From: Bacteroides stercorirosoris
GTDB lineage: Bacteria; Bacteroidota; Bacteroidia; Bacteroidales; Bacteroidaceae
NCBI RefSeq assembly: GCF_900142015.1
Contig: NZ_FQZN01000018.1
Location: 1-64,000 of the forward strand
Length of the DNA stretch: 64,000 nt
Direction: 5' to 3'
The position numbers were made by a program, and so were the translations under genes. The notes under the pieces were generated by a model. That model made no database searches and was not told where the DNA came from. It worked only from the letters and a program-made list of their open reading frames with translations. How positions within the stretch are numbered: the stretch's first letter is position 1; each line of letters starts with the position of its first letter. This document shows positions 1-64,000 of this stretch, one piece after another.

Positions 1-16
1 TTTCTTTTGTTTTCAG

Positions 17-89
17 TGATCCGCCTGGGGCTCGAACCCAGGACCCCAACATTAAAAGTGTTGTGCTCTACCTGCTGAGCTAGCGAATC
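17..89 (-). tRNA. tRNA-Lys (anticodon TTT)
   Basis: Read on the minus strand this folds into a full cloverleaf of 73 nt. The 7-bp acceptor stem (GATTCGC with GCGGATC, one G-T pair) is followed by discriminator A. A 5-bp anticodon stem encloses the loop CTTTTAA with anticodon TTT, and the T arm contains GGTTCGAGCC. CCA is not encoded. A consensus Bacteroidales promoter lies directly upstream, and ettA is divergent. Confidence 0.96.
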
Positions 90-115
90 AAACCTCTGTT
101 GCTGTTAAGCGGGTG

Positions 116-146
116 CAAAGATAGATACATTTTTTGTAAATGCAAA
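116..146 (-). promoter_or_regulatory. Promoter of tRNA-Lys
   Basis: On the minus strand TTTG (143-146), 19 nt, then TATCTTTG (116-123). This matches the Bacteroidales consensus in both motif and spacing and lies about 27 nt upstream of the mature tRNA. Confidence 0.8.
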
Positions 147-165
147 AAGATTTCTCTTTTTTTGT

Positions 166-173
166 TATCTTTG
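166..173 (+). promoter_or_regulatory. Promoter -7 box of ettA
   Basis: TATCTTTG about 60 nt before the ettA start codon. No clear -33 TTTG is present. It is back to back with the tRNA-Lys promoter. Confidence 0.6.
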
Positions 174-234
174 CCCAAGATTCGACTATTTGGGATGGAA
201 TATACATTATTAATATAATACACTTAAAAACTTT

Positions 235-1932
235 ATGGCAACAGTTGACGATAAAAAGATTATCTTTTCTATGGTAGGGCTGAACAAGACCATTCAGCAG
301 AACAACAAGCAGGTATTGAAGAACATCTACCTCTCGTTCTTTTATGGTGCAAAGATTGGCATCATCGGTCTGAATGGTTCGGGTAAATCCACCTTGCTGA
401 AGATTATCGCCGGGTTGGACAAATCTTATCAGGGCGAAGTCGTGTTTTCACCGGGTTACTCAGTGGGCTATCTGGCTCAGGAACCTTATCTTGATCCTGC
501 GAAGACCGTAAAAGAGATCGTAATGGAAGGCGTACAGCCCATTGTGGACGCACTCAACGAGTATGAGGAAATCAACCAGAAGTTCGGTTTGCCCGAATAC
601 TATGAAGATTCCGATAAGATGGATAAACTCTTTGCCCGTCAGGGAGAACTTCAGGACATTATTGACGCAACCGATGCCTGGAACCTCGACAGTAAATTGG
701 AGCGTGCAATGGATGCTCTTCGTTGTCCGCCCGAAGATCAGCTTGTGGAACATCTTTCGGGAGGTGAACGCCGCCGTGTGGCTCTTTGCCGCTTGCTGTT
801 GCAGAAACCCGACGTACTGTTGCTGGACGAACCTACCAACCACCTCGATGCAGAGTCCATCGACTGGCTGGAACAGCATTTGCAGCAATATGAGGGTACA
901 GTAATCGCCGTAACCCACGACCGATACTTCCTTGATCATGTGGCAGGTTGGATTCTCGAACTTGACCGTGGCGAAGGTATTCCCTGGAAAGGCAACTATT
1001 CCAGCTGGTTGGAACAGAAGACCAAGCGCATGGAAATGGAAGAGAAAACAGCCAGCAAACGTCGCAAAACTCTGGAACGTGAGTTGGAGTGGGTTCGTAT
1101 GGCTCCCAAAGCTCGCCAGGCAAAGGGTAAGGCACGTCTGAACTCTTACGATAAGTTGATGAACGAAGACATCAAGGAGAAAGAAGAGAAATTGGAAATC
1201 TTCATCCCCAATGGTCCGCGCCTCGGTAATAAGGTTATTGAAGCCAAGCATGTGGCGAAAGCCTATGGTGACAAACTTCTGTTTGATGATCTCAACTTCA
1301 TGCTTCCGCCAAACGGCATTGTTGGTGTTATCGGTCCTAATGGTGCCGGTAAAACTACACTGTTCCGCTTGATTATGGGTCTGGAAACTGTAGATAAAGG
1401 CGAGTTCGAAGTAGGGGAGACTGTAAAAGTGGCTTATGTAGACCAGCAGCATAGTGACATTGATCCGAACAAGAGTGTTTATCAGGTAATCTCCGGTGGT
1501 ACGGAGCTGATTCGTATGGGCGGTCGCGATATTAATGCCCGTGCTTATCTTTCGCGTTTCAATTTCTCTGGTGGCGATCAGGAAAAACTCTGCGGTGTGC
1601 TTTCCGGTGGTGAACGCAACCGTCTGCACCTTGCTATGGCATTGAAGGAAGAAGGCAATGTCCTGTTATTGGATGAGCCCACCAATGATATCGACGTTAA
1701 CACTCTCCGTGCTCTTGAAGAAGGTCTTGAAGATTTTGCCGGATGTGCCGTAATTATCAGCCATGACCGTTGGTTCCTCGACCGTATCTGTACGCACATC
1801 CTTGCGTTCGAAGGTGACTCTAATGTCTTCTATTTCGAAGGCTCTTATTCAGAATATGAGGAAAATAAACAGAAACGTTTAGGAAAAGAAGAACCTACCC
1901 GCGTACGTTATAGAAAGCTGATGAATGACTGA
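235..1932 (+). CDS. ettA: Energy-dependent translational throttle protein EttA (ABC-F)
   Basis: Cytoplasmic ABC-F ATPase of 565 aa with no membrane segments. Members of this family bind the ribosomal E site and gate the first elongation steps according to energy state. There are two nucleotide-binding domains. The first has Walker A GLNGSGKST, signature LSGGERRR and Walker B LLLDEPTNHLD. The second has GPNGAGKTT, LSGGERNR and LLLDEPTNDID. A charged linker (about residues 255-310) joins them, and an insertion in domain 1 (about residues 95-150) corresponds to the EttA arm. The N-terminal pattern IIFSMVGLNK and the length fit EttA better than Uup or YheS. The gene stands alone between its own promoter and a strong terminator. 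Confidence 0.93.
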   Translation: MATVDDKKIIFSMVGLNKTIQQNNKQVLKNIYLSFFYGAKIGIIGLNGSGKSTLLKIIAGLDKSYQGEVVFSPGYSVGYLAQEPYLDPAKTVKEIVMEGVQPIVDALNEYEEINQKFGLPEYYEDSDKMDKLFARQGELQDIIDATDAWNLDSKLERAMDALRCPPEDQLVEHLSGGERRRVALCRLLLQKPDVLLLDEPTNHLDAESIDWLEQHLQQYEGTVIAVTHDRYFLDHVAGWILELDRGEGIPWKGNYSSWLEQKTKRMEMEEKTASKRRKTLERELEWVRMAPKARQAKGKARLNSYDKLMNEDIKEKEEKLEIFIPNGPRLGNKVIEAKHVAKAYGDKLLFDDLNFMLPPNGIVGVIGPNGAGKTTLFRLIMGLETVDKGEFEVGETVKVAYVDQQHSDIDPNKSVYQVISGGTELIRMGGRDINARAYLSRFNFSGGDQEKLCGVLSGGERNRLHLAMALKEEGNVLLLDEPTNDIDVNTLRALEEGLEDFAGCAVIISHDRWFLDRICTHILAFEGDSNVFYFEGSYSEYEENKQKRLGKEEPTRVRYRKLMND

Positions 1933-1981
1933 TAACAGTGAGAATCTGATAGCATAAATTATATTTTGATGACAAATAGAA

Positions 1982-2012
1982 AGCCCTGCAAAAAACTTGT
2001 AGGGCTTTTTTG
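1982..2012 (+). terminator. Rho-independent terminator of ettA
   Basis: Nine-bp stem AGCCCTGCA/TGTAGGGCT (one G-T pair) with a 7-nt A-rich loop, followed by T6, 50 nt after the ettA stop. Confidence 0.9.
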
Positions 2013-2090
2013 TTATAAAAAGTTTCAATAACTCCTACTTACTCTGAAATTTTGTAGCAGAAATGTAATACAAATCTAAATCTTATTAAT

Positions 2091-2098
2091 TATATTTG
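2091..2098 (+). promoter_or_regulatory. Promoter -7 box of the TonB receptor/nuclease operon
   Basis: TATATTTG 72 nt before the receptor start. No good -33 element is seen. The leader is very AT-rich (TTAATTAACA-like repeats). Confidence 0.55.
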
Positions 2099-2169
2099 CG
2101 TCTTAAAACAGTATTTAATACTTAATTAACATTCGTAATTAACACATTTAATTAACAAAAAGCAGAATT

Positions 2170-4917
2170 ATGAAAAAACATCTAATTCATTTCCTGTTGG
2201 TGGCTGTGCTGTCTGTATTCAGTGCTGCGGCATTTGCCCAGACTACAGTGAGGGGGCAGCTTGTTGACGCTGAGACAGGCGAACCGTTAGTGGGCGCTGC
2301 CATTATGGTGGAAGGCACTTCACAAGGTACTGTGACCGACATTGATGGTTATTTTAAGCAAGATGTTGCTCAGGGTGGAACCTTGGTGTTCAAGTATGTG
2401 GGTTTCAAAGACCTCAAGAAGAAAATAACGCAGAAGGGCGCTTCTGTTGATTTGGGGGCTATTAAGATGGAACCTGATGCAGTGATGCTGAAGGACGTGG
2501 TGATTACCTCCTCTGTAGCTGTGGCTCGTAAAACTCCGGTAGCGGTATCTACTATTAATCCTGTGTCTATTGAAGATAAAATAGGTTCTCAGGAGTTACC
2601 GCAACTTTTGAAGTCTACACCGGGAGTTTATGCTTCCAATGAGGGTGGTGGTTATGGTGATTCTAACATAAAGATTCGTGGCTTTAAATCAGAATATGTA
2701 GCTATGATGATTAATGGTGTGCCTATGAATGGTATGGAGAATCAGAAGGTCTATATGAGTAACTGGGGCGGACTGGTTGATGTCGCTAGCAGCATTCAGA
2801 TTCAGCGCGGACTTGGTGCCAGCAAGGTGTCTACTCCTTCGGTAGGTGGCTCACAAAATATCGTCACTAAGACCACTGATGCCAAGAAGGGTGGATTCGT
2901 GTCTTATGGTATGGGTAATGATGGTTATAATAAGGTGATGTTTGGTGTGTCTTCCGGTCTTACAAAGGATGGTTGGGCTTTTACTTTGTTAGGAGCTAGG
3001 GATACACGTGATGGTTATATTCAAGGTACAGAATCTGAGGCTTATACTTGGTTTATCAGTGTGGCAAAACGTTTCAACGATAACCATCAGCTTTCATTTA
3101 CTGCTTTTGGTGCTCCCCAATGGCATAATCAGCGTAATATGGCAAACGGTTTAAATATTAAGGAATATCAACGCGTGAAACAATGGATGGGCGAGGAAAG
3201 TCCTTATCGTTACAACTCTACTTTCGGTTATCGCAACGGACAAGTGATGAATTCTTCACGTAATGCGTATCATAAACCGCAGATGTCACTCAACCACCTG
3301 TGGCAGATTGACCATAAATCAAGTCTTAGTACGGCCGCTTATATGTCTATAGGTACGGGTGCAGGCTATAGTGGTACGGGTGTGACGGGCTACAGTAGTT
3401 CTTGGTATGGTACAGCTACCGATGGTACGGTGAACACTCAGTTCCGTTGTCCTGACGGTACATTTGATTATGATGCAGTAGACAAACTCAATGCTGATAA
3501 TTATAAAAATCCTGTGTCTGTGAGTGGAATGCCTAATTATAACGGTTCGTTGATGATTATGAATAAAGCTTCCAATGATCACTTTTGGGCAGGTTTGATT
3601 TCTACCTATACTACTAAGTTTGGTGATGATTTTGATTTTTATGGTGGTATTGATTATCGTTATTATAAGGGACTGCACCAAAATGTGATTACTGACCTTT
3701 TCGGTGGAAAATACTATATAGACTCTTATAACCGTAAGAACGTTTTGGCTACGAATAGTGTGAATGGTGGAAATCCTGCCTGGGTAAATCAAAAACTGGG
3801 CGTAGGTGATGTGATTCGTCGCGACTATGACGGATTTGTAATGTATGAAGGCGGTTTTGCGCAGTTGGAATATAATAAGGATGCTGTGAGTGCTTTCGTG
3901 TCGGGCGGTCTGACCAACACTAGCTATTGGCGTCATGACCGTATGTACTACAGCGGTGATAAGCAAGATTCTTCTAAGAAACACTATTTGGGTGGAAATG
4001 TGAAAGCTGGTTTGAACTATAACCTTGATGAGCATAATAACGTATTTGTCAATGCCGGTTTTATCAGTCGTGCACCTATTTTCGACAATACGTTTATCAA
4101 TTCTCAAAGTTCACACGAGCGCAATGCCGATGCTAAGAATGAAAAAGTTTATTCTTTCGAATTGGGTTATGGTTACCGTAGTCATTATATCAGCGCCAAT
4201 GTGAATGCTTACTACACTATCTGGAAAGATAAGGCGTTGTATGATACCGGTTCATATGATGATGAAGACGGCAATTCTCAACGTTGGACCATGAACATGA
4301 CTGGTGCGCAGGCAAACCATATGGGTGTGGAGTTCGACTTTTTAGCAAAACCTTTCCGCTGGATGGAAGTTACCGGTATGTTCTCTTGGGGTGACTGGCG
4401 CTGGAATGGGACTGCTACAGGCTTTATGATGAACACTCAAGGACAGATTATTAAGAGTACGCAAGGAGGTGTTCTGACTGATATGTCACAGGCCGACCAA
4501 TACAAATACCGCATTAAGATGGACGATGTACATGTGGGTGGCTCTGCACAGACCACAGCTGCTTTGGGCTTAATACTTCGTCCGATGAAAGGGTTGCGTC
4601 TTAGTGCAGACTGGAATTTTTACGCTCGTAATTATGCTGACTATGACATTGATGCAAGCGATGCTAAGCAAGATACTCCTTACGTGGTTTCTGACCCTTG
4701 GGAAATTCCTTCATGGAGTACCTTTGACGTAAGTGCTGGTTATACTTTTGATTTCGGCAAGCTTCGTGCTACGTTGAGTGGCAATGTATACAACTTGTTT
4801 AATCAGGAGTATATTGCTGATGCACGCGATGGAAGCAATCATGACTGGGAAACAGCAACGCGTGTACTCTATGGTTTTGGCCGTACTTATAGTGTAAGAT
4901 TGAAGTTTAATTTCTAA
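2170..4917 (+). CDS. TonB-dependent outer-membrane receptor with carboxypeptidase-D-like N-terminal domain
   Basis: Outer-membrane active-transport receptor of 915 aa. It has a signal peptide ending AAAFAQ (residues 1-24), a carboxypeptidase regulatory-like beta domain (about 27-110, GQLVDAETGEPLVGAAIMV), a plug (about 120-235, with IRGFKSEYVAMMINGVPMNG) and then a long beta-barrel ending in an aromatic C terminus (VRLKFNF). It lacks the length and partner typical of a SusC/SusD polysaccharide locus. Instead it heads an operon with an OB-fold-like lipoprotein (12 bp downstream) and a secreted endonuclease. That context suggests the substrate is a nucleic acid, nucleotide or cofactor rather than a glycan; this is inference. 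Family call is certain, substrate unknown. Confidence 0.9.
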   Translation: MKKHLIHFLLVAVLSVFSAAAFAQTTVRGQLVDAETGEPLVGAAIMVEGTSQGTVTDIDGYFKQDVAQGGTLVFKYVGFKDLKKKITQKGASVDLGAIKMEPDAVMLKDVVITSSVAVARKTPVAVSTINPVSIEDKIGSQELPQLLKSTPGVYASNEGGGYGDSNIKIRGFKSEYVAMMINGVPMNGMENQKVYMSNWGGLVDVASSIQIQRGLGASKVSTPSVGGSQNIVTKTTDAKKGGFVSYGMGNDGYNKVMFGVSSGLTKDGWAFTLLGARDTRDGYIQGTESEAYTWFISVAKRFNDNHQLSFTAFGAPQWHNQRNMANGLNIKEYQRVKQWMGEESPYRYNSTFGYRNGQVMNSSRNAYHKPQMSLNHLWQIDHKSSLSTAAYMSIGTGAGYSGTGVTGYSSSWYGTATDGTVNTQFRCPDGTFDYDAVDKLNADNYKNPVSVSGMPNYNGSLMIMNKASNDHFWAGLISTYTTKFGDDFDFYGGIDYRYYKGLHQNVITDLFGGKYYIDSYNRKNVLATNSVNGGNPAWVNQKLGVGDVIRRDYDGFVMYEGGFAQLEYNKDAVSAFVSGGLTNTSYWRHDRMYYSGDKQDSSKKHYLGGNVKAGLNYNLDEHNNVFVNAGFISRAPIFDNTFINSQSSHERNADAKNEKVYSFELGYGYRSHYISANVNAYYTIWKDKALYDTGSYDDEDGNSQRWTMNMTGAQANHMGVEFDFLAKPFRWMEVTGMFSWGDWRWNGTATGFMMNTQGQIIKSTQGGVLTDMSQADQYKYRIKMDDVHVGGSAQTTAALGLILRPMKGLRLSADWNFYARNYADYDIDASDAKQDTPYVVSDPWEIPSWSTFDVSAGYTFDFGKLRATLSGNVYNLFNQEYIADARDGSNHDWETATRVLYGFGRTYSVRLKFNF

Positions 4918-4929
4918 GCGAACAAATTT

Positions 4930-7548
4930 ATGAAGAAACATATATTATTAGGAACCGCATTGTCTTCGTTGCTGATGCTCGGGGCATGTGATTATAATGA
5001 GGATAATTTCCCAGGATATGATGAACTTGCAACAATTACCAATGTTCAATCAGATACCCTTGATCTTACTGCTGCTGATTATAAAAAGATAGCAGGACTG
5101 AAAGCAAACGAAGAGTTGGCTCTTTCTAAAGATCCTGAAGGAGAAACTTATGTGACTGCATTAAAGCAGTTGGAAAAAGATTGCTTTTTTACGGAAATCA
5201 TTACTCCGCAGGAGTTTTTGCCTGCCTATTTGGAAGATGTTTATCCCTATGTTACAGATAACTCTAAGTTTATAATCAATTATCGCATGGCGGAAAGTCT
5301 TCCTGAATATCTTACTGCTATTGCTGCCGCAAAAGAGTTTGATTTGGGCAGTGATAATTATAAAACGGTATGGGGAGAAAACCGAGTGGTGAAATATCTA
5401 ACTCCTTCCACGTTAAAAGAAATTCCTACCTTACTGAAAGAGGGTGTAAAAAGTCCCAAAGAGGGCGATGTGATGCAGGTGAACTACGCTTATTCAGAAA
5501 CTGAGCCTAGCACAGGAGGTGACGATGGGGGAGATGAACCTGTAGAACCTACTTATACCCCTCTTTCTGAGGTTATGGCTCAGAAGTCAGGTAACTATAC
5601 TTCTAAAGGTGAGGTTGTGGGTGCCAGTGCTACATCATTGCTCATCAGTGATGGAACAGGTATTATTCGTATCCTTCGTAATACCTTGCCTACTTTTGCA
5701 GTGGGTGATGTGGTGGAAGTGAGTGGAGAGATTGAATTCAAGCAAGAATTAACTCGCTTTAGATCGGCTTCTGTCGTGAGATTCCTGGAACGTAAGTCAA
5801 GTTTCGCATATCCTACTCCTAAAACGATTGATGCTGCTGGGTTTGCTGATTATGTAAAAGCTCCTAAGGTGGAATACGTCAGCTATGAAGGCAAACTTAC
5901 GATGAGTGGTACAAATTATAACATTGTGATAGGTGATGAGACTATTCAGCCTGGGTTGACCAATACTCTTTATGTAAATCCAGATTTGATAGATAAGGAT
6001 GTGGTAGTTACCGGCTATCTTACAGGTGTAAGTGGTTCATCTACCAAGTATCCCAATACTTTTGTGACCTCTGTAGTCGCTAAAGAGGCTACCAATACTG
6101 TTACTCCCGCAGGTGTGCTTCAGTATATTGATGCCGGTAATTACGAGGCAGAAGGAGTTGTTTCGGCTATCTATACTCGTGGATTTATGCTTTCCGACTG
6201 TAGTGGAAGTATCTTGGTATACAAAAATGAACTTCCTACCGAGAAGGTGGGACAAATCGTTCGCGTAAAGGGTACTACTTCTATTCGTAACGGTGTAAAG
6301 CAGTTTGGAAATAAGGATCTTCAAGTCACAGTGCTTATGGAAGAACCCACTGACATTCCTACAAAAATGGTTCCACAAGTGTTGACGGCTGCTGAGTTTG
6401 ATGCTTTGGCCGTTACTCCCCGTGTGGTGTATGCTACCATCGAAGGTCAGCTTAGCATTGAGGATAGTGGTAAAGGATTTAACTATTTTAACTTGTTGGT
6501 TAGCGGAGCTTCCACCACTGTGTCTATTTCTTATGTAGATGAGAAATCGTTTGATATGTCGCTTAAGGGTAAGACTGTGAAAATTACCGGTTTCTTGCTT
6601 GATTATAATAACGGTCGTGTGGCCATGATGTACTCGAAAGTGGAGGAAGCTGCTGCTACTGCCACCGTTCGTGCTATAACCCGCGCATCTGATGTAGAAC
6701 CAAACGCTTCTGCTCTCTATCGGTATAATGGTTCAGTTTGGACTGTTTACAATGAGGAAGGTGGTGCGGAGATTGTAGTAATGCAACCCTCTGATTATGT
6801 TTCTCTAGGTTCTTCTTCATTAAGCAAGCCTGATGAAGTACTTCCTGTATACTTGAAAAATTCGTTCCCCTACGCACAGGTAGGAAACATCAGGACAGTG
6901 ACTTATCGTTATAATACATCAGTGGCTGCCGATGAATATACATACGATGGTACTGCTTGGGTGAAAACAGTAAACTCTGTGCCTGGTACTATTGTATTTA
7001 TGATGGCAAACGGTAAGTGGATTGAAGCAGTGGAATATTATTTCAATGACTTTGACGGATTGCTTCATGGAGGTGCTCATATTGTGGATGTAGATATTCC
7101 AGAATCTTTGAAAGAGAAAAAAGTATGGCGCGCTACTGATGGTTTCAATACAATCCTGGGTTCAAGTCATGATGGTAGCAAGGCATGTAAGGCGGAATCT
7201 TGGCTCATTACTGGAGAGGTTGACTTGAGTAAAGCGGTTTCTCCTAAGATTATGGTGACTGCAAAATGCAAATATCTCCCCTCTGGTAAGGTGATGACCG
7301 ATTTTGTTAATGTGTATATTTCAGCTGTTTATAAGGAAGGTGATGAAATTATCAAAGAGGATAAAGATGTGAAGGATTGGGTGAAACTGGAGTTCCCCAA
7401 ATGGCCGGTTAATGACACTTATGTGGATATGGAGACTATGGTGCCAGCTGGGCTTATTGGAAAGAAAGTATATATAGGTTTCCAATATGTAGGCGATGAT
7501 GGTGGAGTTCCCAATATTCAGATGAAGAATTTCGTAGTGAAGGAATAG
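4930..7548 (+). CDS. Surface lipoprotein with OB-fold-like (DUF5689-type) repeats and choice-of-anchor J-like C-terminal domain
   Basis: Lipoprotein of 872 aa. The signal peptide ends in lipobox LGAC (Cys20), followed by DYNEDN, an acidic stretch compatible with surface export. Three related segments (about residues 210-300, 385-465 and 485-565) each have the form 'G-x-V ... LLISDGTG-I-x-V/I ... VGDVVEVSGEI', the layout of small OB-fold domains annotated as DUF5689 or nucleic-acid-binding OB. The last 170 residues (NDFDG, then SWLITGEVDLS) resemble choice-of-anchor J/DUF5017 domains that bind ligands. It lies 12 bp after the TonB receptor and 109 bp before the endonuclease, so it is probably the capture subunit of the complex. 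Exact domain boundaries are by eye. Confidence 0.75.
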   Translation: MKKHILLGTALSSLLMLGACDYNEDNFPGYDELATITNVQSDTLDLTAADYKKIAGLKANEELALSKDPEGETYVTALKQLEKDCFFTEIITPQEFLPAYLEDVYPYVTDNSKFIINYRMAESLPEYLTAIAAAKEFDLGSDNYKTVWGENRVVKYLTPSTLKEIPTLLKEGVKSPKEGDVMQVNYAYSETEPSTGGDDGGDEPVEPTYTPLSEVMAQKSGNYTSKGEVVGASATSLLISDGTGIIRILRNTLPTFAVGDVVEVSGEIEFKQELTRFRSASVVRFLERKSSFAYPTPKTIDAAGFADYVKAPKVEYVSYEGKLTMSGTNYNIVIGDETIQPGLTNTLYVNPDLIDKDVVVTGYLTGVSGSSTKYPNTFVTSVVAKEATNTVTPAGVLQYIDAGNYEAEGVVSAIYTRGFMLSDCSGSILVYKNELPTEKVGQIVRVKGTTSIRNGVKQFGNKDLQVTVLMEEPTDIPTKMVPQVLTAAEFDALAVTPRVVYATIEGQLSIEDSGKGFNYFNLLVSGASTTVSISYVDEKSFDMSLKGKTVKITGFLLDYNNGRVAMMYSKVEEAAATATVRAITRASDVEPNASALYRYNGSVWTVYNEEGGAEIVVMQPSDYVSLGSSSLSKPDEVLPVYLKNSFPYAQVGNIRTVTYRYNTSVAADEYTYDGTAWVKTVNSVPGTIVFMMANGKWIEAVEYYFNDFDGLLHGGAHIVDVDIPESLKEKKVWRATDGFNTILGSSHDGSKACKAESWLITGEVDLSKAVSPKIMVTAKCKYLPSGKVMTDFVNVYISAVYKEGDEIIKEDKDVKDWVKLEFPKWPVNDTYVDMETMVPAGLIGKKVYIGFQYVGDDGGVPNIQMKNFVVKE

Positions 7549-7657
7549 TTTTGGATAAATTCTGAGATTATATATTAGGCAATGTGGTAATGAACTTCAA
7601 TGCTCATTACCACATTTGCATCTTATCCATTTCATTAATTTAAAAAGAAAAACAAAG

Positions 7658-8947
7658 ATGAAACAACTATCTTACTTATTTCTTTTGCTGGCAGGTTTTT
7701 GGCTGGCAGCTTGTGATGATTCTTCAGATGCTTCGCTCATTCCCGAAATAATACCTACTGAGCAAGGTTCTGACACTTACGTGATGAAGGGCTATGAGCC
7801 GACTGGCAATGGTTTCAACGTTTATAAACCTAAGGCAATCGGTGCTCCTTTTTATATCAAGTCCCAGTCTTTTACCGGTCGTAACTACGCGTTTGCTCCT
7901 GTTAGTGGCGAGTCGCTCGAAGGGCTTACCTCCGTTCCATCTGCCAATGCTTTTAGCGAAAAAGTTGAGGTTAAACCTGCCACTTGTTATTGGGTACGTT
8001 TCAACCGTTACAATCATTATCAGATGGGTAAGCTTCGCGTGGCCTACATTAAGGGTAACGAAGTGGGTATAGAGTATGTGGCTTCTGATGACGTGGATGT
8101 GGACAATACTAATCCTGTCAACAGCAATAAAGCCGACAATCTCGAAATTCCCGCTCTCAATGCTACCAATCAGTATATCGAGTACTATGCTGGCATGTCT
8201 GATGAGGAGGGTGCCGAGCAGGTGCTAAATTTCTCTTTGGAATATATTGCTTCAAAAAAGCATTCGGCTTGGGTAGCATTTAGCTTTGACCCTGTCACTT
8301 CACAAGACAATATCAAACGTACCAACGAATGGAATCAAGACGATCCTAATATTGACAACAGCGTGGAGGTGACCGAATCAATGCACAAAAGTGACGGCTA
8401 TGACAAGGGACATATTTGTGCCAGTGAGGACCGCGTGTACAGCGTGAGTGCCAATAAGCAGACGTTCTATTATAGTAACATTTCACCGCAGATAGGAAGT
8501 TTCAATCAGAAATATTGGGCGGCTCTTGAGAAACAGGTGCAGACTTGGGGACGTTCTACCATCAATGGGACGTATGATAAACTTTATGTGGTGAAAGGGG
8601 GGACTACCAATCGTTTGCTTACCAACTTCACAGGTGTGAAGAAAGCAAACGATGGACTTTATCCTACCACTAATGCTGCCGGACTGACTCCCGGTGGTCT
8701 TATTTGCCCCAGTTATTATTATATGGCTCTGTTAAGTGAGAAGGCAGGTGTTTATCATGCCATCGCCTTTTTGGTACCTCATTCGGAGCTGTTGCCTGAG
8801 AAACCGGATAAAGATGAGTTTATGGCTTATGCTGTTTCTATAGAGAATTTGGAGTATGAAACTGGCATTGACTTCTTCTGTAATCTACCCAATGAAGTAG
8901 AGAAAAAAGTAGAGGCTGTTTATAGTGAAGAAGACTGGGCTTGGTAA
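7658..8947 (+). CDS. Secreted lipoprotein DNA/RNA non-specific endonuclease (NUC1 family)
   Basis: Lipoprotein nuclease of 429 aa with lipobox LAAC (Cys19). An N-terminal beta domain (about 35-175) precedes an Endonuclease_NS domain (about 185-420). The catalytic signature is visible: DKGH at 249-252 (family D-R/K-G-H with the general-base His252), followed by SNISPQ (Asn274) and FNQKYW (Asn283), which supply the metal-binding Asn and the conserved N-x3-W. The start at 7658 is chosen because the signal peptide begins there; an in-frame ATG at 7616 would place 14 polar residues before it. Third gene of the receptor/lipoprotein operon. Expected to cut extracellular or surface-bound DNA/RNA without sequence specificity. 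Confidence 0.87.
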   Translation: MKQLSYLFLLLAGFWLAACDDSSDASLIPEIIPTEQGSDTYVMKGYEPTGNGFNVYKPKAIGAPFYIKSQSFTGRNYAFAPVSGESLEGLTSVPSANAFSEKVEVKPATCYWVRFNRYNHYQMGKLRVAYIKGNEVGIEYVASDDVDVDNTNPVNSNKADNLEIPALNATNQYIEYYAGMSDEEGAEQVLNFSLEYIASKKHSAWVAFSFDPVTSQDNIKRTNEWNQDDPNIDNSVEVTESMHKSDGYDKGHICASEDRVYSVSANKQTFYYSNISPQIGSFNQKYWAALEKQVQTWGRSTINGTYDKLYVVKGGTTNRLLTNFTGVKKANDGLYPTTNAAGLTPGGLICPSYYYMALLSEKAGVYHAIAFLVPHSELLPEKPDKDEFMAYAVSIENLEYETGIDFFCNLPNEVEKKVEAVYSEEDWAW

Positions 8948-8975
8948 GAAGGCTTATTCGATTTTATAATATCTG

Positions 8976-9029
8976 AAAAAAGAGAGAGAATGCAATGGTT
9001 GTTTAAACTATGCATTCTTTCTCTTTTTT
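8976..9029. terminator. Strong bidirectional hairpin terminator after the nuclease operon
   Basis: Eighteen-bp nearly perfect stem (one G-T pair) beginning AAAAAGAGAGAGAATGCA and closing with TGCATTC...CTCTTTTT. The A and T runs on the two arms allow it to end both the plus operon and the convergent minus operon. Confidence 0.9.
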
Positions 9030-9104
9030 ATAGCTGTCTGATAAGATTCGGTATGAGTAAAAATGTATGCCCAACTTCAGGTAAATCTTTAGATGACTGC
9101 TTTT

Positions 9105-10217
9105 TTATTTCTTTATTTTCATCTCCATCAGCACCGGATTATGGTCGCTGCACAGGTCCAAGTTGGGCGAATAGTAGCGGTATCCCTGAATGCTGGAAGA
9201 ATGGAAGACATAATCGATACGTAGCAAGCGTTTAAAGTAGCGGTAAGTATACATATAGCCGCGACCGCAAGTCTTGAAGCCATCTTTGAGGATGTCGCTC
9301 AGTTCGGTATAAGTGTAGGATGAAGGCAGGGAATTGAAGTCCCCACAGGCCACTACGGGGTATGGGCTTGCAAGGGCAAGCTGGCGGATGCTGTCTGTTT
9401 GCTCGGCGCGTTTCACGAAATTATCGTGCAGGGAGGTGATGGCACCTTGCACAACTTCCGCTTCACGACGTGTGTCACTGGTGCTGGCAAGTCCACGTTC
9501 CCATTTACGGCGGTTTTGGCTGACGCTCGTAGTCTGTAAGTGGTTGTTAAGCAAGCGGACGGTGTCTCGTCCCAGAACGATGTCGCATTGCATACTACAG
9601 TTGGCGCTTTGGGCATAGGAAATGAATTGCGGATTGATAAGCGGATAGCGGCTGAACACGGCAATGGGGAGTACTCCACGGATGGAATCTTCGGTGGGTA
9701 TTATGGCGTAACGCCAGTGTGAAAACACTTTGCGGATGCTGTCCATCGGAAAGTACTTGTTATCGCCGCACTCTTGGAAACAGAGGACATCGACTTTCTG
9801 TTCTTTCATATAGTTAGCTATTTCTTTGCAGGAATAACCGGTGATTTCACCACCGAAATTACCAACATTGTAAGTGGCTATTTTCAGGTAACCGTCGGCA
9901 TAGTTGCTGCTGTAATGGCCTTCGGGAATCTGTCTGGTAAAGCTGTACTGAAAGATGGCAAGGATATAACTGTAGTTGAAGATTAAAGCTGCAAGGGGAA
10001 CAAAAATCCAACGCCTGCGGGCAAAGGCCCAACAGATGGCAATTAACAGGTTGCATAGCAATAATGCGGGAAGTGCTAACCCAAGCACGGGCATATACCT
10101 TGAGTTGGCAGGGTCGAAGTTGCCTGAAAAAGCGGCAATCATTGTAATGAGAGCCAGGGCGATGGTTAGGAGGACCGGAATGCTGCGGAAGAGGCTTTGG
10201 ATTTCTGATTTTCCCAT
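9105..10217 (-). CDS. Endonuclease/exonuclease/phosphatase (EEP) family membrane protein
   Basis: A 370-aa protein with three hydrophobic segments at the N terminus (about residues 10-30, 42-65 and 70-95) followed by an EEP domain facing the other side of the inner membrane. Visible EEP motifs are IATYNVGNFGG, LCFQECG (catalytic Glu), CGDFNSLP (Asp/Asn pair) and CSDHNPVL (Asp-His). These are the Mg-dependent phosphodiesterase/phosphatase residues of the DNase I/exonuclease III/sphingomyelinase fold. Substrate cannot be told from sequence. Last gene of a four-gene minus operon, 22 bp after the dehydrogenase. Confidence 0.85.
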   Translation of the reverse strand: MGKSEIQSLFRSIPVLLTIALALITMIAAFSGNFDPANSRYMPVLGLALPALLLCNLLIAICWAFARRRWIFVPLAALIFNYSYILAIFQYSFTRQIPEGHYSSNYADGYLKIATYNVGNFGGEITGYSCKEIANYMKEQKVDVLCFQECGDNKYFPMDSIRKVFSHWRYAIIPTEDSIRGVLPIAVFSRYPLINPQFISYAQSANCSMQCDIVLGRDTVRLLNNHLQTTSVSQNRRKWERGLASTSDTRREAEVVQGAITSLHDNFVKRAEQTDSIRQLALASPYPVVACGDFNSLPSSYTYTELSDILKDGFKTCGRGYMYTYRYFKRLLRIDYVFHSSSIQGYRYYSPNLDLCSDHNPVLMEMKIKK

Positions 10218-10239
10218 GATGATAAAGTTACGAGCTAAT

Positions 10240-11193
10240 TTATTTCACTACGTTTACCGGTTTCCCGTCAATATATGCTTTTAAGTTACTAACTGTGATA
10301 TGTATCAGTCTTTGACGCGCTTCGAAGTTGGCCCAGGCTATGTGTGGGGTGATGAAGCAGTTCCGGGCGGTCAGCAGTGGATTGTCGGAGCGGGGCGGTT
10401 CTTCGGAGAGGACATCCAGTCCGGCAGCATAGATTTTTCCGGTGTTAAGGGCATCGGCAAGGTCTTGCTCGTTGACGAGAGGTCCGCGTCCGGTGTTGAT
10501 GAGGATGGAGGTGGGTTTCATCAGTGAGAGGCGGTTGGCGTTTACCAGATTGCGGGTGCTGTCCGTCAGGGGGCAGTGCAAACTGATGATGTCACACTCG
10601 TGGAATACCTGGTCGAGGTCTGCTTTCCTGATTTCCGGTGGGAGTTGCAGACGCGATTTGGAGGTTACGGCCCAGACTTTCATGCCGAAACCGATAGCTA
10701 TACGGGCGGTATTGTATCCGGTCTGTCCCAATCCGACGATACCGATTTTTTTTCCGAGCAGTTCGATGAGCGGGGTGTCGTAGAAGCAGAAGTCTGAACT
10801 TTTGCTCCAGTCTCCCTGAGTGACTTTCTCGGAGTAGTGGCGTACTTGTTGGGTGATGTTCAGGATATGGGCGAAAACCATTTGTCCGACGGAAGGAGTA
10901 CTGTATGCGGGGATATTAGTCACGATGATGCCCCGCTCGCGGGCGGCGGCGATGTCAACTACATTGTAACCTGTGGCTAACACACCGATATATTTCAGAT
11001 CGGGCAGGGCGGCTATCGTTTCGCTGTTGAGCACTACCTTATTGGTAAGGAGTACTTCGGCACCAGCGGCACGTTCAAGAACTTCGTCGGGAGCGGTGCG
11101 CTCGTAGATTGTGCACTTGCCTAACTCTTGCAATTTATCCCAGTTCAGATCGCCGGGATTGGCTGTGTAACCGTCTAATACAACAATGTTCAT
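10240..11193 (-). CDS. D-2-hydroxyacid dehydrogenase (glycerate/hydroxypyruvate type)
   Basis: NAD(P)-dependent oxidoreductase of 317 aa, cytoplasmic. The Rossmann motif GIVGLGQTGYN is about residue 150. Catalytic residues are in place: Arg in INTGRGPLVNE, Glu in LDVLSEEPP and His in FITPHIAWAN. The profile resembles HprA-like glycerate dehydrogenases (hydroxypyruvate to D-glycerate). A glycerate 2-kinase is encoded elsewhere in this window (47.9-49.0 kb), which could use its product. Third gene of the minus operon, 23 bp after rarA. Exact substrate not certain. Confidence 0.85.
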   Translation of the reverse strand: MNIVVLDGYTANPGDLNWDKLQELGKCTIYERTAPDEVLERAAGAEVLLTNKVVLNSETIAALPDLKYIGVLATGYNVVDIAAARERGIIVTNIPAYSTPSVGQMVFAHILNITQQVRHYSEKVTQGDWSKSSDFCFYDTPLIELLGKKIGIVGLGQTGYNTARIAIGFGMKVWAVTSKSRLQLPPEIRKADLDQVFHECDIISLHCPLTDSTRNLVNANRLSLMKPTSILINTGRGPLVNEQDLADALNTGKIYAAGLDVLSEEPPRSDNPLLTARNCFITPHIAWANFEARQRLIHITVSNLKAYIDGKPVNVVK

Positions 11194-11216
11194 AATTAAT
11201 ATTTAATGATTAAAAA

Positions 11217-12482
11217 TTATTTTCTTTCTCCCCACAGTGCCTTCATTCTTTCGGCATGTTTCTGTTCTGCAGCATTCTCCTGCGGTTCCCACAGACGACG
11301 ATCTTTCAGTTCATCGGGTAGAAACTGCTGTTTGACAAAGTGGCCGGGATAATCGTGTGCATACTTATAATTATCGCCGTAACCTAACTGTTTCATCAGT
11401 TTGGTAGGGGCATTGCGCAGGTGGAGGGGGACGGGCAGGTTTCCGGTTTGCCGCACAAGTTCCAGAGCATTATTGATAGCCATATAAGCAGAATTGCTCT
11501 TGGGACTTGTGGCGAGGTAGACGGTGGCTTCTGCCAAAGGGATACGTCCTTCGGGCCAGCCCACTTTCATTACGGCATCGAAACAAGCGTTGGCGATGAG
11601 CAAGGCATTCGGGTTTGCCAGTCCGATGTCTTCCGAAGCGGAGATGACAAGGCGGCGGGCGATGAAGGCAGGATCTTCTCCGGCTTCCACCATGCGGGCA
11701 AGCCAGTAGATAGCGCCGTCCGGATCGCTACCACGGATGGACTTGATAAAGGCAGAGATGATGTCGTAGTGCATTTCTCCATCTTTATCATAGGCGAGGG
11801 GATTTTGTTGCAGACGCTCGGTGACGGTTTCATCAGTAATGACAACGGGGTCATTGGCTTCGGAAGAAACTACGAGATCCAGTATGTTGAGTAACTTACG
11901 CGCATCTCCACCACTGTAGCGGAGCATGGCTGTGGTCTCCTTCAGTTCAATTCTACGTTCCTTCAGGATGTGGTCGGTGGTGATGGCGCGTTGCAGCAAT
12001 TCCATGAGGTCTTCTTTTTCAAGAGACTTCAAGACATAGAGTTGGCAACGGGACAATAACGGGCGGATGACTTCGAACGAAGGATTCTCGGTAGTAGCGC
12101 CTATCAGCGTCACCGTTCCCTGTTCCACAGCACCAAGCAGCGAGTCTTGTTGTGACTTGCTGAAGCGGTGGATTTCATCAATGAACAGGATAGGGCTGCC
12201 TTGTGAGAAGAAACGGTTACTCTTGGCACGCTCTATCACTTCGCGCACATCCTTCACGCCGCTGGTCACAGCGCTCAACGTGTAGAACGGAGTTTCCAGT
12301 TTATTGGCGATAATCTGCGCTAAAGTAGTCTTGCCTACTCCCGGAGGACCCCACAGGATGAATGAAGAAATACGTCCTGCGTCAATCATTTTGCGCAACA
12401 CAGCACTCGGTCCCACTAAATGTTTCTGACCGATATACTCGTCTAATGTCTTAGGGCGAAGCCTTTCTGCTAATGGGGTCAT
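11217..12482 (-). CDS. rarA: Replication-associated recombination protein A (AAA+ ATPase)
   Basis: RarA/MgsA family, 421 aa, acting at stalled replication forks. The N terminus MTPLAERLRPKTLDEYIGQ is typical. Walker A GPPGVGKTT, Walker B ILFIDEIHRF, sensor I GATTENPSF and sensor II region GGDARKLLN are all visible. The C-terminal half carries the MgsA oligomerization region (LVISASEDIGLANPNAL; PTKLMKQLGYG). It starts 6 bp after the upstream DUF5686 gene, so the two are probably translationally linked. Confidence 0.95.
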   Translation of the reverse strand: MTPLAERLRPKTLDEYIGQKHLVGPSAVLRKMIDAGRISSFILWGPPGVGKTTLAQIIANKLETPFYTLSAVTSGVKDVREVIERAKSNRFFSQGSPILFIDEIHRFSKSQQDSLLGAVEQGTVTLIGATTENPSFEVIRPLLSRCQLYVLKSLEKEDLMELLQRAITTDHILKERRIELKETTAMLRYSGGDARKLLNILDLVVSSEANDPVVITDETVTERLQQNPLAYDKDGEMHYDIISAFIKSIRGSDPDGAIYWLARMVEAGEDPAFIARRLVISASEDIGLANPNALLIANACFDAVMKVGWPEGRIPLAEATVYLATSPKSNSAYMAINNALELVRQTGNLPVPLHLRNAPTKLMKQLGYGDNYKYAHDYPGHFVKQQFLPDELKDRRLWEPQENAAEQKHAERMKALWGERK

Positions 12483-12488
12483 GTGAAT

Positions 12489-15077
12489 TTAAAATATCAT
12501 TAATATCATGAAACGGATACCACCTTTCTTTACTCCCGGAATATCGGTGTAGGTGAGGCGGCGGACATATTCGATGTGCAACAACTTGAAGATGTTGTAA
12601 ATGCCTACACTGGCTTCCAGGTAAGGAGTACTACCCATTACGTGACTGGTGGGCACACCGTCGCGCATCGGGAAGAGGAACAGTTCATCGTTGTGGCTCT
12701 TATACGGATTGTTCTTGTCGGTAAGTGTGCCGTACATACCGCGGATGCGGAACGTTTCACGCCATTTCAGCTTTTTCAGAAGCGGGATGCGATTGAAAAG
12801 CTTTCCGTTCATGTCATACGTCAGGGCAAGCGAGGCGTAACGGTCGTTCAGGAACTCCATGTTGTTGATAAGGCTGAATGACTCGTTGTGCTGGGTGATG
12901 TATGACAGGTTCGCCATAGGCAGGTTCAGCAAGGGGAACGGTACGGTGTTCCACTGCGCACCGGCACGGGCGGTGATGTCCAGTTTACCCCATGAGCCGA
13001 ACCAGAAGCGTTTGCGGATGCTGGCTTCGGTGAGGTTGAAGTTATATTCGCCGCCCAGCACACCTTTCAGACCGATGGTGTGGGAGAGGGAGAATATCGG
13101 AGCATCCAACGATACGGGCACACGGCGTTGCTTGGTGTTTACGTACGTTTCACCGGGGGCGTAACGCAGGGTGACACCCAGCTCGGTGGTGGTGATGTCC
13201 TTGATGAAAGTATTTGTATCATCCCATGAACCGGCAATATTACCGTCATTTTTCCAATATTGCAGTACACCTCCGGCAGGTTCGTCATTGCGGTGGCGGG
13301 CCATGGCTTTGATGGAGAAACCGGCATTGGTTTCCAGTTCATAGGTCAGGGTAGCATCGCGCATATACGACATTTGGTCTACTTTGGTCCACTTCCAGCC
13401 GACGAACATATTATCCTTGTCGGTAGAGAGATACTTGTCCATAGGAGACATGACGTCGTAGCTGTAATCGAAGGCAATATAGTGTTTGGGGAATTCCCAC
13501 AACACATATTCACGTTTGTTGAATGAGTAGGCGGCCTGTCCTTTGTAGAACCATTTCTTGTCCTTTGTACCGTAAGCGCCGTAACCGCTGAAGCTCCAGT
13601 GAGGGTCGAGGTTACCGGTGGTCATACCGCTGAGACGGAAACGGGTACCGTTCACAAAGTTGCTTGTGATGGTGGTATTGATGGGACCGAAGTCAAACTT
13701 ACTTGGATGCTTTTTGGTTCCGGTCTCCACGAAGTTCTCAATCAGGGCTTTTGCGCCGAAAATGACGTATTTGAAGCCGGGAATCTGTTCGATGCGGTTC
13801 ATGAACACATCCATGTTGCTCTCTTTCTTGGTGAGGGGAACCTGGCGGACTTGCGCCCAGTATTCATCGCTCTTGTTGAGCATGTTGGCTTCTTTGATAA
13901 CGTTTCCTTTCAGGCGGAAAAGCCGTTGCTCTATCTCATCGAACTTGTAATCACTGTATTTTGTGGTACGTTGCACTTCAAGACCTTGCAAGCCTTTTAC
14001 GAATTGCAGTTCCACGGTCATATCGTCGTCGGTCAGTACCCAGTTGCCGTCCGGCATCTGTTCGAATTGCTGCACGATGTCGAGGTTGTCTACGAAGTTG
14101 ACCCCTGTCTTCTTGGGCAGGTTCATGGTACACTTCTTTACGGCGTAGGTGGAATCCTTCACTACGTAGAGGTGTCCCGTGAAACCGAAGTCCTGCGAAT
14201 TTTGCGGGACGAAAGTGAGGTGTACACATTCCTGGCGGTCTACCATGATGGTATCCATGAGGTAGTATTTGTAGAAACTGATGGCACCGCGTCCAATGGG
14301 GCTGACGAAACGGCGTTGTAACAGGCGGATGTCGTCATCGTAGATGTTGACGTCGGAGAAGACATCGGTGAGGATGGTTCCCAGCATGTCGCCGGTATTG
14401 AAAAATTCTTCGATACCGCTGGAGTTCATACCTTCGATGATAGTCTTCTCGCTCTTGGGACTCTTGCGATAGATGGTGCGGGAGGCCGTCTCCTTGATGG
14501 AGATGGGGAGAATCATCTTGTTGGTCTTGGGAGATACTTCCACCTGGTCTTTGAAGAATGAGAATTTCTTGTAGATGCCTTTCTCCATCTTTTCAGGAGT
14601 GACGTCGTTCATGGACATCTTCATCTTCTCATACTTCTTATACTCGTAGTAATCATTGGTTTCCAGCTTCAGTTGCTTCTTGTTTTCAATGACTTTCTTC
14701 ATGAACTCCACGGCAGGGTTGTTCTTGCGGGAGTATTTCTCTTTCTGTGGTTTCACCACTACTTCCGAGAGCATGACGTCGGCAGGCGCCATTTTCACGT
14801 TCAGCACTTTGGTGGTGGGTTGCAACCTGACCTTTTTGGTCACATATCCTATGGCCGAGAATGTAAGCTCATTCCAGCCTTTGCGGGTTTCTACTACGTA
14901 TTCTCCCTCGGCATTGGTGATGGCACCCACGCCTTTCCCTTCGTATTGAACGGTGATGTACATTAACGGTTCGTTGGTCAGGGAGTCCGTAACGACGCCT
15001 TTTATCTGTGCGGATGCGCTGTGCGCGACGAGTAATGACAACAGAAAAAGGATAAAAGTTATATATCGTTGTTTCAT
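12489..15077 (-). CDS. DUF5686 outer-membrane protein with carboxypeptidase-like regulatory domain
   Basis: An 862-aa exported protein. The signal peptide ends HSASAQ, followed by a carboxypeptidase-D-like beta sandwich (about residues 23-105, GVVTDSLTNEPLMYITVQY) and a long region rich in alternating aromatic strands ending in RFMILMIF, compatible with an outer-membrane barrel. The pattern matches the Bacteroidetes DUF5686 family; function unknown. The start at 15077 is preferred to an in-frame ATG at 15110 because the -7 promoter box (15099-15106) lies between them. First gene of the minus operon leading to rarA. Confidence 0.85.
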   Translation of the reverse strand: MKQRYITFILFLLSLLVAHSASAQIKGVVTDSLTNEPLMYITVQYEGKGVGAITNAEGEYVVETRKGWNELTFSAIGYVTKKVRLQPTTKVLNVKMAPADVMLSEVVVKPQKEKYSRKNNPAVEFMKKVIENKKQLKLETNDYYEYKKYEKMKMSMNDVTPEKMEKGIYKKFSFFKDQVEVSPKTNKMILPISIKETASRTIYRKSPKSEKTIIEGMNSSGIEEFFNTGDMLGTILTDVFSDVNIYDDDIRLLQRRFVSPIGRGAISFYKYYLMDTIMVDRQECVHLTFVPQNSQDFGFTGHLYVVKDSTYAVKKCTMNLPKKTGVNFVDNLDIVQQFEQMPDGNWVLTDDDMTVELQFVKGLQGLEVQRTTKYSDYKFDEIEQRLFRLKGNVIKEANMLNKSDEYWAQVRQVPLTKKESNMDVFMNRIEQIPGFKYVIFGAKALIENFVETGTKKHPSKFDFGPINTTITSNFVNGTRFRLSGMTTGNLDPHWSFSGYGAYGTKDKKWFYKGQAAYSFNKREYVLWEFPKHYIAFDYSYDVMSPMDKYLSTDKDNMFVGWKWTKVDQMSYMRDATLTYELETNAGFSIKAMARHRNDEPAGGVLQYWKNDGNIAGSWDDTNTFIKDITTTELGVTLRYAPGETYVNTKQRRVPVSLDAPIFSLSHTIGLKGVLGGEYNFNLTEASIRKRFWFGSWGKLDITARAGAQWNTVPFPLLNLPMANLSYITQHNESFSLINNMEFLNDRYASLALTYDMNGKLFNRIPLLKKLKWRETFRIRGMYGTLTDKNNPYKSHNDELFLFPMRDGVPTSHVMGSTPYLEASVGIYNIFKLLHIEYVRRLTYTDIPGVKKGGIRFMILMIF

Positions 15078-15098
15078 ATTTAAGTCAGTATGAGGCTG

Positions 15099-15106
15099 CA
15101 AAGGTA
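15099..15106 (-). promoter_or_regulatory. Promoter -7 box of the DUF5686-rarA operon
   Basis: TACCTTTG on the minus strand, 21 nt before the chosen start codon. It rules out the longer start at 15110. Confidence 0.6.
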
Positions 15107-15251
15107 GCAAATTACAGCTAAATAAGAAGTAAATATACTCTAAAGAAATAAGAGGAATGTTTATTGCACTTTTCTTTTACCTTGATTCAATGGTTATTGT
15201 TTATGTAATGATTGCAGATAGATGCTCATTAGGATTCTTTGTATTTTGTAT

Positions 15252-15259
15252 TATCTTTG
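15252..15259 (+). promoter_or_regulatory. Promoter -7 box of the glycosyltransferase gene
   Basis: TATCTTTG 27 nt before the ATG at 15287; -33 element weak. Confidence 0.6.
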
Positions 15260-15286
15260 CAGGAATGAATTAAATAAAGTCATGTG

Positions 15287-16411
15287 ATGAAGCTTCATGT
15301 CGTTAGTTTTCAAGTTCCTTTTCCGCCGGATTACGGTGGGCTGATAGATGTGTATTATAAATTGAAAGCGTTGAAAAAGGCTGGATGTTCAATCGTTTTG
15401 CATACCTATAGATATGGGGTAGAGGAACAACCGGCTTTGTATGAAGTTGCTGATTCTGTGTATTATTATGAACGTTATACAGGGTGGCGTTCTATGTTTA
15501 CTATTTTGCCTTATATTGTATATAGCCGAAGGGATGAGCTACTGTTGAAGCGTTTGTGTGCGGATGATTATCCTATTTTGTTTGAAGGATTGCATACTTG
15601 CTATTTTCTTCCGAACCAGCTTTTGAGGAACAGGCAGAAATGGGTACGGATGCATAATGTGGAGCATGAGTATTATCGTTTTTTGGGAAAATCAACTGTT
15701 TCTTGGTGGAAGAAATGCTACTATTATTTAGAGGCTTGGAGATTACGACAGTATGAGAGGGTGCTATTGCATGCCGATAAAATATTTGCAATCACAAACA
15801 CAGATGCGGCATACTTTATTCGGAAGTATCCTCCGGTACTGACTTATTGTTTACCTTGTTTCTTCGACGATGCAGGATTGAAAGAAAATAATATTGAAAA
15901 ATTAGATAAAGGGGGGTACATATTATATCATGGAAATCTTTCTGTTCTTGAGAATGTTCGGGTAGTCGATTATATTTTGGATAATCTGGTGGTTGGATTG
16001 GAGGCTGGCGTGCAAGTTCTTATTGCAGGGAAAAATCCTGATAAAAATATGCAAGAGAAGATTGCACGTATTCAGGGGGTGTCCCTTGTGGCAAATCCTT
16101 CACAGGAGGAAATGGAAACTTTGATAGCGTCCGCTCGTATCAATTTATTATTTACTTTTCAGAATACAGGGATTAAATTGAAATTGATTTATTCCTTAAT
16201 GAAAGGGCGTGGACATTGTCTTGTAAACTCTATGATGATTCCGGATCGGAGATTTGCAGAATTATGTGTGATTGTTGATACGAAAGAAGCGCAAATAGCT
16301 GCCATTCGCGAATTATATGACAAACCCCTCTTGCCTGAAGCGTTGCAATGGCGGCAACAGGCTTTGAGGGGAATGGGATATAGTAATCAGGTTACTTCGA
16401 TTCTCCGTTAA
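15287..16411 (+). CDS. Glycosyltransferase, GT4/GT-B-like
   Basis: A 374-aa cytoplasmic enzyme with two Rossmann-like halves. The N-terminal half opens KLHVVSFQVPFPPDYGG, where the glycine-rich loop of GT-B acceptor domains is expected. The C-terminal half has GYILYHGNLSVLEN and VQVLIAGKNPDK, the donor-domain beginning of GT4 enzymes. It most likely adds a sugar to a surface glycan; donor and acceptor unknown. ATG at 15287 is preferred to the GTG at 15284. Its last 20 bp overlap the tail of the convergent UDP-GlcNAc 2-epimerase gene. It is AT-richer than its neighbours, which may hint at acquisition. Confidence 0.78.
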   Translation: MKLHVVSFQVPFPPDYGGLIDVYYKLKALKKAGCSIVLHTYRYGVEEQPALYEVADSVYYYERYTGWRSMFTILPYIVYSRRDELLLKRLCADDYPILFEGLHTCYFLPNQLLRNRQKWVRMHNVEHEYYRFLGKSTVSWWKKCYYYLEAWRLRQYERVLLHADKIFAITNTDAAYFIRKYPPVLTYCLPCFFDDAGLKENNIEKLDKGGYILYHGNLSVLENVRVVDYILDNLVVGLEAGVQVLIAGKNPDKNMQEKIARIQGVSLVANPSQEEMETLIASARINLLFTFQNTGIKLKLIYSLMKGRGHCLVNSMMIPDRRFAELCVIVDTKEAQIAAIRELYDKPLLPEALQWRQQALRGMGYSNQVTSILR

Positions 16412-17486
16412 TCAAAGTCTGCACAATACGTTCCGCCGTCCGTCCGTCCCAACGGTCGGGCAGGGTGGTATGTTTCCATTCGCCGTGCATCAACTTTTCC
16501 AGCATAGAGGCAAAGGCAACGGGGTCTTCGTTCACCAGTTCGTTGGTACCTGTACGCCAGGTTTCGGGGTGTTCGGCATACGAGTTGAGCGTGATGCAAG
16601 GCACATCGAGGAAAGTGGCTTCTTCAGCTATATTTCCGGAGTCGGTGATAATGCCTTTGGCGTTGTTGATGAGAAAGCCGAAGTGGAGATAACTTTGCGG
16701 TGGAAGAATGTGCAGGTTAGGCGCATTGATTTCCAGTGCCTTGATAGCTTTCTGCACGTAGGGATGCAGAGGGGCGATGATGGGCATACCTTCGGATTTC
16801 TCTATCAAGGTTTGCATCAGCGCATTGAGCACTTGCTTCTTTGTCAACAAGTCGTGGCGGTTGAGGGTCAGCAACAGGTAACCGCGCTTTTCCAACCCCA
16901 TCGTGGAGAACCATACGGGTTGCAACAGGCGGTGACGGTTGTAGCGGACGGTATCTATCAATATATTGCCTACATAATGGATGTATTCGGGAATCATACC
17001 TTCCTGATTCAGGTTGCGGTTGGCAACCATGCCTGCTGTGAACAGATAATCGGAGATGGCGTCTACGATGGTGCGGTTCACTTCCCGGGGCATATTCATA
17101 TCGAAGGAACGGGTACCGGCTATGAGATGGGCCACTTTCAAGCCACGTTTCTTGGCGACGATGGAACAGCTCATGGTGGCGGTGAGGTCGTCTACTACAA
17201 GGACCACCTGCGCTGGATGATTGTTCAGTTCCTTCTCGAAAGCGAGCATGATGGCGGCTGCCACTTCAGAGTGATCGTGGCCGCTGATGCCCAGGTAACC
17301 GTCGGGTTGCTTCATGTCCAGGTCGGAGAATAGGGAAGCGTCCAGGCTGGTGTCATCCTGACGTCCGGTGTAGACCAGGCGGTAAGAGATTCGCTTTCCT
17401 GCTTCCTGTGCGGCTTTGATGGCACGGGTGATAGGCGCTATTTTCATGAAGTTGGGGCGTGCTCCCGCCACAATTGTTATTTTCAT
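16392..17486 (-). CDS. wecB: UDP-N-acetylglucosamine 2-epimerase (non-hydrolysing)
   Basis: A 364-aa enzyme interconverting UDP-GlcNAc and UDP-ManNAc for surface polysaccharide synthesis. Family marks are GARPNFMKIAPI at the N terminus, SGHDHSEVAAAIM, the metal/substrate region REVNRTIVDAISDYLF and the donor-site loop ITDSGNIAEEATFLDVPCITL. Convergent with the glycosyltransferase with a 20-bp tail overlap. The two may serve the same glycan although they are on opposite strands. Confidence 0.92.
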   Translation of the reverse strand: MKITIVAGARPNFMKIAPITRAIKAAQEAGKRISYRLVYTGRQDDTSLDASLFSDLDMKQPDGYLGISGHDHSEVAAAIMLAFEKELNNHPAQVVLVVDDLTATMSCSIVAKKRGLKVAHLIAGTRSFDMNMPREVNRTIVDAISDYLFTAGMVANRNLNQEGMIPEYIHYVGNILIDTVRYNRHRLLQPVWFSTMGLEKRGYLLLTLNRHDLLTKKQVLNALMQTLIEKSEGMPIIAPLHPYVQKAIKALEINAPNLHILPPQSYLHFGFLINNAKGIITDSGNIAEEATFLDVPCITLNSYAEHPETWRTGTNELVNEDPVAFASMLEKLMHGEWKHTTLPDRWDGRTAERIVQTLINGESK

Positions 17487-17624
17487 CTTTGCTGTTTTTT
17501 TTAATTTCCAAGAGACAAATGTACGTTTTCTTAGGGAAATTATTCGTTACTTTGCCGATAATTTTGAGTGCTTCTTGAAAATAGCGATATTTTAATTATT
17601 CATTCTTTAATTTTAAATTTCAGT

Positions 17625-18266
17625 ATGACGATGCCAACATTTGTTCAAATACTCGATTTTATAGGTACGTTCGCGTTTGCTATCAGTGGTATCCGCCTGG
17701 CGTCGGCAAAGCGTTTCGACTGGTTTGGGGCGTATGTGGTGGGATTCGTAACAGCCATCGGAGGCGGTACGATACGCGATGTACTGCTGGGGGTGACACC
17801 GGGGTGGATGACTGATCCTATCTATCTGATATGTACGGGACTGGCTTTGCTTTGGGTGATTCTTTTCGGTAAACATCTTATTCATTTGCATAATACATTC
17901 TTTATATTCGATAGCGTCGGTCTGGCACTGTTTACGGTGGTTGGTGTGGGAAAGAGTATAGCGTTGGGATATCCGTTTTGGGTAGCCATCATTATGGGTA
18001 GCATTACGGGTGCTGCGGGCGGTGTGATCCGTGATGTGTTTATCAATGAGATTCCGCTGATTTTCAGAAAAGAGATTTATGCGATGGCGTGCGTGGTAGG
18101 CGGTACGGCTTACTGGTTGTGTCATGCATTGGGGATGCAGTCTTACGGTTGTCAGGTGGTAGGTGGTGTGTCGGTGTTTGTGACGCGCATTCTGGCGGTG
18201 AAATATAATATATGTCTGCCTATTCTTTCGGGAAGCGGAGAGGAGGACAGTTCAATTAAAAATTAA
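17625..18266 (+). CDS. Trimeric intracellular cation (TRIC) channel family protein
   Basis: A 213-aa inner-membrane protein with seven likely transmembrane helices in two homologous halves (former UPF0126/YicG). The repeated glycine-rich signature is seen twice: GGGTIRDVLLG in the first half and GGVIRDVFINEIP in the second. Bacterial homologues conduct monovalent cations as trimers. ATG at 17625 is used because upstream codons to 17568 encode no family sequence and overlap an AT-rich leader. Confidence 0.9.
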   Translation: MTMPTFVQILDFIGTFAFAISGIRLASAKRFDWFGAYVVGFVTAIGGGTIRDVLLGVTPGWMTDPIYLICTGLALLWVILFGKHLIHLHNTFFIFDSVGLALFTVVGVGKSIALGYPFWVAIIMGSITGAAGGVIRDVFINEIPLIFRKEIYAMACVVGGTAYWLCHALGMQSYGCQVVGGVSVFVTRILAVKYNICLPILSGSGEEDSSIKN

Positions 18267-18367
18267 AGAATTAAAAATCAAAGAATGGAGGGAGCGGCCG
18301 CTTTCAGTGCCTTTGCGCCTGCTGTCTTCGCGCACCTTTACATCCTTTGATTTTTAATTCTTTAATT
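18261..18367. repeat. 23-bp perfect inverted repeat between convergent genes
   Basis: The arm at 18261-18283 (AATTAAAGAATTAAAAATCA then AAG) is the exact reverse complement of 18345-18367, with a 61-nt GC-richer loop. It lies between convergent genes and overlaps the last codons of the TRIC gene. It could act as a bidirectional terminator or be a mobile palindromic repeat. Confidence 0.8.
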
Positions 18368-18399
18368 TGTTTTGATTTCAGCGGCCTTTGCCGCTAAAG

Positions 18400-21300
18400 T
18401 CAGAACATTGCGTCTTTCGTGTTGAACAGTTTTCTTTCGTTCAATTTCACTACTTTGCCATATTTCTCAAGTTTCTTCAGATCAATATCTTTCGGGTTAC
18501 CCATGATACCGATGCAGTAGGGTTTGCCTTTGACATGTTCTTCGTAATACTTCACGATATCATCGAAAGTCAAAGCATCAACTTTAGGCAGATTCTGCTT
18601 GGTGGGGTCATCGTTGTAACCTACACGTTGCAGTGATCTCATATATTCGGCTTTGTTGCGGAAAGAAGGATGAGTGGTTAGCATTTCCTGGCGCATATAA
18701 CTCTTGATGTTATCTATACGGTCAGCATTTTTCGGCATGTTTGTAATCAGACCCATGAATACATCCAGTGCATCGTTGGCCTTGTCATTCTGCGTACCGA
18801 TATTACCGAAGAGGTAAGTAGGGTTACCCGGCAATGTCGGTGTACCGATGTATGCACCGGCCGAATAAGCCATAGAACGTTTACCACGGATTTCGTCAAG
18901 TACCAGACCATTGAAACCGCCGGAGAAATATTGGTTGAATGCGTCACGAATCACGTCATCTTTCGTATCATACTTTTCCATTGGCATATAGAAGTAGATC
19001 TGTGCCTGTTCTGCCTCAGAGTTCGGCAGGAAGTAAACAGTGTTTTCCGTTACGGTAGCCATAGGCTTGTCTTGCGGTGAGGCAGACGGCTTTTCGTTGG
19101 CAACTAGCGGCAGGTTTTTACTGAGGATATCATAAGCATTGTTGAAAGGCATTGTTCCGCAATAGAAGATTTCAGCTTCATAATTGGCAGCACGGTTGAT
19201 GTCGCCTGTCAGTTCGGAAATCTGCAATTCATAAACCTCCTTGTCGGTTAACTCGTCGATGTAGGCTGATTTATTCTGGTAAATCATGTATTGCATAAGT
19301 GCGCTAGACAAAGCGTTTACATTTTCTTTGCGTTGCTGGCGGCTACCTAACATAGAACCTTTGATACGGCTCAACTGTTTGTCATCCAGTTTCGGCATCA
19401 GGATCTGACGGGCAAGAAGTTGGCAAGCCTGCGGCAAAGTTTCTTCATACCCTTCCATTGTAATATAAAGGTAGTTGCTGTTGGCACTGACTTCGCAGGT
19501 TGCGTTCAGCTTACCGAGTTCTTCTTTCAACTGTTGTGGTTCGTATGCTCCCATGATACCGGCATTGTTCATCAGGTCTGCCGCAATACCCAGTTTGCGG
19601 AATTCACGTTCGCCGACGCCGTAGCGCAGGGTCAAGCTGAATACGTTGTTTTCCGGGTTTTGTGTGTAGTACATCTTAGAACGGTCGTTCAACTTCTTGC
19701 TTTGTACGTCGCTGAAGTTGATGAATTTTTCATCTACCTGTCCGATAGGCATGTTTTTGAATTGTGTGGCATACAATGATTGTTTGCCGACAGGAGGTTC
19801 GATGGGTTTATATCCCGGCTTTTTGATTTTAGCACTCTTGTCCAGCTTGCCTTTTTCAATGTAGATGGCAAGGTAATCGTTGGTAAGATATTGTTTGGCA
19901 ACACGTTTAATGTCATCTGTAGTGATAGCCATCACCTCATCCTTGTAGTTGAGTACCTGTCCCAGGTCTTCTTCATTGATGAAAGCATTCATCAGCATGT
20001 GTGCCTTGTATGTGTTAGACTCCATGCTGCGGTCGAAATCACGGCACATATTGTTTTTGATAGAGTTGATCTGCCACTCTTCAAATTCACCGTTTGCCAC
20101 TTTCTCAATAGCTTTCAATGCTTTCTTTTCAGCACTTTTGTTTGATTCGAAGCGGCGTTGGTTTTCATCGTAAAGAGGAACGCAGCGTACGATGTTACGG
20201 CCTTGTTCGCGACGACTGTCGGAATAGGCGAAACCCTGAGTCAGTTCACCGTCGATGGTCAGTTTGTCCAGTGTACCAGTATTGCTATTATTACTCAGCA
20301 AAGACATGGCGATGTCCAAAGGCTTTTCATCGGGATGTCCGGCAGGTACGCCTTTGTATACGAGGCATACATTGGGATAATAACCGACCTTGGCGTTATA
20401 TTGCTTACGGCCTTTGATTTCCAGGTCGGGATAAGTCTTGCGTTCGGGAGTGGCTTTGGCTTTCAAGCGTCCGAATGTAGCATTGATACGGCCACTGATT
20501 TGTTTGGCATCAACATTACCTACAAGGATGAGCACCATGTTTTCGGGAGTGTACCAGTCGTTGTAGTAGTCGATAAGCTTGCTCAGACGCGGGTTCTTCA
20601 AGTGTTCGGGCAGACCGATGATGGGGCGTGCGTAGGGGTGCCCTTCGTATGCCTTGCTTGAGATGAACTCTTGTTGTACGCTGCTCGGATTGTCTTGATA
20701 CATATTATATTCCTCATATACACTTTCCAACTCTGTCTGGAAGGTACGGAATATCGGGTTAATCATACGTTGTGAGTAGATTTCCAGCCATTTGTTGATC
20801 TGGTAGGGAGGGAATGAATTGTGATAGTAAGTCACGTCAAAGCTGGTTCCGGCGTTCAGTCCTTTGCCACCCATGCTTTCTATCAGGTTCATGAATTCGG
20901 TAGAAACACTCACTTTTGCGGCTTCTATGGTCAGCTCGTTGATTTCTTTTGCGATAGCCTCTTTCTTTGCGGGATCGGCTTCGTCGGCCATTTCGTCGTA
21001 CTTGGCGATGATTTTCTCGTAAAGCGGTTTTTCTGTAGCCCAGTCCAGTGCACCGATCTTATCGGTACCTTTGAACATCACATGCTCCAGATAGTGCGCC
21101 AATCCGGTGTATTCTGCCGGATCATTGACCGAGCCTGTCCGGCAGGCTACGATACCGTACACATCCGATTTTGTGTTGTCTTCCCATATATATACGGAAA
21201 GGCCATTCTTCAGCTTGAATGCTTTTAACCCTTGACCGAAAGACGGCAAAGAGATAGCCACGGCAGCCAGAAGAATGAATAGTTTAAAAATTCGTCTCAT
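18400..21300 (-). CDS. M16 family zinc metallopeptidase (pitrilysin-like), exported
   Basis: A 966-aa periplasmic protease. The signal peptide ends LPSFGQ. The inverted zinc motif HxxEH is at residues 69-73 (HYLEH), followed by VMFKGT and the downstream zinc ligand Glu in ELESVYEEYNMY. The second half has the inactive M16 lobe typical of the two-domain family (SLTLRYGVGEREFRKLGIAADLMN). Start at 21300 chosen because the signal peptide begins there (an ATG at 21348 adds 16 unrelated residues). Monocistronic. Confidence 0.92.
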   Translation of the reverse strand: MRRIFKLFILLAAVAISLPSFGQGLKAFKLKNGLSVYIWEDNTKSDVYGIVACRTGSVNDPAEYTGLAHYLEHVMFKGTDKIGALDWATEKPLYEKIIAKYDEMADEADPAKKEAIAKEINELTIEAAKVSVSTEFMNLIESMGGKGLNAGTSFDVTYYHNSFPPYQINKWLEIYSQRMINPIFRTFQTELESVYEEYNMYQDNPSSVQQEFISSKAYEGHPYARPIIGLPEHLKNPRLSKLIDYYNDWYTPENMVLILVGNVDAKQISGRINATFGRLKAKATPERKTYPDLEIKGRKQYNAKVGYYPNVCLVYKGVPAGHPDEKPLDIAMSLLSNNSNTGTLDKLTIDGELTQGFAYSDSRREQGRNIVRCVPLYDENQRRFESNKSAEKKALKAIEKVANGEFEEWQINSIKNNMCRDFDRSMESNTYKAHMLMNAFINEEDLGQVLNYKDEVMAITTDDIKRVAKQYLTNDYLAIYIEKGKLDKSAKIKKPGYKPIEPPVGKQSLYATQFKNMPIGQVDEKFINFSDVQSKKLNDRSKMYYTQNPENNVFSLTLRYGVGEREFRKLGIAADLMNNAGIMGAYEPQQLKEELGKLNATCEVSANSNYLYITMEGYEETLPQACQLLARQILMPKLDDKQLSRIKGSMLGSRQQRKENVNALSSALMQYMIYQNKSAYIDELTDKEVYELQISELTGDINRAANYEAEIFYCGTMPFNNAYDILSKNLPLVANEKPSASPQDKPMATVTENTVYFLPNSEAEQAQIYFYMPMEKYDTKDDVIRDAFNQYFSGGFNGLVLDEIRGKRSMAYSAGAYIGTPTLPGNPTYLFGNIGTQNDKANDALDVFMGLITNMPKNADRIDNIKSYMRQEMLTTHPSFRNKAEYMRSLQRVGYNDDPTKQNLPKVDALTFDDIVKYYEEHVKGKPYCIGIMGNPKDIDLKKLEKYGKVVKLNERKLFNTKDAMF

Positions 21301-21345
21301 AAAATTAAAGTGTTTTTTAAATAAAGTGTTTTTGCTATATGTAGG

Positions 21346-21353
21346 CAAAACTA
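21346..21353 (-). promoter_or_regulatory. Possible promoter -7 box of the M16 gene
   Basis: TAGTTTTG on the minus strand, 46 nt before the start codon; no -33 seen. Confidence 0.4.
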
Positions 21354-21442
21354 TAAAAAAATCACAAACACTTTACGAAATCTTCGGAAAAATATACGCT
21401 TTTTATCGAAAATAGGACCAGAAAACTCTCAATAAGGGGGTG

Positions 21443-21464
21443 AAAACTATCAAATGATAGTTTT
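21443..21464. repeat. 10-bp palindrome upstream of the sigma-factor gene
   Basis: AAAACTATCA, 2 nt, TGATAGTTTT. The arms are perfect. It lies 50 nt upstream of a TATACTTG -7-like box (21514-21521), so it is a candidate operator. Confidence 0.6.
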
Positions 21465-21567
21465 TGCCCTAAAGAAAAACAAAACTCAACCCACAAAAAA
21501 TTGGAAACTTCCCTATACTTGCAATCGTGAATTTAAAATATTTATTAACCATTTAAAAGAGCAAAGT

Positions 21568-22071
21568 ATGAATACCTACAGTTTTAGGAAGGATTTGATT
21601 AGTGTGCAAGAAGAACTGCTTCGCTTTGCATATAAGTTGACAGCCGATAAAGAGGAAGCCAATGATTTATTGCAGGAAACCTCACTCAAAGCGTTGGACA
21701 ACGAAGACAAGTACATGCCCGACACCAATTTCAAAGGGTGGATGTACACCATCATGCGTAATATTTTTATTAATAATTACCGCAGAATCGTTCGCGAACA
21801 GACTTTCGTGGACCAGACAGATAACCTTTATCATCTGAATTTACCGCAGAACTCCGGTTTTGCAAGCACCGAAGGAACTTATGACTTGAAAGAGATGCAC
21901 CGCATCGTCAACTCTTTACCGCGTGATTATAAAGTACCTTTCTCCATGCATGTATCCGGTTTCAAGTACCGTGAAATAGCCGACCGGCTCGGATTACCTT
22001 TAGGAACTGTAAAAAGCCGCATCTTCTTCACCCGTCAGCGGCTACAACAAGAATTAAAAGACTTTGTTTGA
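21568..22071 (+). CDS. RNA polymerase sigma factor, ECF family
   Basis: A 167-aa ECF sigma factor. Region 2 includes LLRFAYKLTADKEEANDLLQ and the -10-recognition helix FKGWMYTIMRNIFINNYRR. Region 4 includes LPRDYKVPFSMHVSGFKYREI with the HTH LGLPLGTVKSRIFFTRQRL. No anti-sigma gene is adjacent, unlike the second ECF factor in this window. The start at 21568 lies after a -7-like box, and the extra upstream codons to 21454 would span that promoter and the palindrome. Confidence 0.9.
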   Translation: MNTYSFRKDLISVQEELLRFAYKLTADKEEANDLLQETSLKALDNEDKYMPDTNFKGWMYTIMRNIFINNYRRIVREQTFVDQTDNLYHLNLPQNSGFASTEGTYDLKEMHRIVNSLPRDYKVPFSMHVSGFKYREIADRLGLPLGTVKSRIFFTRQRLQQELKDFV

Positions 22072-22159
22072 AAACAGACGATGTAGATTGAAGATATTGA
22101 AAGATTCTAATCTTATAGCCCAGGGCAGTGCTCTGGGCATATTTTTGTGTGGGGGAATC

Positions 22160-22240
22160 TTAAGGTTAAGGTTGAACGGTGTAAAGGTGAGGTTGAACAA
22201 CGTAAAGGTGAGGTTGAGCAACGTAAAGCTGAGGTTGGTA
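22160..22240. repeat. Four imperfect 21-bp tandem repeats
   Basis: Units start at 22160, 22181, 22202 and 22223. The two central units, of the form GTAAAGGTGAGGTTGARCAA plus C, differ by one base. The array lies in the 548-bp spacer between the sigma factor and the carboxyltransferase and abuts the left arm of a long inverted repeat. Confidence 0.85.
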
Positions 22241-22394
22241 CACTTGGTACAGATGTTCACCCCTTTCCTAAAACTCACACACACACGTGAGCGTACATAA
22301 TTAATACGTGTACATTATTAATATACGTGCACATTATTAATATACGTGTGTGTGAGTTTAGGAAAGGGGTGAACCTCTGTACCAAGTGTACCAA
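22235..22394. repeat. Long inverted repeat (about 51-bp arms) with an internal direct repeat
   Basis: Left arm 22235-22288 and right arm 22344-22394 are near-perfect reverse complements (one substitution and small indels). They share TTGGTACACTTGGTACAGA, the run TTCACCCCTTTCCTA and a CA/GT dinucleotide run. The 55-bp centre repeats a TACGTGNACATTATTAATA unit. No coding capacity. Together with the 21-bp array it fills most of the 22072-22619 gap. Confidence 0.85.
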
Positions 22395-22528
22395 TCCGGT
22401 ATGGTATTTCGGATTTGTTTTTTGTCCGGCCATTATGCCGAAAGGAACTTGTCATTTGCGCAGTTTGTAGTCTATTGTTGCAATATGATATAAAACATAT
22501 CTTTTGACCTAAAGATTTCATGTGTGCA

Positions 22529-22562
22529 TTTGACTATATGTCAGAATTAACCTTTATATTTG
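22529..22562 (+). promoter_or_regulatory. Promoter of the carboxyltransferase gene
   Basis: TTTG (22529-22532), 22 nt, TATATTTG (22555-22562); start codon 58 nt downstream. The spacer is slightly longer than the usual 19-20. Confidence 0.55.
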
Positions 22563-22619
22563 TACTTATTAAGTTAACCTATTAATTCATATATGTTAAA
22601 CCGCTAACTACTGACTGCG

Positions 22620-24395
22620 ATGAAAAAGGAAATTAAATTCAGTCTTGTTTACCGTGACATGTGGCAATCCTCCGGTAAATATCAACCCCGTGTAGACCAA
22701 TTGGTACGTATCGCCCCATTGATTGTCGAGATGGGATGTTTCGCCCGTGTGGAAACTAATGGGGGAGCTTTTGAGCAAGTGAATCTGTTGTACGGTGAAA
22801 ACCCCAACAAGGCTGTACGCGCTTTTACCCGACCTTTCAATGAAGCGGGTATACAGACGCATATGCTTGACCGTGGCTTGAATGCTTTGCGCATGTATCC
22901 AGTTCCTGCTGATGTGCGCCGTCTGATGTACCGTGTGAAACATGCCCAAGGCGTGGATATCACTCGCATTTTCTGTGGATTGAATGAAACGAGGAATATA
23001 ATTCCTTCTATCAAATATGCGCTGGAGGCGGGGATGATACCGCAAGCCACGCTTTGCATCACACATTCGCCTGTGCATACAGTGGAATATTATGCCCGGG
23101 TTGCCGACCAGCTGATTGAAGCCGGAGCGCCCGAAATCTGTTTGAAGGATATGGCAGGCGTCGGTCGTCCGGGAATGTTGGGACGCCTGACGAAGACGAT
23201 TAAAGAGAGGCATCCGGAAGTGATTATCCAGTATCACGGTCATAGTGGTCCGGGCTTGTCGATGGCTTCCATTCTTGAAGTTTGTGAGAATGGGGCGGAT
23301 ATTATTGACGTTGCCATGGAACCGATGTCCTGGGGTAAAGTACATCCGGACGTGATTTCGGTGCAAGCGATGTTGAAAGACCTGGGTTTCCAGGTGCCGG
23401 ATATTAATATGAAAGCGTATATGAAAGCGCGTGCCATGACGCAGGAATTCATTGACGACTTCCTGGGTTATTTCATGGACCCGACCAATAAACATATGTC
23501 TTCTCTGTTGTTGAAGTGTGGCTTGCCGGGCGGTATGATGGGTTCCATGATGGCGGACTTGAAGGGCGTACATTCGGGAATCAACATGATATTGAGAGGG
23601 AAGAACGAGCAGGAACTCAGCCTTGATGACCTGTTGGTGATGCTGTTCGATGAGGTGGAATATGTATGGCCTAAGTTGGGTTATCCTCCGTTGGTGACGC
23701 CTTTCAGCCAGTACGTGAAGAATGTGGCGCTGATGAACCTCATGCAGTTGGTGAAAGGAGAGGAACGCTGGACGATGATAGATAATCATACCTGGGATAT
23801 GATTCTGGGCAAGAGCGGGCGTCTGCCCGGCGAACTGGCTCCCGAAATTGTGGAACTGGCGAAATCAAAAGGATACGAGTTTGTGGACACAGATCCGCAG
23901 TTGAATTATCCGGATGCTCTGGATGAATTCCGGAAAGAAATGGACGAGAACGGTTGGGAGTATGGCGACGACGATGAAGAACTCTTTGAACTGGCTATGC
24001 ACGACCGTCAGTATCGCGATTATAAGTCGGGTACTGCCAAGAAACGTTTCGAAGACGAACTGCAACGTGCCAAAGATGCTGCTATGGCGAAGAACGGATA
24101 CTCGGAAGAGGAAATCAAGAAACTGAAACGTGCCAAGGCCGATCCGATTATTGCACCGGATAAAGGACAGGTGTTGTGGGAAGTATCTGTGGAAGGTCCT
24201 TCGGTAGCTCCGTTCATCGGTCGTAAATATCAGCATGACGAAGTGTTCTGCTATCTCTCTACCCCTTGGGGAGAATACGAGAAGTTGTTGACTGGATTTA
24301 CCGGACGTGTCGTAGAAGTATGCGCCAAGCAAGGTGATACGGTGAATAAAGGCGATGTGATTGCTTATATTCAGAGAAGTGACATCTTTGCGTAA
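22620..24395 (+). CDS. Carboxyltransferase (oxaloacetate decarboxylase alpha/pyruvate carboxylase B-like) with degenerate biotinyl domain
   Basis: A 591-aa protein. Residues about 1-300 form the carboxyltransferase TIM barrel: YRDMWQS (Arg12, Asp13), Lys176 in CLKDMAG (the carbamylated metal ligand of the family) and HGH (206-208), so the metal site is intact. Residues about 300-470 match the conserved carboxylase domain. After a charged linker, residues about 505-591 look like a biotinyl/lipoyl domain (IIAPDKGQVLWEV, then GRVVEVCAKQGDTVNKGDVI). At the hairpin where biotin is normally attached to the Lys of A/V-M-K-M the sequence is STPWGEYE, with no MKM lysine. It probably decarboxylates or transcarboxylates an oxoacid with a separate biotin carrier, or does not use biotin. 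Stand-alone gene with its own promoter. Confidence 0.8.
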   Translation: MKKEIKFSLVYRDMWQSSGKYQPRVDQLVRIAPLIVEMGCFARVETNGGAFEQVNLLYGENPNKAVRAFTRPFNEAGIQTHMLDRGLNALRMYPVPADVRRLMYRVKHAQGVDITRIFCGLNETRNIIPSIKYALEAGMIPQATLCITHSPVHTVEYYARVADQLIEAGAPEICLKDMAGVGRPGMLGRLTKTIKERHPEVIIQYHGHSGPGLSMASILEVCENGADIIDVAMEPMSWGKVHPDVISVQAMLKDLGFQVPDINMKAYMKARAMTQEFIDDFLGYFMDPTNKHMSSLLLKCGLPGGMMGSMMADLKGVHSGINMILRGKNEQELSLDDLLVMLFDEVEYVWPKLGYPPLVTPFSQYVKNVALMNLMQLVKGEERWTMIDNHTWDMILGKSGRLPGELAPEIVELAKSKGYEFVDTDPQLNYPDALDEFRKEMDENGWEYGDDDEELFELAMHDRQYRDYKSGTAKKRFEDELQRAKDAAMAKNGYSEEEIKKLKRAKADPIIAPDKGQVLWEVSVEGPSVAPFIGRKYQHDEVFCYLSTPWGEYEKLLTGFTGRVVEVCAKQGDTVNKGDVIAYIQRSDIFA

Positions 24396-24414
24396 AAGAA
24401 TGTATTAAAAGACT

Positions 24415-24452
24415 TTTGTATGCGGGCGAATAATTATTCGCCCGCATACAAA
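24415..24452. terminator. Perfect 38-bp palindrome between convergent genes
   Basis: Nineteen-bp arms with no spacer (TTTGTATGCGGGCGAATAA and its complement). It separates the carboxyltransferase gene from the convergent histidine kinase gene. Without a clean T-run it is a likely but not certain bidirectional terminator. Confidence 0.65.
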
Positions 24453-24479
24453 GCGCAGCACTTTCTCAAAGCATTTTCC

Positions 24480-27143
24480 TTATTTTATCCATTTCTTGAT
24501 CGTCTCCTTCAACTTTTCCTGTGTGAAAGGTTTGGTCAGAAAGTCATTGCAACCGGCTTCGAATGCTGCTGTACGGTCGTTGTCGTAGGCAAAAGCGGTC
24601 AGAGCGACAATGGGTACGTCCGGTGACAGTTCGCGAATGATTCTTGTTGCATCCAATCCGTCGAGATTCGGCATTTTCATATCCATCAGGATGATGTCCG
24701 GGTTTATTTCTACGAACATGTTGACAGCTTCCATACCATCTTTGGCACGTTCCAGGTGGTATTCCTTGCTAAGAATAGCTTTGGTCAGGATGTAATTGCT
24801 GTCCGTGTCTTCGGCTATCAGGACGGTTTTCATCTCCGCGTCTTTGGGAGCCAGAGTTGGTGTGCTTTCTGCATTCTCTGTTAGTATACTTTGCTCTTCG
24901 GTGGTCAGTTCGTTGCTTTCGAGTGCATTTTTAAGCATTTCCTTTTCTTCCTCCCTGGCTGCATTGTCGGGTAGGGTAAAGGTGAAGGTAGTACCTTTCC
25001 CAAGTTCGGAAGTTACGGAAATTGTTCCGCCCAGACGTTCGATAATGGTTTTGCAAATGGCTAATCCCAACCCTGTGCCTTGTGCGAAGTTGTTTGCTTT
25101 CACAAAGCGTTCGAATACTTTTCCGATCTTTTCGGGAGCGATACCCGTACCGGTATCTGTCACATGAAATACTATTTTTTCTCCCTCCTGGCGATATCCG
25201 TAACTGATACTGCCTTTGGTCGTGAACTTGAACGCGTTGCCTATCAGATTTGAAATGACCTGGAAGATGCGGTTCTTGTCCGAGTCGATGCGGAGCTCTT
25301 CGTCCGAAGGCTCAAAAATCAGTTCGACACCCGCAGGGCAGCGGAATACGTGAGCATCATGTATTTCCTTGCACAGCGGATGCAGGCGTACTGTGGCGAC
25401 ACTGAATTCTACAATGCCGGCTTCTATCTTCGAGAGGTCGAGAATCTCATTGATGAGTTGCAACAGGCGCTCGTTGTTTGCCTCTACTATGTTATAATAA
25501 CTTTTGCGTTCTTCGGTATCGTCGCTTTCGGCAATGATGCGTGAGAAACCGACGATGGCGTTGAGCGGTGTACGTATCTCGTGGCTCATATTGGCGAGGA
25601 ATGCCGATTTGAGTTGGTCGGAAGTTTCGGCTTTCTCTTTGGCGACCATCAGTTCGCGTCTCATCAGTTCCATGTCGGTGATGTCCCATTCGATGCTTAA
25701 TAAAATGGGAGGGAAGTCGTTACTTTCTATTTTCATCTTCCGCTTATCGAGGAAGAGGGGATTGCCGTTACCATCTCGTTCTTCCGCCACCCAATGCATC
25801 TCCTGTCCGGTGGCGGCTATTTCAATATCCTGTTTCCTCTTTTCTTCCGCTATTTCAAAACCATAAAAATCATAGTCGTCTTTTCCAAGGGCTTCCTGCA
25901 TGGTGATGTCCCGATTGTATGATTCGCGATTGCGGTAGATATATTTATAGCCGTTCTTAATGTCTTTCACGACAACACCGGCGGGCAGGTTCTCAATGAT
26001 TTTATCCAGAACCTGATTTAATTGCTTGATTTCCTGCTCTTGACGGATGCGTTGTGTTACGTCCCTACCGAATGTCCAGACCGTGCCTATTCCTTCGTCG
26101 CTGGTGACCCAATAAGAATTGCCTTCAATGGCAAGCACTTCGGGACGAAGTGGTAACGGGTTATGGACGATGTAGCCTTGACTGAACTCTCCCCGCTTGA
26201 CGCTGGCGGCAAATTCTGCCCATGTCTGCCGGTCGCGGCCATACGATTGGAGGTCGTATATCTTCATTTGAGTAATGTCATCCGTATTGCTTATGTTGTG
26301 CCGTTCTTTGAAGCAGCGGTTGGCGAATATGAGTGTACCGTCTTCGCGGGCTGAGTAGATATCTTCCGTTGAATTGTTTATGGCATGGGTAAGCAGGTTG
26401 ATGTCATTGCGGCGGCGCTGTATATCTGTGATATTTTGTATATAACCTTCCATAGTGGTGCTGCCGTCTTTATGGCGTTCGCGTGCAAAGGCTTTGAGGC
26501 GGATGTAGAAGATTTGGCCCTGATAAAGAATACGATAATCCACGCTGTTCTCCATATCACCTTGCAGATTTTGTTCCAGCCAGTTATTGAAAGTTTCCCT
26601 GTCTTCCGGAAGTATATATTGCAGGTATATGTCCATGTTGATATGCTGTGGCTCTTCGGTACACATGATATCGGTATGCCCACTGTAGCTGAAAAAGCGT
26701 GTGTCGGACTCATATTGCCAACTACCGATAAGGGCGGCTTTTTGAATCTCATAGAGTTCCCGATTGTTTTTTTCCAGTTCCAGCTTTCGTTGGCTACGTT
26801 CCGTAATGTCCCGATATTGGCATAATACCAGGTCACCGTACGGCTGCATGATACACTTGAAGAAATAGGTATCATCCTTCAGGCAGAGTTCGTAATTGCG
26901 GATCGATTTTTTCCTGTGCGACAGGACTTTCTTGAATTCCGGATAAAACTCGCTGTATGTTCTGGACGGCAGTATCGCCAGCAAGTTCTTTCCGAGCAGT
27001 TTTTCTTCTTTCAGAAACCAGAGATCCACGTTGTGGATGGCTATATCTACGCACACTCCATCCTTGTCCATGAGTATCAATGTATCTGATGTCATGTTCA
27101 GGAGCTTCTCGGAATTGTTCGTGTCTTTCAGAATGCTTTTCAT
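24480..27143 (-). CDS. Hybrid sensor histidine kinase/response regulator with multiple PAS domains
   Basis: An 887-aa signalling protein with no obvious membrane segment, so a cytoplasmic sensor. There are four PAS/PAC-like regions (about 10-115, 130-245, 250-370 and 375-495). HisKA is about 505-580 with His521 in NMSHEIRTPLNAI. The HATPase is about 620-730 with the N box NLIGNAFKF, G1 DTGTGIAP and G2 GTGLGLAI. A receiver domain is at about 770-887 with phospho-acceptor Asp821 in ILMDMKMPNLDG and Lys871 in LTKPF. No DNA-binding domain is attached, so the output is by phosphotransfer or interaction. It lies 39 bp downstream of the GT2 gene on the same strand and may be co-transcribed with it. 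Confidence 0.93.
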   Translation of the reverse strand: MKSILKDTNNSEKLLNMTSDTLILMDKDGVCVDIAIHNVDLWFLKEEKLLGKNLLAILPSRTYSEFYPEFKKVLSHRKKSIRNYELCLKDDTYFFKCIMQPYGDLVLCQYRDITERSQRKLELEKNNRELYEIQKAALIGSWQYESDTRFFSYSGHTDIMCTEEPQHINMDIYLQYILPEDRETFNNWLEQNLQGDMENSVDYRILYQGQIFYIRLKAFARERHKDGSTTMEGYIQNITDIQRRRNDINLLTHAINNSTEDIYSAREDGTLIFANRCFKERHNISNTDDITQMKIYDLQSYGRDRQTWAEFAASVKRGEFSQGYIVHNPLPLRPEVLAIEGNSYWVTSDEGIGTVWTFGRDVTQRIRQEQEIKQLNQVLDKIIENLPAGVVVKDIKNGYKYIYRNRESYNRDITMQEALGKDDYDFYGFEIAEEKRKQDIEIAATGQEMHWVAEERDGNGNPLFLDKRKMKIESNDFPPILLSIEWDITDMELMRRELMVAKEKAETSDQLKSAFLANMSHEIRTPLNAIVGFSRIIAESDDTEERKSYYNIVEANNERLLQLINEILDLSKIEAGIVEFSVATVRLHPLCKEIHDAHVFRCPAGVELIFEPSDEELRIDSDKNRIFQVISNLIGNAFKFTTKGSISYGYRQEGEKIVFHVTDTGTGIAPEKIGKVFERFVKANNFAQGTGLGLAICKTIIERLGGTISVTSELGKGTTFTFTLPDNAAREEEKEMLKNALESNELTTEEQSILTENAESTPTLAPKDAEMKTVLIAEDTDSNYILTKAILSKEYHLERAKDGMEAVNMFVEINPDIILMDMKMPNLDGLDATRIIRELSPDVPIVALTAFAYDNDRTAAFEAGCNDFLTKPFTQEKLKETIKKWIK

Positions 27144-27182
27144 TGTTTTCCTTTGTATTTAGATTTATTGGTGGGTGGCTTA

Positions 27183-28376
27183 TCAGCCTGCCCTTCGTGC
27201 TTTTTCCCAGGCTCCGCTTTGGTTGCCTTTACGCTTACTCAGGTAGCGGAATCCCCTTATCACGTTTATGTTCATGAAGAGGAAGTAGTAAGGAATAAAG
27301 AGTATCTTGTTTTTTATGTGTCTTCGGGAGAGGACATAGCCCCAGATTCCCATCAGATAAAATAGAATTTGCAACCCCAAGATAATAGCGTAGAATAGCG
27401 GATAGGCAGTGGTGAAAAGCAACACTACGTTGAGGGGGAGCAACAGGAATAGCAGGATGGGAGTGATGGACCACCGCAGGACACGATGAGACACATATTG
27501 GAAGTTGAGCAGACCGTAGCGGAAAGGGTTCAGCAACGGACGCAGTCTCCAGATGGATTGCAAACCTCCGGCTGCAATGCGCACCTTGCGTTTTTCCTCT
27601 TCCTGCATATCTGCCGAACCACTTTCGGTGGCATAGGCGGCAGCGCAATAAGCGATGGTGTAGCCCCGCATGACGATGCGCAGGGAGAGGATGAAGTCAT
27701 CGAGCAATGTATCCGTCCGCATATCCTCAAACAGTTCGCTACGGACGGCAAACAATTCTCCGGCAGCGCCTACGGTTGAGTAAAGGCGTGAGTCGAGTGC
27801 TTTCAGCGTAGACTCATATTTCCAGTAAATGCCTTCCCCGCCGGATACGGCATTATCCTTTGTCTGCATGGCAATACGCTTTTCGCCTGCCACGCAGCCC
27901 ACTTTGGGATTGACAAAGGCATGAACAATTTCACGTAAGGCTTCCCGGTTCAGATGTGTATTGGCATCGGTGAATACGACAAGGGGAGTTTTTACAAACT
28001 TCATACCCCGGTTGAGTGCGGCGGTTTTTCCCTGGCGTTCGGGTTGGTGGAGTACGGTGGCTTGCGGCCAACGCGCAAGGCGTTCGTTGGTATGGTCGTT
28101 ACTACCGTCTGTAACCCAGAATATCTGTAATTTCTCTGCGGGATAATCCAGCTCCAGGCAGTTCTGCATCTTCTCGTCCACAACGTCTTCTTCGTTGTAA
28201 GCAGCGATGAACAGGGTCAGTTCCGGCAATTCCTCGTCGGGAGGCATGGGGTAATGTACTGGTTTACGGAAAGTTTCTTTAATTTTGACCAGAATGTACA
28301 ATACAATTCCATATCCTATATAAGTGTAGAATACGATAAACAGGCTTATCCAGAATACTATCTCGAAAGTTCTCAT
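27183..28376 (-). CDS. Membrane glycosyltransferase, family 2
   Basis: A 397-aa inner-membrane processive-type GT2 enzyme. One N-terminal membrane helix (about 7-30) precedes a cytoplasmic GT-A domain: FIAAYNEEDVV, WVTDGSNDHT, FTDANTHLN (DxD-like), GAAGELFAVR and TLLDDFILSL (catalytic Asp region). The EKRKVRIAAGG segment stands where QxxRW-type motifs occur. Three or four C-terminal helices follow (about 300-370). Probably polymerizes or exports a beta-linked glycan; product unknown. It sits upstream of the PAS hybrid kinase. Confidence 0.87.
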   Translation of the reverse strand: MRTFEIVFWISLFIVFYTYIGYGIVLYILVKIKETFRKPVHYPMPPDEELPELTLFIAAYNEEDVVDEKMQNCLELDYPAEKLQIFWVTDGSNDHTNERLARWPQATVLHQPERQGKTAALNRGMKFVKTPLVVFTDANTHLNREALREIVHAFVNPKVGCVAGEKRIAMQTKDNAVSGGEGIYWKYESTLKALDSRLYSTVGAAGELFAVRSELFEDMRTDTLLDDFILSLRIVMRGYTIAYCAAAYATESGSADMQEEEKRKVRIAAGGLQSIWRLRPLLNPFRYGLLNFQYVSHRVLRWSITPILLFLLLPLNVVLLFTTAYPLFYAIILGLQILFYLMGIWGYVLSRRHIKNKILFIPYYFLFMNINVIRGFRYLSKRKGNQSGAWEKARRAG

Positions 28377-28554
28377 TATGTGATGTTCTCAGTTTTGTTT
28401 AAGGTAAACAAGATAATAAAGCCCAAAAATATGGATAATCTTTTACTGATGCAAGAGAATCGGTAAAAATAGTTGCTGGTTGTGAGTTCTAAATTGTCCG
28501 TTATGGGGTATTTTTTACATTGCATATACAAGACGGAAACAAATCATTCATTCA

Positions 28555-29760
28555 TTAAAATGCTTCTGTCATGTTGAAGTAGAACAATGTTTGATTGTTG
28601 ACTGTATTTTTACCCAAGTCGAGACGCACGTTCATGCGGGGTTGCACTTCGATACGTAATCCTATGCCATAATTGGGCAGTACACCTTCTATCTTGCCGA
28701 TAGTGGGCCCCATGAAACCACAACCTGCCCATCCCACAAAACCTACATGGTTGAGCATGCGTTTCACCCAAGTACTCTTGTCGGTGTTTATCATCTGGCG
28801 ATATTCTGCCATGACTACATGGGAGGATTTATCACGATACTGTCCCATATAATAACCGCGCAGGTCGAAAGGAGTTCCTGTAAGGACGTATTGCGTCAAC
28901 GGCACGTCACCGAATACATTTTTACTCTGGGCCGTCCAGGCAAGTACCCTACGTTTACCCAGGCTCTTATACTGGCGGTAATCTATCTCCAGACGATAGA
29001 AGTTATCATCGCTTCCAAGGAATTTAGTGTACATCATACCCCGGAAATCAAGATACATGCCCCGATATGCGTTGGCAGGAATGTCACGACTATCGTAAGT
29101 CAGCAGGAAGCCGACGCCGGAGTTGAAGTTAGTATATCCTTTGCTGGTTCCGCCCGCCGCTTTATAGGAAGGTTCGTCTACCAGATGCTTGGCAGGTTCC
29201 GTGATGTCGTCATAGTTGATGTCTATCTGCGGACCGGCAAATATATTACTGTTGCCCAGCCGGAACAGGAACCAGGGGTTGAACTGTATGCCGCTGTAAC
29301 GGTATTGGCTGGTGGTGTCGCTGCGGACATAATTTTTATTCGTATTGTAACCTAATCCATAGAAGTTGTCTTCCGTATTCTTGTAAGCAAACTTTCCGAA
29401 GATGCGGAAGCGGTCGCCTTTGAAGAAGAGCTGGGGTTTGGAGAAGAGGTTGATGCCGCCATTGAACAGGAAAGCAATGGCTACGGGGACTACAGAACGC
29501 AACTGTGTGGTGTCACTGGGGTTCATCCGGAAGGTCATCAGGGCACTTCCGCCAAGTACGGCACCAAAGTCGGGGGTGTAACTGGGGCCACCCAGAATGT
29601 TATAATGCAGATTTCGCTTTGCTACCTTTTGTTTCCGTAATTCACGTTTGGTCAATGCCGGAGTCGTGTCATTGCTGGTAGCCAAGTTTATCATTTCCTG
29701 AGCGGAAAGAACTGTTACTGAAAACAGTAACGTCATAATACCTATTATATATTTCTTCAT
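28555..29760 (-). CDS. BamA/TamA-family outer-membrane barrel protein without POTRA domains
   Basis: A 401-aa exported protein. The signal peptide ends VLSAQ, followed by about 40 polar residues and a 16-strand-type barrel of the bacterial surface antigen (Omp85) family. The family lock motif appears as FDLRGYYMGQYRDKS, and the C-terminal strand ends in Phe (FNMTEAF). The absence of POTRA repeats separates it from BamA itself. Start at 29760 (signal peptide Met) rather than 29781. Function unknown; such short Omp85-like proteins are common in Bacteroidetes. Confidence 0.85.
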   Translation of the reverse strand: MKKYIIGIMTLLFSVTVLSAQEMINLATSNDTTPALTKRELRKQKVAKRNLHYNILGGPSYTPDFGAVLGGSALMTFRMNPSDTTQLRSVVPVAIAFLFNGGINLFSKPQLFFKGDRFRIFGKFAYKNTEDNFYGLGYNTNKNYVRSDTTSQYRYSGIQFNPWFLFRLGNSNIFAGPQIDINYDDITEPAKHLVDEPSYKAAGGTSKGYTNFNSGVGFLLTYDSRDIPANAYRGMYLDFRGMMYTKFLGSDDNFYRLEIDYRQYKSLGKRRVLAWTAQSKNVFGDVPLTQYVLTGTPFDLRGYYMGQYRDKSSHVVMAEYRQMINTDKSTWVKRMLNHVGFVGWAGCGFMGPTIGKIEGVLPNYGIGLRIEVQPRMNVRLDLGKNTVNNQTLFYFNMTEAF

Positions 29761-29778
29761 ATCATACGAATGAGGGTG

Positions 29779-29786
29779 CAAAGAAA
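29779..29786 (-). promoter_or_regulatory. Possible -7 box of the BamA-like gene
   Basis: TTTCTTTG on the minus strand 19 nt before the start codon; deviates from TA at the first positions. Confidence 0.4.
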
Positions 29787-29903
29787 ACTAATTTATTTGG
29801 ATAAGTTTTCAATCCAATTGACAATAAATCTAAAGAATTTACTAAAAGTTTCAAAAAAGCAATTAAATTTGCATCACCTCATAAGGTAAACAAAACCTAT
29901 CCG

Positions 29904-29948
29904 GTCCGTATCTGCTCCGTATGTTATAGACACGGAGCAGATACGGAC
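29904..29948. repeat. 17-bp perfect inverted repeat
   Basis: GTCCGTATCTGCTCCGT (29904-29920) and its exact complement (29932-29948) with an 11-nt loop. It lies between the BamA-like gene and the aminopeptidase; related CTACGGAG and GGTCCGGA words follow. Likely a structured leader or dispersed palindromic repeat. Confidence 0.8.
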
Positions 29949-30047
29949 TTGCTACGGAGATTCTACGGGCCTGTCTTGGTCCGGATGTATTGAGAGGCAG
30001 ATTTCTTGCTTGCAAAACTTGAATAAATAACATAAAACTATTATTTC

Positions 30048-31448
30048 ATGAATAAACGAATTTTATCAGTTTTTGTTTTCAGTGCCGCTTTGTTTTCTAT
30101 GCAGGCACAGGACGGGAAGGGTGGTATCAGCGAAACCATGCTGAATCAGATTAAACAGAGTTACCAGGGGACTACCGCCGATAAGGCCTTGCGCAACGCC
30201 ATTGGCAACAATGACATCCGCAAACTGGCCCTCAACCAGGAAAATCTGACAGGTATGGATACTCATTTTTCTGTGAAAGTAAACTCCAAGGGGATTACAG
30301 ACCAGAAATCTTCCGGCCGTTGTTGGCTCTTCACCGGGCTGAACGTGATGCGTGCCAAGACTATTGCCCAATACGGTTTCCAGTCTTTTGAGTTTTCGGA
30401 GATTTATCCTTTCTTCTGGGACCAGTTGGAGAAAGCGAACCTTTTCCTGCAAGGTGTAATCGACACAAGCAAAAGTCCGATGACCGACAAGACCGTGGAA
30501 TGGCTTTTCCAGCATCCGTTGAGCGATGGAGGAACGTTTACGGGCGTTGCCGATATCGTCAGCAAATATGGTCTGGTGCCTAAAGAGGCGATGCCGGAAA
30601 CGAACAGCAGCGATAATACGTCGCGCATGGCAAACCTCATTTCCCTGAAACTGAAAGAATACGGATTACAGTTGCGTGACCTTGCTTCCAAAGGAGCAAA
30701 ACCCGATGCGCTGAATAAAGAAAAAACAACGATGCTCGGCACTATCTATCGCATGTTGGTGCTGAATCTGGGAGTTCCGCCCACGGAATTTGACTATGTA
30801 CGCAAAGATGCCAAAGGCAATCCCGCAGAAACAGAACATCATACCCCGATGTCTTTCCTGAAAAAATATGGTGACGAAAACCTGCTGACCAACTATGTGA
30901 TGGTGATGAACGACCCTACCCGTGAGTACTACAAATGCTATGAGATAGACTATGACCGCCACCGCTACGACGGCAAGAACTGGACATACGTCAACCTGCC
31001 TGTAGAGGATATCAAGGAAATGGCCATCGCCTCCCTGAAAGACAGCACCATGATGTATTTCTCCTGCGATGTGGGCAAGTTCCTGAACTCGGAACGTGGA
31101 CTGCTCGATGTGAAAAACTATGATTACGAATCACTGATGGGCACCACCTTCGGCATGGATAAGAAACAGCGCATTCAAACCTTCTCCAGCGGCTCCAGCC
31201 ATGCCATGACCCTTATGGCGGTGGACTTGAATCAGGACGGAAAGCCTGTGAAGTGGATGGTGGAGAACAGTTGGGGCCCCGCAAGCGGCTACCAGGGACA
31301 CCTGATTATGACTGACGAATGGTTCAACGAATATATGTTCCGCCTGGTGTTGGAAACCAAGTATGTTCCTGCCAAAGTGATGGATGTATTCAAGCAGAAG
31401 CCCATCCGTCTGCCGGCATGGGATCCGATGTTTGCGGAAGAAAATTAA
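30048..31448 (+). CDS. Exported C1B-family aminopeptidase (bleomycin hydrolase/PepC-like)
   Basis: A 466-aa papain-fold cysteine peptidase. Gln86 and Cys92 in ITDQKSSGRCW form the oxyanion hole and nucleophile, His is in SSHAMTLMAV and Asn in ENSWG. Members trim N-terminal residues as hexamers and are usually cytoplasmic. Here a signal peptide (VFSAALFSMQAQ, residues 1-21) predicts a periplasmic location. Monocistronic, ending at a strong terminator. Confidence 0.9.
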   Translation: MNKRILSVFVFSAALFSMQAQDGKGGISETMLNQIKQSYQGTTADKALRNAIGNNDIRKLALNQENLTGMDTHFSVKVNSKGITDQKSSGRCWLFTGLNVMRAKTIAQYGFQSFEFSEIYPFFWDQLEKANLFLQGVIDTSKSPMTDKTVEWLFQHPLSDGGTFTGVADIVSKYGLVPKEAMPETNSSDNTSRMANLISLKLKEYGLQLRDLASKGAKPDALNKEKTTMLGTIYRMLVLNLGVPPTEFDYVRKDAKGNPAETEHHTPMSFLKKYGDENLLTNYVMVMNDPTREYYKCYEIDYDRHRYDGKNWTYVNLPVEDIKEMAIASLKDSTMMYFSCDVGKFLNSERGLLDVKNYDYESLMGTTFGMDKKQRIQTFSSGSSHAMTLMAVDLNQDGKPVKWMVENSWGPASGYQGHLIMTDEWFNEYMFRLVLETKYVPAKVMDVFKQKPIRLPAWDPMFAEEN

Positions 31449-31452
31449 AAAC

Positions 31453-31504
31453 AATTATTGCACGAGCTAATATAATTATTGCAAGGGCAAACCTAATTAT
31501 TGCA
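31453..31504. repeat. Three AATTATTGCA words spaced exactly 21 bp
   Basis: AATTATTGCA at 31453, 31474 and 31495 in the spacer after the aminopeptidase. Same 21-bp period as the unrelated array at 22160. Confidence 0.75.
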
Positions 31505-31560
31505 GTGGCATACTATTTTAGCCCCTTTTCAGTAGCCCTATTATTGTCGTGCTCGTTAAC

Positions 31561-31602
31561 GAAAGGAATTGCGGAAATTTATCCGTAATTCCTTTCTTTT
31601 TT
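31561..31602 (+). terminator. Rho-independent terminator upstream of nqrA
   Basis: Fifteen-bp stem GAAAGGAATTGCGGA with TCCGTAATTCCTTTC (one G-T pair), 6-nt loop, then T6. Confidence 0.92.
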
Positions 31603-31627
31603 GCTCTTTATTCACGTTCTTTTTTGC

Positions 31628-31635
31628 TACTTTTG
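31628..31635 (+). promoter_or_regulatory. Promoter -7 box of the nqr operon
   Basis: TACTTTTG 37 nt before the nqrA start codon and just after the terminator. Confidence 0.55.
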
Positions 31636-31671
31636 CGGCAAATTAATGAAACCATTATTTTATATAAACGC

Positions 31672-33024
31672 ATGGCAAATGTAATTAAGTTACGTAAAGG
31701 CCTTGACATCAACCTGAAAGGTAAAGCTGCTCAGGAGCTAAAGTCTGTGAAAGAGCCGGGATTCTACGCATTGGTTCCCGAAGATTTCACGGGTATCACT
31801 CCGAAAGTGGTGGTCAAAGAACAGGAATATGTGATGGCCGGAGGACCCTTGTTTATCGACAAGAATCATCCTGAATTGAAATTTGTTTCGCCCGTGAGCG
31901 GCGTAGTGACAAGCGTGGAGCGCGGTGCACGCCGCAAAGTGCTGAACATTGTCGTTGAAGCTGCTGCTGAGCAAGACTATGAAGAATTCGGAAAGAAAGA
32001 CGTGAATGCCCTGAACGGTGAGTCAGTGAAAGCTGCATTGCTGGAAGCAGGTATGTTCGCTTTCATCCGTCAGCGTCCCTACGACGTGATTGCTGACCCT
32101 ACGATGTATCCGAAAGCCATCTTCATTTCAGCCTTCGACAGCAACCCGCTGGCACCCGATTTCGAGTTCGCCCTGAAAGGCGAGGAAGCAAACTTCCAGA
32201 CAGGACTTGACGCTCTTGCCAAGATGGCAAAGACGTATCTGAGTATTAGTGTGAAACAAAAGGCAACAGCATTGACGCAAGCCAAGAATGTGACGGTTAC
32301 CGCATTTGACGGGCCGAACCCGGCTGGAAATGTAGGCGTACAGATTAACCACATTTCCCCTATCGTGAAGGGTGAAACAGTGTGGACAATCGGTGCGGAA
32401 GCAGTCATCTTCATTGGCCGTCTGTTCAATACAGGTCGTGTGGACATGACGCGCAAAGTAGCCGTGACAGGTTCCGAAGTGTTGAAACCTGCATACTGCA
32501 AACTGAAAGTAGGCGCCCTGCTGACAAACGTATTCAGTGGAAACGTGACCACAGGCAGAGACTTGCGCTACATCAGCGGTAATGTACTTACTGGTAAACA
32601 GGTAAGTCCGAACGGCTTCCTCGGTGCTTTCGACAGTCAACTGACAGTAATTCCCGAAGGTGACGACGTCCATGAAATGGCAGGTTGGATTATGCCGCGT
32701 TTCGATCAGTTCAGCGTAAATCATTCCTACTTTAGCTGGTTGATGGGCAAGAACAAGGAATATGTACTCGATGCACGTGTCAAAGGTGGCGAACGCCACA
32801 TGATTATGTCCAACGAATACGACAGGGTATTCCCGATGGATATCTTCCCCGAATATCTGGTGAAGGCTATCATTGCAGGCGACATCGACCGCATGGAGGC
32901 CCTGGGTATCTACGAAGTAGCTCCCGAGGATTTTGCCCTTTGCGAATTTGTATGCTCTTCAAAGGTAGAGGTTCAACGTATTGTTCGTGCCGGGCTCGAC
33001 ATGCTTCGTGCTGAAATGGCGTAA
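31672..33024 (+). CDS. nqrA: Na+-translocating NADH:quinone reductase subunit A
   Basis: A 450-aa peripheral subunit of the Na+-pumping respiratory complex that oxidizes NADH, reduces quinone and exports Na+. Typical N terminus VIKLRKGLDINLKGKA, then FVSPVSGVVTSVERGARRKVL (lipoyl-like region) and RPYDVIADP. ATG at 31672 is the correct start, as upstream codons to 31549 run through the promoter and terminator. First gene of nqrABCDEF. Confidence 0.96.
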   Translation: MANVIKLRKGLDINLKGKAAQELKSVKEPGFYALVPEDFTGITPKVVVKEQEYVMAGGPLFIDKNHPELKFVSPVSGVVTSVERGARRKVLNIVVEAAAEQDYEEFGKKDVNALNGESVKAALLEAGMFAFIRQRPYDVIADPTMYPKAIFISAFDSNPLAPDFEFALKGEEANFQTGLDALAKMAKTYLSISVKQKATALTQAKNVTVTAFDGPNPAGNVGVQINHISPIVKGETVWTIGAEAVIFIGRLFNTGRVDMTRKVAVTGSEVLKPAYCKLKVGALLTNVFSGNVTTGRDLRYISGNVLTGKQVSPNGFLGAFDSQLTVIPEGDDVHEMAGWIMPRFDQFSVNHSYFSWLMGKNKEYVLDARVKGGERHMIMSNEYDRVFPMDIFPEYLVKAIIAGDIDRMEALGIYEVAPEDFALCEFVCSSKVEVQRIVRAGLDMLRAEMA

Positions 33025-33025
33025 T

Positions 33026-33056
33026 TCAATTAAAAATTAAGAATTAAAAATTAAAA
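33026..33056. repeat. AATTAAAA simple repeat between nqrA and nqrB
   Basis: Four imperfect copies of AATTAAAAATTAAG-type units fill the whole 32-bp spacer. The same low-complexity family occurs at 18261, 18345 and 35640. Confidence 0.75.
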
Positions 33057-34226
33057 ATGAAAGCGTTAAGAAATTATCTCGACAAGATAAAGCCGAACTT
33101 TGAAGAGGGCGGTAAATACCACGCATTCCAGTCTGTGTTCGACGGATTCGAGACATTCCTGTTCGTCCCCAACAGGACTTCGAAATCGGGAACGCACATT
33201 CACGACGCTATCGACAGCAAACGCATTATGTCGATGGTGGTCATTGCGTTGATACCGGCGTTGTTGTTCGGTATGTATAACGTGGGTTATCAGCATTTCA
33301 CGAATACCGGTGCTACAGGTAGCTTCATTGAAATGTTTGCCTACGGTTTCCTGGCTGTATTGCCAAAAATCATTGTATCTTATATAGTAGGTCTTGGTAT
33401 TGAGTTCGTAGTGGCTCAGTGGAAGAAAGAAGAAATCCAGGAAGGTTTCCTCGTTTCCGGTATCCTTATCCCTATGATTGTTCCGGTAGACTGTCCGCTG
33501 TGGATTCTGGCGGTAGCTACTGCGTTCTCTGTAATTTTCGCTAAGGAAGTGTTCGGTGGTACGGGTATGAACGTGTTTAACGTTGCCTTGATTACCCGCG
33601 CATTCCTGTTCTTCGCATATCCTACCAAGATGTCCGGTGATGCCGTATGGGTATCGGGTGATTCTATCTTCGGCATGGGACAGGCTGTTGACGGACTGAC
33701 TGTAGCTACTCCGTTGGGTGAAGCTGCCACGACCGGCGCCGTTCCGCCTTTCTCCTGGGATATGGTGACAGGTTTGATACCGGGTTCTATCGGTGAGACC
33801 AGTGTAATTGCCATCGCTCTCGGTGCTATCCTGTTGCTGGCAACGGGCATTGCAAGCTGGAAGACGATGTTCTCCGTATTCGTGGGTGGTGCATTCATGG
33901 CTTGGGTGTTCAACACAGTTGGTCCTGATACTCCGATGGCTCAGATGCCTTGGTACGAACACCTCGTGCTGGGTGGTTTCTGTTTCGGTGCCGTGTTCAT
34001 GGCTACCGACCCCGTAACTTCGGCACGTACCGAGACGGGTAAGTATATCTTCGGTTTCCTGATTGGCGTCATGGCCATCGTGATCCGTGTACTGAACCCC
34101 GGTTACCCCGAAGGTATGATGCTCGCCATCCTGCTGATGAATATCTTCGCTCCGCTGATTGACTACTGTGTAGTACAGGGCAATATCAGCCGCCGCGAGA
34201 AACGTGCAATCAAGTCTAACAATTAA
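33057..34226 (+). CDS. nqrB: Na+-translocating NADH:quinone reductase subunit B
   Basis: A 389-aa integral membrane subunit with about ten helices. It carries the covalently bound FMN: the attachment Thr is in DGLTVATPLGEAAT (SGAT-type motif with T-V-A-T here). Conserved segments include DSKRIMSMVVIALIPALLFG and GGTGMNVFNVALITRAFLFFAYP. Homologous to RnfD, but NqrA upstream and NqrF downstream identify an Nqr complex. Followed by nqrC 13 bp later. Confidence 0.96.
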   Translation: MKALRNYLDKIKPNFEEGGKYHAFQSVFDGFETFLFVPNRTSKSGTHIHDAIDSKRIMSMVVIALIPALLFGMYNVGYQHFTNTGATGSFIEMFAYGFLAVLPKIIVSYIVGLGIEFVVAQWKKEEIQEGFLVSGILIPMIVPVDCPLWILAVATAFSVIFAKEVFGGTGMNVFNVALITRAFLFFAYPTKMSGDAVWVSGDSIFGMGQAVDGLTVATPLGEAATTGAVPPFSWDMVTGLIPGSIGETSVIAIALGAILLLATGIASWKTMFSVFVGGAFMAWVFNTVGPDTPMAQMPWYEHLVLGGFCFGAVFMATDPVTSARTETGKYIFGFLIGVMAIVIRVLNPGYPEGMMLAILLMNIFAPLIDYCVVQGNISRREKRAIKSNN

Positions 34227-34239
34227 AATACCCGAAGAA

Positions 34240-34926
34240 ATGAATACCAATAGTAATAGTTATACTATCATTTATGCTTCGGTAATGGTTGTTATCGTTG
34301 CATTTTTGCTGGCATTCGTCAGTTCCTCACTGCGAAGCATTCAGAATAAGAACGTGGAACTGGATACGAAGAAGCAAATCCTCGCTGCATTGAACATCAA
34401 GAATGTTGCAGATGCCGAGGCTGAATATAATAAATATGTAAAGGGAGACATGCTGATGAACGTGGACGGTACATTGACCGAAAACACAGGTGCATTTGCT
34501 ACCGGTTACGAAAAAGAAGCTAAAGAACACCAACGCCTGCACGTATTCGTGGCAGAAGTGGACGGAGAAACGAAATATGTATTCCCAGTTTACGGTGCCG
34601 GTCTTTGGGGTGCTATCTGGGGTTATGTTGCACTGAACAGTGATAAAGATACCGTTTACGGTGTTTATTTCTCTCACGCCAGTGAAACTCCGGGTCTGGG
34701 TGCTGAAATCGCAGGCCAACACTTCCAGAATGAATTCCTGGGCAAGAAGACATTGGATAACGGTGAAGTTGCCCTGGGTGTTGTGAAAAACGGCAAGGTA
34801 GAGAAACCTGACTTTCAGGTGGACGGTATCTCCGGCGGTACGATTACTTCTGTAGGTGTGGATGCTATGCTGAAAACTTGTCTGAATAGTTACAAGAGTT
34901 TTTTAACCAATAATGATGAGGAATAA
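34240..34926 (+). CDS. nqrC: Na+-translocating NADH:quinone reductase subunit C
   Basis: A 228-aa subunit with one N-terminal membrane helix (about 8-30) and a periplasmic FMN-binding domain. [15 protein letters not shown] and ETPGLGAEI are family motifs, and the covalent FMN Thr is in [13 protein letters not shown] (S-G-G-T in place of S-G-A-T). ATG at 34240 selected; the codons upstream overlap the end of nqrB. Confidence 0.95.
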
Positions 34927-34930
34927 GGAT

Positions 34931-35566
34931 ATGGGACAGTTATTTTCAAAGAAAAACAGAGAAGTATTCTCTAATCCGCTGGGTATGGACAACCCCGTTA
35001 CCGTACAGGTGCTGGGTATCTGTTCTGCACTGGCTGTAACTGCCAAGCTGGAACCCGCCATCGTAATGGGGCTTTCGGTAACAGTGATTACGGCTTTTGC
35101 CAATGTGGTGATCTCGTTGTTGCGCAAGACTATCCCCAACCGTATCCGTATCATCGTTCAGTTGGTTGTGGTAGCCGCTCTGGTAACCATTGTGAGTGAA
35201 ATCCTGAAAGCGTTTGCTTACGACGTAAGCGTACAGCTTTCCGTTTACGTAGGTTTGATTATTACAAACTGTATCCTGATGGGACGTCTGGAAGCATTTG
35301 CCATGCAGAACGGTCCCTGGGAATCCTGCCTTGATGGTATAGGTAACGGTTTGGGATATGCCAAGATTTTGATTATCGTAGCTTTCTTCCGTGAGCTGTT
35401 GGGTTCCGGTACGTTGCTCGGTTTCAACATCCTGAACCACGAATGGTTGACGAATATAGGTTATGTGAACAACGGCTTGATGCTGATGCCGCCGATGGCG
35501 TTGATTATCTGCGCTTGCATCATCTGGTATCAGCGTGCACGTCACAAAGAGTTGCAAGAAAAGTAA
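34931..35566 (+). CDS. nqrD: Na+-translocating NADH:quinone reductase subunit D
   Basis: A 211-aa membrane subunit with six helices. Family segments include [20 protein letters not shown] and [17 protein letters not shown] (Cys contributing to the intramembrane Fe centre shared with NqrE). An in-frame ATG at 34913 would overlap nqrC by 14 bp; the later ATG fits the usual length. Translationally close to nqrC. Confidence 0.95.
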
Positions 35567-35570
35567 TATA

Positions 35571-35667
35571 AATGAAGAATGAAGAATGATGAATGAAGAA
35601 TTGGCGGCACTATGGCGCTGCATAGAAATTCTTAATTCTTAATTCTTAATTCTTAATTCAAAGAATT
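35571..35667. repeat. Simple repeats between nqrD and nqrE
   Basis: A GAATGAAGAATGAAGAATGA-type run (35571-35600) and four TTCTTAA units (35629-35658) flank a GC-rich 28-nt centre and can pair with each other. Spacer inside an operon. Confidence 0.75.
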
Positions 35668-36294
35668 ATGGAACATTTAATAAGTTTATTTGTCCGCTCC
35701 ATCTTTGTGGACAACATGATATTTGCGTTCTTCCTGGGTATGTGCTCTTACTTGGCTGTATCCAAGAACGTGAAGACTGCCGTAGGACTGGGCATCGCCG
35801 TTACTTTCGTATTGGTGGTTACGCTTCCGGTCAACTATTTATTGCAGACCAAGGTGCTGGCTGCCGACGCTATCATTCCGGGCGTAGACCTCAGCTTCCT
35901 CAGTTTTATTCTTTTCATTGCCGTAATTGCAGGTATCGTGCAGTTGGTGGAGATGGTGGTAGAGCGTTTCAGCCCGTCGCTGTACGCTTCACTGGGTATC
36001 TTCCTGCCGCTGATTGCTGTGAACTGTGCCATCATGGGTGCTTCGCTCTTCATGCAGCAGCGCATCAATGTAGGTGAGAGCGATCCGAAATATATCGGTG
36101 ATATATGGGATGCTATTTCTTACGCATTGGGTTCCGGTATCGGTTGGTTGCTCGCCATCGTAGGTTTGGCAGCTATCCGCGAGAAGATGGCTTACTCTGA
36201 CGTTCCTGCTCCACTGAAAGGTCTGGGCATCACGTTCATTACAGTAGGCTTGATGGCAATGGCATTCATGTGTTTCTCTGGTTTGAACATCTAA
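35668..36294 (+). CDS. nqrE: Na+-translocating NADH:quinone reductase subunit E
   Basis: A 208-aa membrane subunit with six helices, paralogous to NqrD in inverted topology. Motifs [21 protein letters not shown] (split around the Cys of the Fe site) and [18 protein letters not shown]. Nineteen bp before nqrF. Confidence 0.95.
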
Positions 36295-36313
36295 TAAAGA
36301 AAGGAATAAAACA

Positions 36314-37588
36314 ATGGATATAAATTTAATATTAGCGAGCATTGGAGTATTCCTGGTGGTTATTCTGCTGCTTGTCGTTATCCTGTTGGTTGCCAAGAAT
36401 TTCCTGGTACCCTCGGGTAATGTAAAACTGACTATCAACGGCGACAATGTGCTGGACGTAGAGTCCGGTTCCACGTTGCTGAATACGTTGTCTATGAACG
36501 GTGTATTCCTTTCTTCCGCTTGTGGTGGTAAGGGTTCTTGCGGACAATGCAAATGCCAGGTGCTGGATGGCGGTGGCGAAATCCTGCCGTCCGAGGTTCC
36601 TCATTTCAGCCGCAAACAGGTACAAGACCATTGGCGTCTGGGTTGCCAGGTGAAAGTGAAGAGCGACATGGGCATCAAGATTGACGAGTCTGTGCTCGGT
36701 GTAAAAGAGTGGGAGTGCGAGGTAATCTCCAACAAGAACGTGGCTACGTTCATCAAGGAGTTCATCGTTGCGTTGCCTAAGGGCGAACACATGGATTTCA
36801 TTCCGGGTTCTTATGCACAGATCAAGATTCCTAAATACTCAATGGACTATAACAAGGACATTGATAAGAGTCTGATTGGTGACGAGTACTTGCCCGCATG
36901 GGAGAAATTCGGTTTGTTTACATTGAAGTGTAACAATGACGAAGAAACCATCCGTGCATATTCTATGGCTAATTATCCGGCAGAGGGCGACCGTATCATG
37001 TTGACGGTACGTATCGCAACTCCTCCGTTCAAGCCGAAAGACCAGGGACAGGGTTTCATGGATGTGCCTGCGGGTATCGCTTCTTCTTATATCTTCACGC
37101 TGAAACCGGGTGACAAGGTAATAATGAGTGGTCCTTACGGAGACTTCCACCCGATATTCGACTCTAAGAAGGAAATGATGTGGATTGGTGGTGGTGCCGG
37201 TATGGCTCCGTTGCGTGCACAAATCATGCACTTGACGAAGACGTTGCATACTACGGACCGCAAGATGACTTACTTCTACGGTGCACGTGCATTGAACGAG
37301 GTATTCTATCTGGAAGACTTCCTGCAAATCGAGAAGGATTTCCCGAACTTTACGTTCCATCTTGCATTGGACCGTCCGGACCCTGCAGCAGACGCAGCCG
37401 GCGTGAAGTATACTCCGGGCTTTGTTCATCAGGTAATTTACAACACTTATCTGAAAGACCACGAAGCTCCCGAAGACATCGAATACTACATGTGTGGTCC
37501 TGGTCCGATGTCGAAAGCTGTTGAGAAGATGCTCGACGATCTCGGCGTTCCGGCTCAGAACTTGATGTTCGATAACTTCGGCGGATAA
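36314..37588 (+). CDS. nqrF: Na+-translocating NADH:quinone reductase subunit F
   Basis: The 424-aa electron-input subunit. An N-terminal membrane anchor (about 5-28) is followed by a 2Fe-2S ferredoxin domain with Cys ligands in SACGGKGSCGQCKC, a FAD domain (RAYSMANYPAEGD) and an NAD(H)-binding domain (GGGAGMAPLRAQI, MCGPGPMSKAVEKML). Ends the operon, followed by a terminator. Confidence 0.96.
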   Translation: MDINLILASIGVFLVVILLLVVILLVAKNFLVPSGNVKLTINGDNVLDVESGSTLLNTLSMNGVFLSSACGGKGSCGQCKCQVLDGGGEILPSEVPHFSRKQVQDHWRLGCQVKVKSDMGIKIDESVLGVKEWECEVISNKNVATFIKEFIVALPKGEHMDFIPGSYAQIKIPKYSMDYNKDIDKSLIGDEYLPAWEKFGLFTLKCNNDEETIRAYSMANYPAEGDRIMLTVRIATPPFKPKDQGQGFMDVPAGIASSYIFTLKPGDKVIMSGPYGDFHPIFDSKKEMMWIGGGAGMAPLRAQIMHLTKTLHTTDRKMTYFYGARALNEVFYLEDFLQIEKDFPNFTFHLALDRPDPAADAAGVKYTPGFVHQVIYNTYLKDHEAPEDIEYYMCGPGPMSKAVEKMLDDLGVPAQNLMFDNFGG

Positions 37589-37628
37589 GCTGAAACTTCA
37601 AAGTTTATAAAAGACTTCGATATTTTAG

Positions 37629-37667
37629 AAAACTCCTGCATGGCTACGGCTACGCAGGAGTTTTTTT
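37629..37667 (+). terminator. Rho-independent terminator of the nqr operon
   Basis: Stem AAAACTCCTGC/GCAGGAGTTTT with 14-nt loop and T-run, 41 nt after nqrF. Confidence 0.92.
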
Positions 37668-37741
37668 ATCTTCGGATAAGATAAACTGCATTCGGGCATA
37701 TTTTTTTTATCAAGCATGAAAGTTCTGCACTCAAATTGCAT

Positions 37742-37749
37742 TATCTTTG
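37742..37749 (+). promoter_or_regulatory. Promoter -7 box of the helicase gene
   Basis: TATCTTTG 22 nt before the ATG at 37772. Confidence 0.65.
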
Positions 37750-37771
37750 GCTCGTCATAGAAAAAAACATT

Positions 37772-39121
37772 ATGGAAATTCAAGATATACTCAGAAATCT
37801 GCAAATAGAACAACTCACCCCAATGCAAGAGGCAACACGGGAGGCTTATCGTGAAAACAAAGATTTAGTATTGCTTTCGCCTACAGGTTCGGGCAAGACG
37901 CTGGCTTTTCTTCTTCCATTGGTGCAATCGCTGAAAGCAGAAATGCAAGGAGTGCAGGCCATTGTTTTGGTGCCTTCGCGCGAATTGGCATTGCAGATTG
38001 AAACAGTCTTTAAATCTATGGGAACTCCATTCAAGGCAATGAGCTGCTATGGTGGTCGTCCTGCTATGGAGGAGCACCGCACGATGAAAGGCATCAATCC
38101 CTCAGTTATCATCGGTACACCGGGACGAATGAACGACCACTTGCGGAAAGAGAATTTCGATGCAAGCAGCGTCACCACACTGGTGATAGACGAGTTCGAT
38201 AAATGCCTCGAATTCGGTTTCCATGATGAGATGGCAGAAGTTATCGGGCAGTTGCCTTCCTTAAAAAAACGTGTGCTGCTTTCTGCTACCGATGCCGAAG
38301 AAATTCCCCTGTTCACCGGTGTAAGAGACGCTGATAACTCTCAACTTTCAACTCTCAACTCTCAACTTGTCAAGCTTGACTTCCTCGATCCGGAAGCCCT
38401 TGCTCCACGTCTGCGGCTTCATAAGGTTCTTTCTCCCGGGAAAGACAAACTGGAAACTTTGTATAATCTGCTTTGCACACTCGGACATCATTCAACCCTT
38501 GTTTTCTGCAACTATCGCGAAAGTGTGGAACGGGTAACAGCATATCTGCAATCAAAGAAATTTCCTTGTGATATGTTTCATGGCGGCATGGAACAGCCCG
38601 ACCGCGAACGTGCACTCTATAAATTCCGCAATGGCAGTTGTGCTGTATTGATTTCTACCGACCTTGCTGCCCGCGGGCTGGATATTCCCGGCATTGAGAA
38701 CGTAGTTCACTACCATCTACCGGTGAACGAAGAAGCCTATACACACCGCAACGGACGTACGGCACGCTGGGAAGCGGATGGGAATTCCTATATCATTTTG
38801 CATGCCGAAGAACGTATTCCCGAATATATCCCCGAAGACATCGAGGCTTTCGAGTTTCCTGAAGTGCTTCCGAAGCCTGCCAAACCTCGTTGGGCTACCT
38901 TATATATAGGTAAAGGCAAAAAGGATAAACTGAATAAAATAGATATCGTCGGTTTCCTATATAAGAAAGGTGGAATGGTGCGTGAAGATGTAGGGCAGGT
39001 AGATGTGAAAGAGCACTATGCTTTTGTGGCTGTCCGCCGCAGTAAAATGAAACAGTTGCTTACCTTGATACGCGGTGAGAAAATTAAGGGTATGAAGACG
39101 ATTATTGAAGAAGCAAAGTAG
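37772..39121 (+). CDS. DEAD-box ATP-dependent RNA helicase, DbpA-like
   Basis: A 449-aa helicase. Core motifs: Q motif (LTPMQEATREA), Walker A SPTGSGKT, motif Ib TPGRM, motif II DEFD (instead of DEAD), SAT, RGLDIPG and HRNGRTAR. The C-terminal region (about residues 375-449, ATLYIGKGKKDKLNKIDIVG) is a DbpA-type RNA-binding domain that in E. coli recognizes 23S rRNA hairpin 92, so a ribosome-assembly role is likely. A low-complexity 33-bp repeat inside the gene adds NSQLSTLNSQL (about residues 189-199) between the two RecA lobes. ATG at 37772 chosen; the -7 box excludes the upstream ATG at 37736. Confidence 0.88.
   Translation: MEIQDILRNLQIEQLTPMQEATREAYRENKDLVLLSPTGSGKTLAFLLPLVQSLKAEMQGVQAIVLVPSRELALQIETVFKSMGTPFKAMSCYGGRPAMEEHRTMKGINPSVIIGTPGRMNDHLRKENFDASSVTTLVIDEFDKCLEFGFHDEMAEVIGQLPSLKKRVLLSATDAEEIPLFTGVRDADNSQLSTLNSQLVKLDFLDPEALAPRLRLHKVLSPGKDKLETLYNLLCTLGHHSTLVFCNYRESVERVTAYLQSKKFPCDMFHGGMEQPDRERALYKFRNGSCAVLISTDLAARGLDIPGIENVVHYHLPVNEEAYTHRNGRTARWEADGNSYIILHAEERIPEYIPEDIEAFEFPEVLPKPAKPRWATLYIGKGKKDKLNKIDIVGFLYKKGGMVREDVGQVDVKEHYAFVAVRRSKMKQLLTLIRGEKIKGMKTIIEEAK
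38336..38368. repeat. In-frame CTCAACT simple repeat inside the helicase gene
   Basis: Four copies of an AACTCTCAA/AACTTTCAA unit. This is the type of simple repeat usually found between genes, here translated as NSQLSTLNSQL. Confidence 0.85.
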
Positions 39122-39313
39122 TCTTTTCTTATAAATATTCACTTTTCTTGCGTTTATAGTTTTGAATGCGAAGTAATAAATCCGTATTACTTTTAGTTTC
39201 TCCAAAAGTAGTATTCTTGATAAGTATGGATAACAAAATGGTGCATATATCCTGTATAAACCATAAAAAAGTAAGCTAAATGCGGTGTAAAAATAGAATT
39301 TCATTATGAAAGG

Positions 39314-39344
39314 TTTGTTTTAAAGAAATATTTCCGTAATTTCG
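39314..39344 (+). promoter_or_regulatory. Promoter of the serC-serA operon
   Basis: TTTG (39314-39317), 19 nt, TAATTTCG (39337-39344); start codon 53 nt downstream. Rest of the 39122-39396 gap shows nothing else. Confidence 0.6.
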
Positions 39345-39396
39345 CAAAGTCGAAAGACATTAATGAACGAAATTGTATAACCAAAACAAACTTCAA

Positions 39397-40464
39397 ATGA
39401 AAAAGCATAATTTCAATGCAGGACCTTCTATTCTTCCTCGTGAGGTAATTGAGGATACGGCAAAAGCTATTCTCGATTTCAATGGCTCAGGTCTCTCACT
39501 GATGGAAATCAGCCACCGTGCTAAGGACTTCCAACCCGTTGTGGACGAAGCCGTGGCACTATTCAAAGAATTACTCAATATCCCTGAAGGGTATTCGGTA
39601 TTGTTCTTGGGCGGTGGTGCCAGTTTGGAATTCTGCATGATCCCCTTCAACTTCCTCGAAAAGAAAGCTGCTTACCTGAACACAGGTGTATGGGCCAAGA
39701 AGGCTATGAAAGAAGCCAAAGCTTTCGGTGAAGTAGTTGAAGTCGCTTCTTCCGCAGAGTCTACTTATACTTATATCCCTAAGGATTACACTGTACCTGC
39801 TGATGCTGATTACTTCCATATCACCACTAACAACACTATTTACGGTACTGAGCTCAAGGAAGATCTGGATGTAAATGTTCCTATGATTGCTGACATGTCT
39901 TCTGATATTTTCTCCCGTCCTATCGACGTGTCTAAATATATCTGTATCTATGGTGGTGCACAGAAGAATCTGGCTCCTTCCGGCGTAACATTCGTTATTG
40001 TGAAGAATGACGCTTTGGGCAAGGTATCCCGCTATATCCCGACGATGCTGAACTATCAGACACATATCGACAGTGGTTCTATGTTCAACACTCCTCCGGT
40101 AGTTCCTATCTATGCTGCATTGCAGACTTTGCGCTGGATTAAGGCACAGGGTGGTGTGAAAGAAATGGAACGCCGTGCCATTGAAAAGGCTGACATGTTG
40201 TATGCTGAAATCGACCGTAACAAAATGTTCGTCGGTACTGCTGCTCAGGAAGACCGTTCACGCATGAACATCTGCTTCGTGATGGCTCCCGAATACAAAG
40301 AACTGGAAGCTGACTTCATGAAGTTCGCTACGGAAAAAGGTATGGTAGGTATCAAAGGACACCGTTCAGTGGGTGGTTTCCGCGCATCTTGCTACAACGC
40401 TATGCCGAAAGAAAGCGTACAGGCTTTGATTGACTGCATGCAGGAATTTGAGAAACTTCATTAA
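39397..40464 (+). CDS. serC: Phosphoserine aminotransferase
   Basis: A 355-aa PLP enzyme converting 3-phosphohydroxypyruvate to phosphoserine (second step of serine synthesis; also used in pyridoxal synthesis). N terminus [23 protein letters not shown], and the PLP lysine in [11 protein letters not shown]. Start at 39397 where homology begins. Followed by serA in the same direction. Confidence 0.96.
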
Positions 40465-40475
40465 TAATATTTTAT

Positions 40476-40555
40476 TCACCACAGAGGGCACAGAGTCCCA
40501 CAGAGATTAAACTTATAAGAAGAAACTCTGTGGAACTCTGAGTACTCTGTGGTGA
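40476..40555. repeat. Imperfect inverted repeat between serC and serA
   Basis: Thirty-bp arms built on CACAGAG/CTCTGTG words (left 40476-40505, right 40526-40555; a few mismatches), 20-nt loop. It is inside an operon, so it could attenuate or protect the transcript. Confidence 0.75.
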
Positions 40556-40577
40556 GTCTTTTTAATATCATAGAATC

Positions 40578-41501
40578 ATGAAAGTATTAATTGCAACCGA
40601 CAAACCGTTCGCTAAAGTAGCTGTAGACGGTATTCGCAAAGAAATTGAAACAGCAGGTTATGAACTTGCCTTGCTGGAGAAATATACAGAGAAAGTCCAG
40701 TTACTGGACGCTGTGAAGGATGCTAATGCCATTATTATCCGCAGCGACATCATAGATGCCGAAGTGCTGGATGCTGCCAAAGAACTGAAGATTGTGGTAC
40801 GCGCAGGTGCAGGTTACGATAATGTAGACTTGGAAGCTGCCACTGCACACAATGTATGTGTGATGAACACCCCGGGACAGAACTCTAATGCCGTAGCCGA
40901 ACTCGCTTTCGGTATGATGGTAATGGCTGTCCGCAATATGTATAACGGTACTTCCGGAACGGAACTGAAAGGCAAAAAACTGGGTATTCACGCTTATGGT
41001 AACGTAGGCCGTAATGTAGCCCGTATCGCTAAAGGCTTCGGTATGGAAATCTTTGCTTTCGATGCTTTCTGTCCGAAAGAGGTTATTGAGAAAGACGGTG
41101 TGAAGGCTGTTGACTCTGCCGATGAACTTTACTCTACTTGTGACGTGGTTTCACTGCACATTCCGGCTACTGCCGAAACGAAGAACTCCATCAACTATGC
41201 TTTGGTGAACAAAATGCCGAAGGGTGGTGTATTGGTGAACACAGCCCGTAAAGAGGTTATCAACGAAACAGAATTGATTCAGTTGATGGAAGAACGTGCT
41301 GACCTGAAATACATGACTGACATCATGCCTGCTGCCAACGAAACATTTGCAGCTAAGTTTGTCGGACGCTACTTCTCTACACCGAAGAAGATGGGAGCAC
41401 AGACTGCCGAAGCTAATATCAATGCAGGTATTGCTGCTGCTCAGCAGATTGTAGGCTTCCTGAAAGACGGTTGCGAGAAATTCCGCGTTAACAAAAAGTG
41501 A
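40578..41501 (+). CDS. serA: D-3-phosphoglycerate dehydrogenase
   Basis: A 307-aa NAD-dependent dehydrogenase catalysing the first step of serine synthesis. Short form without ACT domain. Substrate region VVRAGAGYDNVDL, Rossmann GIHAYGNVGRNVARIAKGFG and Arg in NTARKEVINE. The region expected to supply Glu/His is atypical (TDIMPAANETFAAKFVGRYF). Pairing with serC supports the role. Stop codon lies 1 bp before the next start. Confidence 0.9.
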   Translation: MKVLIATDKPFAKVAVDGIRKEIETAGYELALLEKYTEKVQLLDAVKDANAIIIRSDIIDAEVLDAAKELKIVVRAGAGYDNVDLEAATAHNVCVMNTPGQNSNAVAELAFGMMVMAVRNMYNGTSGTELKGKKLGIHAYGNVGRNVARIAKGFGMEIFAFDAFCPKEVIEKDGVKAVDSADELYSTCDVVSLHIPATAETKNSINYALVNKMPKGGVLVNTARKEVINETELIQLMEERADLKYMTDIMPAANETFAAKFVGRYFSTPKKMGAQTAEANINAGIAAAQQIVGFLKDGCEKFRVNKK

Positions 41502-41502
41502 G

Positions 41503-41697
41503 ATGAATAGCAGGACTGCCTATAAATTTGCAGTACTCTATCTGACGATAGGTGCTGGTATATTTGCATTGAGCAGTATATTCAGAAAAGAACTTTCAGA
41601 TTTCGCCCTCGGCTTTTGCGAGGGCGTATCTGTTGTGCTGATAGTAGGTAGTGCAATCTATTTGATAGTGCATTTCATGAAAAAGAAATCTCAATAA
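41503..41697 (+). CDS. Small membrane protein of the serine operon, unknown function
   Basis: A 64-aa protein with two hydrophobic segments (about 8-26 and 37-58), a basic end (MKKKSQ) and no recognized family. It starts 1 bp after serA stops, so it is translated from the same mRNA. Confidence 0.75.
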   Translation: MNSRTAYKFAVLYLTIGAGIFALSSIFRKELSDFALGFCEGVSVVLIVGSAIYLIVHFMKKKSQ

Positions 41698-41721
41698 TCC
41701 ATTAAAAACACACCTTGACTT

Positions 41722-42969
41722 ATGGCAATAATTAAACCTTTTAAGGGCGTTCGTCCTCCGCAGGACCTGGTAGAACAGGTTGCTTCCCGTCCGTATGATG
41801 TGCTGAACTCAGCAGAAGCGCGCGAAGAGGCGAAAGGAAACGAGAAATCCCTGTATCATATCATTAAGCCCGAAATAGATTTTCCGGTAGGCACTGACGA
41901 ACATGATGAATGTGTTTATCAGAAAGCTGCTGAAAACTTCCAAATGTTCCAGGATAAAGGCTGGTTGGTGCAGGACGATAAAGAAAACTATTACGTCTAT
42001 GCGCAGACCATGAATGGAAAGACGCAGTATGGTCTGGTAGTTGGCGCTTATGTTCCCGACTATATGAACGGTGTCATCAAAAAGCATGAATTGACCCGCC
42101 GCGATAAGGAAGAAGACCGCATGAAGCATGTTCGCGTGAACAATGCCAATATCGAACCGGTATTCTTTGCATATCCTGATAATGCTACTCTGGATACTAT
42201 CATCGCTCATTATACTGCCGGAAAACCGGTGTACGACTTTATCGCTCCCGGCGATGGTTTCGGACATACTTTCTGGATTATTGATAAACAGGAAGATATT
42301 GATGCCATCACCCAGGAATTTGCTAAGATGCCTGCCCTCTACATTGCCGACGGACATCATCGTAGTGCTGCCGCTGCTTTGGTGGGAGTTGAAAAAGCGA
42401 AGCAGAATCCAAATCATTCCGGTGACGAAGAATACAACTACTTCATGGCTGTTTGCTTCCCTGCCAACCAACTGACAATTATCGATTATAACCGTGTTGT
42501 CAAAGACCTGAACGGTTTGACACCGGAGCAGTTCCTGGCTGCTGTCAGCAAGAACTTCACGATTGAAGAAAAGGGTGCGGATATTTATAAACCTACCGGT
42601 TTGCATAATTTCTCCCTTTATCTGGATGGCAAGTGGTATAGCCTGACAGCTAAACCGGGCACATATAATGATAATGACCCGATTGGCGTGCTGGATGTGA
42701 CCATTTCTTCTAATCTTATTCTGGATGAAGTACTCGGTATAAAAGACCTTCGTTCCGACAAACGTATTGATTTCGTCGGTGGTATCCGTGGTCTGGGCGA
42801 GTTGAAGAAACGGGTGGATAGTGGCGAGATGAAAGTTGCTTTGGCACTTTATCCGGTCAGCATGAAGCAGTTGATGGACATTGCAGATACAGGCAACATC
42901 ATGCCTCCCAAAACAACGTGGTTTGAACCGAAATTACGTTCGGGACTGGTTATCCACAAATTGGATTAA
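41722..42969 (+). CDS. DUF1015 family protein
   Basis: A 415-aa cytoplasmic protein. The N terminus MAIIKPFKGVRPPQDLVEQVASRPYDV and the central YIADGHHRSAAA match the DUF1015 family, often found with serine-biosynthesis genes. The conserved DGHHR motif suggests an enzyme, but no activity can be assigned. Last gene of the serC-serA operon, followed by a terminator. Confidence 0.9.
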   Translation: MAIIKPFKGVRPPQDLVEQVASRPYDVLNSAEAREEAKGNEKSLYHIIKPEIDFPVGTDEHDECVYQKAAENFQMFQDKGWLVQDDKENYYVYAQTMNGKTQYGLVVGAYVPDYMNGVIKKHELTRRDKEEDRMKHVRVNNANIEPVFFAYPDNATLDTIIAHYTAGKPVYDFIAPGDGFGHTFWIIDKQEDIDAITQEFAKMPALYIADGHHRSAAAALVGVEKAKQNPNHSGDEEYNYFMAVCFPANQLTIIDYNRVVKDLNGLTPEQFLAAVSKNFTIEEKGADIYKPTGLHNFSLYLDGKWYSLTAKPGTYNDNDPIGVLDVTISSNLILDEVLGIKDLRSDKRIDFVGGIRGLGELKKRVDSGEMKVALALYPVSMKQLMDIADTGNIMPPKTTWFEPKLRSGLVIHKLD

Positions 42970-42987
42970 AACTATTATTTGAAAAAG

Positions 42988-43030
42988 AAAAACGAGGATG
43001 TCCGTTGAAAGGAACATCCTCGTTTCTTTT
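42988..43030. terminator. Terminator between DUF1015 and the convergent ECF operon
   Basis: Stem AAACGAGGATGT/ACATCCTCGTTT with further CC/GG pairing and T-run; A-rich on the other side, so possibly bidirectional. Confidence 0.88.
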
Positions 43031-43401
43031 TAAGAATGATGCTTGTAATATCGTTTTCTCATCCATCGGTCGAACAGGACGAACAACGGAATTGTAATAA
43101 GTATCAGCACCCAGAATGCCGGTATCTGAATATTGTCAGGTTTCAGGTTTTCCGTAGGAGTGAAGGCCTCCCTGATGACATCACCAAAGTAAGTGGCTAA
43201 TCCGGCAATGCAACATCCTACTAAGAATACAGAAGCAGCTATCGTAGCAAATAAAGTTCTTCGTTCCGATTTCTTTTCCCGCAGACGCATAGCCTCTTCC
43301 ACCTTCCTCATGGTGCGGTAAGCAAAGTTGGAAGGCAGGCGAAATTCATTTTTCGCTTTTACGGCTCTTTTCAGTCCTTTATCTTTTTGTTCTTCGTTCA
43401 T
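43030..43401 (-). CDS. Putative anti-sigma/regulatory membrane protein paired with the ECF sigma factor
   Basis: A 123-aa protein with a basic cytoplasmic N terminus (about 1-45) and two membrane helices (about 49-70 and 92-112). No zinc HxxxCxxC motif. Its start overlaps the stop of the upstream ECF sigma gene by 4 bp, the usual arrangement of a sigma/anti-sigma pair, so a role in holding or modulating the sigma factor is inferred. Confidence 0.65.
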   Translation of the reverse strand: MNEEQKDKGLKRAVKAKNEFRLPSNFAYRTMRKVEEAMRLREKKSERRTLFATIAASVFLVGCCIAGLATYFGDVIREAFTPTENLKPDNIQIPAFWVLILITIPLFVLFDRWMRKRYYKHHS

Positions 43402-43946
43402 ACTTCCTCTTGTTTAATGAGTACATATATCTTTTTGCGTACGCGATGCAATTTTACTTTTGCATTGCTCTCTGTCAGGCCCAGAATCAGGGCGGTTTCA
43501 TTCATCGTCTTTTCTTCATAGTAGAATAGAGTAATCAAGGCACGTTCGTCGGAGTTCAGTTTTTCTATGGCTCTGTTTAGTTTGATAATCATTTCTTCGC
43601 TTTCGTCGTTCAGCGTCTCGTCAACCTGCTGCTCCGAAATGTTGGCGAGTAACGTATCATCCATGGCAAAGGTATCAAATTTCTTTTTACGGGCTGCCGA
43701 AATTGCCGTATTATAAGCGATGGAATATATCCATGTGGAGAAAGAACTTTCGGCTTTGAAAGAGGAGAGGTGCTGGAACGCTTTCAGAAAAACGTCTTGC
43801 GTCAGCTCTTCGGCATCTTCCTGATTGCAGATGATGCGGGCAATCAGGGAAAATACCTGTTGACCGTACTGATTCAGGAAGTTTTCGTACAGAGCAGTTT
43901 CTCCTTTCAATATTCGTCGGATAATATGTGTTTCGTTATTCTCCAT
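43398..43946 (-). CDS. RNA polymerase ECF sigma factor
   Basis: A 182-aa ECF sigma factor. Region 2 contains CNQEDAEELTQDVFLKAFQ and FSTWIYSIAYNTAISAARKKK. Region 4 contains LNSDERALITLFYYEEKTMNE with HTH LGLTESNAKVKLHRVRKKI. An ECF-type promoter with -35 at 43976-43983 and -10 at 43953-43962 lies immediately upstream. It would make the transcript start within about 5 nt of the ATG at 43946, and it excludes the ATG at 43964, which falls inside the -10. The same motif precedes the divergent gene, so the factor probably controls both. Confidence 0.9.
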   Translation of the reverse strand: MENNETHIIRRILKGETALYENFLNQYGQQVFSLIARIICNQEDAEELTQDVFLKAFQHLSSFKAESSFSTWIYSIAYNTAISAARKKKFDTFAMDDTLLANISEQQVDETLNDESEEMIIKLNRAIEKLNSDERALITLFYYEEKTMNETALILGLTESNAKVKLHRVRKKIYVLIKQEEV

Positions 43947-43952
43947 TTTGCT

Positions 43953-43983
43953 CTTTAGACGCAACTCTCTATATAAGGTTACA
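43953..43983 (-). promoter_or_regulatory. ECF-type promoter of the sigma operon
   Basis: Minus strand TGTAACCT (43976-43983), 13 nt, GCGTCTAAAG (43953-43962). AAC and CGTC are 16 nt apart, the classic ECF geometry. Unlike the TAnnTTTG promoters around it. Confidence 0.8.
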
Positions 43984-44017
43984 GAATCTGGAAAGAAATA
44001 TTTTTTTTCGCAGAATG

Positions 44018-44048
44018 TGTAACCTCACAAAGAAGCCTGCGTCTAAAG
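44018..44048 (+). promoter_or_regulatory. ECF-type promoter of the divergent membrane-protein gene
   Basis: TGTAACCT (44018-44025), 13 nt, GCGTCTAAAG (44039-44048). Identical in motif and spacing to the promoter of the sigma operon on the other strand; start codon 42 nt downstream. Confidence 0.8.
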
Positions 44049-44089
44049 TGTACAAAGGAACAAAAATACTAATTTAAAACGAAACGAAT

Positions 44090-44488
44090 ATGATGGATTT
44101 TATTATGGTGCCTACGATTATGGCAATCATTACTTTAGGAATTTACAAACTGTTTGAATTGTTTGTATGTAAGAAGGAGCGCCTGATGCTGATTGAGAAG
44201 ATGGGGGATAAGTATGTCCCGGATGCGGCTTGTATGCCGAAACTTTATGGCAATTTTTCTTTCTCGGCATTGAAATTAGGATGCCTGCTGGTGGGCATGG
44301 GATTGGGATTGTTGATAGGTTTTGTAATTTGCACTTCGGCAATTCCCGGATACTTGGATAAGGATGTGGACAACTGGCGTGTTTATCGTGAGACGGTATC
44401 TTTGGTTTATGGAGCTTGCGTGCTTTCGTTTGGAGGTATCGGGCTTATCACAGCTTTTATTGCAGAGTTGAAGCTCAGTAAGAAATAA
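44090..44488 (+). CDS. DUF6249-like membrane protein, probable ECF sigma target
   Basis: A 132-aa protein with three hydrophobic stretches (about 5-25, 60-85 and 103-125), a short charged loop (CKKERLMLIEKMGDKYVPD) and a basic C terminus. It resembles the DUF6249 family often next to ECF sigma genes in Bacteroidetes. It is transcribed divergently from the sigma operon through an identical ECF promoter. Role unknown, envelope stress output being plausible. Confidence 0.75.
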   Translation: MMDFIMVPTIMAIITLGIYKLFELFVCKKERLMLIEKMGDKYVPDAACMPKLYGNFSFSALKLGCLLVGMGLGLLIGFVICTSAIPGYLDKDVDNWRVYRETVSLVYGACVLSFGGIGLITAFIAELKLSKK

Positions 44489-44517
44489 TAGCCGGAATTT
44501 AGGAATTTTCTTATGAT

Positions 44518-44552
44518 AAAAAAGAGTTGTCAGTCATTGGCAACTCTTTTTT
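44518..44552 (+). terminator. Rho-independent terminator
   Basis: Perfect 12-bp stem AAAAAAGAGTTG/CAACTCTTTTTT with 11-nt loop. Confidence 0.92.
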
Positions 44553-44622
44553 GCGTTAAGAGAGAACCTTAACGATTCTCCGTGTGTTACTATATTAGTA
44601 AATAACCTAACCAGATAAGAAT

Positions 44623-44796
44623 ATGGATAAAAAAGAAGAAAAAGCTCTCGAAAATAAGAGCAAGATGCAGAAAAGTGTTGAAGAAACATTACCAGGACGA
44701 CAATTGGGTTTATATTCCAAAGTCGATAAGAAAGAAGTGCGCAATATGGTTTCTGAAATAAATCCGGATAAGAATAGCTTGGGCAGCAGAGGGTAG
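44623..44796 (+). CDS. Small highly charged protein, 57 aa, unknown
   Basis: Open frame MDKKEEKALENKSKMQKSV... ending KNSLGSRG, between a terminator and the next promoter. It is rich in Lys/Glu with a middle segment LPGRQLGLYSKVDKKEV. No family recognized. Support comes from an in-frame ATG in an AT-rich leader, sensible codon use and its own intergenic boundaries. Confidence 0.6.
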   Translation: MDKKEEKALENKSKMQKSVEETLPGRQLGLYSKVDKKEVRNMVSEINPDKNSLGSRG

Positions 44797-44812
44797 TTTC
44801 GTTTTAATTGAC

Positions 44813-44820
44813 TATCTTTG
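44813..44820 (+). promoter_or_regulatory. Promoter -7 box of the 83-aa gene
   Basis: TATCTTTG 26 nt before the ATG at 44846. Confidence 0.6.
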
Positions 44821-44845
44821 CCCCGCATTTAAAGTTTATAGAACA

Positions 44846-45097
44846 ATGAAAACGAAGAAACGCAGGGATGTCCTATCGGCATTCAAGGAAGCGAACCGTT
44901 CGATAGAGCTGGAACGCAATGGCGGGCGTTGGATTGCAAAAGACCGTCCGCATAAAAACAAGAAGAAGTATTGTCGTAAAGTTAGTAAGAAAGAGTTGTC
45001 ACGTATCATCGATGGCAGCTCTTTTTGTTTTATATCACTCTTTTTGTTAACTTCGCCGTTTCTAAAATCAAAAAAACTATGTTTCGTAAACTTGTAG
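44846..45097 (+). CDS. Small basic protein, 83 aa, unknown
   Basis: The first 55 residues are strongly basic (KTKKRRDVLSAFKEANRS, then HKNKKKYCRKVSKKELSR), as in small nucleic-acid or ribosome-associated proteins. The last 28 residues are hydrophobic and are encoded over a terminator hairpin, the next gene's promoter and its first codons. This tail may be a read-on after loss of an earlier stop. A good promoter supports expression. No family assigned. Confidence 0.5.
   Translation: MKTKKRRDVLSAFKEANRSIELERNGGRWIAKDRPHKNKKKYCRKVSKKELSRIIDGSSFCFISLFLLTSPFLKSKKLCFVNL
44990..45030 (+). terminator. Terminator hairpin inside the 3' part of the 83-aa gene
   Basis: Eleven-bp stem AAAGAGTTGTC/GGCAGCTCTTT (two G-T pairs), 13-nt loop, followed by TTGTTTT. 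It precedes the promoter of the next gene. Confidence 0.65.
45024..45055 (+). promoter_or_regulatory. Promoter of the 2-hydroxyacid dehydrogenase-like gene
   Basis: TTTG (45024-45027), 20 nt, TAACTTCG (45048-45055); start codon 24 nt downstream. Confidence 0.6.
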
Positions 45098-45963
45098 CAA
45101 TAGAACCTGTAAGTCTGATTCCGTCAGCAGAAAAAGAACTGCACTTGTATGCAGATGAAGTTGTGATGTATTCTGATATTCCGGTAGGAGATGAGGAAAT
45201 TATAGCCCGCATCGGAGATGCCGATGCTGTGCTCCTGAGTTATACTTCCCGGATAAACCGTGCGGTGTTGGAGGAGTGTACGGATATTAAATATATCGGG
45301 ATGTGCTGTTCGCTGTACTCTCCCGAAAGCGCCAACGTGGATATCCGCTATGCCAATGAACGTGGAATAACCGTAACCGGTATCCGCGATTATGGCGACG
45401 AGGGTGTGGTGGAATATGTGGTCAGTGAGTTAGTGCGTTGTCTGCATGGATTTGGTCAGGAACCGTGGGAAGATATGCCGCGCGAGATTACCGGGCTGAA
45501 AGTTGGTGTTGTGGGTCTGGGTAAGTCCGGTGGCATGATAGCGGATGCATTGAAGTTTTTCGGTGCGGAGATTGCCTACTTTGCCCGTAGCGAGAAGCAG
45601 GAGGCGACAGTTAAAGGATATCGTTTCCTGCCGTTGAACGAACTTCTTGCTCAGAATGAGGTTGTTTTCTGTTGTCTCAATAAGAACACGGTTTTGTTGC
45701 ATGAGGCGGAGTTCGGACAACTGGGAAACAAGAAGATTCTGTTCAATACCGGATTATCCCCGGCATGGGACGAACCGGCATTTGTCAAGTGGCTGGAAGG
45801 TGACAATCTTTGTTTTTGTGATACGGTGGGAGCTTTGGGTGGAGAGCAACTTTTGAGTCATCCCCATGTCCGTTGCATGCAAGTTTCCACTGGCCGCACC
45901 CGTCAGGCGTTTGACCGCCTGAGCGAGAAAGTGCTTGCCAATATAAAGGAATATATCCGGTAA
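45079..45963 (+). CDS. 2-hydroxyacid dehydrogenase-like NAD-binding protein with altered active site
   Basis: A 294-aa protein with the fold of D-2-hydroxyacid dehydrogenases: VLLSYTSRINRAVLEEC, GMCCSLYSPESANVD and Rossmann GVVGLGKSGGMIADALKFFG. The catalytic Arg position (N-T-x-R-G in the family) reads FNTGLSPAWDE, so the Arg is missing. The expected Glu and T/P-H-x-A segments read CDTVGALGGEQLLSHPHVRC. It may bind NAD(P) without the classical reaction or act on a different substrate. Proteins of this type are sometimes labelled dihydrofolate reductase by database transfer, which nothing here supports. Confidence 0.75.
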   Translation: MFRKLVAIEPVSLIPSAEKELHLYADEVVMYSDIPVGDEEIIARIGDADAVLLSYTSRINRAVLEECTDIKYIGMCCSLYSPESANVDIRYANERGITVTGIRDYGDEGVVEYVVSELVRCLHGFGQEPWEDMPREITGLKVGVVGLGKSGGMIADALKFFGAEIAYFARSEKQEATVKGYRFLPLNELLAQNEVVFCCLNKNTVLLHEAEFGQLGNKKILFNTGLSPAWDEPAFVKWLEGDNLCFCDTVGALGGEQLLSHPHVRCMQVSTGRTRQAFDRLSEKVLANIKEYIR

Positions 45964-45968
45964 TCGAA

Positions 45969-46760
45969 TCAGAAGAATACAATCGGTGATGTGATATTGA
46001 GCAGGGTGTTCACCACAGACCACCCTGCTATTTCAGCCGTGGCGCTGTACACATCGATTACGGCATGCACCTGCTCATTCTTTATTTCTACTCTTTGCGT
46101 ATCTCCCACAAATCCGGGGGTGGACTGCATGGACATTTGCATATTTTCGGGCCCGACAGAAGCCAGTGAGGCGGCAACGGCTACATTGACTTTGGTAGGG
46201 AACATGGCGATGGCTTCGGTTGCATTGCCTGAGAAGACAACCCGTTGCTCGGTTTGCAGAGCCTCATCATATACGGCAGTTCCTTTCAAGGCATTAGGAC
46301 CCTTTTCATTAAAAAACTTGGCGGTTGCATTTCCCATCAGAGAGGCTGTGCGCAGCACATCAAATCCGCCGGTAGCTCCGGAGACGATATACACACGTGT
46401 GCCATTTGCTTGGGCTGTCTTTATCACTTCCTGATAAAAAGCTGTGTCTGCCAGTGCACCGATAGAAAGGGTGACGATAGAAGTCCCGTTCTTCAATGCA
46501 GGCAGGGCAAGTTCTTTCATGGCGGCAGGAGAGGCCGCTTCCACTAAGTAATCGGGTTTCAATGCCAGTAAATCTTCTATGGTTGCGCAAGCCATACATG
46601 TTTTTCCATGTTGCTGCATTTTAGCAACGATACGTTCAGCTTTTTCTGCTGTACGAGAGTATACACCCACTAAATCATATTCAGGCAACAAGCCATTGAC
46701 AGCTGCATCCGAAACTATTCCGGCGAGTCGTCCACATCCGACGATAACTAATTTTTTCAT
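45969..46760 (-). CDS. L-aspartate dehydrogenase family protein (DUF108)
   Basis: A 263-aa NAD(P)-binding protein: Rossmann IVGCGRLAGIV, VYSRTAEKAE, LVEAASPAAM, SIGALADTAF, the substrate region VSGATGGFDVLRTASLMG, and the C-terminal domain PTKVNVAVAASLASVG. This matches NadX-like aspartate dehydrogenases that supply iminoaspartate for NAD synthesis. Whether the substrate is aspartate is not shown. Convergent with the preceding gene (5 bp apart). Promoter geometry predicts a leaderless mRNA. Confidence 0.8.
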   Translation of the reverse strand: MKKLVIVGCGRLAGIVSDAAVNGLLPEYDLVGVYSRTAEKAERIVAKMQQHGKTCMACATIEDLLALKPDYLVEAASPAAMKELALPALKNGTSIVTLSIGALADTAFYQEVIKTAQANGTRVYIVSGATGGFDVLRTASLMGNATAKFFNEKGPNALKGTAVYDEALQTEQRVVFSGNATEAIAMFPTKVNVAVAASLASVGPENMQMSMQSTPGFVGDTQRVEIKNEQVHAVIDVYSATAEIAGWSVVNTLLNITSPIVFF

Positions 46761-46764
46761 GGGG

Positions 46765-46796
46765 CAAAGATACGCCTTATTCGTATAAACTCCAAA
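46765..46796 (-). promoter_or_regulatory. Promoter of the aspartate-dehydrogenase-like gene, predicting a leaderless transcript
   Basis: Minus strand TTTG (46793-46796), 20 nt, TATCTTTG (46765-46772). Only 4 nt (CCCC) separate the box from the ATG. Confidence 0.7.
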
Positions 46797-46821
46797 ATGC
46801 AGCTATGAGCTTCGTCTATTT

Positions 46822-46852
46822 TTTGCGGGACGATATAAATGTTGTACTTTTG
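46822..46852 (+). promoter_or_regulatory. Promoter of the FKBP gene
   Basis: TTTG (46822-46825), 19 nt, TACTTTTG (46845-46852); start codon 31 nt downstream. Confidence 0.7.
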
Positions 46853-46883
46853 TGATTGAAAAAGCAATAAGAAGTTTGAGTAT

Positions 46884-47285
46884 ATGGGACGAAAAGAAGA
46901 ATATAAACTGCAAAATGAGCAATACTTGGAAGCGTTGCGTGCAGAAGAAGATATCAAAGAACTACCTTGCGGAATCCTCTACCGTGTATTGGAAAGCGGC
47001 AACGGTGATAATACTCCCCGTTTAAATAGCATTGTGACCGTGCACTATAAAGGTACCTTGATAAACGGTCGTGAATTTGACAACTCCTGGAAGCGCAATT
47101 GTCCTGAAGCATTTCGTCTGAACCAAGTTATCGAAGGTTGGCAGATAGCCCTGCAACGGATGCATGTAGGTGACCATTGGATAGTCTATATCCCTTACAC
47201 AATGGGATACGGAACACGTAGCAGCGGTCCTATTCCCGCTTTCTCCACTTTGGTGTTTGAAGTTCAGCTATTAGGAATCGCATAA
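46884..47285 (+). CDS. FKBP-type peptidyl-prolyl cis-trans isomerase
   Basis: A 133-aa single-domain FKBP without signal peptide, so cytoplasmic. Family residues: VTVHYKGTLINGREFDNSW, FRLNQVIEGWQIALQRMHVG (Val-Ile-x-Gly-Trp pocket), YIPYTMGYG and the final strand TLVFEVQLL. Accelerates proline isomerization in protein folding. Followed after 10 bp by the flavodoxin-like gene. Confidence 0.93.
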   Translation: MGRKEEYKLQNEQYLEALRAEEDIKELPCGILYRVLESGNGDNTPRLNSIVTVHYKGTLINGREFDNSWKRNCPEAFRLNQVIEGWQIALQRMHVGDHWIVYIPYTMGYGTRSSGPIPAFSTLVFEVQLLGIA

Positions 47286-47295
47286 TCATGTCATC

Positions 47296-47868
47296 ATGAA
47301 AATTCTGATTATTAACGGAAGTCCCCGCAAGCAAGGCCATATCTCGAAGATGCTTCAACTTATGGAAACAGAAGCAAAAGACAATGGCGACGAAGTAACC
47401 GTCGTGAGAGTTGCCGACCTGGCAATCCGTCCTTGCATCGGCTGCATGAGTTGCCGTGAGAAACTGAAATGTTGCCTGCCGGAAGATGATGCACAGCGCA
47501 TACTGAAACAGATAGAAGAAGCTCATGCCTTGATTATCGGTGCTCCCTGCTATTGGGGGAATTTGCCCGGACAACTGAAAGTAATGTTCGACCGCATCGT
47601 TTACGGAATAATGGGAGAGACATCGCGAGGCATTCCTATCGGGCTGCATAAAGGAAAAAAGGCCGTTATCGTCAGTACTTGCACCACCCCGTATCCTTTC
47701 AATATCCTTTTTAATCAGTCAAGGGGAGTGGTGAAAGCACTAAAGGAAATTCTGAAATGGAGTGGATTCAAAGTCATCTCTGCCATTGAGAAAGGCGGAA
47801 CGAAGCAACATCCCGGACTGACGGAACGGGAAGTGAAACGCTGTCGCAAAGTGATACGTAAGCTGTAA
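47296..47868 (+). CDS. Flavodoxin-like NAD(P)H-dependent FMN oxidoreductase
   Basis: A 190-aa flavoprotein: FMN-phosphate loop INGSPRKQGHISKML, APCYWGNLPGQLKVMFDR and VSTCTTPYPF. A Cys-rich segment RPCIGCMSCREKLKCC (about 46-61) is typical of the iron-sulfur flavoprotein-like NADPH:FMN reductase group, though no cluster can be claimed. Ten bp downstream of the FKBP gene, probably the same operon. Convergent with glycerate kinase. Confidence 0.87.
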   Translation: MKILIINGSPRKQGHISKMLQLMETEAKDNGDEVTVVRVADLAIRPCIGCMSCREKLKCCLPEDDAQRILKQIEEAHALIIGAPCYWGNLPGQLKVMFDRIVYGIMGETSRGIPIGLHKGKKAVIVSTCTTPYPFNILFNQSRGVVKALKEILKWSGFKVISAIEKGGTKQHPGLTEREVKRCRKVIRKL

Positions 47869-47893
47869 TCAGGAAATCATTGAAAGATAAATT

Positions 47894-49024
47894 TTAGAAG
47901 GAACGACAAATCTCTACCACCGTTTCTGAGATATTTGCGCGTGCAACTTCCGGTTGCATGGCCTGCTCCAACGTTATGGATGGTGGATTGATAGAATATA
48001 CTCCCCGAAATCCCGCCCGATGCAGGTCGTCTGCATTTTCTACGCTACCGGCTATCAGTATAACCGGAATTTTCTGTTTGCGAGCTTTGTCAAGTATGCC
48101 GGAAGGAACTTTCCCCATTAATGTTTGTTTGTCGGCCTTTCCTTCGCCGGTGATAATCAAATCGGCACCTTTTATTTTATTGCTGAAATCAAGAGTCTCC
48201 AGCATCAACTGTATTCCCGGTTTCAATTCTGCATTCAGAAAAGCCAGTAAACTGCCCCCCATACCACCGGCGGCACCTGCTCCGGGATGATTGGAAATGT
48301 CTTTCCCCGTTTTGTGGAAGATGACTTCTGCAAAGTTTTTCATGCCTGCATCCAGCGCCTCTACCATTTTTCGGTCTGCTCCCTTCTGGGGGGCAAAGAT
48401 ATATGCGGCACCTTCCGGGCCATGAAATGGATTTTGTACGTCGCAGGCAACGGTAAAGTGGGATGTACGTAAACCGGGATGTACGAAGCTCGTATCAATG
48501 GAAGCAACTTCCATTAAAACTCCTCCGCATCCGGTTCTTAACACCTTCCCTTCTTTATCCAGAAACCGGAAGCCTAACGCCTGCAACATTCCCAGTCCTG
48601 CATCATTTGTTGCGCTGCCTCCAATGCCGATGATGAAGTTGCGGCAACCACGTTCCAGCGCATCACGAATCAGTTCTCCTGTTCCGTAAGAGGTTGTCAA
48701 CATCGGGTTTCTTTTTTCCGGTGGAACCAGGGGCAGTCCGCTGATGCCCGCCATTTCTATACAGACTGTTCTCCCGTTTTTCAAAATGCCGTAGCATGCA
48801 GTGTGCCATTCCATAAGAGGATTATGGGCGGAAATATGTATTCTCTGCCCATCGGTTGCCTCAATCAGCACTTCTAACATTCCCTCGCCGCCATCGGCTA
48901 TGGGCAGACAAAGAATTTCACATTCCGGATATATGGAACGGATACCCTCGGCAGCCGCTTTTCCTGCTTCTGCCGAAGATAAACATCCTTTGAAGGAGTC
49001 GATGGCGATGACTGCTTTCTTCAT
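47894..49024 (-). CDS. Glycerate 2-kinase (GlxK/GarK family)
   Basis: A 376-aa kinase converting D-glycerate to 2-phosphoglycerate. MKKAVIAIDSFKGCLSSAEAG, PIADGGEGMLEVL, GIGGSATNDAGLGMLQALG and DLIITGEGKADKQT are the conserved segments. ATG at 49024 is where homology begins; the upstream codons to 49303 are antisense to the membrane-protein gene frame. A glycerate/hydroxypyruvate-type dehydrogenase is encoded at 10.2 kb. Downstream of the 205-aa gene, 5 bp apart. Confidence 0.93.
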   Translation of the reverse strand: MKKAVIAIDSFKGCLSSAEAGKAAAEGIRSIYPECEILCLPIADGGEGMLEVLIEATDGQRIHISAHNPLMEWHTACYGILKNGRTVCIEMAGISGLPLVPPEKRNPMLTTSYGTGELIRDALERGCRNFIIGIGGSATNDAGLGMLQALGFRFLDKEGKVLRTGCGGVLMEVASIDTSFVHPGLRTSHFTVACDVQNPFHGPEGAAYIFAPQKGADRKMVEALDAGMKNFAEVIFHKTGKDISNHPGAGAAGGMGGSLLAFLNAELKPGIQLMLETLDFSNKIKGADLIITGEGKADKQTLMGKVPSGILDKARKQKIPVILIAGSVENADDLHRAGFRGVYSINPPSITLEQAMQPEVARANISETVVEICRSF

Positions 49025-49029
49025 GTATT

Positions 49030-49647
49030 TCAGATTTCTTCTATGTCCTCTATATCTTCCAGTTGGCTTTCGGCTTTTGTTCCCGCTTTTGCCAGCTTCT
49101 TGGTGTTGTTGGCGATGACGGCCAGAGCACGGTATAATTCGGCAAGCAGGCGTGCGAACACCACAATCAAGAAACCGTATATAGGCATCAGGAAGAACAT
49201 TCCGGAAGGTATCGGCAGCATGTGCCCGATTCCGTCGGCAGCGAAAATAGCAACAATCACCGAACACAGTGTACCGATGACACCGATATAAAGTCCGAGC
49301 CATTCACCCATCGTCTGCGTCAGGTGTGACACAACGGGAATGGCTACGAATTCATTCTCTTCACGGATAGCTTCTTTCAGCTTGTTTTTCCGGTTCATCC
49401 AAAGCAGATAACTGCCCCATGCTCCTGCACATAAGATGATAAATAGCAGAATGAAAGCAAGGATTAATTTTCCTTCGGCATATTTGAAGAAGTCCATCTC
49501 GATGACTTTTGCCAGTATAAAGATAGGAAACAGCAAGTTCAATACGGCAAAGATGACATAAAGCCAACGGAAAGGTTCACGGAAGAAACGACCGTTGTCG
49601 ATGTAGCCTAGCAGAGGGTCGAGAAAGGTAAACAGCTTGTTGTTCAT
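49030..49647 (-). CDS. Four-helix membrane protein, unknown function
   Basis: A 205-aa protein with likely helices at about 27-47, 60-82, 117-140 and 145-170, and an acidic C-terminal tail (ESQLEDIEDIEEI). No recognized domain. Five bp upstream of glycerate kinase, so co-transcribed. It is the last chromosomal gene before the accessory island. Confidence 0.75.
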   Translation of the reverse strand: MNNKLFTFLDPLLGYIDNGRFFREPFRWLYVIFAVLNLLFPIFILAKVIEMDFFKYAEGKLILAFILLFIILCAGAWGSYLLWMNRKNKLKEAIREENEFVAIPVVSHLTQTMGEWLGLYIGVIGTLCSVIVAIFAADGIGHMLPIPSGMFFLMPIYGFLIVVFARLLAELYRALAVIANNTKKLAKAGTKAESQLEDIEDIEEI

Positions 49648-50032
49648 AGTGATAAATGTTACTTATGGGAGGACCTTGCATTCTAAGATTATAAGTATGA
49701 GGCCCTGATACATACTTATAATCAGAAGTTCTTCTATGGAATGCGGTTCTACTTTTGACAAACTTACGAAAAATCTATGGAATAACCTCGAAAAACGGGA
49801 GAAATGACGCTAAACGACTTAACATCAGAGTCGTTACGCTGTCAAATGATGACAAGCCGAAAAAACGGAAAACGCAATTAAAAGCGGATTTAAGAAGAAG
49901 AATGGTTTGCAAATCATTACCCGTGAAAGAGTAAGATTTAACACATGAGAGATGCTATTGCACCGTTTGTCACTGATTTGCGTATCAAGGTCTAATTCGT
50001 TGATATTTAACTTTGCAAACAAAAAAGCGAGT
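49648..50032. other. Left boundary region of the accessory island, non-coding
   Basis: 385 bp with no credible gene. It holds a 13-bp perfect inverted repeat (GATTATAAGTATG, 49687-49699, with 49711-49723), a TACTTTTG box (49750-49757), a candidate end word ACCTCGAAAAACGGG (49785-49799), a small AACGACT/AGTCGTT hairpin near 49815-49835, and the integrase promoter. Confidence 0.7.
50008..50015 (+). promoter_or_regulatory. Promoter -7 box of the integrase gene
   Basis: TAACTTTG 18 nt before the ATG at 50033. Confidence 0.55.
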
Positions 50033-51253
50033 ATGGCAAGAAGTACATTCAAAGTGCTGTTCTATGTGAACGGCAGCAAGGAGAAAGACGGTATTGTCCC
50101 CATCATGGGACGAGTGACAATCAACGGAACTGTGGCGCAGTTCAGTTGCAAGCAGAGCATCCCGAAGACCCTTTGGGATGCGAAAGGCAACCGAGCCAAA
50201 GGCAAGAGTGCCGAAGCACGGAACATCAATCAGACTTTGGATAACATCAAGGCGCAAATCATCAAACATTATCAGCGCATATCCGACCGTGAGACGTTCG
50301 TGACGGCAGAAATGGTGCGCAATGCCTATCAAGGGATAGGAAGCGAGTATGAGACACTGATAAAGGCTTTCGACAAGGATTGCGCCAACTTCCTGAAACG
50401 TGTGGGGAAAGACCGCAGCATTGGCACATACAAAGTCATGGTAAGAGCAAGGAACTATGTCGCAGCCTTTATCAAGTCGTTCTACAAACGGACGGACATG
50501 TCCATGTTGGAGCTTACGCCCGACTTCATCAAGGAGTTTGCTGCTTATCTTACAGCTGAACGGGGTCTGAAAAACGCCACCATATGGCTGAACTGCATGT
50601 GGCTGAAAGGCGTAGTTATGCGTGCGCACTATAACGGACTGATACCGAGGAATCCGTTTGCGCAGTTCCATATCAGCCCGAATGTTAAGGAACGGGAATA
50701 TCTGACAGAGGACGAAATCAAAAGAATCATGGCGCACGAGTTTGACAACCACACCCTCGCATTGGTGCGAGACCTGTTTATTTTCGCCTGTTTCACCGCC
50801 TTGTCTTTCGTGGATATGAAAGAACTCACAACGGACGAAATAGTGGAAGTGAACGGTGAGAAATGGATATTGTCGAAACGGTACAAGACGAATGTCCCGT
50901 TCCAAGTGAAGCTGCTTGATATTCCCTTGCAGATAATTGAACGGTACAGACACCTGTCGGAAGACAAGCTGGTTTTCGGAAAAATCAACTATTGGACGAT
51001 GTGCAAACAGCTGAAAAAGGTAATGGCGGAATGCGGAATAGAGAAGCAAATCTCCTATCATTGCGCAAGGCATACATTTGGAACGCTGGCTCTTAGTAAG
51101 GGGATGCCCATTGAAAGCGTGAGCCGTGTTCTGGGACACACGAACATTGTCACGACTCAAATCTATGCGAAGATAACCACGCAGAAACTTGACAATGACC
51201 TGACGATGTTCGGCAACAAGCTGAACGCATCATTTGGAAGTGTAACCCCATAA
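50033..51253 (+). CDS. Tyrosine recombinase (integrase), IntDOT-like
   Basis: A 406-aa site-specific recombinase. Arm-binding domain at about 1-90 (STFKVLFYVNGSKEKDG), SAM-like core-binding domain about 105-205, catalytic domain about 215-395. Catalytic residues: His-x-x-Arg in YHCARHTFG, His in LGHTNIVTTQ and the nucleophile Tyr in IYAKI. The position of Arg I reads FTALSFVD, Ser258 in place of Arg, as in the CTnDOT integrase. The start at 50033 follows the promoter box. First gene of the element. Confidence 0.93.
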   Translation: MARSTFKVLFYVNGSKEKDGIVPIMGRVTINGTVAQFSCKQSIPKTLWDAKGNRAKGKSAEARNINQTLDNIKAQIIKHYQRISDRETFVTAEMVRNAYQGIGSEYETLIKAFDKDCANFLKRVGKDRSIGTYKVMVRARNYVAAFIKSFYKRTDMSMLELTPDFIKEFAAYLTAERGLKNATIWLNCMWLKGVVMRAHYNGLIPRNPFAQFHISPNVKEREYLTEDEIKRIMAHEFDNHTLALVRDLFIFACFTALSFVDMKELTTDEIVEVNGEKWILSKRYKTNVPFQVKLLDIPLQIIERYRHLSEDKLVFGKINYWTMCKQLKKVMAECGIEKQISYHCARHTFGTLALSKGMPIESVSRVLGHTNIVTTQIYAKITTQKLDNDLTMFGNKLNASFGSVTP

Positions 51254-51265
51254 CCAAGCGGAGCC

Positions 51266-51442
51266 ATGAAACGAAGCATCATCACAACGGACGGTAACGG
51301 CAACATTATCATGCCGACCGATATTAGTGCAACCGCCATGAGCGAATGGGAACTTTGTGAACTGTTCGGAGTAACCGCTCCGACATTCGCTTTTCGGGAG
51401 TTTTTCCATTTGTACAACCCACCTCCTGCCCCAAACCATTGA
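51266..51442 (+). pseudogene. Truncated HTH (excisionase/regulator-like) gene
   Basis: A 58-codon frame beginning MKRSIITTDGNGNIIMPTD with the helix-turn-helix start EWELCELFGVTAPTF. It then runs into FREFFHLYNPPPAPNH and stops. Relatives in Bacteroides elements continue the recognition helix and are about twice as long (from memory of the family, not checked). Twelve bp after the integrase. Probably a remnant left by a deletion. Confidence 0.5.
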
Positions 51443-51515
51443 AAGTTTTTGTTTCGGGGGCTATTTGTCACCATTCTGCTGTATTTTGCATAACAACCTG
51501 TCCAATAATTGATTA

Positions 51516-51523
51516 TATTTTTG
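51516..51523 (+). promoter_or_regulatory. Promoter -7 box of the helicase gene
   Basis: TATTTTTG 36 nt before the ATG at 51559. Confidence 0.5.
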
Positions 51524-51558
51524 CGGCTGGTGATTTTCAAACTTAAAACCATTTGATT

Positions 51559-52788
51559 ATGTCAGCTATCGAACAACAGGGCAGCCACAGACCGCCATCG
51601 GATGGCGGCATGGCAAAGGAAGAATTTATCCGTGTCGGGACAACGCTCTACAAGATTGTGGAGCAACCGAGACTGAACGGAGGGTATGTGAAGAAACGCA
51701 TCGCATGGAACAACGAGACCCTGCGCCAAGACTACGGCAAGGATTACATCGGCAGCGTTCCCAAGTATGACGGCTTCTGCACCGTACCCGAACACATCGG
51801 CTACCGTTCCGTGGTCGGCAAGTTCCTTAACCTCTACGAACCGATATACCACCGACCGCAGGAGGGCGATTTATCGCATATCCAATCTTTGGTACGGCAC
51901 ATCTTCGGGGAACAATACGAGTTGGGGATGGACTATCTGCAACTGCTCTACCTGCAACCGATTCAGAAGTTGCCTATCCTGCTGTTAGTGTCGGAAGAAC
52001 GCAACACGGGCAAAAGCACCTTCCTGAACTTTCTGAAGGCCCTTTTCCAGAACAACGTGACTTTCAATACCAACGAGGATTTCCGCAGCCAGTTCAATTC
52101 CGACTGGGCAGGCAAGCTCCTTATCGTGATGGATGAGGTGTTGCTCAACCGCAGGGAGGACAGCGAACGGTTGAAGAATCTTAGCACTACATTATCCTAC
52201 AAGGTGGAAGGCAAAGACCGTGACGAGATTGCGTTCTTCGCCAAATTCGTGTTGTGCTCCAACAACGAGCATCTACCCGTAATCATAGACGCAGGGGAAA
52301 CACGCTATTGGGTGCGCAAGATAGACCGCTTGCAGTCCGATAATACCGACTTCCTGCAAAAGCTGAAAGCGGAGATACCCGCCTTTCTCCATTTCCTGCA
52401 ACACAGAAAACTGTCCACTGAAAAGGAAAGCCGGATGTGGTTCAACCCCACATTGCTGCATACAGAAGCCTTGCAGAAGATTATCCGCAGCAACCGCAAT
52501 CGGCTGGAGATAGAGATGTCGGAACTGCTGCTCGACATTATGGTTGCAATGGATGTGGATAGCGTTTCATTCTGCCTTAACGACCTTGTCGTACTGCTGA
52601 TGCACTCGCAGGTAAAGGCAGAAAAACATCAAGTGCGTAAGGTGGTGCAGGAGTGCTGGAAACTGATACCTGCACCAAACGGGCTTACCTACACCACCTA
52701 TCAGGGCAATTACAACAGAAGTTGTCACTATGAGCCAGCCGATAAGGAGGGTGGGACGCTTCTACACTGTCACACGGGAACAACTTGA
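51559..52788 (+). CDS. SF3/D5-type primase-helicase protein of the mobile element
   Basis: A 409-aa protein with an AAA-like SF3 helicase core. Walker A VSEERNTGKSTFLNFL, Walker B KLLIVMDEVLLNRRE and a sensor Asn in FVLCSNNEHLPV, followed by the arginine-rich ETRYWVRKIDR. The N-terminal 110 residues and the C-terminal winged-helix-like part (about 330-400) have no firm family. With the Toprim primase downstream it probably starts replication of the excised circle. Homologues are labelled primase-helicase family protein. Confidence 0.83.
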   Translation: MSAIEQQGSHRPPSDGGMAKEEFIRVGTTLYKIVEQPRLNGGYVKKRIAWNNETLRQDYGKDYIGSVPKYDGFCTVPEHIGYRSVVGKFLNLYEPIYHRPQEGDLSHIQSLVRHIFGEQYELGMDYLQLLYLQPIQKLPILLLVSEERNTGKSTFLNFLKALFQNNVTFNTNEDFRSQFNSDWAGKLLIVMDEVLLNRREDSERLKNLSTTLSYKVEGKDRDEIAFFAKFVLCSNNEHLPVIIDAGETRYWVRKIDRLQSDNTDFLQKLKAEIPAFLHFLQHRKLSTEKESRMWFNPTLLHTEALQKIIRSNRNRLEIEMSELLLDIMVAMDVDSVSFCLNDLVVLLMHSQVKAEKHQVRKVVQECWKLIPAPNGLTYTTYQGNYNRSCHYEPADKEGGTLLHCHTGTT

Positions 52789-52871
52789 ATCCTTGTAACA
52801 CTTTTTTCTGTTGAATTGTTGAATATGGGTATAAATGCAATGACAATAAACGATATACATTCTCAACAAAA

Positions 52872-52950
52872 TCTCAACAAGCCAAAAGAGAAGTTGAGAG
52901 ACCACCGACACCCGTTTTGGATTTCTCTTTTGGCGAGTGGTTTGTTGAGA
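52872..52950. repeat. Stem-loop and TCAACA-rich region between helicase and primase genes, origin candidate
   Basis: Outer arms TCTCAACAA/TTGTTGAGA and inner perfect 12-bp arms GCCAAAAGAGAA/TTCTCTTTTGGC around a 30-nt loop. TCAACA or its complement recurs at least eight times from 52860 to 53035. The 256-bp spacer has no gene. Confidence 0.65.
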
Positions 52951-53044
52951 AGATGTTGAGAGTTTATAGGTCTGTATATAAACATATTACATCAACAGTT
53001 CATCAAATCAACAAATTTTCATCAACTTCAAAACCGCATGTAAT

Positions 53045-54016
53045 ATGACAATCCAAGATGTAAAGCAAATCAAACTGACAGACTATCTGCAAAGTCTGGG
53101 CTATACGCCTGTAAAACAACAAGGCAAGAACCTGTGGTATAATTCACCGCTACGGGAAGAAACGGACGCATCGTTCAAGGTAAACACCGAGCTTGAAAAA
53201 TGGTACGACTTCGGCATCGGCAAAGGCGGAAACATCATCGCATTGGCAGCGGAACTCTACCGCTCGGAAGATGTAGTCTATCTGTTGAAACGCATAGAGG
53301 AGCGGACACCCTACATCCGTCCTGCATCGTTCTCTTTTGGCAGGCAGCATTCCGACAATCGGACTTATCAGGGGTTAAGGGTTGGTGAGTTGTCCTCTGC
53401 TGCTCTCATCGCCTATCTGCAAGAAAGGGGGATAAATATCGGACTTGCCAAAAGAGAATGCAGGGAACTTCGGTTTATGAATGCCGACAAGTCCTATTTC
53501 GCCATCGGCTTTCCGAACATGGCAGGAGGATATGAAGTGCGCAACAGATACTTCAAGGGATGTGTAGCCCCGAAGGATATCTCCCATATCCGACAGAAAG
53601 GTGAACAACGACGTATGTGTTATCTGTTTGAGGGGTTCATGGATTACCTTTCATTCCTTACCATCCGAGTGGGGAACAATCCGCAATACCCACGATTGGA
53701 CACGCAGGACTATGTCATACTGAACTCCGTTTCCAATCTTGCGAAAGCGGAAAGCATATTGGAGACCTACACCCAAATCGGCTGTTTCCTTGACAACGAC
53801 ACGGCAGGACGGAACACCTGCAAGAAGCTGAAAGAGAAGTTCGGGGAACGGCTGCTTGACAAGTCGCTGTACTATCGTGGGTATAAGGACTTGAACGACT
53901 ACCTGTGCGGTAAGCCCTTGTCACAATCGGCAGAGCCGATAAAGGAGAAAAAGCAAGTCCAATCCGCAAGGCGGGTGATGCAGCCATCGAAAAAGAAAAG
54001 GGGATTTCATCTGTAA
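53045..54016 (+). CDS. Toprim-domain DNA primase of the mobile element
   Basis: A 323-aa primase. The N-terminal segment (about 1-80, LWYNSPLREETDASFKV, WYDFGIGKGGNIIALAAEL) is the CHC2/DnaG-like zinc-domain fold without the Cys/His ligands. The Toprim domain (about 195-290) has CYLFEGFMDYLSF (Glu) and IGCFLDNDTAGRNTC (DxD). The basic C terminus KKKRGFHL may bind DNA. Counterpart of the primases in NBU-type elements. Confidence 0.88.
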   Translation: MTIQDVKQIKLTDYLQSLGYTPVKQQGKNLWYNSPLREETDASFKVNTELEKWYDFGIGKGGNIIALAAELYRSEDVVYLLKRIEERTPYIRPASFSFGRQHSDNRTYQGLRVGELSSAALIAYLQERGINIGLAKRECRELRFMNADKSYFAIGFPNMAGGYEVRNRYFKGCVAPKDISHIRQKGEQRRMCYLFEGFMDYLSFLTIRVGNNPQYPRLDTQDYVILNSVSNLAKAESILETYTQIGCFLDNDTAGRNTCKKLKEKFGERLLDKSLYYRGYKDLNDYLCGKPLSQSAEPIKEKKQVQSARRVMQPSKKKRGFHL

Positions 54017-54065
54017 TATGCACGTTCGCTTTCCCAAAGGTATTTAGACAAAAATACCATAATTT

Positions 54066-54114
54066 ATAGGGCGTTTTCTTCACGCATTACTCCGTAACGC
54101 TAAAAACACCCTAT
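54066..54114. repeat. oriT-like inverted repeat upstream of the relaxase (1)
   Basis: ATAGGGCGTTTT (54066-54077) and AAAACACCCTAT (54103-54114), 12-bp arms with one wobble, enclosing GCGTT/AACGC. Position just before a relaxase gene is where oriT is usually found. Confidence 0.6.
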
Positions 54115-54118
54115 CGAG

Positions 54119-54138
54119 CCAAAGGGAAATCCCTTTGG
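54119..54138. repeat. oriT-like inverted repeat upstream of the relaxase (2)
   Basis: CCAAAGGG, AAAT, CCCTTTGG: perfect 8-bp hairpin 4 nt after the previous repeat. Confidence 0.6.
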
Positions 54139-54205
54139 AAACCCTGTGAACCAATGCCACAGGCAGAGAGAAGAAGCATAACAATAACCGCAAAATAGCA
54201 ATAAT

Positions 54206-55512
54206 ATGGGATATTTTTCATTAGACATAAAGAAAGCAAAGGGTACATCGGACACCACGCAGTCCGACCATATAGAAAGAAAGATAATACCTAAAAACGC
54301 AGACCCGACAAGAACACATCTGAACAGGATGCTTGTCGAATACCCCGATGGCGTTCACGGCAGGGATGAAGCGATTGCCCATAGGCTGAACACGGCAGGC
54401 ATCAAACGGAAAATCACACACGACCAAGTCCGTGTTGTCCGGATGGTATTGTCGGGTACGCACGAGGACATGATGAACATACAGGAAAAAGGAAAGCTCG
54501 ATGAATGGTGCAGCGACAGCATCCAATGGCTACAAGCCACATTCGGCAAAGACAATGTGGTTGCCGCACATTTGCACATGGACGAGAAGACTCCGCACAT
54601 CCACGCAGCCGTTGTTCCTATCGTGACGGGTGAAAGGCGCAAAGCCAAGAAAGAACAGACGGACGGTAAGCGCAAGTACCGCAAGAAAACAAATTCCGTC
54701 CTTTTGTGTGCTGATGACCTGTTCAACCGACAGACCCTGATTGCCTACCACGACAATTACGCAAGGGTGATGGCGAAATACGGATTGCAACGTGGGGTAC
54801 GGGGCTCGGAAGCACGGCACACTACCACCATGCAGTATTATCGGGACTTGAAAAAGAAGAATGAAACCCTTGAAACCGAAACCAGACTGTTGCAGGAGAA
54901 AAAAGCCGAAGCGCAGGAGGAACTGAACAGGTAAAAGCAGAAATCCGCACCGACAAGCTCAAAAGCGCAGCCACCGATACGGCAACCGCCCTTGCGAGCA
55001 GTGTGGGTTCTCTTTTCGGAAGTGGACAAATGAAATCGTTGGAACGCAGGAACGAGGACTTGCAAGACCGCATACTTGAACTTGAAGACGGAGCCCGACA
55101 ACGGGAACGGCAACAAGCCGAACAGATACAGGAGATAAGAAACGCTTACGAACAACAGCACCGCAAGCTGTCGGAGTTTACGGATTTTGTCAGACGCTAC
55201 TTTCCGTATGTGGAGAAGCTGATGCCGACTATCAAGTTCCTGCGTGATACGCTGAACTTTGGCGATGCCATTATTCGAAAGTTATGTATGTTCAAGGATG
55301 TTTCCATCAAAGGCGAACTCTATTCTTGCGAGTTCAACCAGCATTTTAAGGCTGACAAAACGGTATGCTCACTTAAACAGGACACAGAGGGAAAATACAA
55401 TCTCTACATAGATGGCGTTTCACATGTCAGTTGGTTCAGACGAAAGAAAGAGGAGTTTATGGAGAAGTTGGGAGCACAAGCAAGAAAGCAAAACAGAGGT
55501 ATTAAGCTGTAA
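54206..55512 (+). pseudogene. MobV-family relaxase, interrupted by a one-base frameshift
   Basis: First part 54206-54934 (242 codons): MobV/Pre relaxase domain with HLHMDEKTPHIH (residues 122-133, the HxDExxPHxH metal motif) and RKYRKKTNSV. It stops at TAA 54932-54934 right after LLQEKKAEAQEELNR. Reading one frame back from 54931 continues as VKAEIRTDKLKSAATD and runs to 55512 (coiled coil, then a C-terminal domain ending KQNRGIKL), the expected rest of a protein of about 435 aa. One missing G in a G-run explains the break. The relaxase domain itself is complete, so residual activity cannot be excluded. Confidence 0.88.
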
Positions 55513-55517
55513 ATCAT

Positions 55518-55562
55518 AAAAAAAGTCCGTGATAGTAGAATATTACATCACGGATTTTTTTG
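55518..55562 (+). terminator. Rho-independent terminator after the relaxase gene
   Basis: Stem TCCGTGAT/ATCACGGA extended by A/T pairing with a one-base bulge, then T7. Confidence 0.88.
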
Positions 55563-55611
55563 TACTTTTGTGTTGCTTATAACATCATCGGTAATATAAT
55601 TTGCAATACAT

Positions 55612-57045
55612 ATGGAAAAAATAAATGAAACTCACATCTTAGTTTTGAAAGAACATAATGGTATTTTTCAAGTTGCTTCAATACCAATAGACGATAGTTT
55701 TTTTATAATTAACGAAATAAAAGCTTCGGTAGATAATCCCAATAAAACATTGCTGGATGTGCAGTCTGAATTTCTCAATAACTTTCAAAGCATAAATAAT
55801 GCTTATGGATATCTTTATCCGTATGCATATAGCTCTTCTTATGTGTCGGGAGCAATAAAACCGAAAAAATATACATATGCTGAGTATAAAACAGAGTTAG
55901 ATAATAGAGTGAAAAACAAAGTTATAGGTGAGAATATAAATATAGATAAAATTATAGAGGATGAAAATAGAATCCTCAAACAGAGTTATGCTTCATTGTG
56001 TACTCGTTACATTAAACAACAGATGTTATATAAGGCATTCCAAAACGCAGCAAATGATTCCTCCTGTAAGATGTACTCTCGCGAGTTAATAGGATGGAGC
56101 AGTTTTGATTATGCAATAACTGATGATATAAAAGTTTGTATTTATACTAACTTAGGATTTGGATATGCAAGTTATTTTACTTTATCCATATCTTATAAAG
56201 ATATTATAATAGCACCATTTTCACATATAGCAAAGTATTATAATGCTTGTATGACAGATATTATTCGTTGTACTAGAGATTATTATGTAGAAAAAGACAA
56301 CTGGTATCCAATGTTTGAGCTTGTTAAGGATTTTGTAAATCATTCTTTAGAAGACCCCAAATCCTTTGTTGAAAGCTATATTATGAATGAAATAGACGAA
56401 ATGATAAGATGTCTTAGAAATATCATGGCTAATCCATTTGCTATTATCAATATGTTCAAAAATCAGAACAATAACTTAGATTATCATCGTCTTAGATTTA
56501 TCAATCCTATGTCTAATGATGAAAAACAACTATATAGTGTATATCCTATAGAAATGCCAACAATTTTTAAGAGTGAAAAATTGTCACAGGCGGTGAATAC
56601 TTTAAAGCGTCTTGAAGAATTGCAAAAAATTCATTCTCAAATAAACGTATATATTGAAGAAATATTAAATATGATTATTGAGCTAAGCCCAGAAATAGAT
56701 AAAACAATTAAATCTATTCAAGTAGATATTGAAAGATTGGTGGTTCAAAAGAAGCCTAAGGAAGAACTTGCAGAATCCTTGCAAACTCAAATAGACGGGT
56801 TCGTTTCAGAACTAAATAACGAATTAGAAAAACTGCCCAAAGACGCTGATTGGAAAAGAAAGGAAGATGTGCGTAAACAATTTGAAGAAAGGCATCCTAT
56901 ATACATAGATACTAAAAACAGATTGCAAGAAGTAAAAGATGAAATTTATGAAATAAACAAAAAAATATATTCAAGAAAGTCTCTTGTAGAGAGATTGTTT
57001 AATAGCAATAATAATTTAGCACCTTATATGGCTAGTGCCGTTTAA
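55612..57045 (+). CDS. Unknown AT-rich cargo protein of the mobilizable element
   Basis: A 477-aa protein with no recognized domain. Residues 1-320 are Tyr/Asn/Ile-rich and look globular without signal or membrane segments. Residues about 325-460 are strongly helical and charged (KRLEELQKIHSQINVY, PKEELAESLQTQIDGF), a likely coiled coil. Base composition is much more AT-rich than the neighbouring mobilization genes, a sign of separate origin. It stands alone behind the relaxase terminator at the element's right end, the usual cargo position. A defence or host-interaction role is possible but unproved. Confidence 0.7.
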   Translation: MEKINETHILVLKEHNGIFQVASIPIDDSFFIINEIKASVDNPNKTLLDVQSEFLNNFQSINNAYGYLYPYAYSSSYVSGAIKPKKYTYAEYKTELDNRVKNKVIGENINIDKIIEDENRILKQSYASLCTRYIKQQMLYKAFQNAANDSSCKMYSRELIGWSSFDYAITDDIKVCIYTNLGFGYASYFTLSISYKDIIIAPFSHIAKYYNACMTDIIRCTRDYYVEKDNWYPMFELVKDFVNHSLEDPKSFVESYIMNEIDEMIRCLRNIMANPFAIINMFKNQNNNLDYHRLRFINPMSNDEKQLYSVYPIEMPTIFKSEKLSQAVNTLKRLEELQKIHSQINVYIEEILNMIIELSPEIDKTIKSIQVDIERLVVQKKPKEELAESLQTQIDGFVSELNNELEKLPKDADWKRKEDVRKQFEERHPIYIDTKNRLQEVKDEIYEINKKIYSRKSLVERLFNSNNNLAPYMASAV

Positions 57046-57373
57046 TCACTTTCAAAGTCAAAAAAATTACTAATTCTGCGGAGTTAACCTGCGGGGATGT
57101 AAATACTAAAAAAAAGTAATTCTTTGGTGTTTGCGTCCCAATTCACTATTTTTGTACACCAATCGAGTTATTTGAAACGCAATTTAAGGCAGAACGCAGC
57201 AAATAGTACAGTTGCCAAGTCGTTACCTCAAAAACGGGTAATTCTCCCAAAGTCCTTTGTATAAGGTACTAACGAAAGTTTTCCAAAATTACTGAAAAAC
57301 TTCTAAAGTCTGTCCATTTCGTCTGAAAAAGAGAGAGGATCAGAAACCATTTTCTCATAACGATAAGAATACG
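57046..57373. other. Right boundary region of the mobilizable element, non-coding
   Basis: 328 bp without a gene. Contains AGTCGTTACCTC, AAAAACGGG (57218-57238), resembling words near the left end (49785-49840). Otherwise nothing recognized. Confidence 0.6.
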
Positions 57374-57411
57374 TATCTTTGCAGCATGAGTGAAGATACC
57401 TACAAAACCAT
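57374..57411 (+). repeat. 38-bp direct repeat, copy 1 (yigZ promoter and first codons)
   Basis: Matches 61360-61397 at 37 of 38 positions. Contains the -7 box TATCTTTG, the ATG and the first eight codons of yigZ. It marks the left end of the acetyltransferase-to-SpeD module. Confidence 0.92.
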
Positions 57412-57472
57412 CATTTATCCGCAACAATCCTCCCGATACCGAAAAATAAAAGAAATGAAGTATGAAAACTGA
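57386..57472 (+). pseudogene. yigZ 5' remnant fused to foreign sequence (28 codons)
   Basis: Begins MSEDTYKTI exactly like yigZ (61372), then diverges to IYPQQSSRYRKIKEMKYEN and stops. It overlaps the acetyltransferase start by 11 bp. Driven by the duplicated -7 box, it could act as a leader peptide that couples translation into the acquired gene. Confidence 0.75.
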
Positions 57473-58061
57473 ATATCAAAAATGTATGGATGGTGAACCT
57501 TTTGACGGTTCATCTCCGGAATTGGTTGAACTGACATTACAGACCAAAAGACTGCTTCGCCAACTAAGAGAAACTGACTATGCCGACGATGAAGCTAAAA
57601 AGGCTATTTATAAGCTGCTGTTCGGAAGCATAGGTAATCAAGTTTCGATTGATATTGACTTTCGATGTGAATATGGAAAGAATATCCACATCGGCAATCA
57701 GGTTATTATCAATATGAACTGCACATTCTTGGATAACGGAGCCATAAATATAGGCGACAATGTGATGATTGCTCCGGATGTGAAAATCTACACGGCGACT
57801 CATTCTGTGGTCTTTTCGGAACGTATGCCTGTCCGCTCCAATCCGAAGGCGTCGGTTTGCGACACCATTGCCTGTCCGGTCACTATTGAAAGCGGAGTAT
57901 GGATTGGCGGAGGGGCTGTCATTCTTCCGGGTGTGACTGTCGGAAGAAATTCTGTCATTGGGGCAGGAAGCGTTGTCACCAAGTCAATACCTGCGAACAG
58001 TATTGCTGTTGGTAATCCGTGTCGTGTCATAAAAAGTATTGATAATGAAAAAACGTTGTGA
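57462..58061 (+). CDS. Sugar O-acetyltransferase, maltose/galactoside transacetylase-like (left-handed beta-helix)
   Basis: A 199-aa LbH acetyltransferase. The N-terminal Mac domain (MDGEPFDGSSPELVELTLQTK) is followed by hexapeptide repeats (IHIGNQVIINMNCTFLDNG; VTIESGVWIGGGAVILPGV) and the catalytic His in YTATHSV. It transfers acetyl from acetyl-CoA to a sugar hydroxyl. Its stop overlaps the start of the HAD gene (TGATG), so the two are coupled. Expression may come from the captured yigZ promoter at 57374. Confidence 0.92.
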   Translation: MKTEYQKCMDGEPFDGSSPELVELTLQTKRLLRQLRETDYADDEAKKAIYKLLFGSIGNQVSIDIDFRCEYGKNIHIGNQVIINMNCTFLDNGAINIGDNVMIAPDVKIYTATHSVVFSERMPVRSNPKASVCDTIACPVTIESGVWIGGGAVILPGVTVGRNSVIGAGSVVTKSIPANSIAVGNPCRVIKSIDNEKTL

Positions 58062-58684
58062 TGCCGATGATAAAGAATCTTGTTTTCGACTTCGGGAAAG
58101 TCCTTGTAAACCATGACTTACACGCTGTTCTTGAACGTTATTTCAAGGGAGATAAAGAGACAGAGGAATGTTTTTGCACTATTTTGGCCTCACCCGCATT
58201 TACCCAAGCCTGCGACCTCGGTCTTGTTCCATTTGGTGAATTGATAAGGAAAGCACAGTTCGAACATCCTCAGTTTGCTGGCGCTTTCCGGTTCTTTTAT
58301 GAAAATTATCTGGATGAGGTGACGGGAGAAATAGAAGGAATGCGGGAAGTGTTGGTCTGCTACAAATCGAAAGGTTTCAAACTCTACGGACTGAGCAATT
58401 GGAGTGATGTGATTTATGAAGTGATGCGTCAATATGAAATTTTTAATTTGTTGGATGGACGGGTCATATCGTGCGAGGAGCATATTGTCAAGCCCGAAAA
58501 GGAAATCTATCTGCGTTTGTGCGAACGTTATGGCCTTGAACCCTCAGAGTGTCTGTTCACTGATGACAGAATGGAAAATGTAGAGGGTGCGAAGGCTGCC
58601 GGAATGGAAGCTGTCCTTTTCACTACTGTGGCAGACTATGCAAAAGATTTGGAAAAACTTCTAAAGGCCCTGCAGCATTTGTAG
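58061..58684 (+). CDS. HAD-superfamily phosphatase (YihX-like)
   Basis: A 207-aa hydrolase. HAD motif I VFDFGKVLVNHD (Asp nucleophile; the second Asp is replaced by Gly), motif II YGLSNWSD, motif III Lys in IVKPEKEIY and motif IV CLFTDDRMENV. A helical cap lies at about 20-85. Related proteins dephosphorylate sugar phosphates. ATG at 58061 overlaps the acetyltransferase stop. Confidence 0.88.
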   Translation: MPMIKNLVFDFGKVLVNHDLHAVLERYFKGDKETEECFCTILASPAFTQACDLGLVPFGELIRKAQFEHPQFAGAFRFFYENYLDEVTGEIEGMREVLVCYKSKGFKLYGLSNWSDVIYEVMRQYEIFNLLDGRVISCEEHIVKPEKEIYLRLCERYGLEPSECLFTDDRMENVEGAKAAGMEAVLFTTVADYAKDLEKLLKALQHL

Positions 58685-58762
58685 CGCTTCCACCAATGCT
58701 GATGATGGCTTTTGAGGTGAGAAAGATGCAATGTAAAAGCAAGCCATATAACATAAAATTCT

Positions 58763-58770
58763 TAATTTTG
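58763..58770 (+). promoter_or_regulatory. Promoter -7 box of the AraC regulator gene
   Basis: TAATTTTG 24 nt before the ATG at 58794. Confidence 0.55.
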
Positions 58771-58793
58771 TATCAGGATTAATATTGTTTTAT

Positions 58794-59624
58794 ATGCAAA
58801 ACTTAGCTTCTATACAGAAAGAAAACTGTAGAACGGGTATAACGAACCTACAGGATTTATCACCGTTTATTCCGGACGGGTGCACGTTGCTCCTTTGTAC
58901 GGAAGGCAAAGCGGTTATTTCCACAAATACGCGGAAAAGGACGTTCTGCAAAGGCGATTTGCTACTATTGTTCTCTGATATATTGTTTACTCCGTTAAAG
59001 GTTTCCGCTACCTTTTCTGCGGAATATATTTATTTGTCACAGGTTCTGATGGAAGAAATTTTTTATAAAATGACCTCAGCCGAATTTTGGGCATGCGTGT
59101 ACAACTATCCTGTTTGCCATTTGTTGGCAGAACAATATAGCATTGTGCAAGGTCTGTTTATGCAGATGCAATGGGCGCTGAAGAACTGTAATGATACTTG
59201 TCAGAAAACAATCTTGCAAAACTGTGCATATAATTTATTTCTTGGCATAGATACCGAATACAAGTCGGCATTGCCCTCGTTGATGCAGAATATTAGGAAA
59301 GACAGGGCTTGGATGCTATTCGGCAAGTTCATGTCGTTTCTTATTAAACATGGTTGTGAAAGAAGGGACGTGAAATTCTATGCAGACAGACTTTGTATCA
59401 CTACAGACTATCTTTATAAAGTATGCAATAAGGTGGAGCAACGGACTCCCAAAGAGATTATTGACACATTTATCATCACGGAAATCAAAAGATACCTGAA
59501 CAATACCAATCTGTCCATCGCTGATTTGGCTGTCTGCTTTCACTTTGAAGATTCGTCCTATTTATGCCGCTTCTTTCGCCGTATGACAGGATATTCCATT
59601 TCCGGATATCGTAACCGGACTTGA
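58794..59624 (+). CDS. AraC-family transcriptional regulator
   Basis: A 276-aa regulator. The N-terminal cupin-like sensor domain (about 1-160) is followed by a C-terminal AraC double HTH (about 180-276): FYADRLCITTDYLYKVCNKV for the first HTH and LSIADLAVCFHFEDSSYLCRFFRRM for the second. It ends 4 bp from the stop of the convergent BpsA-SpeD gene, making that gene or the acetyltransferase operon its likely target (inference). Confidence 0.9.
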   Translation: MQNLASIQKENCRTGITNLQDLSPFIPDGCTLLLCTEGKAVISTNTRKRTFCKGDLLLLFSDILFTPLKVSATFSAEYIYLSQVLMEEIFYKMTSAEFWACVYNYPVCHLLAEQYSIVQGLFMQMQWALKNCNDTCQKTILQNCAYNLFLGIDTEYKSALPSLMQNIRKDRAWMLFGKFMSFLIKHGCERRDVKFYADRLCITTDYLYKVCNKVEQRTPKEIIDTFIITEIKRYLNNTNLSIADLAVCFHFEDSSYLCRFFRRMTGYSISGYRNRT

Positions 59625-59628
59625 CGAT

Positions 59629-61167
59629 TTATGTACTTTTCGAGCCTCTCATCAAGTCACTGTACTCTACATTGCCACATTCCAGCTGTTTTTGCAAATA
59701 ATCGAAAGCCGTCCACGGATTGACATTTGTTCCGCAAGTAAACAAGTCAACAGCGGCATAACGGCATTCCGGCCATGTATGTATGGTCAGATGAGATTCT
59801 TGGATGACGACAACACCACTCACTCCTATAGGATCGTACTTGTGGAAACTTTCTTGCACAATTGTTGCCCCGGCTTTTACTGCTGCTTCATGCATGCAGA
59901 CTTGTATCTGTTCCACATCATCAAGTTTGTCGCCGCCACAATCATAGAAGTCTGCAAGAATGTGATGTCCTAAAGGAAGATGTTGCCGGATAATCGCATT
60001 TTTCTTTTTATGCTGGCGGTAGAAGATTCGGCATCCGCAAGCCGGGCAGCCATGCTCTTTCAATGTTTTAATTGTCAGGAAATCGCTATCATTGCCTACT
60101 GTATATGATTGTCCGCATTGTTTGCAACGATAGAGGTTTTGTTTCGGATGCCTGTCTGCCGTATAAATATCGCTGCGGCTTTTCTTCTCAGCCGGAAATA
60201 AAGCCCTGGTACGGTCTGTCGTTTCCAATACAAAGAGTTGTCCTTTGTTTCCTAATAGTGATGCTCCTTCATATTCATTGAACTGCGCAAGAATATCCTT
60301 GATGGACAAACCGTGGAGTTGAAAGCATTTTTGCAATAAATAACTTTCGTCTGTAGGCCTGTTTCCAAATGAAAAGAAAATCTTCAATCCACGTTCTTCT
60401 TTCAATGTGCTGATGGCGCGGGACAAAAACAGCGAAGCTCCTTCTTGTGTATAAGGCGGGTCTGTGAACAAGCAATCAAAACGTCCTGATAAATGCACAG
60501 GGAAAGGTAAACGCAAGTCTATTTGTTCACAATTTATGGGCAAAGCACATTGTTTCGCTTGTTGTTGCAAATACTCAATATAGCGTTTGTCCACATCAAG
60601 CACAAGGATATCCGTCGGATAGGTATCTCTGGCAGGGAAAAGCTCTTTCAATAAAAAACCGATAGCAAGGCAGACGAAATCATCGTCACCAAGGCAAAGT
60701 ATATGTTTGCCGATCAGTGTACCGTAAGTCAGACAAAGTAAGGCACGGCGGAATGCTGTCTGAACTGTACATTGGGCTTGATCAAGGGTTACATCTACCG
60801 ATGGACGGCTGTTGAATGCTGTCCGGTATTTTTCGCTCAGCCAATTCACATACCTTTCTTTTGCTTCTTCACTTTTCATCAATTGATGATATAGGCAACG
60901 GTTGATACCTTCATATCCAAGTATCTGTTCAACGTATTTCCGTCCTGCAATAGTCAATTCCATTCCACCTTTGCATTGTTCCCATACACCCAACCTGATA
61001 CCCTCTTTTTTCAGGGCTGTTACCAATGGTATGGGTAGCGTTGTTCTTTGAGATAGTGTTTTATTCGAGAGTGGAGCATCAAAGTAAAGCTCCTGAAAAA
61101 CTTTTTCAATAATTCCTCGTCCTTCTTTGATTGAACTACCTCTATGTATATCTTCTATATAATCCAT
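59629..61167 (-). CDS. Fusion of BpsA-type aminopropyltransferase with S-adenosylmethionine decarboxylase (SpeD)
   Basis: A 512-aa polyamine enzyme with two activities. A winged-helix-like N terminus (about 1-75) precedes an aminopropyltransferase of the branched-chain polyamine synthase (BpsA/DUF43) type: GDDD at 160-163, LDVDKRY (190-196) and TDPPYT (235-240). A zinc ribbon follows (Cys348, 351, 374, 377). Residues 397-512 are a complete class 1b AdoMet decarboxylase: pyruvoyl Ser458 in QESHLTIHTWPE, proton-donor His463 and Cys478 in LFTCG, with spacing identical to the Thermotoga enzyme. The decarboxylase would make decarboxylated SAM and the transferase would move its aminopropyl group to a polyamine. 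Start at 61167 because the -7 box (61198-61205) excludes the ATG at 61200. Whether linear or branched products form is unknown. Confidence 0.87.
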   Translation of the reverse strand: MDYIEDIHRGSSIKEGRGIIEKVFQELYFDAPLSNKTLSQRTTLPIPLVTALKKEGIRLGVWEQCKGGMELTIAGRKYVEQILGYEGINRCLYHQLMKSEEAKERYVNWLSEKYRTAFNSRPSVDVTLDQAQCTVQTAFRRALLCLTYGTLIGKHILCLGDDDFVCLAIGFLLKELFPARDTYPTDILVLDVDKRYIEYLQQQAKQCALPINCEQIDLRLPFPVHLSGRFDCLFTDPPYTQEGASLFLSRAISTLKEERGLKIFFSFGNRPTDESYLLQKCFQLHGLSIKDILAQFNEYEGASLLGNKGQLFVLETTDRTRALFPAEKKSRSDIYTADRHPKQNLYRCKQCGQSYTVGNDSDFLTIKTLKEHGCPACGCRIFYRQHKKKNAIIRQHLPLGHHILADFYDCGGDKLDDVEQIQVCMHEAAVKAGATIVQESFHKYDPIGVSGVVVIQESHLTIHTWPECRYAAVDLFTCGTNVNPWTAFDYLQKQLECGNVEYSDLMRGSKST

Positions 61168-61197
61168 TGTTCTTATAATGTATTGATTTTCAAAATG

Positions 61198-61205
61198 CAA
61201 AGATA
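61198..61205 (-). promoter_or_regulatory. Promoter -7 box of the BpsA-SpeD gene
   Basis: TATCTTTG on the minus strand, 30 nt before the ATG at 61167; no clear -33. Confidence 0.6.
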
Positions 61206-61337
61206 GGTTGTATTTATTCCTTCTCTAATACCCGATTTCGGCAGTTTTGGGTACTTTTCAATACTTATTTGGGCATTTAAGTCCAATCAAAGCATTTTTA
61301 ATAGGTTATTTTAAAGTAAAAAGAAGAAAATTGCCGA

Positions 61338-61367
61338 TTGCAGGGCTATAAAGAATTGTTATCTTTG
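61338..61367 (+). promoter_or_regulatory. Promoter of yigZ, predicting a leaderless transcript
   Basis: TTG (61338-61340), 19 nt, TATCTTTG (61360-61367), then CACC and the ATG. The box-to-ATG distance of 4 nt equals that of the aspartate-dehydrogenase-like gene. Confidence 0.65.
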
Positions 61368-61397
61368 CACCATGAGTGAAGATACCTACAAAACCAT
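61360..61397 (+). repeat. 38-bp direct repeat, copy 2
   Basis: Second copy of the sequence at 57374-57411 (one mismatch), here in its intact context at the 5' end of yigZ. Confidence 0.92.
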
Positions 61398-61977
61398 AAA
61401 CGCCCCTGCCGAAGGGATTTATACCGAGAAGCGTAGCAAATTCATTGCTATCGCCTTGCCTGTGCGTACTGTCGATGAGGTAAAATCGCATCTGGAAACT
61501 TATCAGAAGAAATATTACGATGCCCGCCACGTCTGCTACGCCTATATGTTGGGAGCCGAGCGCAAGGATTTCCGTGCCAATGATAACGGAGAGCCTTCCG
61601 GTACGGCAGGAAAACCTATCCTGGGACAGATTAACTCCAATGAACTGACCGATATACTGATTATCGTGGTCCGCTACTTCGGTGGCATCAAGTTGGGGAC
61701 GAGCGGACTGATTGTAGCTTATAAAGCTGCTGCTGCCGAAGCGATAGCTGCTGCCGAGATTATAGAAAAGACGGTGGATGAGACGGTGGCTTTCCTGTTT
61801 GAATACCCTTTTATGAATGACGTGATGCGCATTGTCAAGGAGGAGGAGCCGGAGATACTGGAACAGTCGTACGATATGGATTGCCGCATGACGCTCCGCA
61901 TCCGTAAGTCGATGATGCCGAAGCTGAAGGCACGCCTGGAAAAAGTCGAGACATTGCGCTTTGAAGAGGATGCGTAA
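61372..61977 (+). CDS. yigZ: YigZ/IMPACT family protein
   Basis: A 201-aa cytoplasmic protein. The N-terminal UPF0029 domain (about 18-125) has KRSKFIAIALPVRTVDEVKS, DARHVCYAYMLG, NDNGEPSGTAGKPIL and RYFGGIKLGTSGLIVAYK. The C-terminal DUF1949 ferredoxin-like domain is about 140-200. Role not firmly known (translation-related IMPACT homologue). A copy of its promoter and first eight codons is present 4 kb upstream. Confidence 0.93.
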   Translation: MSEDTYKTINAPAEGIYTEKRSKFIAIALPVRTVDEVKSHLETYQKKYYDARHVCYAYMLGAERKDFRANDNGEPSGTAGKPILGQINSNELTDILIIVVRYFGGIKLGTSGLIVAYKAAAAEAIAAAEIIEKTVDETVAFLFEYPFMNDVMRIVKEEEPEILEQSYDMDCRMTLRIRKSMMPKLKARLEKVETLRFEEDA

Positions 61978-62013
61978 TGTCTCAACTCCCCAGAGAAAAT
62001 TCCTCCGGTACGT

Positions 62014-62223
62014 CTATTTCAGAGATAAATCGTTATAGTGGATTTTTCTGTGCGTCCCGTCGCAGAAGGGTTGTTTATAAGAGCGTCCGCAGCGACACAA
62101 GGCGATTCTTCCTTTTCGTACCTCTGCTTTTCCCTCCCGGTCTATCAATTTGAAATTGCCTTCTACAATAAAAGGTCCGTTAGGTGTAGCCGTGATGGCT
62201 ACTGTATTTTCTTCTGTTTCCAT
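62014..62223 (-). CDS. CDGSH iron-sulfur domain protein
   Basis: A 69-aa single-domain protein. The cluster motif is complete: CRCGRSYKQPFCDGTH (Cys-x-Cys, then Cys and His), which binds a 2Fe-2S cluster. Function in bacteria unclear (redox sensing or cluster transfer). Confidence 0.92.
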   Translation of the reverse strand: METEENTVAITATPNGPFIVEGNFKLIDREGKAEVRKGRIALCRCGRSYKQPFCDGTHRKIHYNDLSLK

Positions 62224-62313
62224 ATCATTGTTTTTTTAATGTTATACGTTTCAAATAAAACGTTTGCGTATGGAAATAGTTTATCCATTCACTTTTTTTG
62301 TATGGATTTCCTT

Positions 62314-62321
62314 ATCTTTGT
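62314..62321 (+). promoter_or_regulatory. Promoter -7 box of the HpaII-like gene
   Basis: TATCTTTG 28 nt before the ATG at 62349. Confidence 0.6.
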
Positions 62322-62348
62322 GCGCACTTATAAATAATATATAGATAT

Positions 62349-63476
62349 ATGGCATTCGAAGCAACAAAGCGTGAGTTGGGCGAACTCTACACATTCTTTC
62401 GCCTGTTGGCAGACGGAAAGGTTTCATTGGGCACACCGCAAGTCCGGAAGGATGAAGCAAAGTGCTGGCCCATTGCGATGGTACAAAGGGAAGAGCATGA
62501 CGGCACGCGCCGTTATTATATAGAACAGGAAAATATCCGTATCGTCAGCGGGACGGTGGAGAAAACGGGGACGTTTACTGTGGCTGGCAAGGAAGAACAG
62601 AACATTCCCCGCGAAGACTTTGGCGGGGCGGCAGAGATTATACTTGAATTGCTGAAAACGACTGCCGGTTCTGATACGATTGAAGTTCCTGAAGGTCTGG
62701 AAGGTTTTCTGGATGCCATCAATGTCTACGATTTGGAGGCGAAGACGGAAGACCGCACGGATTTCTCTGTTGCCTTCTGGCACGCTGAAGCACCGTTGAC
62801 GGGATTTAATGTCCGTTGCCGCCTCAGTTCGATGAACCCGTTGCTGGATGGCGGACGCACGGCAAACCTGAAACTGGAACAGTCGGGCATCAAGTTTGCT
62901 ACGCCTACGGTGAACAAGGTGAATGCTTTGCCGGAATCTCCGACGGAGGTTACGGAACGTATGCTGATGATTGAGCGTCTGGGCGGAGTGCTGAAATATT
63001 CGGATGTGGCGGACCGTGTGTTCCGTTGCAACCTGCTGATGATTGATTTACACTTCCCCCGTATGTTGGCGGAGATGGTGCGCATGATGCACCTCGACGG
63101 CATTTCCCGTGTCAGCGAACTGACGGAGTGTATCAAAGAGATAAATCCCCTGAAGATAAAAGATGAACTGATAAACAAACATGGTTTCTATGAGTTTAAG
63201 ATGAAACAGTTCTTGTTGGCACTTGCTTTGGGCATGCGTCCGGCAAAGATATATAACGGTACGGACTCAGCCGTAGAAGGCATTCTGCTGGTAAATGCGG
63301 AAGGGGAGGTGCTTTGTTATCATAAATCGGAGCGCCAGGTATTTGTCGATTTCTTATATCAGAACACCCGTTTTGAGAAAGGCTCGGTAGATAAGGATAA
63401 GTACGGTTTCCTTGAAAAAGAGAACGGTGTGTATTATTTCAGACTGAATGTAAAGATTGGGTTGACAAAAAAATAA
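62349..63476 (+). CDS. HpaII-family restriction endonuclease-like protein
   Basis: A 375-aa cytoplasmic protein. The N terminus (RELGELYTFFRLLADGKVSLGTPQ) and the C terminus (DKYGFLEKENGVYYFRLNVKIGL) follow the layout of the HpaII endonuclease family, which cuts CCGG. Length is close to the 358 aa of HpaII. No methyltransferase gene is next to it in this window. Its stop overlaps the ATG of the nitroreductase gene (TAATG). Family call is by pattern memory; catalytic residues cannot be pointed out. Confidence 0.65.
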   Translation: MAFEATKRELGELYTFFRLLADGKVSLGTPQVRKDEAKCWPIAMVQREEHDGTRRYYIEQENIRIVSGTVEKTGTFTVAGKEEQNIPREDFGGAAEIILELLKTTAGSDTIEVPEGLEGFLDAINVYDLEAKTEDRTDFSVAFWHAEAPLTGFNVRCRLSSMNPLLDGGRTANLKLEQSGIKFATPTVNKVNALPESPTEVTERMLMIERLGGVLKYSDVADRVFRCNLLMIDLHFPRMLAEMVRMMHLDGISRVSELTECIKEINPLKIKDELINKHGFYEFKMKQFLLALALGMRPAKIYNGTDSAVEGILLVNAEGEVLCYHKSERQVFVDFLYQNTRFEKGSVDKDKYGFLEKENGVYYFRLNVKIGLTKK

Positions 63477-64000
63477 TGAGTATGAATGAGATTTTAAAAA
63501 ACATCAAGTCGCGTCGCAGTGTGCGCGCTTATACGGAACAACAGATTTCGCAGGAAGATTTAAGCACCATTCTGGAAGCGGCAACCTATGCCCCCAGTGG
63601 TATGGGACTCCAGACGTGGCATTTCACCGCTATTCAGAATGACGCTGTACTGGAAGAACTGAACGAAAAGATTAAAGGTGCTTTTGCCAAGAGCGATGAA
63701 CCCCGTTTGCAGGAACGCGGACATAGCCGGACGTATTGTTGTTATTATCATGCTCCTACACTCGTCATTGTTTCCAACGAACCGACACAGTGGTGGGCAA
63801 GCATGGATTGTGCCTGTGCCATGCAGAATATCTTCCTGGCAGCCAAGTCTCTCGGCATCGGTTCCTGCTGGATAAACCAGTTGGGGCAAACTTGTGATGA
63901 TCCTGATGTGCGTGCTTTCCTTACGAAGCTGGGCATCCCCGAAAATCACCGCGTATATGGTTGTGCCGCTTTAGGCTATGCAGCTGCTGCTCCGGTGAAG
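63476..64000 (+). CDS. Nitroreductase-family protein (partial, runs off the window)
   Basis: 175 codons open to the end of the window. SRRSVRAYTEQQIS (FMN-phosphate Arg pair), AATYAPSGMGLQTWHF, CAMQNIFLAAKSLGIGSCW and GCAALGYAA mark the FMN-dependent nitroreductase fold; acts on quinones, nitro compounds or similar with NAD(P)H. ATG at 63476 overlaps the upstream stop; an ATG at 63482 is also possible. Confidence 0.92.
   Translation, partial: MSMNEILKNIKSRRSVRAYTEQQISQEDLSTILEAATYAPSGMGLQTWHFTAIQNDAVLEELNEKIKGAFAKSDEPRLQERGHSRTYCCYYHAPTLVIVSNEPTQWWASMDCACAMQNIFLAAKSLGIGSCWINQLGQTCDDPDVRAFLTKLGIPENHRVYGCAALGYAAAAPVK

Follow-up and report, generated by a model that had tools for sequence, protein, structure and literature searches.

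Results

The fusion gene and its domains

The window (the whole stretch of DNA analysed, 64,000 nucleotides from Bacteroides stercorirosoris, contig NZ_FQZN01000018.1) carries on its minus strand a gene at 59629–61167 (ATG at 61167, stop codon at 59629–59631) for a 512-residue protein, uninterrupted by stops, in which a BpsA-like aminopropyltransferase is fused to an AdoMet decarboxylase (SpeD). The N-terminal region (residues 1–110, 60838–61167), of which residues 43–110 align with the N-terminal part of Pyrococcus and Thermococcus BpsA, leads into a BpsA_C catalytic domain (residues 111–302, 60262–60837) with the motifs GDDD (160–163), TDPPY (235–239, extending to TDPPYT at 240) and FNEY (296–299). 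These are followed by a Cys4 motif (C348, C351, C374 and C377; 60037–60126), which is probably a zinc ribbon, and by a class 1b AdoMet decarboxylase domain (residues 402–508, 59644–59964) with predicted self-cleavage before Ser458 (codon 59794–59796). The initial annotation had placed GDDD, TDPPYT, the Cys4 motif and an intact SpeD with Ser458, His463 and Cys478 in one frame, and all of them were found there.

Both halves were recognised in the profile searches proposed earlier for DUF43/BpsA and SpeD. Pfam BpsA_C matched residues 111–302 with 127.5 bits (cut-off 27, E 6.7e-37), and AdoMet_dc (PF02675) matched residues 402–508 over profile positions 1–107 of 107 with 135.6 bits (cut-off 25, E 1e-39). 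NCBIfam TIGR03330 (adenosylmethionine decarboxylase) was covered from position 3 to 112 of 112 with 139.1 bits (cut-off 75.65), while PF01564 (SpeE) had no match in the protein. A search of PDB sequences returned AdoMetDC of Thermotoga maritima (6.6e-37), BpsA of Pyrococcus (5.9e-21) and of Thermococcus (3.1e-19), and also a Thermus BpsA chain. Given the Pfam, NCBIfam and PDB matches, the domains are not due to chance. An origin of the frame by chance or by an assembly join is ruled out by full-length homologues elsewhere (69 % identity) and by a dN/dS of about 0.08. The gene encodes a real, selected and mobile two-domain enzyme. A single-sequence structure model had a mean pLDDT of 39 and was left out of all conclusions.

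The SpeD half

Ser458, His463 and Cys478 align with T. maritima SpeD and with the SpeD domains of SpeD-SpeE fusions; we take Ser458 to be the processing serine and His463 and Cys478 to be catalytic. The active-site row ESHLxIHTWPE, followed by D-T/S-C, is common to the fusion and to the SpeD domains of frames of SpeD-SpeE size, with which the SpeD domain of the fusion is 50–55 % identical. Two of these frames (L004 and L081) are identified by Pfam as SpeD-SpeE fusions. In a tree of SpeD sequences 18 of the 33 inner branches were open and branches were long, which allows a weak placement only. As judged from its sequence, the SpeD half is a complete class 1b AdoMet decarboxylase. It shares with class 1b SpeD (TIGR03330; T. 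maritima 1tlu/1vr7) the entire domain, the processing serine and the catalytic histidine and cysteine, but forms the C-terminal part of a larger chain. Because of this C-terminal position the BpsA half would remain on the beta chain after cleavage.

Two genomes of the genus encode divergent small SpeD-like proteins (L037 and L038) with the row ESHISIHTYPE, and their genes adjoin frames that by eye resemble membrane proteins. They may represent relatives of SpeD with a role other than polyamine synthesis.

The BpsA-like half compared with true BpsA

The fusion shares with BpsA (PF01861; PDB 5xnc and 6j27) the core at residues 111–302, GDDD, the aspartate of TDPP, FNxY, and an N-terminal region that can be aligned. 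The PDB entries 5xnc and 6j27 are named N4-bis(aminopropyl)spermidine synthase, and 2qm3 is named predicted methyltransferase. In the phmmer alignment with Tk-BpsA (5xnc), GDDD of the fusion corresponds to Gly157–Asp160, so that D162 and D163 match Asp159 and Asp160. By our own matching from this alignment, with a chain offset of 20 residues, Asp225 corresponds to D236 and Tyr290 to Y299; in our reading P271 is the counterpart of Glu259, and the aligned part does not include Tyr316. According to the accessible part of a recent review (PMC12979288), Asp159 and Asp160 position the aminopropyl group, and Glu339, Asp342, Asp343, Glu344 and Glu345 are reported to carry it.

The designation BpsA-type in the initial annotation holds at the level of the superfamily (BpsA_C, 127.5 bits), but we do not extend it to BpsA proper with its reported ping-pong chemistry. 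The match covers profile positions 3–186 of 243, leaving the last ~55 positions unmatched, whereas the full-length BpsAs L048 and L045 cover positions 2–243 and 2–242, and the other full-length matches 1–242 to 4–242. The acidic carrier tail is absent, with at most two acidic residues in any seven-residue window of residues 300–398; the last 15 residues of the fusion itself contain two. Ten of the 11 full-length BpsAs of Bacteroidota end in a short acidic tail (e.g. DEEAATT; three to five acidic residues in the last 15), and in the eleventh (L106) a stop truncates the sequence. As these two tested features, profile coverage and carrier tail, fail, we do not claim the fusion as BpsA proper. Further differences are the added Cys4 motif and SpeD domain, TDPPYT in place of the TDPPET or TDPTES found in all 11 full-length BpsAs (of which five read GDDD and six GAEDD), and the mesophilic gut host. 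The fusion also seems to fall outside the clade of full-length BpsAs: in a tree of 17 domain sequences the 11 BpsAs were separated from the fusion and a Nonomuraea sequence with a support of 93/89, which is below the firm-support mark of the tool, on long branches.

The Nonomuraea protein (L054) and two others (L051 and L072) resemble the fusion in their truncated BpsA_C match, and L054 also has TDPPYT in common with it, along with some of the sequence that follows FNxY. However, they read GDHD (L054) or GDGD (L051 and L072) at the GDDD site, and SpeD was not found in their frames. TDPPYT resembles the motif of amino-methyltransferases, and the N6-adenineMlase profile scored 22.1 bits on the fusion (cut-off 23.2).

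In a survey of the class, 11 of 395 genomes had a BpsA_C match above the cut-off: five near-full-length BpsAs, the fusion of the window and five partial low scorers (27–32 bits). Among 14 control genomes the profile matched only in Thermus composti and Methanocaldococcus jannaschii.

Four cysteines (C348, C351, C374 and C377) lie between residues 303 and 398, where full-length BpsAs instead continue to the acidic tail. They are invariant in four aligned copies (three distinct sequences), but the zinc-binding profiles matched this region only below their cut-offs; the motif proposed earlier as a zinc ribbon is thus conserved, and its assignment is probable.

Upstream motif and AraC-type regulator

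On the minus strand, 30 nt before the ATG, the sequence TATCTTTG (61198–61205) resembles the Bacteroides −7 promoter element, which we take to be TAnnTTTG, and aligns with TATTTTTG in the copies L053 and L033. Further upstream lies the 17-bp motif GTATTGAAAAGTACCCA (61248–61264, minus strand), a candidate operator that is identical upstream of every fetched fusion copy and forms the left edge of the conserved module. It occurs exactly in 16 of the 144 fetched loci, all of which hold the start of the fusion; the remaining 128 lack an exact match. The 16 loci are overlapping stretches of six sources: the window's genome (G000), G435, G416, G530, G783 and MT839461.1. With three mismatches allowed, its chance expectation in the window is 0.18.

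An AraC-type regulator gene (58785–59624, plus strand) is convergent with the fusion, and its product is 59 % identical to the AraC protein encoded beside the 69 % homologue. DNA similarity of the window to the other copies (BLAST) begins within the AraC gene at 58921 and ends at 61206. Based on this span, the identical GTATTGAAAAGTACCCA and the 59 % identical AraC proteins, the conserved unit as read from sequence comparison consists of the motif, the promoter, the fusion and the convergent regulator. The AraC protein would be the regulator that controls the fusion.

The island and its insertion site

The fusion and the AraC gene lie on a 3,986-bp island at the start of a yigZ/IMPACT gene, together with a hexapeptide acetyltransferase (57462–58061) and a HAD hydrolase (58058–58684), both on the plus strand (57462–58684 in all). 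The two passengers are also present in L003; among the conjugative-element stretches fetched, none matched their DNA. No integrase was seen in the 3,986 bp. Sequence comparison revealed 47-bp direct repeats on the plus strand at both ends: the left one (57365–57411) is a copy of the yigZ/IMPACT 5' end, and the right one (61351–61397), 91.5 % identical to it, is the 5' end of the intact gene, as the empty sites also indicate. The repeat includes the yigZ/IMPACT promoter element TATCTTTG and the first codons, and since the island duplicates both, yigZ/IMPACT keeps a start. Among 119 genomes of the genus, only G000 and G435 had a second match to the repeat in this search.

Of eight loci compared, the window being one, five (L130–L134) represent the empty site, with a match to 49773–49776 beside glycerate kinase, then 57284 or 57295 to 57411, and then IMPACT (from 61351 on); L135 and L141 have the same order, less complete. 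This order implies two separate insertions at the locus. The proposed location of the fusion gene in accessory DNA of Bacteroides was thus borne out, the gene sitting on an island with empty sites in relatives.

Directly upstream of the island, at the same locus, lies an integrative mobilisable element (about 49777–57284) encoding a tyrosine integrase (49952–51253), a DUF5906 protein, a Toprim primase and a Mob_Pre relaxase. That the fusion is cargo of this neighbouring element was considered and is ruled out by the empty sites and L003, which point to two separate insertions; in G435 the 3,986-bp unit is present at this site and the integrase element is absent.

On the other side of the island a full-length homologue of the HpaII restriction endonuclease was found (62349–63476, 446 bits), lying between the gene for a CDGSH protein and a frame judged by eye to be nitroreductase-like. 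No methyltransferase gene was present in the adjoining frames. L130–L134 contain DNA of this stretch at the locus as well.

Relatives, spread and selection

The full-length fusion was found in 4 of 149 genomes of the genus (G000 and G435 at 100 %, G416 and G530 at 69 %), in 4 of 399 of the family (G000, G416, G530 and G783, the last from another genus), and in 1 of 393 of the order and 1 of 395 of the phylum, in both cases the window's own; the sampled sets overlap. Peptide patterns of the fusion itself, searched against the contigs of 84,980 species, retrieved the G435 copy alone, by a method that missed the 69 % copies. L003 is this G435 copy, present in a second collection. None of 72,556 plasmid records covered 80 % of the protein.

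In G416 the fusion adjoins conjugative-transfer genes (TraM, TraG-type), and G530 and G783 contain the same conjugative-element DNA, identical (100 %) across 14.6 to 18 kb. Such identity means that the DNA was transferred recently, once between genera. The G+C content is 42 % for the window copy and 51 % for the G416 copy. In the conjugative element of L052, repeats of ~390 bp (9228–9618 and 14420–14808, 88 % identical) bracket an AbiE pair, AraC and the fusion, which is another sign of a cassette.

A faecal scaffold filed as 'Bacteriophage sp.' (MT839461.1, L033) carries the fusion at 68.6 % identity. A phage gene was rejected as an explanation: this record, 'UNVERIFIED' and 4,269 bp long, is the sole full fusion in the phage collections, and it is 97 % identical to the G416 conjugative element over 2,761 bp. 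It seems to be a piece of a conjugative element from Bacteroidaceae. Six scans of IMG/VR yielded no full-length copy: four had no relative, one returned a SpeD-only relative (L144), and one returned 17 stretches with a motif, none with a BpsA-like frame (phmmer).

The fusion is under purifying selection and both ends of the protein are constrained. Compared with the 69 % copy, dN/dS (Nei-Gojobori) was 0.081 overall, 0.037 for SpeD, 0.19 for the N-terminal 105 residues and 0.17 for the ribbon; these are rough values, as synonymous sites are near or at saturation, and dS of the BpsA core was not computable. Identity between the copies is 82 % in SpeD and 72 % in the BpsA core.

Polyamine genes of the hosts

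The carboxyspermidine decarboxylase route makes spermidine without decarboxylated SAM (dcSAM). The gene for this decarboxylase, nspC, scored above the cut-off in G000, G416 and G530, i.e. in three of the four carriers searched, and in 1 of 14 control genomes; the fourth carrier, G435 (a 72 %-complete MAG), had a weaker relative only. The Sacchrp_dh_NADP domain expected of carboxyspermidine dehydrogenase had strong matches in G000, G416, G530 and G783, although the match is unspecific, with 13 of 14 controls positive. SpeE (PF01564) was found in none of the four genomes G000, G416, G530 and G435, and in 11 of the 14 controls. The assumption that the host Bacteroides uses the carboxyspermidine route agrees with these results, carboxyspermidine decarboxylase being present and SpeE absent in the window's genome.

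The fusion gene is the single AdoMet_dc match in G000, while G783 has a second, weak SpeD-like match (E 3.3e-4, 28 % identity). As the window's genome has neither SpeE nor another SpeD match, the SpeD half appears to be its sole source of dcSAM, and dcSAM appears to be new to this cell.

Discussion

We consider it probable, with reasonable confidence, that the fusion is a bifunctional, self-supplying aminopropyltransferase that acts on host spermidine with its own dcSAM, moved horizontally and linked to an AraC regulator. The SpeD domain would cleave itself before Ser458, leaving chains of 457 and 55 residues, to give a pyruvoyl group and would decarboxylate SAM; the BpsA-like domain of the same chain would then place the aminopropyl group of this dcSAM onto a polyamine, the dcSAM being handed over between the two domains. 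The likeliest acceptor would be host spermidine, as the host has carboxyspermidine decarboxylase and neither SpeE nor another SpeD match. A precedent also led us to choose spermidine: according to the available part of PMC11999265, in bacteria with hybrid CASDH/CASDC and AdoMetDC/APT pathways, SpeE-like aminopropyltransferases alongside the carboxyspermidine route make spermine. The group would likely go on the inner nitrogen and the product would most likely be a tetraamine, the family favouring N4-aminopropylspermidine over linear spermine or thermospermine; for a branched product among the polyamine products we see slightly better than even chances. The idea of a one-protein, SAM-dependent pathway in the initial annotation is retained in so far as SpeD and BpsA-family domains are in one chain, but has to be narrowed, as the host has to provide the acceptor polyamine.

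By alignment, the fusion keeps the residues that face dcSAM and is without the known carrier. With the former kept and the latter lost, either another residue would carry the aminopropyl group or the amine would attack dcSAM directly, as in the classical spermidine and spermine synthases (PMC12979288, in the part accessible). The missing tail, reported to carry the group in the ping-pong reaction of BpsA, also fits a linear aminopropyltransferase, which would make spermidine from putrescine, or spermine or thermospermine from spermidine, by direct displacement without an enzyme-bound intermediate. Fusions of SpeD with an aminopropyltransferase from Pelagibacter, as described in the available part of PMC11107197, make spermidine and spermine/thermospermine in E. 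coli. We nevertheless regard linear transfer as unlikely, since the catalytic core matches BpsA and not SpeE, and since a host with carboxyspermidine decarboxylase probably has spermidine already.

A self-supplying aminopropyltransferase could also transfer its group to an acceptor not previously associated with it. In the boldest version this would be a base of DNA or RNA, and a DPPY-type amino-transferase would then modify nucleic acid with the aminopropyl group supplied by SpeD. The DPPY motif, the near-threshold N6-adenineMlase match, the Cys4 motif, a weak similarity to the Mad2 defence methyltransferase (22.2 bits) and a distant plasmid homologue that adjoins an ATPase and a helicase are in line with this, as would be an N-terminus that we take to be winged-helix-like in BpsA. 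However, residues 43–110 align in true BpsA too, GDDD is kept, and the methyltransferase profile reaches 22.1 bits where BpsA_C reaches 127.5. AraC is the only gene common to the window and the conjugative contexts, a point qualified by the AbiE pair near the conjugative-element copies and the HpaII-type endonuclease gene near the window copy. On balance, we find such an acceptor improbable. Still less credit is given to a SpeD domain neofunctionalised to an ornithine or arginine decarboxylase and joined to an ordinary SAM methyltransferase: SpeD-derived ODC/ADC enzymes are widespread (PMC10407285, available part), but the TIGR03330 score (139.1 bits vs cut-off 75.65) and an active-site row that matches the one in spermidine synthase-linked SpeD domains speak for AdoMet decarboxylation. 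A decaying or non-expressed passenger gene, which the rarity of the fusion (only 4 of the 149 genomes of the genus have it in full length) could suggest, is very unlikely with a dN/dS of 0.081, constraint at both protein ends, and a conserved upstream motif and regulator.

The preferred reading, a self-supplying aminopropyltransferase acting on spermidine, has partial parallels. SpeD-SpeE fusions of Pelagibacter (PMC11107197, available part) and of Bacteroidota (L004 and L081) likewise have a single chain that both supplies dcSAM and transfers the aminopropyl group, but their SpeD is N-terminal and that of the present fusion C-terminal, and in L004 and L081 the partner is SpeE (PF01564) instead of a BpsA-like domain. 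Bacteroidota thus encode fusions with N-terminal SpeD, and besides the two Pfam-identified cases similar frames of 426–446 residues occur in the order and phylum sets. The hybrid spermine pathways (PMC11999265) also unite the carboxyspermidine route with dcSAM-dependent aminopropyl transfer in one cell, but their aminopropyltransferases are described as spermine synthases and BpsA is absent from the part of the text available. A BpsA-SpeD fusion was not found in searches of open-licence full-text literature, nor was it met in the accessible parts of PMC10407285, PMC11107197, PMC12979288, PMC11999265 and PMC9992855; it may have been published elsewhere.

The 2026 review portrays bpsA, in its accessible part, as a gene with a striking limitation to lineages of thermophiles, and links branched polyamines with high temperature (PMC12979288). 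A selected, mobile enzyme of the BpsA family in mesophilic gut Bacteroides would directly test this view, and raises the question of whether the acidic carrier tail is dispensable for a BpsA core. The fusion would bring its own dcSAM source to cells whose spermidine route runs without dcSAM, and would show how an aminopropyltransferase is made portable by carrying the maker of its own cosubstrate. If our reading is true, the cell may make polyamines that are otherwise out of its reach, and such enzymes may be a source of unusual polyamines in the gut.
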